Shown here piece after piece: positions 1 to 25,595 of a stretch of DNA of 25,595 nt; position 1 is the stretch's first letter, and each line of letters opens with the position of its first letter. This DNA comes from a virus: positions 1 to 25,595 of the IMG/VR virus record IMGVR_UViG_3300005747_001293. The stretch is one strand, 5' to 3'. Both the position numbers and the translations under genes were made by a program. The notes beneath the pieces were generated by a model. That model had not been told where the DNA came from. It ran no database searches and saw only the letters and a list, made by a program, of their open reading frames with translations.

Positions 1-368
1 TTGACGCTTTTATAGAGAGTGGTTATGATGTTCATGTAAACTTTAGTCCTGTGATACTTTACAAAGGCTGGCATAAAGACTACAAAGAATTATTTCAAAT
101 GCTTGATGATTATGTAGATTACAAGGATCAAGTATTAGCGGAGGTTATATTTCTTACGCATAATGAGAATAAACACAAAGAAAATCTTGTGACAAGGCCT
201 GAAGCAGAGAAACATCTGTGGGTTCCAAAAGCGCAAGAAGTTAAAACATCTCAATATGGTGGTAAGAATGTAAGATATAAACTCGGGCTAAAGTCAAAGT
301 ATATTAACCGGTTCAAGGAGTTGCATGAATCTACTATTCCTTGGAACACAATCAGATATATATTCTAA
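1..368 (+). CDS. Spore photoproduct lyase-like radical SAM protein, C-terminal part (runs off left edge)
   Basis: The reading frame is open from base 3 to a TAA at 366-368, so this is the C-terminal ~121 residues of a longer protein. The GTG at 51 is internal, not a start. The visible sequence carries signatures I associate with the C-terminus of spore photoproduct lyase family proteins (COG1533-type): NFSPVI, AEVIFLTHN, an AEKHLW block, GGKNVRY and a final IRYIF. Known members are 4Fe-4S radical SAM enzymes that reverse the spore photoproduct in UV-damaged DNA. The CxxxCxxC cluster motif should lie upstream of the window and cannot be checked. The next ORF overlaps the stop codon by one base. 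A DNA-repair role during infection is inferred. A related radical SAM enzyme with another substrate is the main alternative. Confidence 0.72.
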   Translation, partial: DAFIESGYDVHVNFSPVILYKGWHKDYKELFQMLDDYVDYKDQVLAEVIFLTHNENKHKENLVTRPEAEKHLWVPKAQEVKTSQYGGKNVRYKLGLKSKYINRFKELHESTIPWNTIRYIF

Positions 369-511
369 TGAAAAAGTTTCAAAAACGCAGACTTACGCTT
401 CGTAATACTCTTAAGTTAAAAAAGTATGGATTTCCAATATTTTTTATGATAAATATTACAACTGCAATGTTATTAATAACAATGATAAAATTTATGTACT
501 TATGGGATTAG
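368..511 (+). CDS. Small basic single-pass membrane protein, 47 aa
   Basis: A short ATG-to-TAG frame that fills the gap between its neighbours. It starts inside the previous stop codon (TAATG arrangement) and overlaps the next gene by 10 bases, the same tight packing seen throughout this strand. The first ~20 residues are strongly basic (KKFQKRR and KLKKYG). They are followed by about 24 hydrophobic residues running from FPIFFM to MYLW, a plausible transmembrane helix with the positive end inside. No family is recognised. It could be an inner-membrane peptide used in lysis or host interaction, but nothing in the sequence proves a function. Confidence rests on the packing and the protein-like composition. 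Confidence 0.5.
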   Translation: MKKFQKRRLTLRNTLKLKKYGFPIFFMINITTAMLLITMIKFMYLWD

Positions 512-900
512 ATGCATATATGTTCTCTTACAAGGGAAGAAATAAAAAAGAGGTGGATTTTTCTCACGATCAAAAGACCAATGAGAAAATACACTACTGG
601 AGAAAACATCCAAACTTAGAAAGATGGATGTCTGACCTGTACTTTGAGAAAGGAGGTACTGGAACGTACGGTATGGACGGTAAATCTTTTAACTGTAATA
701 AGTTGCAGCTTACAAGAGAAGATCTGTTAGAACTTAAAGATATTACAGATAAGAATGCATTACCTATCGGTGGTGGGTTCTTTCATGGTGATCCTCAAAG
801 TGCTAATGAGTACTATAGAGAGGAGACTCTTGAAGCTATAGACCGTGCTTTAGAAGCTATAGGAAATAAAAGAAAAGTTTATTACACCTCTTGGGGGTAA
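502..900 (+). CDS. Conserved small phage protein of unknown function (MGLD-start family)
   Basis: 132 residues. It opens with MGLDAYMF and carries IHYWRKHPNLERWM and a later GGGFFHGD segment. I recognise this pattern from a family of phage hypothetical proteins that start MGLDxY and contain a YWRK(H) block followed by an L-REDL-EL helix and a GFFxG turn. Relatives are sometimes labelled phosphoglycerate kinase, which I consider a propagated error because no kinase motif is visible. It overlaps the upstream 47-residue ORF by 10 bases and ends 14 bases before the DNA polymerase start. The function is unknown. Its position at the head of the replication genes suggests early expression. Confidence 0.8.
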   Translation: MGLDAYMFSYKGRNKKEVDFSHDQKTNEKIHYWRKHPNLERWMSDLYFEKGGTGTYGMDGKSFNCNKLQLTREDLLELKDITDKNALPIGGGFFHGDPQSANEYYREETLEAIDRALEAIGNKRKVYYTSWG

Positions 901-914
901 AAAAATTAAAATGG

Positions 915-2846
915 ATGGAAACAGTAAAATTCGTTGGGCCTAATAGAAACTTTTCAGATATATCTACGGCCACCATAGAAGAATGTGCAGAGTACTGTGC
1001 TGACAAGTATATACTTGGCTGTGATACAGAGACTACTGGCATGGACTTTACTAATAAGAAGATGATCATGCTTCAAATAGGTGATGGTGATCTTCAATTT
1101 GTAATAGACACCAGGTATGTAGATATAACACCTCTAAAACCCATTATAGAAGATGCATCAAAGACAATTGTATTTCATAATACCAAGTTTGACTATAAAT
1201 TCCTTAAGAAAGAAGGTATAACTGTAGGTAAAACGTGGGATACAATGCTTGCAGAGCAAGTTCTTAATTGTGGTAGGAATGATCTGTCTAATAGCCTTGC
1301 AGCTGTGTGTGAAAGACGCCTTGGAATAGTTTTGGATAAAAGAGTCAGGAATCTATTCATAGGTATGTCCGGTGAGCCTTTTTCTGACGATCAGATCATC
1401 TATGGCGCTAAGGACGTATCCAATCTATTAGAGATAGTAGAACAACAGAAAGAGGATCTGGCTAAAAAATCATTGATGCAGACTTTGCATCTTGAGAATC
1501 ACGCATGTCTTGCTTTTGCTGATATAGAGTATAATGGCTTAGACATAGATACTCAGGCATGGTTAGAGATAAGCGAAGACACATCTCAAGAACTTGCAGA
1601 AAGCGAAGAAGAGCTTGATAATATAGTATTGTCTAATAAGATCTTTGAAGATGTTGTACCTGAGTATATACAAGGTGATCTTTTTCAAGAGGAAAGAAAG
1701 CTTGATATCAAGTGGTCATCTCCTACTCAAGTGTTGAAGGTTATGCAAAAAGTAGCTCCTGATATTGAGGATGTTAACGGTAAAAATTTGTATATTCATA
1801 GATCTAAACACCCCATTATATATAAGTATATTTCTTATAAGGAGAAGGCTAAAATAGTCTCCTCTTACGGGAAGGAATTTCTTAATATGAGGCTGTCTGA
1901 TGGTAAAATTCATACCTCTTTCAAGCAGATACTTAATACGGGTCGTGTTTCGAGTAGTAATCCGAATATGCAACAGATACCGGCTGATAACAAGTTTAGG
2001 AATTGCTTTGTAGCCCCTAAAGACTGGGTTTTTGTATCGAGTGATTATAGCTCTCAGGAGTTGAATGTCATAGCATATGGTTCTAAGGATCCTGTATGGC
2101 TTGAGTCTCTTGAGAAAGGTCAGGATCTACACTCTGTCTGTGCACATCTTGTGTATGGTAAAAAATGGGAGGAGGCAGCATCAGAAGGTTGCGATTACTT
2201 TATGCCTGCGCAGGATATAACAGATGAGGGTGTGGCCGTAGCTGTAGATATTGAGAAGCAGAAGTGCAGTTGCCCTGAGCATAAGAAGCTTAGGAACAAT
2301 GTAAAAGCTATCAATTTCGGTCTAGCATATGGTATGGGCCCTAATAAGTTATCGCATACTCTTGAGATATCTCTTGGTGAGGCTAAAAAGCTTATTCAAA
2401 AGTATTTTACAGAGTTTCCAAATATAGAAACATTCTTGACCGGATTGGAAAAGGATGCACTTAAGTTCGGCTATGCGAAGACTTTTAAGCCATTTGGTCG
2501 TAAGAGGTTCTTCCCTGGCTGGTATCCTAACATGCAATACAATCCTGTAAACAGCTCTTTAGCATCGAGTATAGGTAGGGCAGGTAAGAATACACCTATT
2601 CAGGGTACTTCTGCTGATATGACCAAGTATGCATTGTATCTGATTCGTAAAGACATTATGGAAAATGACCTACCGGTCAAGCTTATAATGACTGTGCATG
2701 ACCAGATAGATACTATCTGTAAAGAAGATTATGCAGAAACATGGGAGATCAGAATGACTAAACTTATGGAAATGGCTGCAGATCTTATTATTAAAAACAA
2801 ACTGCTAAAGGCAGATACAGAAATTTCAGATAAATGGAAAAAGTAA
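915..2846 (+). CDS. Family A DNA polymerase with 3'-5' exonuclease domain
   Basis: The phage replicative polymerase, 643 residues from ATG 915. A TTG-started extension from 891 exists but overlaps the upstream gene and adds no conserved sequence. The exonuclease domain shows DTE at residues 37-39, HNxxFD at 88-93 and YxxxD at 163-167, so all proofreading residues are present. The polymerase domain shows motif A DYSSQE (377-382), the O-helix RxxxKxxxFGxxYG (R460, K464, F468, Y472) and motif C VHD (594-596). Phe at 468 corresponds to F762 of E. coli Pol I, the residue that disfavours ddNTPs. There is no 5' nuclease domain; a separate FEN gene lies at 14698. About 30-35 extra residues with CxnCxCxxH sit between motif A and the O-helix. 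The gene overlaps the downstream helicase by 13 bases. Confidence 0.96.
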   Translation: METVKFVGPNRNFSDISTATIEECAEYCADKYILGCDTETTGMDFTNKKMIMLQIGDGDLQFVIDTRYVDITPLKPIIEDASKTIVFHNTKFDYKFLKKEGITVGKTWDTMLAEQVLNCGRNDLSNSLAAVCERRLGIVLDKRVRNLFIGMSGEPFSDDQIIYGAKDVSNLLEIVEQQKEDLAKKSLMQTLHLENHACLAFADIEYNGLDIDTQAWLEISEDTSQELAESEEELDNIVLSNKIFEDVVPEYIQGDLFQEERKLDIKWSSPTQVLKVMQKVAPDIEDVNGKNLYIHRSKHPIIYKYISYKEKAKIVSSYGKEFLNMRLSDGKIHTSFKQILNTGRVSSSNPNMQQIPADNKFRNCFVAPKDWVFVSSDYSSQELNVIAYGSKDPVWLESLEKGQDLHSVCAHLVYGKKWEEAASEGCDYFMPAQDITDEGVAVAVDIEKQKCSCPEHKKLRNNVKAINFGLAYGMGPNKLSHTLEISLGEAKKLIQKYFTEFPNIETFLTGLEKDALKFGYAKTFKPFGRKRFFPGWYPNMQYNPVNSSLASSIGRAGKNTPIQGTSADMTKYALYLIRKDIMENDLPVKLIMTVHDQIDTICKEDYAETWEIRMTKLMEMAADLIIKNKLLKADTEISDKWKK

Positions 2847-4132
2847 TAATGACAGATAGGGATATAGCTCAAGATAAAGCTGTACAAGCTCTTATAGAAA
2901 ATGGTTACAATGGTTCTGTTATAGCAGGAACCGGCTTTGGTAAAACCAGAGTAATGGTTAGTGCTATCCTTAGTAAGCTAGATGGAGATAAAAGTTTAAA
3001 AGCTCTTGTACTTGTTCCTTTTGACCACTTAAAAGACAGGTTCCGTGATGAGTTTGATAAGCTTGTAGGCAAGAAAAAGTCTGCTATTATATGTGAAGAG
3101 ATGATACAGTTTGAATGCTATGCATCTATAGGTAAGCTAAAAGCATCTGACTATGAAATGGTTGTGTGTGATGAGGTTCATCTTGGTCTTACAGATAAGT
3201 GCATGAAATTTTACACTGAAGCTAAAAACGCAGGTGTGCCTTTAGCATTCTGTACTGCTACACGTCCGGAAGACAATCTTTACCATAATAGATTGATGAA
3301 GCTTGCCAAAGTAGTGTATGAGATAACATTGGATGAGTGTGTAAAACAAGGCTTTGTTGCTCCTTATCACATTACATGTATCGGAGTAGAGCTTTCTGAT
3401 GAAGAGAAGAAGAAATACAGGACCGTAAATGCTAATTTTGGGTATTGGAAAGGCCAATTAGGTGGTTTCAATGCTTTTGACCAAGCAAAGCTTGTACTTG
3501 CAAACAAACGAGCTTATCAAAAACATGATATAGAGGCTGCTTTAGGCTTTTATAGAGCTATAAGACAACGTAAAAAGATAGTAGATCATGCCGAAAACAA
3601 GATTCCAGCTGCAGAAGCTTTTACACGTGCTAATCCAGGTAGGAGTTTGGTGTTTGGTGGTGACAATGATTTTACTGATATGTTGTCCAATTATATTGCT
3701 GGATCAGTTGTATATCACTCTAAGAAAACTAAGAAACAGAGGGAAGATGCATTAGAAAGTTTTAAAACAGGTAAATCTAATGTGCTATGCAGTACAAAAG
3801 CTCTTAATCAAGGTCTTGATATTCCTGATGCTACTATAGGTATCATATGTGGTCTTACAAGTAAAGCTCTTACTATGATTCAAAGAGTAGGAAGGCTTGT
3901 ACGTATAGACCCTAAGAATCCTAAGAAGACAGGTAAGGTTGTTATTATGTATGTAGTAAACTCTCAGGAGCAGAAATGGCTTGAGAATGCTTTGCGTAAC
4001 ACACCCCCTCAGAATGTTTCTTGGGTGTTGGGTAAAGATTACTTCATGTCTACAGATGAATCTATGGAGTCTGTTCAGGATGATGTTCAACTATTTCAAG
4101 ACACTATAGATGGGCCGCATTTGGATCAATAG
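2834..4132 (+). CDS. Superfamily 2 DEAD/DEXH-box helicase
   Basis: 432 residues with a full SF2 motif set: Walker A GTGFGKT (32-38), Walker B CDEVH (112-116), motif III TATR (141-144), a second RecA domain with ALNQGLDIPD, and motif VI QRVGRLVR (350-357). These indicate an ATP-dependent nucleic-acid translocase or helicase. The layout resembles phage UvsW/XPB-type helicases and the SNF2-like helicases reported from crAss-like phages. The ATG at 2834 overlaps the polymerase by 13 bases. An in-frame ATG at 2849, two bases after the polymerase stop, is an equally possible start and would remove five residues. Likely roles are branch migration, fork remodelling or origin opening; the sequence does not decide between them. 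Confidence 0.92.
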   Translation: MEKVIMTDRDIAQDKAVQALIENGYNGSVIAGTGFGKTRVMVSAILSKLDGDKSLKALVLVPFDHLKDRFRDEFDKLVGKKKSAIICEEMIQFECYASIGKLKASDYEMVVCDEVHLGLTDKCMKFYTEAKNAGVPLAFCTATRPEDNLYHNRLMKLAKVVYEITLDECVKQGFVAPYHITCIGVELSDEEKKKYRTVNANFGYWKGQLGGFNAFDQAKLVLANKRAYQKHDIEAALGFYRAIRQRKKIVDHAENKIPAAEAFTRANPGRSLVFGGDNDFTDMLSNYIAGSVVYHSKKTKKQREDALESFKTGKSNVLCSTKALNQGLDIPDATIGIICGLTSKALTMIQRVGRLVRIDPKNPKKTGKVVIMYVVNSQEQKWLENALRNTPPQNVSWVLGKDYFMSTDESMESVQDDVQLFQDTIDGPHLDQ

Positions 4133-4325
4133 GAAGTTATCTGACAAACAGGTAGTTCTTTATAACAGACTTATTGATACCAATTCTTCAGACATTCAAT
4201 TTATCCTCGATAAAGTAAAAGAGCTTAACAGAAAATCTATGCCTGAGTATAGGTTTGAAGAAGAGTTCAAAGAGAATATTCATTTATACGAAAAAACCAT
4301 TATAGATCATGGTACTAGAATTTGA
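4110..4325 (+). CDS. Small helical protein of unknown function, 71 aa
   Basis: 71 residues, charged and predicted mostly helical (IQFILDKVKELNRKSM, then FEEEFKENIHLYEK). No family is recognised. It overlaps the SF2 helicase by 23 bases and the next gene by 17 bases. Both neighbours therefore use the same DNA in another frame, which argues for a real gene in a compressed operon rather than a chance frame. Its place between a helicase and the probable helicase loader suggests an accessory replication factor; this is inference from position only. Confidence 0.6.
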   Translation: MGRIWINRKLSDKQVVLYNRLIDTNSSDIQFILDKVKELNRKSMPEYRFEEEFKENIHLYEKTIIDHGTRI

Positions 4326-4860
4326 CTTAGATTTTTTACATGCTGCAAAGCTTTATCCTAACGAGTATGTATATCTATACTCAAAGTATAAGGAGTTTAA
4401 GATCCCTTATAACAAGATGAAAGTCAATATAAAGCAGTTGGAGTCTTTAGGGTATATCAAAATAATCAATGATGATCTTGGTAATCCTACAAGTACAGTG
4501 CTTAGACAGAAGTTTATTGATCTTGTAGAAGGGGATTTCGATAGAATGTTTGCAGAATTATTATCAATGTATCCTATGAAAGTAGGTTCTATGGGGAACT
4601 TTAGGGTTTTGCATGCTGCAGACCCTGATGCTAAATCCAATAAAAAAGCAAAAGAAAGGTATCGCAAAATAGTAGAAAACAAACCAGCAATGCATGCTAG
4701 AATTATAAAAGCATTGGATACACAGCTGGAAAATCAAAGGCAGAACCTTATGTATATGCAATTATTGGAGGTGTGGATCAACAATAGAACCTGGGAGAAA
4801 TGGGAAGGATTTAAAGATGAAAAAGACGATGGGACAAGAAACACCAAAATCCTCGATTGA
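4309..4860 (+). CDS. Putative replication initiation / helicase-loader-like protein
   Basis: 183 residues. The N-terminal ~75 residues look like a winged-helix fold (KVNIKQLESLGYIKII, then a turn). The C-terminal part is helical and ends in LLEVWINNRTWEKW (residues 152-165). A similar WLNxxxWE block near the C-terminus is familiar from phage replication initiators and DnaT/loader-like proteins. The gene lies immediately before the DnaB-like helicase and overlaps it by 44 bases, the usual place for a helicase loader. The functional call is inferred from this combination; no catalytic or nucleotide-binding motif is present. Confidence 0.5.
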   Translation: MVLEFDLDFLHAAKLYPNEYVYLYSKYKEFKIPYNKMKVNIKQLESLGYIKIINDDLGNPTSTVLRQKFIDLVEGDFDRMFAELLSMYPMKVGSMGNFRVLHAADPDAKSNKKAKERYRKIVENKPAMHARIIKALDTQLENQRQNLMYMQLLEVWINNRTWEKWEGFKDEKDDGTRNTKILD

Positions 4861-5803
4861 GGTACTAAAAGAGCTGAAGTTTCAGCCAATACGTTCAGCA
4901 GTAAGACAATCTATAGCTGTTGTAGATAAATCTAGAAAAGGTGAGAGAGCAGTGCTACTATCTAAGTGGCCAAGACTCAATCGACAACTGCTAGGTGGAC
5001 TACAGCCAGGTAAGATGTATGTTATTGCAGGACGTCCGGGAAGTGGCAAGTCTGCTTTTAGTAATCAATTGATATTTGATGTTCTTGATATGGCTTATAT
5101 TGAGAAAAAGAAGGTCGTTGTATTCTATTGGTCTTTTGAGATGCCTGGCTATCAGCAGATACTCAGGAGTGCATCGAAGGATACTGGTAAGAACATGGCC
5201 CAACTGTACTCAGTTGACCAAGAGCTTGACGAAGGATCGTATAATCTTTTTATGAAGAGTGTACATAAATTCGTCAAGTATCCCGTCTATTTTCAGAATA
5301 AGCCTATGGAGGTGAGTCACATGAAAAAATCGTGTGAGAATTTTGCAGCTGCATCTCCTGATACGCTTATTATTAATTTGATCGACCACTCTAGGCTTGT
5401 TCCTGACAGTCAGACAAGTATAGAGCTTGAGAGATTGAATAATCTTTCTAAATCCTGTATGAGGATGCAGTCAAGTATAGGTGATGACGAACCAAGAGTC
5501 ATCAATATACTACTATCACAACTGAACCGTAATATAGAAAAGGACGATAGGGCTAAAAACCAATATCAACCGCTTCTTACAGATCTGTTCGGTGGTGACA
5601 GTATAGGTCAGGATGCACATGTTGTAGCTATGATACAACGACCACATGACCTGTACAACATTACAGCTTCTTACTGCGGAGAGGATCCTAAAGGCCTCAT
5701 GGCAGTTCATCTAGAGAAAAATCGTGATGGTATGCTTGGTATGATACCATATGATTTTGACGGCTCTAGATTCACAATTACGGAACGTAAATCCAAAAAA
5801 TAA
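4817..5803 (+). CDS. DnaB-like replicative helicase (SF4), RecA domain only
   Basis: 328 residues. Walker A is GRPGSGKS (72-79). It is followed by the H1a-like WSFEMP with a catalytic Glu (108), a Walker B strand ending at D190-H191, the Q-loop LLSQLNR (Q235) and the H4 motif TDLFGGDSIGQDAHVV, closely parallel to the DLRESGSIEQDADVV region of DnaB. The protein should unwind duplex DNA as a hexamer ahead of the polymerase. It is shorter than bacterial DnaB (about 470 residues) and lacks the helical N-terminal domain that binds primase, so the primase contact must differ. The chosen ATG overlaps the previous gene by 44 bases; a second ATG at 4829 is possible. It is directly followed by the Sak4-like ATPase. 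Confidence 0.92.
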   Translation: MKKTMGQETPKSSIEVLKELKFQPIRSAVRQSIAVVDKSRKGERAVLLSKWPRLNRQLLGGLQPGKMYVIAGRPGSGKSAFSNQLIFDVLDMAYIEKKKVVVFYWSFEMPGYQQILRSASKDTGKNMAQLYSVDQELDEGSYNLFMKSVHKFVKYPVYFQNKPMEVSHMKKSCENFAAASPDTLIINLIDHSRLVPDSQTSIELERLNNLSKSCMRMQSSIGDDEPRVINILLSQLNRNIEKDDRAKNQYQPLLTDLFGGDSIGQDAHVVAMIQRPHDLYNITASYCGEDPKGLMAVHLEKNRDGMLGMIPYDFDGSRFTITERKSKK

Positions 5804-6565
5804 ATGATGGAAAAACAATTTGTATTACCAGAGGCTCCGGTCTCTAAGAAAACCTCAAGTCCAGAAAACCTTATAGTTTATTCTAAACCAAAGGTTGGCA
5901 AAACAACTATGCTTTCTAAGCTCGATGACTGTCTTATTATCGACCTCGAGCAGGGCAGTAATAAAATAGATGCTCTTAAAGTACAGGCAGACAATCTTAA
6001 AGAGTTGTATCGCTGGATCACAGAGATCAAGAAAGCTGAGAAAAAGTACAAGTATATCGCAGTAGATACTATTACAGAGCTTGAGAGCTGGTGTGAGTGG
6101 GATGCTACAGCCATGTATATGAAGACACCTATGGGTAAGAACTTCAATAGACATGATACTAAAACTGATCCTAAAACAGGTCAGCAGGCTGTACTTCCAA
6201 GATCTCAGTGGGAAAGTGTACTTACTCTACCAAAGGGTGCCGGTTATCTATACTTGCGTAACGCATTCAAAAAGTGGGTGAACATGCTTATGGAGCTAGC
6301 AGATCATGTGATCTTTATTGCACACGTTAAGGACGGCAGTTCTGATAAGAAAGGTAAAGAGGTTGCAACTAAAGATCTGGATCTTACAGGTAAACTTAAG
6401 ACCATTATAGCACAGAAAGCAGATGCTATCGGCTATGTGTACTGGGAAGGTGAAGAACTTATGATTTCTTTTTCTTCTAAGGATGGTATAGAGGCAAACT
6501 CGCGTTGTGAGCATCTTAAGAATACTGTAATGCCTTTTGAGTGGGATAAAATCTATGTAGACTGA
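5804..6565 (+). CDS. AAA_24 / Sak4-like RecA-fold ATPase
   Basis: 253 residues. Walker A is SKPKVGKTT (27-35). A Walker B-type strand, YIAVDTITELESW, follows, with the IIDLEQG strand between them. This arrangement is typical of the phage AAA_24 nucleotide-binding family, which includes Sak4 single-strand annealing recombinases. Known Sak4 proteins anneal or exchange ssDNA and work with a phage SSB; an SSB-like gene lies downstream at 8056. Two tandem ATGs start the gene (5804 and 5807), directly after the DnaB stop. Recombination or DNA-repair function is inferred from family membership. Other AAA_24 members are uncharacterised, so the Sak4 sub-assignment is less certain than the ATPase call. 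Confidence 0.82.
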   Translation: MMEKQFVLPEAPVSKKTSSPENLIVYSKPKVGKTTMLSKLDDCLIIDLEQGSNKIDALKVQADNLKELYRWITEIKKAEKKYKYIAVDTITELESWCEWDATAMYMKTPMGKNFNRHDTKTDPKTGQQAVLPRSQWESVLTLPKGAGYLYLRNAFKKWVNMLMELADHVIFIAHVKDGSSDKKGKEVATKDLDLTGKLKTIIAQKADAIGYVYWEGEELMISFSSKDGIEANSRCEHLKNTVMPFEWDKIYVD

Positions 6566-6906
6566 TGAGTTTAACTAAACGACACGCAGAAAAGATGGGT
6601 TGGTTTGATGATCAAGGCTATCATGAGTATGGAGATACTGTAGGTGATTACATAGAGTATCAATCCCGTAATGTTCCAGAGCTTAACGGATACCTTAAAC
6701 ATGACTATATAAAGTTCCTTGGGTTTGAAGGTGGATTTCCTCTTGGATATAAGAAAGGTAAGATTACCATTTCAATATATGAAGATGAAGACACACTCGA
6801 CAAATTCATGGTATATGTAGACGACATTAAAGTAGGTTGGGCTAAAACACGCTATGACCTGCATGAAATTATTGACCAATTTGATGAAAATGAAAATTTT
6901 AAATAG
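6565..6906 (+). CDS. Unknown acidic protein, 113 aa
   Basis: 113 residues, acidic at the C-terminus (IIDQFDENENF), with several aromatic beta-type segments (DYIKFLGFEGGFPLGY, ITISIYEDED, FMVYVDD). No family is recognised. The start overlaps the ATPase stop by one base (TGATG), indicating translational coupling, and the end overlaps the next gene. Probably soluble. No function can be assigned. Confidence 0.72.
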   Translation: MSLTKRHAEKMGWFDDQGYHEYGDTVGDYIEYQSRNVPELNGYLKHDYIKFLGFEGGFPLGYKKGKITISIYEDEDTLDKFMVYVDDIKVGWAKTRYDLHEIIDQFDENENFK

Positions 6907-7225
6907 GCTTTTTAATATAGTGACTGAAAAAGATACTGTAGACTCAGTTCTTAAAAAAGAATTGACTGAAGAACAGTATATGCAAGCTATAACATATGCA
7001 GATAAAGTAATTCTAACTCATACACCTTATTCACGATCACAAGCACTTAGATGGGCTTTTGATTGGAAAGATACTTCTGAAGGATTTGCTTACTGGGAGA
7101 AGGTACATGACCAATTATGGTTAAAAGATAAGATGAGTAAAAAAATATCTAAGATCCGTAAAGGAGTTATGATATGTGCTACTATAATCTTTATAATGTG
7201 TATGTATAAAATAATTATGTTATGA
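6890..7225 (+). CDS. Unknown protein with C-terminal membrane anchor, 111 aa
   Basis: The frame can be extended to ATG 6854, but the first residues there overlap the previous gene. ATGs at 6884 and 6890 give the short overlap typical of this operon; 6890 (MKILNRLFN) is chosen. The body is soluble and charged. The last ~20 residues (from GVMICATIIF to YKIIML) form a hydrophobic segment preceded by KKISKIRK. This is the layout of a tail-anchored inner-membrane protein with its N-terminal domain in the cytoplasm. The stop overlaps the MazG-like start as ATGA. No family is recognised. Confidence 0.65.
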   Translation: MKILNRLFNIVTEKDTVDSVLKKELTEEQYMQAITYADKVILTHTPYSRSQALRWAFDWKDTSEGFAYWEKVHDQLWLKDKMSKKISKIRKGVMICATIIFIMCMYKIIML

Positions 7226-7533
7226 GTAATAGAGATTATTTTGAATTAGAAGTATGTGTACAAAAGTGGGCTGAAGAGAAAGGCATATTTGATAAAGCCA
7301 CACCTCTTAAGCAGGCTCTCAAGACACAGGAAGAACTGACTGAGCTACTCAATGCTATTGTAGATGATGACAAGTTAGAGATTGAAGATGCCATAGGAGA
7401 TATTATGGTAACCCTGATCATCTTAGCAGAAATGCAAGGAGTAACCTTAGAAGAATGCCTGAATGGCGCTTATGATATTATAAGTAAAAGAACAGGTAAA
7501 ATGGTCAATGGCCAATTTGTAAAAGACAAGTAA
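7222..7533 (+). CDS. MazG-like nucleotide pyrophosphohydrolase
   Basis: 103 residues, all-alpha. The EExxE helix is KTQEELTELL (E37, E38, E41), and the second acidic helix is EIEDAIGDIMVTLI (E55, D56, D60). Together these form the Mg-binding site of MazG-type NTP pyrophosphatases, which hydrolyse (d)NTPs to monophosphates. The length fits a single-domain phage MazG-like protein. Likely roles are nucleotide-pool cleansing during replication or lowering host alarmone levels, as proposed for other phage MazG proteins; the substrate is not visible in the sequence. The start is coupled to the previous gene through ATGA. A short 32-base gap without a hairpin follows. Confidence 0.85.
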   Translation: MSNRDYFELEVCVQKWAEEKGIFDKATPLKQALKTQEELTELLNAIVDDDKLEIEDAIGDIMVTLIILAEMQGVTLEECLNGAYDIISKRTGKMVNGQFVKDK

Positions 7534-7565
7534 TTATTTATTAACCCTCAAACCTTAAAACTAAA

Positions 7566-8030
7566 ATGGGTATTGAAATGAGAGAGGCGCAGAACTCTGA
7601 AAACACTGCAAACCAAGATCTGTCAAACTGCACTGTAGTGGCGGAAGTAACTGTTGATATGATCCTTAATGACCTTGCACAAGGTAGAAACAAAGAGCAG
7701 ATTCGACAGAAGTATGCTTACAAGGATGAGAACGGAACTGTTAGACCATTCGAGAAGTGGATGGTAGATCAGATGTTCAAAGATCCTTCTCTACGAGGTA
7801 AGAAGCCTGCAAGAAGAAAAGTGTTACCATTTCAATTTAAAGGTACAACTACTTCTACTGTGACTCCAGCAGAGCCTAATACCGTGATTGAAGTTGTAGA
7901 ACAAGGAACACATCCTTATCCAGACGAGCCTAAGCATAGCATTCCAGGCACAGAAGGCGGACATCAGTTTAATCCACCTACCAACAGTGTTGCTTTTTCT
8001 GAGAACGGTGTAGATTTCGATATTGACTAA
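7566..8030 (+). CDS. Unknown protein with HTH-like segment and acidic C-terminal tail, 154 aa
   Basis: 154 residues; an in-frame ATG at 7578 is an alternative start. Residues ~30-80 (ILNDLAQGRNKEQIRQKY, then W/F-rich helices and LRGKKPARRK) look like a small helix-turn-helix-type, basic, possibly nucleic-acid-binding region. The middle is rich in Pro and Thr and probably disordered. The C-terminus is acidic (ENGVDFDID), resembling the acidic tip of the SSB-like protein encoded next. Upstream is an AT-rich 32-base gap and downstream the 25-base gap carrying the shared element. A role in ssDNA metabolism beside SSB is possible but inferred. No family is recognised. Confidence 0.75.
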   Translation: MGIEMREAQNSENTANQDLSNCTVVAEVTVDMILNDLAQGRNKEQIRQKYAYKDENGTVRPFEKWMVDQMFKDPSLRGKKPARRKVLPFQFKGTTTSTVTPAEPNTVIEVVEQGTHPYPDEPKHSIPGTEGGHQFNPPTNSVAFSENGVDFDID

Positions 8031-8038
8031 TCTTTAAT
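8030..8038 (+). promoter_or_regulatory. Candidate control element ATCTTTAAT upstream of the SSB-like gene
   Basis: The 9-mer ATCTTTAAT begins 26 bases before the ATG at 8056. The identical 9-mer begins 26 bases before the rIIB ATG at 13453, and both genes are closed by hairpin terminators. It could be a promoter -7-type box, since Bacteroidota promoters use TAnnTTTG, which it only partly matches, or a leader or translation signal. No clear -33 element was found. Confidence 0.4.
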
Positions 8039-8055
8039 CTTAATAATTATAACTA

Positions 8056-8838
8056 ATGGCAATAGAATCTAATGCTTCAGAGGTTGCTGTAGGATCAGCC
8101 CTCAAACTGTTCACTGGCATCAGTGAATTTAATGTAGTAGCAGTAAATCCAACATTGGAAAAGCTACACGAACTTGGTATTATGCTTCAAACAGAGCCTA
8201 ACTATGAGGTTAGCTTTGGAGAGGATGAGTTTACTAAGATCGTGTTCTGGCTTCAGAATGAGGATGTAACTGTTCCATGTGAAATACTTGTAAAGCAAGG
8301 TCCTTGGGAATCTAAGACCGGCAAAGTAAAGTGGTATAACAGAATAGGTCAGGAAACATGGGCTCCTGCTAATGACGATGGTAGTGTTGATACTTCATCT
8401 CTTGCAGACTGGTTCAAAGAGCCTGATTCATGCTATACTATTCCTCGTGGTATGGATACTGTAACTGAGCTTGTACGTGTATGGGCAAATGTTGCTCAGG
8501 GCGGTGAGATCAAGCTTGACACAGTTAATAAGATCGCTGCAGGTGATGTTAAAGAGCTTGAAGAACTTATGTCTGTACTTAAAGACAACAAGCTACGTGC
8601 TCTTGTCTATGTAAGAGACGGTAAGTATCAAGCTGTTTATACTCGTCACTTCGGTCGTGTCAATCCTAAGAGAAACGATCTATTTGTAAAAGCACTTAAT
8701 GAAGATTACGGTGCAATCAAAGGTGATTACTCTCTTGAGTGGCAAAAGTATTCTCCAGGTGTAGTTACTCCAGATACTGTGGAGGCAACTGAAGATACTA
8801 CCGATGATGATTGGATCGATGAGGATCCTTTTGATTAG
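8056..8838 (+). CDS. Single-stranded DNA-binding protein (SSB-like)
   Basis: 260 residues. The N-terminal two-thirds has alternating beta-type segments rich in aromatic and basic residues (FTKIVFWLQNED, GKVKWYNRIGQETW, LRALVYVRDGKYQAVY), compatible with an OB-like ssDNA-binding core. The end is a long acidic tail, TTDDDWIDEDPFD, of the kind that in bacterial and phage SSBs binds partner replication enzymes. The gene sits among replication genes and, unlike its neighbours, has its own intergenic leader and a terminator immediately downstream, consistent with separate high-level expression. The call rests on tail, context and composition rather than a diagnostic core motif. The main alternative is another acidic-tailed replication accessory protein. 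Confidence 0.68.
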   Translation: MAIESNASEVAVGSALKLFTGISEFNVVAVNPTLEKLHELGIMLQTEPNYEVSFGEDEFTKIVFWLQNEDVTVPCEILVKQGPWESKTGKVKWYNRIGQETWAPANDDGSVDTSSLADWFKEPDSCYTIPRGMDTVTELVRVWANVAQGGEIKLDTVNKIAAGDVKELEELMSVLKDNKLRALVYVRDGKYQAVYTRHFGRVNPKRNDLFVKALNEDYGAIKGDYSLEWQKYSPGVVTPDTVEATEDTTDDDWIDEDPFD

Positions 8839-8844
8839 TTTAAC

Positions 8845-8875
8845 AAGGGGGAGTAGAGAGATCTGCTCCCCTTTT
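8845..8875 (+). terminator. Rho-independent terminator after the SSB-like gene
   Basis: AAGGGGGAG (8845-8853) pairs with CTCCCCTTT (8866-8874) to make a 9-bp stem with one G-U pair. The loop has 12 bases, and a run of four T lies at 8872-8875. It begins six bases after the stop codon at 8838 and ends 13 bases before the primase start. Confidence 0.8.
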
Positions 8876-8888
8876 AACTACCTGATAC

Positions 8889-9905
8889 ATGGCAGTAGAT
8901 TCAAGAGATAGTAATGCAAATCTTTCTGTAGAAGATATCAGAGCAAGGGTAAGTGATATTGATATATTCAAATATTACTGTGAACCATTTGAGAAATTAG
9001 GTAAGAAGTTCAGTTCAGAATTACGTAAAGATCCTGTACCATCCGCAGTTATATCAGACCTTAAATCGGGTATAAGATATACTGATTTTGGTTATAGGGA
9101 GCATAGTTTTGACTCTATAGGTTATGTGATGTACAAGTACTCACTTACATTTAGAGATACATTGACTATGATCGATTCTGATTTTAACATCGGACTGTCT
9201 TCCGGTATGAATCTGGCTACTGTTGTAGCACCTGTAATAAGTAGAAAAACTTATAAGATAGGGTGTGGCATACAGATACGTACTATACCATGGTCTTTAT
9301 TGGATAGAGAATACTGGGGTCAGTATGGCCTGTCTATAGAGCAGGTGAAGCCTTTTCATGTAAAACCTATATCTCATTATTGGATAAACGGTAATCGATA
9401 TTCAGCCCCTAAGTGTACTTATGCATATGCGGAACACACTCCTAGATTCAAGATATATTCACCTTTGAATCCGGAGAGAAAGTGGTTCGGTAATGTAAAG
9501 TCTTCTGATATCCAAGGCAAAACATCTCTGCTTCCGTTTGGTGATAGATGCATAATAGCATCATCTCTTAAGGATGTTATAGTTATACATTCTTTTGGGG
9601 TGCATGCAATTGCATTTCAATCTGAAGCAATGTTGCCTCCAGAAAAATTTATGAAAATTCTAAAAGGTAGGTATGATAAAGTAGAAGTTTTGTATGATAA
9701 TGATATTACAAATCCGGACAATCCTGGTCAGACAATGGCCAATAAGATATGTTCTAAATATGATTTGACTAATATTGTCATTCCTGCAGAGCTGAATTGT
9801 AAGGACATTTCTGATGTCGTAGAGGCTCACGGACCTATAACAGCAATATCTATAGTAAAGAGAGTTCCATGGCAACTAGAAGAAAAGGTAGAAGAAAAGG
9901 TGTAA
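8889..9905 (+). CDS. DnaG-type (TOPRIM) DNA primase
   Basis: 338 residues. The N-terminal ~110 residues follow the layout of a DnaG CHC2 domain (DIFKYYCEPF, FSSELRKDPVPSAV, YTDFGYREHSFDSIGYVM, LTFRDTLTMI) but lack the zinc-binding Cys/His set. A TOPRIM-like region follows: SSLKDVIVIHSFGVHAIAFQSEA (about 225-247), then LYDNDITNPDNPG, which holds the DxD metal-binding pair at D270 and D272. It should make RNA primers for the PolA replisome. The usual TOPRIM Glu is not obvious before SLKD, so catalysis deserves checking. It has no helicase-binding C-terminal domain. The tail EEKVEEKV comes from a 12-base tandem repeat inside the 37-base overlap with the next gene. Confidence 0.82.
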   Translation: MAVDSRDSNANLSVEDIRARVSDIDIFKYYCEPFEKLGKKFSSELRKDPVPSAVISDLKSGIRYTDFGYREHSFDSIGYVMYKYSLTFRDTLTMIDSDFNIGLSSGMNLATVVAPVISRKTYKIGCGIQIRTIPWSLLDREYWGQYGLSIEQVKPFHVKPISHYWINGNRYSAPKCTYAYAEHTPRFKIYSPLNPERKWFGNVKSSDIQGKTSLLPFGDRCIIASSLKDVIVIHSFGVHAIAFQSEAMLPPEKFMKILKGRYDKVEVLYDNDITNPDNPGQTMANKICSKYDLTNIVIPAELNCKDISDVVEAHGPITAISIVKRVPWQLEEKVEEKV

Positions 9906-10312
9906 GTCTTATAAAGAGTAAGGCTACAGTTATAGATGGTATCAAGTTCAAGTCAAGGCTTGAAGCGCATGCTTATAAAGAGCTTAAGAAAGCCAAGATA
10001 AAATTTAAGTACGAAGAGGATAAATTCACTCTCGTAGAAGGGTTTAAACCTATATCACAATCTTGGGAGTTCAGATATAAGAAGTTTGCACCTGTGCAAA
10101 ATGCTATAAGGTCTATAACATACACACCTGACTTTACCTGTCCTGATATGAACTGGGTTATAGAAACAAAAGGCAGAGCTAATGAATCTTTTCCTATGCG
10201 GTGGAAACTGTTTAAAAGATACATAGCTTCTACAGGTAAGCCTACAGTTCTATTCATGCCTACTAATAAATCACAAGTAGATATCTGTATACAGGAAATA
10301 CTAAAATTATGA
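9869..10312 (+). CDS. T7 endonuclease I-like Holliday junction resolvase
   Basis: 147 residues with the PD-(D/E)XK set of the phage endonuclease I family: E32 in FKSRLEAHAY, D88 in YTPDF, and E99 and K101 in WVIETKGR. These match the E, D, ExK order of T7 endonuclease I. It should cleave four-way and other branched DNA before packaging and during recombination. Length is close to T7 gp3 (about 149 residues). The first ~12 residues (ATRRKGRRKG) are strongly basic and are read from DNA that also encodes the acidic primase tail. The start overlaps the primase by 37 bases, and the stop overlaps the next start as ATGA. Confidence 0.88.
   Translation: MATRRKGRRKGVSLIKSKATVIDGIKFKSRLEAHAYKELKKAKIKFKYEEDKFTLVEGFKPISQSWEFRYKKFAPVQNAIRSITYTPDFTCPDMNWVIETKGRANESFPMRWKLFKRYIASTGKPTVLFMPTNKSQVDICIQEILKL
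9878..9901 (+). repeat. 12-bp perfect tandem repeat, dual-coding
   Basis: AGAAGAAAAGGT occurs twice without a gap at 9878-9889 and 9890-9901. It lies wholly in the overlap of the primase and resolvase genes. In the primase frame it gives the repeated acidic EEKV tail; in the resolvase frame it gives the repeated basic RRKG. Because the unit is 12 bases, gain or loss of copies keeps both frames. Confidence 0.9.
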
Positions 10313-10671
10313 TACACAGTGGCCAGCACTTAAACTGGTTAAGATCTTTAGAGAGAGGGGACCTTATAGGTCTATCATACTACAACGGCATACAGCCGGG
10401 TATAATTCACAGAGTACGTAAAGGCGATTGCAAGATCTGGAGTTTTACTGGCAAGTATCCATACAACACAGATATAGTAGAGGATCTACCTTATGAAGTG
10501 GATTGGATACCTGTGCAAGAGGGTCAATACTATCTACCTAAAGAAGAACATACTGTTCGATTAAGGTATATAAAAACCCGTGCTTATGAACGTGTGATAC
10601 CTTACCCTAAAGATTTTATCAGTGATAAGACAAATAAAATTATTAATCATGTTAAAGAAAGATTGTTTTAA
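10309..10671 (+). CDS. Unknown protein, 120 aa
   Basis: 120 residues, rich in aromatic residues and beta-prone (DLIGLSYYNGIQPGIIHRV, CKIWSF, WIPVQEGQYYLP), with a helical C-terminus (TNKIINHVKERLF). No family is recognised. It is translationally coupled to the resolvase gene by ATGA overlap and ends directly against the rIIA start (TAAATG). It is therefore almost certainly co-transcribed with both. No function can be assigned. Confidence 0.72.
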   Translation: MIHSGQHLNWLRSLERGDLIGLSYYNGIQPGIIHRVRKGDCKIWSFTGKYPYNTDIVEDLPYEVDWIPVQEGQYYLPKEEHTVRLRYIKTRAYERVIPYPKDFISDKTNKIINHVKERLF

Positions 10672-13413
10672 ATGAGTATAAAAACTATTGATCGGCAAGA
10701 CACCGGAACTAAAGGTGTCGAAAAGAAGATTGATGCAGGAGCTGAAAAGCTTGTGTATGACATCTTACAGCAGACTCAATATTCTACTCCTATTCAGTCT
10801 ACTGTTCGTGAGTTGACCACAAATGCGTGGGATTCGCAACGGGAGAAAGAAGTAGCTATTGAGATCCTTACAGGCAAAGCCAAAGTTGAGGATTATTATA
10901 TTGAGAGGCATGGTGATCAGTATGAGGACAGCAATTTTGATCCTACATACTATGACCTAAAGCATCTTGATACTGAGAACAACACAGTTGAACTCACATA
11001 CATACAGGAAGAAGGTACAGGATTTTGTGATACATTCATTGTTCATGACCACGGTGTAGGTCTTGGAGATAAAAGACTTGAAGGTGTACTTAGTCTAGGT
11101 TATTCTACTAAGCGTAATACTTCAGAGGGCTTCGGTGCTTTCGGTCTGGGTGCAAAGGTTGCATTCTCTACAGGTGTTGCTATGTATACAGTGGAAACTG
11201 TGCATAATGGTAGGAGATTCAAGTGTGCCTGCTACCCTTATCGTACTGAATTTGTCATCTCTAAGTTTGCTAAAGATGGTACTATGAATGATTTTATAAC
11301 ATTCAGTGATGGTACCAAAGTATACTATGAGAAGACAGATGAGAAGAACAATACCAAGGTAAGTTTCGGGGTTAAGAAACATAACCGATATTCTTTTCGT
11401 GATGCTGTAGACCAGCAGTTGATCTATATTGACGGTGTAAATTTTACTGTTAAAGAAATAGAGTCAGATGGCAGAGAGTATACTTACAGAAGCAACTCTA
11501 CTAAAGCTGAAGTAGTATACAACTCTGAATCTTTGATCATCAGTAATGGTACTGTGTTCAACAGGCCTCACATCGTTATTGTGAAAGACTCATCTGATGA
11601 GTCAGGTATCAACTATGGTTATGTAGACTTCCGTGAGTTGGAGTTGCAAGATATGTACGGATCTATAGGTTTTAAGTGTCCTATGCGTCAGACTTATCGT
11701 GATGAGACAGGTAAAGAGATAGTCATACAAGAGGGTGTAAGTGTTACTCCATCTCGTGAGAAGGTTATCTGGAATGATGCTACAAAGGCATATATCCTAT
11801 CCGTTATAGATAAGGCTACAGAAGAGGCATCTCAGATCGTAGAAGATAAACTGCAGAACTCAACTGAGATCTTTGATTGGCTTGAGCAGTGTACTAAGAT
11901 CTTTCATAGAAGTAACTCTGATGATATCATCAATAGGATGTCTAACATCATTAATAATGATGATCTGTCTCCAGAGTTCCCTGGTAATTCTGATCTTAAG
12001 TTCTTACCTGTAAGTAACTTCTTTGGTAGTAGAATCAAAGTTGAAAAAGTTACTGTAGACTACAGGGGTAAGATAAAGAGAGAGGATGTAACCTCATGGC
12101 AATCTTTCAACTTTGAGTCCATCTATATTAAGGATAATAACTACAATCAAGTTAAGGACCTTTATATCTGTAAAGGTTTAGATAAGGGTAGTTTTATATC
12201 TATTTCCTTTAAAGGATGGGTGGATAAGGAGTCTAAGGATGATTCTATAAAGTCTCTTGAAGAGGGTTTATCAGACCTTATTGATCTACAAAAGAGTAAG
12301 TATTATGCTTTGGAAGAGCTTGTTGAAAGTGATTCTAAGGTAAATTCTTATGATGAAGTAGAAATACCTGCAGATTTCTTTGAAAAAGCTAAAGACATTG
12401 AGCTTAAACAAGATGCACTTACTCCTGCAGAGCAACGTGCTCTTGAGAACAAAGAGGTAGGTTTTACTTTAAGGTATGATCCAGATGCTCATAGAAGTTT
12501 TTCTCGTAAGACATGGACATGGGATAAGGTAGAGCCAAGAGGTAAGGATCTTATAACTACAGAAAAAGAAGTGTATTATGGTGGTAAAGAGGATGAAAAG
12601 GCGCTTGTTATGGCAGCAGGTATACTCTATCCTTCTGCACCTATTCTTAATAACTATGCTTCTTGGGGTGAAGCTCCTAGAGCTTTGTTTACTCTTAGTC
12701 CTTCTGTGCACTATAATTCTTGGTACAGAGATAGAGAGAAGCCGTATGTAGAAGATGACAACTATCCTCAATTGATCAGACTTAGTAGCTCTGCTATAAA
12801 GAGGGTAGAAAAAGCAAATGCTTTGTCTCATATAGATAATTTCTTCTTCTTTAGAACAAGTCATAATACTATTGAGACACATCCATCTGTACGGACAGCT
12901 TATACTATTCGTAGGATAGGGGATGTTTGGCCTTTCTTTGACAATTATCTTAGGTTTTTTGACAATATTGACAATAAGATATCAAGTAAAGCAAAGACTC
13001 TTAGGGACTATCTTGATAAGCATAGCAAATACTTTTGGGCAATCAGTCAAAATAATAATAATCCTATTTGGGATAGACTGGACGAGCTGTATAAGTTCCA
13101 ACTGTATTGTGCAAGCCTGGACTCTGAAGATGAAGATAGAGATAAGAAGATAGCTCAAAAGAGCTTTGAAACTTTTGTCTTTACCGATATCGTTGGAGCT
13201 AATGTAGCTGATCTTGATATGCTAAGTTTGTTTGAAGAACTTAAGTCTTATGCCTCAGTACTTGATCCTGTACTTAGTAATATGCCTTGTAATTCTCTTA
13301 TGCGTAATGATACTGCAGATGAGATCAAGAAGTATATTAAACTCTATGACAGAGATCAGTGGGAGTGGGATGAAGAGGCTGTTATAAAACACGCCTTAGC
13401 ATCATTACAATAA
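10672..13413 (+). CDS. rIIA: rIIA-like protein with GHKL ATPase domain
   Basis: 913 residues. The N-terminus has the GHKL/Bergerat ATP-binding motifs in order: VRELTTNAWDS (E47, N51, D54), VHDHGVGLGD (D126-G130) and the G2 glycine-rich loop GFGAFGLGAK (153-162). The long C-terminal part is charged and mostly helical, without obvious membrane segments. Size, domain order and the rIIB-like gene next to it identify the T4 rIIA family, which is also reported from crAss-like phages. In T4, rIIA and rIIB counter the lambda Rex exclusion system and affect lysis and membrane state; the molecular mechanism is unclear. A topoisomerase- or Hsp90-type protein is less likely, given the partner gene. Confidence 0.87.
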   Translation: MSIKTIDRQDTGTKGVEKKIDAGAEKLVYDILQQTQYSTPIQSTVRELTTNAWDSQREKEVAIEILTGKAKVEDYYIERHGDQYEDSNFDPTYYDLKHLDTENNTVELTYIQEEGTGFCDTFIVHDHGVGLGDKRLEGVLSLGYSTKRNTSEGFGAFGLGAKVAFSTGVAMYTVETVHNGRRFKCACYPYRTEFVISKFAKDGTMNDFITFSDGTKVYYEKTDEKNNTKVSFGVKKHNRYSFRDAVDQQLIYIDGVNFTVKEIESDGREYTYRSNSTKAEVVYNSESLIISNGTVFNRPHIVIVKDSSDESGINYGYVDFRELELQDMYGSIGFKCPMRQTYRDETGKEIVIQEGVSVTPSREKVIWNDATKAYILSVIDKATEEASQIVEDKLQNSTEIFDWLEQCTKIFHRSNSDDIINRMSNIINNDDLSPEFPGNSDLKFLPVSNFFGSRIKVEKVTVDYRGKIKREDVTSWQSFNFESIYIKDNNYNQVKDLYICKGLDKGSFISISFKGWVDKESKDDSIKSLEEGLSDLIDLQKSKYYALEELVESDSKVNSYDEVEIPADFFEKAKDIELKQDALTPAEQRALENKEVGFTLRYDPDAHRSFSRKTWTWDKVEPRGKDLITTEKEVYYGGKEDEKALVMAAGILYPSAPILNNYASWGEAPRALFTLSPSVHYNSWYRDREKPYVEDDNYPQLIRLSSSAIKRVEKANALSHIDNFFFFRTSHNTIETHPSVRTAYTIRRIGDVWPFFDNYLRFFDNIDNKISSKAKTLRDYLDKHSKYFWAISQNNNNPIWDRLDELYKFQLYCASLDSEDEDRDKKIAQKSFETFVFTDIVGANVADLDMLSLFEELKSYASVLDPVLSNMPCNSLMRNDTADEIKKYIKLYDRDQWEWDEEAVIKHALASLQ

Positions 13414-13426
13414 AAGTAATTTACGT

Positions 13427-13435
13427 ATCTTTAAT
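13427..13435 (+). promoter_or_regulatory. Candidate control element ATCTTTAAT upstream of rIIB
   Basis: Same 9-mer as at 8030, starting 26 bases before the rIIB ATG, in the 39-base gap after rIIA. The preceding bases (TTACGT) do not match those at 8030, so the shared part is limited to the 9-mer plus general AT-richness. Promoter or leader function is inferred. Confidence 0.4.
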
Positions 13436-13452
13436 TTATAAAACTGTTACAA

Positions 13453-14634
13453 ATGATAACAATTAATGTTATTGATGACCAAATAGTTGGTTCATGCGGT
13501 GAAACTCCGTTTTCAATGCCTTTTGATAAAGCTGTTTACGATACTTTAGAATCTTTGGCTTATGCAGCTGAAGAAGCTGAGACCGTAGATGAGTACAACA
13601 GTATTATCGCAGAAGGCGAATCTTTGGTTCTTGGAGCTAAAGAGTTTATAGGGTCTGTTATAGAGACAGAGTGTGAGTACATCAAAGTAGATCCTATGTC
13701 CAAAGAGTTCTTTCTACACTACAATGATCAGACATCAGATATTGCTATGCCTCAAGCATTGGTGGATAGAATCATCTATTCTCAAGATAAGGGTATAGAT
13801 TTCATGCCTCTTGTACGTATGTGGGTAAGATTCTTGCGTAATCCTAACCTTAACAAAGAAGGTAAAGGCGCTGCTTTCGGTGAGAAGTTCTTCAACTTTG
13901 TAAATATGAAGTATGTACACCCTAAACTCAAGCAAGAGTTTATGGAGGAGCATGGTCTTACAGAGGAAGCGGCTGAAGAAAGAGCTACTATGTACCAGAT
14001 GAAGATCACTAAAGAGGGTCTACTCAACGGCTACAAGGTTTCTAGAGAGATCGAGTATAAGTATGAGGCAGATGAAGATGGTGAACTTCGTACAGTTCCA
14101 CGTTATGCAAGAACTTTCAACCCTGATACAGGTGAGATCGACTCTGATGGTAAACCGGAACATGTAGAGGATAGACTATTTGAACCATCTATGATGGGTA
14201 GTGGTGGTGATCCTTTCAGTTGTGAAGGACCTAATGGATATGATTCTAATGGGCATTTCATTAAAGTAGGTTGCAAGCATGCATTAGACAGTTGGGATAT
14301 GGTAAACATTAACGACAATAGCTCATGTGTCAAAGGTCTTCATGTAGGCGGATTAAAATACATAGCATGGTATAGTGGTGAGATACACAATGTCTTCATC
14401 GATCCTATGCATGTAGGTGCAGTTCCAGACGATGTGGACGGTGCCATCCGATGCAAGGAGTACTTTGTACATAGTTCGTTAGCAGGCGTTAATGGTTCTA
14501 TATATCACAGTTCTACGTATGCTAAAGCAACTGATGAGCAATGGAAAGCCATGTTAGAAGAAGCTGTTGCAGTTCATATTGAAGCAGTGGAAAAACAAAC
14601 AGCAGATTTAAAAAGACTACAGTCTTTGGTGTAA
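13453..14634 (+). CDS. rIIB: rIIB-like protein
   Basis: 393 residues. The C-terminal third carries DSWDMVNINDNSSCVKGLHV (ending near residue 297), then GLKYIAWYSGE and the FIDPMHVGAVPDD segment. This CSxGLHVGxxxY-type block is the one I associate with the conserved C-terminal domain of T4 rIIB and its relatives. The N-terminal region is acidic and helical. It lies directly after rIIA in the same orientation, as in T4, but with its own 39-base leader carrying the shared 9-mer and a strong terminator after the stop. It may therefore be transcribed separately and more strongly than rIIA. The function is presumably joint with rIIA. Confidence 0.83.
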   Translation: MITINVIDDQIVGSCGETPFSMPFDKAVYDTLESLAYAAEEAETVDEYNSIIAEGESLVLGAKEFIGSVIETECEYIKVDPMSKEFFLHYNDQTSDIAMPQALVDRIIYSQDKGIDFMPLVRMWVRFLRNPNLNKEGKGAAFGEKFFNFVNMKYVHPKLKQEFMEEHGLTEEAAEERATMYQMKITKEGLLNGYKVSREIEYKYEADEDGELRTVPRYARTFNPDTGEIDSDGKPEHVEDRLFEPSMMGSGGDPFSCEGPNGYDSNGHFIKVGCKHALDSWDMVNINDNSSCVKGLHVGGLKYIAWYSGEIHNVFIDPMHVGAVPDDVDGAIRCKEYFVHSSLAGVNGSIYHSSTYAKATDEQWKAMLEEAVAVHIEAVEKQTADLKRLQSLV

Positions 14635-14651
14635 TCATTTTTTATTCACAC

Positions 14652-14684
14652 AGGGCCGGGTACTTAATTGTGCTCGGCCCTTTT
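14652..14684 (+). terminator. Strong Rho-independent terminator after rIIB
   Basis: AGGGCCGGGTAC (14652-14663) and GTGCTCGGCCCT (14670-14681) form a 12-bp stem with two G-U pairs around a six-base TTAATT loop. A T-run at 14681-14684 is followed by more AT. It is markedly GC-rich against its surroundings. It lies 18 bases after the rIIB stop and 14 bases before the exonuclease ATG. Confidence 0.9.
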
Positions 14685-14697
14685 ATTATGTAAACTA

Positions 14698-15558
14698 ATG
14701 TTAGAAATTATAAAAAATGATTTAGTAGATGATCTGGACTTGACTCCTTTTAATAACGATCAAAGTAAAATCGCTCTTATAGATGCAGATAGCATGCTCT
14801 ATTACTGCATGAAAGAGGATACTACGTTTGATGAGATGAAGTTGAAGCTTGACAACTTTATAATTAATGTTCTTTCAGAGCTTAATTGTAAGTATTACAC
14901 AGCTTTTACTACGGATTCAAGGTCTGTATTCAGAAAAGAACTTGGTAAAACCAGAGAGTATAAGGGTAATAGAAAAGGTAGAGAGACTCCATATCTGTTC
15001 TATGCACTACGTGTATATGCTCAAAGAGAATGGGGATTCTATAATGTTCCTAGAATAGAAGCTGACGATGCAGTTGCTATCTATGCTAACGGTCTAGGTA
15101 ATAATCCTTTTATAGAGTCTGTTATCTGTAGTCCAGATAAGGATGTTCTTAGACAGATACCCGGCACACATTATAACTATCAGAGAAATGAGTTTGTATC
15201 TACAACAGCTGAAGATGCAGCAAAGTTTCTATGGATCCAATGTGCAGCTGGCGATAGTGTCGACGGTATTCCCGGTATACCTGGTATAGGTGTAAAACGT
15301 GCAGAGAAAGCTTTAGAGTCTATTGTAGAAGAAGATTTTTCATTAAAGATTTTAAAGATGTATCTTCAACAGATGGAGAATAGCGATATTGCTTCCTCCA
15401 AAGAGGCTACAGACAAGTTTAAAGAGACATTAGATCTTGTATATGTTCTAAGATCTTCTTATGATCTTAATAGGCTTGGCATTTCTCTACCAGATCTTAA
15501 GTATCAAAATGTTTTAAAAGTTCTAGGTAAATGGCAAAACGAGCAAGGACTGGATTGA
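14698..15558 (+). CDS. 5'-3' exonuclease / flap endonuclease (FEN, T5-exo type)
   Basis: 286 residues from ATG 14698; a longer TTG-started frame from 14668 would begin inside the terminator and is rejected. Acidic active-site residues occur in the expected order: DAD (29-31), EADDA (121-125), SPDKD (145-149) and GDSVDGIPGIPGIG (185-198). The last combines the second metal site with the helix-hairpin-helix DNA grip. The region RKELGKTREYKGNRK corresponds to the basic helical arch. It should remove RNA primers and flaps, complementing the PolA gene, which lacks a 5' nuclease domain. The 3' end overlaps the next gene by 28 bases. Confidence 0.92.
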   Translation: MLEIIKNDLVDDLDLTPFNNDQSKIALIDADSMLYYCMKEDTTFDEMKLKLDNFIINVLSELNCKYYTAFTTDSRSVFRKELGKTREYKGNRKGRETPYLFYALRVYAQREWGFYNVPRIEADDAVAIYANGLGNNPFIESVICSPDKDVLRQIPGTHYNYQRNEFVSTTAEDAAKFLWIQCAAGDSVDGIPGIPGIGVKRAEKALESIVEEDFSLKILKMYLQQMENSDIASSKEATDKFKETLDLVYVLRSSYDLNRLGISLPDLKYQNVLKVLGKWQNEQGLD

Positions 15559-16286
15559 CTATAAAAAATGCATTAACTGTAAAAGTTATAGGCTATCTGG
15601 ATATAAAAGAAGAGATGAATAGCGATAATATCATAGAGTCTATAGATATTCCGGATTTTACCAAGATATCTTTAGGGAATGTTATTAAGATAGGATCTAC
15701 GAAAGAGCCTTATAAGGTAAATACTATTAAACCTGTAGGCCCTGAAAATAATATTACTTATGAGCTTTCTATCGCTAAAAGAACTAAAGCTTCTTTATTT
15801 ATACTTCCTATGCTGCCAGGCTATAGAGTAACCTATCACTTTAATACTCGGTTACTTAATTGTTTTATAGGTACCCATAGAAGAGATAATGTAATTGCAC
15901 TTCTTTATAGGTTTTCAGCTAAACAAGATTTTATCAAGTTTGAAAATATGCTTTCAGAACTAGATTATTTTATTGATTCTGAAGACATATCAAATAAGAC
16001 AGTTCTTTATACCTTTGATATCCCTATAGAACATCTGGATAACTATGCAGCTTTTATAGAAGGCAGATATTCTGAATTTGATGACAACTATAAGAAGCGT
16101 ATCTTAAAGTTTCATAATAATGGTAAAACTTCTACGCTAGGAAAGATATTGTACAAAGACCCTTCACGTAAAGAAGAGTTGGAGAAAGTCCTAGATCTTA
16201 GTATTGCTATTGATAAAGATGCAGAATTGTATAGTATTCCTAATCTAGAGGAAGAAATTTTAGATTTAGAAGTATACGGCATATAA
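15531..16286 (+). CDS. Unknown conserved-looking protein, 251 aa
   Basis: 251 residues with a basic N-terminus (MAKRARTGLTIKNA). A beta-rich first half includes LFILPMLPGYRVTYHFNT. A mixed second half has AAFIEGRYSEFDDNYKKRIL and repeated charged helices. No catalytic motif, signal peptide or membrane segment is visible, and I do not recognise a named family. Proteins with an EGRYSxF-type block occur as hypotheticals in gut phages, from memory only. The start overlaps the exonuclease by 28 bases, so the two are co-expressed; a DNA-metabolism role is possible from position alone. Confidence 0.78.
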   Translation: MAKRARTGLTIKNALTVKVIGYLDIKEEMNSDNIIESIDIPDFTKISLGNVIKIGSTKEPYKVNTIKPVGPENNITYELSIAKRTKASLFILPMLPGYRVTYHFNTRLLNCFIGTHRRDNVIALLYRFSAKQDFIKFENMLSELDYFIDSEDISNKTVLYTFDIPIEHLDNYAAFIEGRYSEFDDNYKKRILKFHNNGKTSTLGKILYKDPSRKEELEKVLDLSIAIDKDAELYSIPNLEEEILDLEVYGI

Positions 16287-16310
16287 AATCATACAAAATC
16301 ATCACTGAAC

Positions 16311-16565
16311 ATGACTCATATTGATATCTATTTAGATTCAGGAACAATCATGACGGTAGAAGGAGAGTGGGAATCCAAAAGATTCTCATTCTCTTCTGCC
16401 TATTACGAAAACCAGGACATTACAGATGTAATTAAAATGTCTCCTCAAATAGTAAAAGTTATAGAGGAACGAGCTTATCAGCAATGTGTAGAAAGAGAGT
16501 ATGCACGTGCTGAGTTTATAAAAGAACTCTCTAAAGAACAACCAGAAGAGTGGTCGTATGAATAA
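16311..16565 (+). CDS. Unknown small protein, 84 aa
   Basis: 84 residues, beta-prone N-terminus (HIDIYLDSGTIMTVEGEW) and a charged helical C-terminus (IVKVIEERAYQQCVEREYARAEF). No family is recognised. It is preceded by a 24-base gap containing AAAATCAT twice, ten bases apart (16285 and 16295), and followed by the 29-base gap that holds the stem-loop before the lysozyme gene. Function unknown. Confidence 0.62.
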   Translation: MTHIDIYLDSGTIMTVEGEWESKRFSFSSAYYENQDITDVIKMSPQIVKVIEERAYQQCVEREYARAEFIKELSKEQPEEWSYE

Positions 16566-16569
16566 ATAG

Positions 16570-16614
16570 ACTGCTCTTCATAACAAAAAACGTTATGTTA
16601 CAGATAAGAGCAGT
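16570..16614 (+). promoter_or_regulatory. Stem-loop enclosing the lysozyme start codon
   Basis: Outer arms ACTGCTCTT (16570-16578) and AAGAGCAGT (16606-16614) form 9 bp. They continue directly on the 5' side into CATAAC (16579-16584), which pairs with GTTATG (16592-16597). The loop has 7 bases, and 8 bases bulge on the 3' side. The ATG at 16595-16597 lies in the inner stem, so folding of the mRNA could hide the start. Confidence 0.5.
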
Positions 16615-17329
16615 ATTAGTATTTATCATTATAGGGGCTTTAAGTTTTACCGCAGGGTTTTATTTAAGTCGTCTTAGCAAAAAGGTTAAAAAGAAACCTG
16701 TTGTATATACCCATAGTAGTTCTGACAAAATATGGGGTATAGACATCTCACATCATCAAGGCAATGTAGATTGGGATGATGTGCGTGAAGAGCTTCCATA
16801 CTTTATTTTTATTAAAGCAACAGAAGGGTCTACTTTTACTGATCCTAGATTTTCACATAATGTGAAAGAGGCAACTAAAAGAGGATTAAGAGTTGGTGCT
16901 TATCATTTTTTCAGTTATCATTCTTCCGGGAAGAAACAAGCGGAGCATTTTCTGAAAACAGTTTATAGAACAGGAGTAAATATGCCTATTGTTCTTGATG
17001 TAGAATATCAAAAGCATATGAAATCTTCTTCTTGGATAAAGCGTGAAATAAGGGAATTTGTGAACGTTGTTAAAGAGCGTACAGGAAAACTCCCTATAAT
17101 CTATTGCGAATGCTTATACTATAATAAGTATATAAAGCATGTTATCTCTGAAAAATTCCCTACTTGGATAGCTAATTTTAAAAAGCGTCCTCCATGTAGA
17201 TATGATATACATCAGATAACCAATAGACGGAGAGTAAAAGGTTTTAAAGGTCTCATAGACTATAATGAGTTCAATGGGACACGTGAACAGTTTATAGATT
17301 TCTACAACAGGTTATCTATTGATTCCTAA
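16595..17329 (+). CDS. GH25-family lysozyme (endolysin) with N-terminal membrane anchor
   Basis: 244 residues. Residues ~5-26 are hydrophobic and are followed by RLSKKVKKK, giving an uncleaved signal-anchor with a basic flank. From residue ~47 the GH25 muramidase fold is clear: WGIDISHHQGNVDW with D50, FIKATEGSTFTDPRF, GAYHFFSY, IVLDVE with D135 and the probable catalytic E137, PIIYCE, and the late DYNEF. It should cut the MurNAc-GlcNAc bonds of peptidoglycan from the periplasmic side. The anchor suggests a SAR-type endolysin exported by the host, which fits a Gram-negative host. The start codon sits in a stem-loop. The 3' end overlaps the convergent giant gene by 18 bases. Confidence 0.9.
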   Translation: MLQIRAVLVFIIIGALSFTAGFYLSRLSKKVKKKPVVYTHSSSDKIWGIDISHHQGNVDWDDVREELPYFIFIKATEGSTFTDPRFSHNVKEATKRGLRVGAYHFFSYHSSGKKQAEHFLKTVYRTGVNMPIVLDVEYQKHMKSSSWIKREIREFVNVVKERTGKLPIIYCECLYYNKYIKHVISEKFPTWIANFKKRPPCRYDIHQITNRRRVKGFKGLIDYNEFNGTREQFIDFYNRLSIDS

Positions 17330-20300
17330 GATCCACTTTATATTGTTTGCTCCAGGAACAAAATTTGCTGTGTAATGGAACATTTGAGCTCTGTCTCCTT
17401 TTTCAAACATATCTCCTTGAAGAAGATCGACAGATTCATCTGCAGTATTACCCATTATCCGAATAAAGTTTTCTAATAGTCCTAGTGCAGGTATAAAAGA
17501 CCTGTTCAAATTTGCAAGTTCAGCCGGGTTAATGAACATTGCAGTTTCAAGAATGGTACGTGCAAGGAGATCGTGAGCTTTTCTAGAAGCCCAGGTCTCT
17601 TTGTACCATTCTTTTTCATCATCTCCTTTCCAACCCATTGCCATAGACATAAGCATAAGTACAAGTACAGCTCTTACTTCTGCTATACTACTTCTTACAG
17701 CTGCTTGTTGCATCTGATAAAACTTTTCTATAGGCATGTTCTTTATCATAGGGTCTACAGCGTTTTCTTTTATGAATTTATATTCTGCCTCGTATTTCTT
17801 ACGACGCCGCTGATATCTTTCTTCTTGGGCCCCATCCTTATCCCACTTTCCTTCTTTGATCTTTCTTTCTCTTGTAGCTTCTGACATAGCATAATCATCT
17901 AATCCTACTAAGGTTGTAATAAGACCCTTTAAAGATGATGCTGCATTCATAGCCATTGTTGTCCAGGCTAACTCTTCTGCTACTTCTTCTTTAGAGATCA
18001 ACCCTCCTCTAAAGGTTGCAATGTATCTTCCTGTTTCATATTTACCTGTATAGATATCGTACTTTACTTTAGAGCCGAATCTATCTCTTACCATTGCAGG
18101 CATCCATGATTTGAATTGCATTATCATGCTCATGAACAGGTTGTCTTCATATGCAGCTATGCCGAGTTGAGACATATCTCCTCGTATACCTCTCACTTCT
18201 CCAAGGAATCTCATCCTTATCTGGTTACGCACACTTTGATCCAATTCTTTTGTAACCTTTCCATCTTCCACCTCCATTGTTTCTGCCAAAGGTTTAGTTC
18301 CTTCAGGCATATCCTCCAATCTTTGTATCATACCGTTTTCATCAACCGCATGATTAAACAATAGTGCTACTAGCAATCTTCTATCGTTTATTCTATCTGC
18401 AGGTACTAATGGATAGTACATGTAATCACTATCGAGGTATCTGGTAAATGGATCTCCGGTCAGTTCTCTTTCATGGAACACTCTATCACCATCAGAATGC
18501 ACATCAAAATATCCTGCAATTGCCATGTATCTTGATGTATCTTCTGCGAACAACTTTGCAGATTTAAGTAATAGATCATAAGAATAGTTAGGGTTATCTA
18601 TACCTTTTGCAATCCTGAATATAGTAGATGCTCCAGTAGTAGCCAGTGCTGCTTTTACAGGTAGTGTAAGAGTAGACTTACTGAACATAGATAGCATTAA
18701 CCTTGCAACCTTTGCACCTGATACCTTTCTACCTCCCAACATGAACTCTCCAGCCATATTCCTTTCGAAGTTCTTGTATAAAAGCATGTTTATGTAAGTA
18801 TCATATAGCTTTTTAGTTCCCTCAGATACTTCTTTTTTTACAAGCGCTCCTGCCTCTCTTTTAAGTGTTCTCACCCCTTCTTTTTGAACTTCTTCTGACG
18901 AGTGCAAAAGATCACGTATGAATAAGATCTCACTCTCTGCCCTCGAGTTTTCTAAGAACTCATAGAATGTAGATCCGAACTTGACCATTACTTTGGTAAG
19001 ATCTTTTGATATAAGAACTGTATCTACATTTCCTTTAGAGTCTCTAGGTGGGTTCATGTACGGTAAAGGGATAGACTGTGCTGCATCTTTTCCTAGATTC
19101 TCTTCGTTCTCTATATCTAGAGTTACACTTCGAAGCGCATTTTTAGTTATAGATTCTATTACATTTTCTCCAGTAGCCATTCCTTCTACTACACCTTTGT
19201 GCATAGATGGTATGAAAGTAGAGGCTATAGATTTGTCAGCTGCAAGGTTGTTAAACTCTTTCATCTGCTCTATCCAAGCATTATAGTAATCTAAAACAGC
19301 TTTATTCTCCGGCTTTAAAATCTCAGAGTATTCTTTACTGTAATTTTCTACAGCTATTTCTGGCTTGAGTTCAAGAAATCTGAAAAACTTTGGAGATATC
19401 CAAGCATTAGGATTATTGAAAACGTCGTAAGTATTAGAAAAGTATTGCTCTGCTGCTTTGTATTTGTAGTTGTCCTTACCAGCATACTCTTTCTCTTTAT
19501 CTGCTAAGAACTTTTTCTTGAACTCATTGAACTCTTTTTTAGCATCTTCTCTTATCTGATACTTGGACCTCATCCATTTTATACCCTCAGTCTTTTCTTT
19601 CTTGTTCTCATTGCCTTGCATCCTAGAGATCAGCTTATCTCTTTCTTCCCTGAATGCAGGATCAAACATTGTGATCATACGATATCCGGAATCAGTTTCC
19701 CTGATAAGCATATCATATGCATCTCTTGGGTTACCCCACTCTTTTAATGCATTATCAAGTGCAACCCATTTTTGATAATGTTTTCTATAATCCTCATCTG
19801 CTCTTGACCTTGCTTCAACAAGACGATCAAAAGCTTCTTTAAAGAACACATTCTCAACTTCCCCCATAGAAAGCATCTGATTTAAGAACCCTGTCTCTAA
19901 AGAATCCAATTCGTAAAAAGGCACAGTGCCTGAGTTGAACTTGGATGTTACTGCAAGCCTGGATTTAAGTTCTGATTTTATTGCAAGTACAGCGCTCTTT
20001 ACTTCTGCAGATGCATTTTCCAGATCCCTCTTTAACTTTTCTCCTTTCTTTTTGTCTTTCTTAGATATCTCTTCTACATTTCTTTCTGCTGTTACATTCA
20101 GCATTTCAAAAGTTCCGAGCAACTCATATACACTTCTAAGATCCTCAAAGTCTGGATAGTCTTCATCATCTTTCTTTGACTTTTCTAAGAGCTCTTTAGA
20201 GTAGTCTATAAGATACTTGATCTCTGATAAGGTAAATGCCATATCAGATTTATTCAAAAGGTCTTTTACAGTTGTAATGATAGTAGCTATTTCTCTACGT

Positions 20301-22153
20301 GTACCAGGACTACTTTTCTTTTTCTTAAGTACATCTAATTTGTCGTATAGCTTTCTAAGATCTTTATTTATAGTATCTATGTCTGTATACTCCTTAGCTA
20401 AAGGATACTGTGCAAGGAATCTATCTCCATCAAATCCCATAGAGAAGTATGATATTCCTGTAGCCTTGTTTCCATCGTACTTAAATCTTACGTGTGCAGG
20501 TACTAATCTGGATTTTGTAACATCCGTAATACCATACTCCATTCTTAATGCCTCTAAGTAAAAAGACATCTGATCTTCATACCCTTGTATCTTAGTCCCT
20601 CTAAAAGGATCTAAGGTCATTATCGTTTTTTTGCCGACTTTCCTAACATCTTGAGCTAATGGACTTACAAACTTGTAATCAAATACTTGAGCTGTACCAT
20701 TAGGCATTACAAACAACATATCTATTGTACCTGCAGTATCTAGCCGTTCACTGTAGACCATAACTTCTGTAAACAGATCTATCTTCTCTCCCTTTTTCTT
20801 TTTACTATCTTCTATAGCTCCTTTTAAAATTTCTTCTACCCCTCTAGTGAGCTCTTCAAAATGTTTTGTCTGGGTAAAACCAGAATCTTTTTTAAGCTGC
20901 GCTACAGATCTAGGCTCAGGCCTACCTGTATCTACTACATTAAAATCATTTTTATATTTTGTTCTAGCTAGATGGACCATAAGTTCTTCTGCTATACCGT
21001 GCAGGGTCGTTCCTGTTTCTCGTAACAGTTTGCTTCTTTCTTTAGAAGTAATTCTTTTATACTGCTCAAGGCCCCCTACACTACGCATGAATGCGATAGA
21101 AGACTTATCTGTAGCTCTTCTCAATACAGGCTTTCCGTTGATAGTATATCGAGCTATCATACCGTCAGAGCCTTCTAATACCTCCAAAGAAGCAGCATCC
21201 ATTTTACCTTCAAAAAGGTCTTTTGAAAACTCATCCCTTTCTAGACTTTTCTGCTGTGCTACAAGAGTATCCCGGATCATTTCCTGACTCATCTGAGGTT
21301 CTCCTGTAGATGCAAAGATTGTTTCTCTGGTAGATTCAGAGATGGCTTCTGCATAAGTAGTGAGATTCTCATTCAGCATCTTATGTATAGTAGCTTTAAA
21401 AGGATCTCCTATACCGAAAAACTCTTTCAGTTTTCTAACTACACGCTTCCACCATCTTTCATTTCTAGCCTGCTTGTCTGTAAGCTTTTTGTCTAAAGCT
21501 TGAGACACTAAGTTGTTAAGGACAACTTTAGTTATAGCTTCATCTATATAATCTTCTTCAGTATAGTTAAGGGCTCTTAGTTTAGGGTCAGCTAAAACTT
21601 GGCCGTACTCCGGCTCTTTGTATATACGGTCCCTCATAGAAGTATACAGAGGATCATTGGTCTCTTTTAAAGCTACTACCATAAAGTGTATAACCTCTTC
21701 AGGTATCTCACTCTCTTTACCTTCTAAGTATGAGATGGCTTTATCAAGGATGTTTGCGCTGGCTATAATATCTAATTTGTTACCGTCGCGATCCCGGATA
21801 CTTCTTACCATTTGTTCACTTACTCCAAGTTGACGCATAACTGCTCTCATAGAAGCAATTATTTCATTCCTTGTTTCTTCTACAAACTCTTGATCTACTA
21901 CGTCTACACCCCTTTCTGCTAAGTAATCATCTATTCTATCGAATAAAGCATCATTCATTATTACTTTATCCTGTACAGGCATAAATGGAATGTCTGTAGT
22001 CCCGTAACTTTTATTGAATAGCAGAGATAATCTCCTAGACTCTGACATTACATCTACTGCGGATCTTTTTCTGATAAGATCTTCTCCGGTTACTTCTACG
22101 TAACCATTTTTTTCCAGCAGATCTACTGTATTCGTACGTACACTACAAGCCAT
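17312..22153 (-). CDS. Giant multidomain phage protein with RecB/Cas4-like PD-(D/E)XK nuclease domain
   Basis: 1613 residues, starting 10 bases after the upstream RNAP-like gene. Residues 152-156 read EEVIH, with EAIT at 205-208, which looks like a zincin HExxH site lacking the first His. Residues ~385-535 hold a full RecB-type nuclease set: H385 in TLHGIAEEL, E463 in FTEVMV, GTID with D478, VFDYKF with D492 and K494, and QMSFY with Q528 and Y532. Residues ~600-1000 are long charged helices. The C-terminal third has hydrophobic stretches (AALATTGAS, VLVLMLMSMAMGW) and IMQFKSWMPAMVRDRFG, reminiscent of polyvalent or ejected phage proteins. Packaging in the virion with the RNAP is inferred from size and gene pairing, not shown. 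Confidence 0.85.
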   Translation of the reverse strand: MACSVRTNTVDLLEKNGYVEVTGEDLIRKRSAVDVMSESRRLSLLFNKSYGTTDIPFMPVQDKVIMNDALFDRIDDYLAERGVDVVDQEFVEETRNEIIASMRAVMRQLGVSEQMVRSIRDRDGNKLDIIASANILDKAISYLEGKESEIPEEVIHFMVVALKETNDPLYTSMRDRIYKEPEYGQVLADPKLRALNYTEEDYIDEAITKVVLNNLVSQALDKKLTDKQARNERWWKRVVRKLKEFFGIGDPFKATIHKMLNENLTTYAEAISESTRETIFASTGEPQMSQEMIRDTLVAQQKSLERDEFSKDLFEGKMDAASLEVLEGSDGMIARYTINGKPVLRRATDKSSIAFMRSVGGLEQYKRITSKERSKLLRETGTTLHGIAEELMVHLARTKYKNDFNVVDTGRPEPRSVAQLKKDSGFTQTKHFEELTRGVEEILKGAIEDSKKKKGEKIDLFTEVMVYSERLDTAGTIDMLFVMPNGTAQVFDYKFVSPLAQDVRKVGKKTIMTLDPFRGTKIQGYEDQMSFYLEALRMEYGITDVTKSRLVPAHVRFKYDGNKATGISYFSMGFDGDRFLAQYPLAKEYTDIDTINKDLRKLYDKLDVLKKKKSSPGTRREIATIITTVKDLLNKSDMAFTLSEIKYLIDYSKELLEKSKKDDEDYPDFEDLRSVYELLGTFEMLNVTAERNVEEISKKDKKKGEKLKRDLENASAEVKSAVLAIKSELKSRLAVTSKFNSGTVPFYELDSLETGFLNQMLSMGEVENVFFKEAFDRLVEARSRADEDYRKHYQKWVALDNALKEWGNPRDAYDMLIRETDSGYRMITMFDPAFREERDKLISRMQGNENKKEKTEGIKWMRSKYQIREDAKKEFNEFKKKFLADKEKEYAGKDNYKYKAAEQYFSNTYDVFNNPNAWISPKFFRFLELKPEIAVENYSKEYSEILKPENKAVLDYYNAWIEQMKEFNNLAADKSIASTFIPSMHKGVVEGMATGENVIESITKNALRSVTLDIENEENLGKDAAQSIPLPYMNPPRDSKGNVDTVLISKDLTKVMVKFGSTFYEFLENSRAESEILFIRDLLHSSEEVQKEGVRTLKREAGALVKKEVSEGTKKLYDTYINMLLYKNFERNMAGEFMLGGRKVSGAKVARLMLSMFSKSTLTLPVKAALATTGASTIFRIAKGIDNPNYSYDLLLKSAKLFAEDTSRYMAIAGYFDVHSDGDRVFHERELTGDPFTRYLDSDYMYYPLVPADRINDRRLLVALLFNHAVDENGMIQRLEDMPEGTKPLAETMEVEDGKVTKELDQSVRNQIRMRFLGEVRGIRGDMSQLGIAAYEDNLFMSMIMQFKSWMPAMVRDRFGSKVKYDIYTGKYETGRYIATFRGGLISKEEVAEELAWTTMAMNAASSLKGLITTLVGLDDYAMSEATRERKIKEGKWDKDGAQEERYQRRRKKYEAEYKFIKENAVDPMIKNMPIEKFYQMQQAAVRSSIAEVRAVLVLMLMSMAMGWKGDDEKEWYKETWASRKAHDLLARTILETAMFINPAELANLNRSFIPALGLLENFIRIMGNTADESVDLLQGDMFEKGDRAQMFHYTANFVPGANNIKWILGINR

Positions 22154-22163
22154 TTTTTATGTT

Positions 22164-25100
22164 TTAACAGTTTTCTGTAGGGTCGTTATTCTCTTCCTCT
22201 ACAATTCTTCTTATTGTCATTCTTCTAGAAGTAGTGTTAAGATAGTTACGGGATGTATATCCTGTAGTATCAAGCTCTTGCGATTCTGTCATTCTCACTC
22301 CAAAATCACTTTCTACATCTGGGTCTGAGTCTGTAACTACAAAGTTAGCTGTAAGAATGTATTTATTCTTTTCTCTTGCTGCCCCTACTCTTCTAAGTGT
22401 GCTAGGCCTTTTGTCTAACTCTCTTGTAAACAGAAGTCTTTCTTTCTTAGGTGACTTACGTGTTACATACTGAACTACATTATTATCGTTTACCATATTC
22501 TTATGGAACTCTTCTAACAGAGCTTCAGTATTTAATCTTACAGAGTCTGGAGCATTCATCATAACTCCAAAAATATCCTCAGCCATTCTTGCAAAGATAT
22601 CTCCTGGTATCTTATCTAAGAAAGAGAAAGGTGTATTCATGGTGCCTGCTTGCAGCAATGCTGTATAGATAGTGTCTTTTGCTATGCGAGTGTTGTTTTT
22701 AGAGTCATATTCTACTATCTCCATGAAAGAGTCGTATAACGCATCTGCATCATAAACATTCACAGCCTTGAACTCTGGTTCTACAAAATCATTCATAAGC
22801 TCTTGCCCTTCAACAGGAACTCTTACCTCCTGTACTACAGGTATAAGTGATTTCAAGAATATGTTATCTCTTAGACCGTGCGATTTTGAGCGTGTTATTT
22901 TAAGAACCTGTTGTGCAAATGTGTTCTTACCATACAAAAGTCTACTAGAGTAGTTATTTATTTTTTCACCGTTGCTTTGTGGCATATTGTGTAGTATGAA
23001 AGATACAAGAAATTGATCGAATCTTTCAAGCACTCTTAGCTTATCATCCAAAGGCATTCTTTCTTTAGGGTGAGTAAGCTCTTTTACTTTCATAGTATAT
23101 GCATCCCAATAAACTGGAAGATCTTCTGTTGCAACAAAAGCATCTTTGAGGATGTCTGTTGCCATGAAGTTATACTCTTTCATGTCAGACATGAATGTAT
23201 TCTCATCTTCAGTTATACGCTCTGCATTAGGGAATATTCCTTTTGCCATTACAGTTTCATACTGAGCCTGAAGAATCTCCATGTTTGCTCTTGACTTTAC
23301 AATCTTAGTATCGAAAGACTGTGCTGCTATCAAAGATGTCATGTCATCTCCTAACTGCAAGTACACAAGAAGATCCTCTAATACACTTAGTTGATATGCT
23401 TTTTCTTGAGGGCTTAGGTTTTCTACTGTTTTTCCTATCATTCCCTCTAAGGTCTCATCAGCAAAATAGGTATTCTCTCTATCTACTTCTGTAGCGTATT
23501 CATCTTGAAGGCCCGAAAGTATTGCATCATCAAACTTTCTATTCTGTATCGCACCATTAAGGCGTGATCCTGATCTGGCTTTAGATGTCATATACTGTCT
23601 TACTATAGGCTGATTCATAAAGTATACTACAGACTTTAAAGGAACCCCTGCTCTTAGTAGAACTAAGCCGGCGGGTGCCAGGTCTGGGCCTAAATTCAAA
23701 ATGTGAAGTATAGGATTCTTTACAATATCTACAGACGTGTTTACAAGCTGCGATATAGCATCGGAAATTCTTTTTTCTCCTCTTATATCTGTTATCCTAC
23801 CTAGACTCAAAGTGTAATCTACCTCTCCATCTTCATTTTCCTCTACTTCAAAGCCTTCGAAATGTATTCTTATAGGTACGAATATTCTTTCTTCATAAGG
23901 TAGCTCGTACCTATGGTTAAGATTCAATCTTAGGTCTGCTCTTTGCCCTTTTATCTGATGTGTAGAAGCAAGAGCTGATATACCTACAACTTTAGCTCCT
24001 TGCAAGAAAGCTTCTGTGACTCTCATCAAGTTAGGCAAAGTTGTTTCTAAATGGAAATCAGATACTTTACTTAGATCTGGTAAACTGTAATTTCCTTGTT
24101 CTCCGTACAGCTCCTGGATCTTTGCTGCAAGTTCTAGATTGTCATCAGTGTTTACAGGTCTTAAGAACTCGGTCGCTCTTTCTTTTATAGATAGAAGTTC
24201 TTTAGATATCTCCATATATCTGTTCTGTAAAGCACCATCGCTATTTACATCGTAGATGTTAAGCCCTGGGTTCTCTGCTTCCCACTGCTCAAAATCTTTT
24301 TTAGAGATTTCTCCTACTCCTTCTTCTTCCGATATATTAAAGAACTCTGATGCAGCCTCTATAAGTTCTTCGTACATAACTTCAACCTCTTCTCTTGTAA
24401 GGTCTTTTAGTCCTGCAGTAAGATCTACTTGAGTTTCAATATCAAACTCAAACATGTTTTTGATGTCTATTGTCTGTAGATCTGTAGAAGTTTTAAATAC
24501 TTCTGCTAAAGCATTTATAGCCTGCTCTGTAGTTGCTCCTCTACCTAAGAAGTCCTCAAGCTTTCTCTGGAACATGTTCTGCTGTGCCTGAAACCACTCT
24601 CTTTTAGAGGTATGGAATTTAACAGGCTCCATTATTCCTTCTTCTGTGTACCTGTACGATTTAAAGTACATAAGAAGTTTATCAATATCGAAGTCGGAAC
24701 CTGCCTTAGTAACCAATCCTGCAGGGACTACAACTCTAGGTCCGGCACTCTGTGGTAAAAAGCCTTTTACTTTTATTATTTCTACAGAGTGTATGCCATC
24801 AGTAGGAATACGAATACCTATCATATCCAAAAGGGTAGATGTACCTTTCATTACAACTCCATCCACTATTATATCTCCTTCTCTTCCAACAGTTACATTC
24901 TGCCCTATAAGCTCTTTGAACTGGTGTGGTAAGAATACTTCCATCTCCCATTTGCCGTCCGGGTTCTCATAGAACTGTAGTTTTCCATTCTCTACAGTTC
25001 TTCCTGTACGGGTCTTAGCAACTTCGTATCCTAACTCTGGCGCCTGTACAAGTCCCTCTCCTACAAGTTTCTTTTTGATCACTCTTTTTCCAAGCATGCT

Positions 25101-25595
25101 GAAAACCATTGTTTCCATACGATACCTGTCTACAAAATAATCGAACTTGAATGCCCCTCCTTTTTCTTTAAGGTACTCAGCTCCTTCTAGAATTGCTTTT
25201 CCTACATCGTTCTTATCTGCTTCTTCTATAATGATATCAAGTAGAGCCTGATAAGACTCTTCAGACATTGCATATCCTTCTACACCTTCGACCTCTACTT
25301 CTTCTATCTTAAGATCTTTGAGTGTTTTTCTTATACCTCTTCTTGTAAACCCACCTATAATATCATTATGCTCTCTATCAAGATTTTCTACATAACTTAC
25401 TTTGTTTCCATTTTTATCTACAGTATCTTTTTCTGTAGCAATAGGTTGGCCCGACTCGTATAGATCTGAAGAAACCTGTACAGCATGCTGTGTACCACGT
25501 GTAACTTTACCTTTATTGTAAGGACTTATTTCTATTTGTGATCCAAAGAACCTTAGATCATAAGTAAGTCTTGCATTAGGGTCTACATCTTCAGG
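22164..25595 (-). CDS. crAss-like RNA polymerase, C-terminal part with DxDxD catalytic loop (runs off right edge)
   Basis: The frame is open from the right edge to a TAA at 22166-22164, giving 1143 residues. The Met at 25268 is internal, since 109 in-frame codons precede it without a stop. The key site is GSDFDIDKL, with DFDID at 24681-24695. It is preceded by RIPTDGIHS (24786-24812) and PAGLVTKAG. This order matches the beta' double-psi barrel, R-PT-H-S then NADFDGD, whose three Asp bind the catalytic Mg. Downstream helices near 23620-23745 (VKNPILHILNLGPD, then GVPLKSVVYFMNQPI) fit crAss-like RNAP proteins as I remember them. In that family one chain carries both barrels and is ejected with the DNA to transcribe early genes. 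The beta-like barrel is not seen and should lie outside the window. Confidence 0.8.
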   Translation of the reverse strand, partial: PEDVDPNARLTYDLRFFGSQIEISPYNKGKVTRGTQHAVQVSSDLYESGQPIATEKDTVDKNGNKVSYVENLDREHNDIIGGFTRRGIRKTLKDLKIEEVEVEGVEGYAMSEESYQALLDIIIEEADKNDVGKAILEGAEYLKEKGGAFKFDYFVDRYRMETMVFSMLGKRVIKKKLVGEGLVQAPELGYEVAKTRTGRTVENGKLQFYENPDGKWEMEVFLPHQFKELIGQNVTVGREGDIIVDGVVMKGTSTLLDMIGIRIPTDGIHSVEIIKVKGFLPQSAGPRVVVPAGLVTKAGSDFDIDKLLMYFKSYRYTEEGIMEPVKFHTSKREWFQAQQNMFQRKLEDFLGRGATTEQAINALAEVFKTSTDLQTIDIKNMFEFDIETQVDLTAGLKDLTREEVEVMYEELIEAASEFFNISEEEGVGEISKKDFEQWEAENPGLNIYDVNSDGALQNRYMEISKELLSIKERATEFLRPVNTDDNLELAAKIQELYGEQGNYSLPDLSKVSDFHLETTLPNLMRVTEAFLQGAKVVGISALASTHQIKGQRADLRLNLNHRYELPYEERIFVPIRIHFEGFEVEENEDGEVDYTLSLGRITDIRGEKRISDAISQLVNTSVDIVKNPILHILNLGPDLAPAGLVLLRAGVPLKSVVYFMNQPIVRQYMTSKARSGSRLNGAIQNRKFDDAILSGLQDEYATEVDRENTYFADETLEGMIGKTVENLSPQEKAYQLSVLEDLLVYLQLGDDMTSLIAAQSFDTKIVKSRANMEILQAQYETVMAKGIFPNAERITEDENTFMSDMKEYNFMATDILKDAFVATEDLPVYWDAYTMKVKELTHPKERMPLDDKLRVLERFDQFLVSFILHNMPQSNGEKINNYSSRLLYGKNTFAQQVLKITRSKSHGLRDNIFLKSLIPVVQEVRVPVEGQELMNDFVEPEFKAVNVYDADALYDSFMEIVEYDSKNNTRIAKDTIYTALLQAGTMNTPFSFLDKIPGDIFARMAEDIFGVMMNAPDSVRLNTEALLEEFHKNMVNDNNVVQYVTRKSPKKERLLFTRELDKRPSTLRRVGAAREKNKYILTANFVVTDSDPDVESDFGVRMTESQELDTTGYTSRNYLNTTSRRMTIRRIVEEENNDPTENC

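Follow-up and report, generated by a model that had tools for sequence, protein, structure and literature searches.

Does the large open reading frame at the right end of this viral DNA encode an RNA polymerase (RNAP), and if so, of which kind and with which role in infection? The whole stretch analyzed, referred to here as the window, comprises 25,595 nt of an IMG/VR virus record. The frame occupies positions 22164–25595 on the minus strand, extends over 1143 codons with no interruption and is open at the right end of the window, where the N-terminal portion of the gene is missing. Based on ORF calls, tblastn, hmmsearch, structure modeling and structure alignment, it is assigned to the C-terminal 1143 aa of a crAss-like DNA-dependent RNAP of the phi14:2 gp66 type. 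We put the probability at roughly 93% that the sequence represents the C-terminal, catalytic portion of a single-chain, two-barrel RNAP of a crAss-like phage, with homology to phi14:2 gp66 over its whole length and a virion role assigned by analogy. The enzyme is genuine but ordinary, belonging to a kind already known and coming from an uncharacterized lineage.

Identification of the Polymerase

A tblastn search of 50,697 phage records with the frame matched 118 records. Among the matches listed, all belong to crAss-like phages, Flavobacterium Fpv1-type (Fipvunavirus) phages or a few phage contigs; several carry the annotation putative RNA polymerase, and the best record is that of cr108_1 (25% identity over 77% of the query). 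The phi14:2 protein gp66, whose structure is PDB entry 6VR4, matches at 38% over the motif region, while overall identity to gp66 is only about 21%. Searches with the single RNAP sequence against Pfam, PHROGs and viral contigs, as well as with phmmer, gave no match, and detection required tblastn and a family profile. This profile, built from the window and 72 IMG/VR contig relatives with phi14:2 left out, was used for the profile search that the initial annotation had proposed, and the virion RNAP of phi14:2 (6VR4) was the single significant PDB chain (E=1.6e-62, hmmsearch), aligned colinearly over chain residues 1070–2074. A search with a profile containing phi14:2 is circular and was not counted as evidence. 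A profile shifted upstream and built on the closest relative, the contig L025, reached 3.3e-100 over residues 800–1795 of the same chain. Furthermore, an IMG/VR scan seeded with the alignment recovered at least 508 RNAP relatives.

The early assignment to a crAss-like phage RNAP is thus borne out by tblastn, by the profile match and by the structural match described below. Homologous crAss-like RNAPs in GenBank (L006, L007, L011, L014, L015 and similar entries) appear to be mis-annotated, under names such as nuclear pore complex-like, helicase, exonuclease V or DprA-like.

Conservation and Interruption of the Catalytic Motif

Two motifs had drawn attention to this frame, namely RIPTDGIHS followed by DFDID in the order and spacing of the catalytic β′ barrel, and both were found at exactly the positions first given, on the minus strand. 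RIPTDGIHS (24786–24812, residues 262–270), located by a six-frame scan and by alignment, corresponds to the R-x-P-T...S element that is conserved in the catalytic barrel. The same ORF contains, at a spacing of 29 residues, DFDID (24681–24695, residues 301–305), which supplies the three predicted metal-binding aspartates D301, D303 and D305 and aligns to the DFDID of phi14:2 gp66 at residue 1361. The six frames of the window contain four DxDxD strings, and the one at 24695–24681 is the only one with an R-P-[ST]...S element upstream. The other DFDID of the six frames lies in the replication block, where a 154-aa ORF (7566–8030, plus strand) ends in GVDFDID directly before the stop codon; it has no upstream R-P partner, is unrelated to RNAP and carries an acidic tail resembling those of single-stranded DNA-binding proteins.

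Across 73 aligned sequences, R262, P264, D301, F302, D303, D305 and K306 are invariant, and I263 and T265 are conserved in at least 90%. The fourth motif position carries Ile in 64 of these sequences, Val in nine and Gly in none, within an otherwise invariant GSDFD-D-K, so that DFD[I/V]D is present in 73 of 73. The contig set was gathered partly with the pattern G[SF]D[FL]D[VI]DK and is therefore biased, but the named phages gathered by tblastn agree, showing DFDID or DFDVD; Fpv1 has DYDID and cr111_1 has DLDVD. Since phi14:2 gp66 itself reads TKTGSDFDIDK at D1361, the named phages mainly have DFDID or DFDVD and Gly is absent from the alignment, DFDID represents the family norm. The initial annotation had presented Ile as a replacement of the usual Gly; this holds only against cellular β′, and the idea of an unusual substitution was rejected, given GSDFDIDK in phi14:2 gp66 and DFD[I/V]D in all 73 aligned sequences. 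In P23-45 gp96, the motif is DFDGD (PMC10770324). The search signature for crAss-like RNAPs is DFD[I/V]D rather than DFDGD.

The same conservation bears on the idea that the fold has been kept while activity was lost. That the record is a fragment leaves some room for such a degenerate polymerase, but the ORF is uninterrupted over all 1143 codons and keeps all catalytic aspartates together with the residues invariant across the family, which makes this reading very improbable.

In some relatives the motif codons are interrupted. In cr108_1 (MT774385; 9767–10095 of L002), a group I intron (RF00028, 80 bits) lies inside the RNAP motif, between the codons for GSD and YDIDK, and removal of 296 nt merges two annotated “hypothetical proteins” into one frame of 3,766 aa. 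In bajarodcaudo virus 1 (PQ006092; 6450–7400 of L020), an insert that carries an annotated endonuclease follows DFD and breaks the motif; Rfam gave no call for this insert at the gathering threshold. Together, these two cases suggest that insertions recur at the DxDxD codons. In L091, L006, L003 and L014, further relatives that are split or odd, Rfam scans gave no match.

Predicted Fold and the Second Barrel

The AlphaFold2 model of the window protein (pLDDT 78.1, pTM 0.80) is of poor quality over the final ~90 residues. Foldseek against the PDB placed 6VR4 first at 3.6e-22, the next hit being an RNA polymerase II chain at 0.21. In structure alignment with VIA-align, as suggested beforehand, the model matched the phi14:2 RNAP best (Z 28.2 over 804 residues, 3.8 Å), followed by QDE-1 at Z ~10, whereas cellular β′/Rpb1 and AR9 chains aligned at Z 6–7 from about residue 174 onward. 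From the model strands (176–186 to 322–324) and the alignments to β′/Rpb1 and 6VR4, the catalytic, β′-like double-psi barrel DPBB-A is placed at approximately residues 174–324 (24624–25076, minus strand). Downstream of the barrel, a long helix at residues 520–553 (23937–24038, minus strand), in which K534, G538, A541, T545 and Q551 are conserved, is a candidate bridge helix by position and conservation.

The facing barrel is only touched by the window. By register with L025, residues ~1–60 (25416–25595, minus strand) probably form the last strands of the β-like barrel DPBB-B, the remainder of which lies upstream, beyond the window. Because the window begins near the end of this second barrel, L025 was modeled as well; it covers the same region and extends 360 residues farther upstream. 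Its model (pTM 0.85) aligned with 6VR4 over 901 residues (Z 26.8, 3.2 Å), and with QDE-1 and RDR2 at Z ~10 over most of its length. The RNAi polymerases QDE-1 and RDR2 carry both barrels in one chain, and the match of L025 to these enzymes therefore indicates that the chain of the closest relative also contains the facing barrel, as judged from the model. The expectation that DFDID lies in a barrel facing a second one is hence supported for the catalytic barrel in the window model, while the facing barrel was observed in L025 only.

This bears directly on whether the frame could instead be a β′-type subunit of a multisubunit RNAP with a separate β-like partner. Taken by itself, the window would fit such a subunit, as only the β′-like barrel and the last stretch of its counterpart are visible in it. 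The relatives speak against this: L025 and others encode the upstream β-like part in frame with the catalytic part, and the L025 chain models as one 6VR4/QDE-1-like core, so that a multisubunit enzyme is hardly credible and a single-chain polymerase is preferred.

Length of the Chain

Because the gene is cut off at the right end of the window, neither the second barrel nor the full length of this polymerase can be seen in the record; a record overlapping the right end was searched for and none was found. The earlier proposal that the window holds only the catalytic C-terminal part agrees with this picture, as the ORF runs past the right end and the catalytic barrel lies in the C-terminal part of the chain. 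The accompanying description as a giant single-chain protein stands by way of the relatives, the window's own gene being partial: complete uninterrupted polymerase ORFs in relatives are 3,843–5,006 aa long in nearly all cases. Built from the first ~2,000 residues of the giant relatives, a profile matched phi14:2 gp67 at 5.9e-42, mainly over gp67 residues 17–416. Because of these giant ORFs and their gp67-like N-terminus, the polymerase in the lineage of the window is probably a gp67-gp66 fusion, that is, the C-terminal part of a chain of ~4,200–4,900 residues with a gp67-like N-terminus, as far as sequence comparison indicates. Fusions within the transcription block differ among crAss-like phages, and LMMB displays another one, annotated as RNAP catalytic subunit/RNAP subunit.

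Genomic Context and Placement

The next gene of the transcription block (17312–22153, minus strand) encodes a 1613-aa protein resembling the RNAP-associated protein gp65 of phi14:2, with a profile of this product and its relatives matching gp65 at E=1.2e-17. A large same-strand ORF follows the RNAP gene in 25 of 25 relatives examined, most of these being similar to the window protein by blastp. In phi14:2, gp65 is annotated as RNA polymerase associated protein with MS/MS evidence. A weak PD-(D/E)XK match at residues 360–544 of the gp65-like protein accords with the PD-(D/E)XK domain reported in a large transcription-block protein of some crAss-like phages (PMC7886860). The RNAP and gp65-like genes form a standard crAss-like transcription block adjoining a replication block. 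The latter, a convergent replication and lysis block (891–17329, plus strand) defined by annotation searches, contains genes for PolA, a DEAD/ResIII-type helicase, a replication initiator, DnaB, Sak4, MazG, primase, resolvase, RIIA, RIIB, a 5′–3′ exonuclease and a GH25 endolysin. The RIIA-like (913 aa, GHKL ATPase) and RIIB-like (393 aa) genes are adjacent (10672–14634, plus strand), and the endolysin gene (16595–17329, plus strand) overlaps tail-to-tail with the 3′ end of the gp65-like gene.

In the maximum-likelihood RNAP tree, the deep branches of which are long and not firmly resolved, the window clusters with the five IMG/VR contigs L025–L029 (SH-aLRT 100), and this group is nested in a wider assemblage that consists of cr108_1 and lineages made up of contigs alone (SH-aLRT 97) and that falls outside the sampled Intestiviridae, Suoliviridae and most Steigviridae. 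Queries with phi14:2 proteins detected the crAss-like MCP in 7/7 relatives' records and portal, TerL and tail tubular proteins in 6/7 each; none of these genes is present within the 25.6-kb window record itself. PolA at 57–59% identity to that of the window was found in two of the five close relatives. The record belongs to a deep, uncharacterized clade known mainly from contigs, and the finding extends a structurally solved but rarely recognized polymerase family into this large clade.

Proposed Role

The phi14:2 RNAP is a virion component that transcribes early genes (PMC7886860), and three RNAP-associated proteins were detected in phiCrAss001 virions (PMC10172136). By analogy, we infer virion packaging and early transcription for the polymerase of the window. 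The DFDID aspartates in the β′-like barrel would bind the catalytic magnesium ions, with RNA synthesis taking place opposite the β-like barrel just upstream of the window. The enzyme would be packaged in the virion together with its gp65-like neighbor, as in phi14:2 and phiCrAss001, would be ejected with the DNA into the host, and would transcribe the first phage genes prior to any phage protein synthesis.

Two-barrel RNAPs of other phages include non-virion enzymes (PMC10770324), and the polymerase could accordingly be synthesized in the infected cell rather than packaged, as with P23-45 gp64 or the nvRNAPs of phiKZ and AR9. This is improbable, as the nearest relative with a solved structure, 6VR4, is a virion enzyme while aligned nvRNAP chains reach Z ~7 or less, the gene lies in a block of the gp67-gp66-gp65 type whose products are virion proteins by mass spectrometry in phi14:2, and the relatives fuse the polymerase to a gp67-like virion protein. 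A virion-packaged polymerase remains the preferred reading. A further-reaching version of it is offered tentatively and is, on present evidence, rather unlikely to hold in full: the window may come from an undescribed family-level lineage of Crassvirales whose polymerase forms one permanent chain with the gp67-like virion protein (~4,200–4,900 residues), is threaded through the tail and works in the host while still attached, which would make it the equivalent among crassviruses of P23-45's tape-measure-fused RNAP.

Comparison With Known Polymerases

The closest counterpart with a solved structure, phi14:2 gp66 (6VR4), shares GSDFDIDK, is colinear, has the same fold over 804 residues and is followed by a gp65-type gene; in contrast to the gp67-like N-terminal fusion in relatives of the window, its gp67 and gp66 are separate genes. 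The closest named phage by tblastn among the matches listed, cr108_1 (Pipoluvirus, MT774385), likewise carries the RNAP at the C-terminus of one long chain and has a similar gp65-like neighbor and PolA, but its DYDID is split by the 296-nt group I intron, whereas the gene in the window is unbroken. The gp50/gp49/gp47 genes of phiCrAss001 form the same block with the same type of motif (DFDVD in gp50), and their products were detected in phiCrAss001 virions by mass spectrometry (PMC10172136); its RNAP gene is not fused like those of the window's relatives and shows only ~21% identity. Outside phages, the eukaryotic RNAi polymerases QDE-1 and RDR2 share the single-chain two-barrel core and are the second-best fold match (Z ~10), but they are cellular RNA-silencing enzymes with no significant sequence match to the RNAP of the window. 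Bacterial β′ and Rpb1 share the catalytic double-psi barrel, DxDxD and the R-P element, yet they read NADFDGD with Gly, belong to enzymes with two separate large subunits and align in the barrel region alone (Z 6–7). Finally, the tape-measure-fused vRNAP gp96 of P23-45 differs in its DFDGD, as opposed to DFDID here, and the fused partner in the relatives of the window is instead a protein like phi14:2 gp67.
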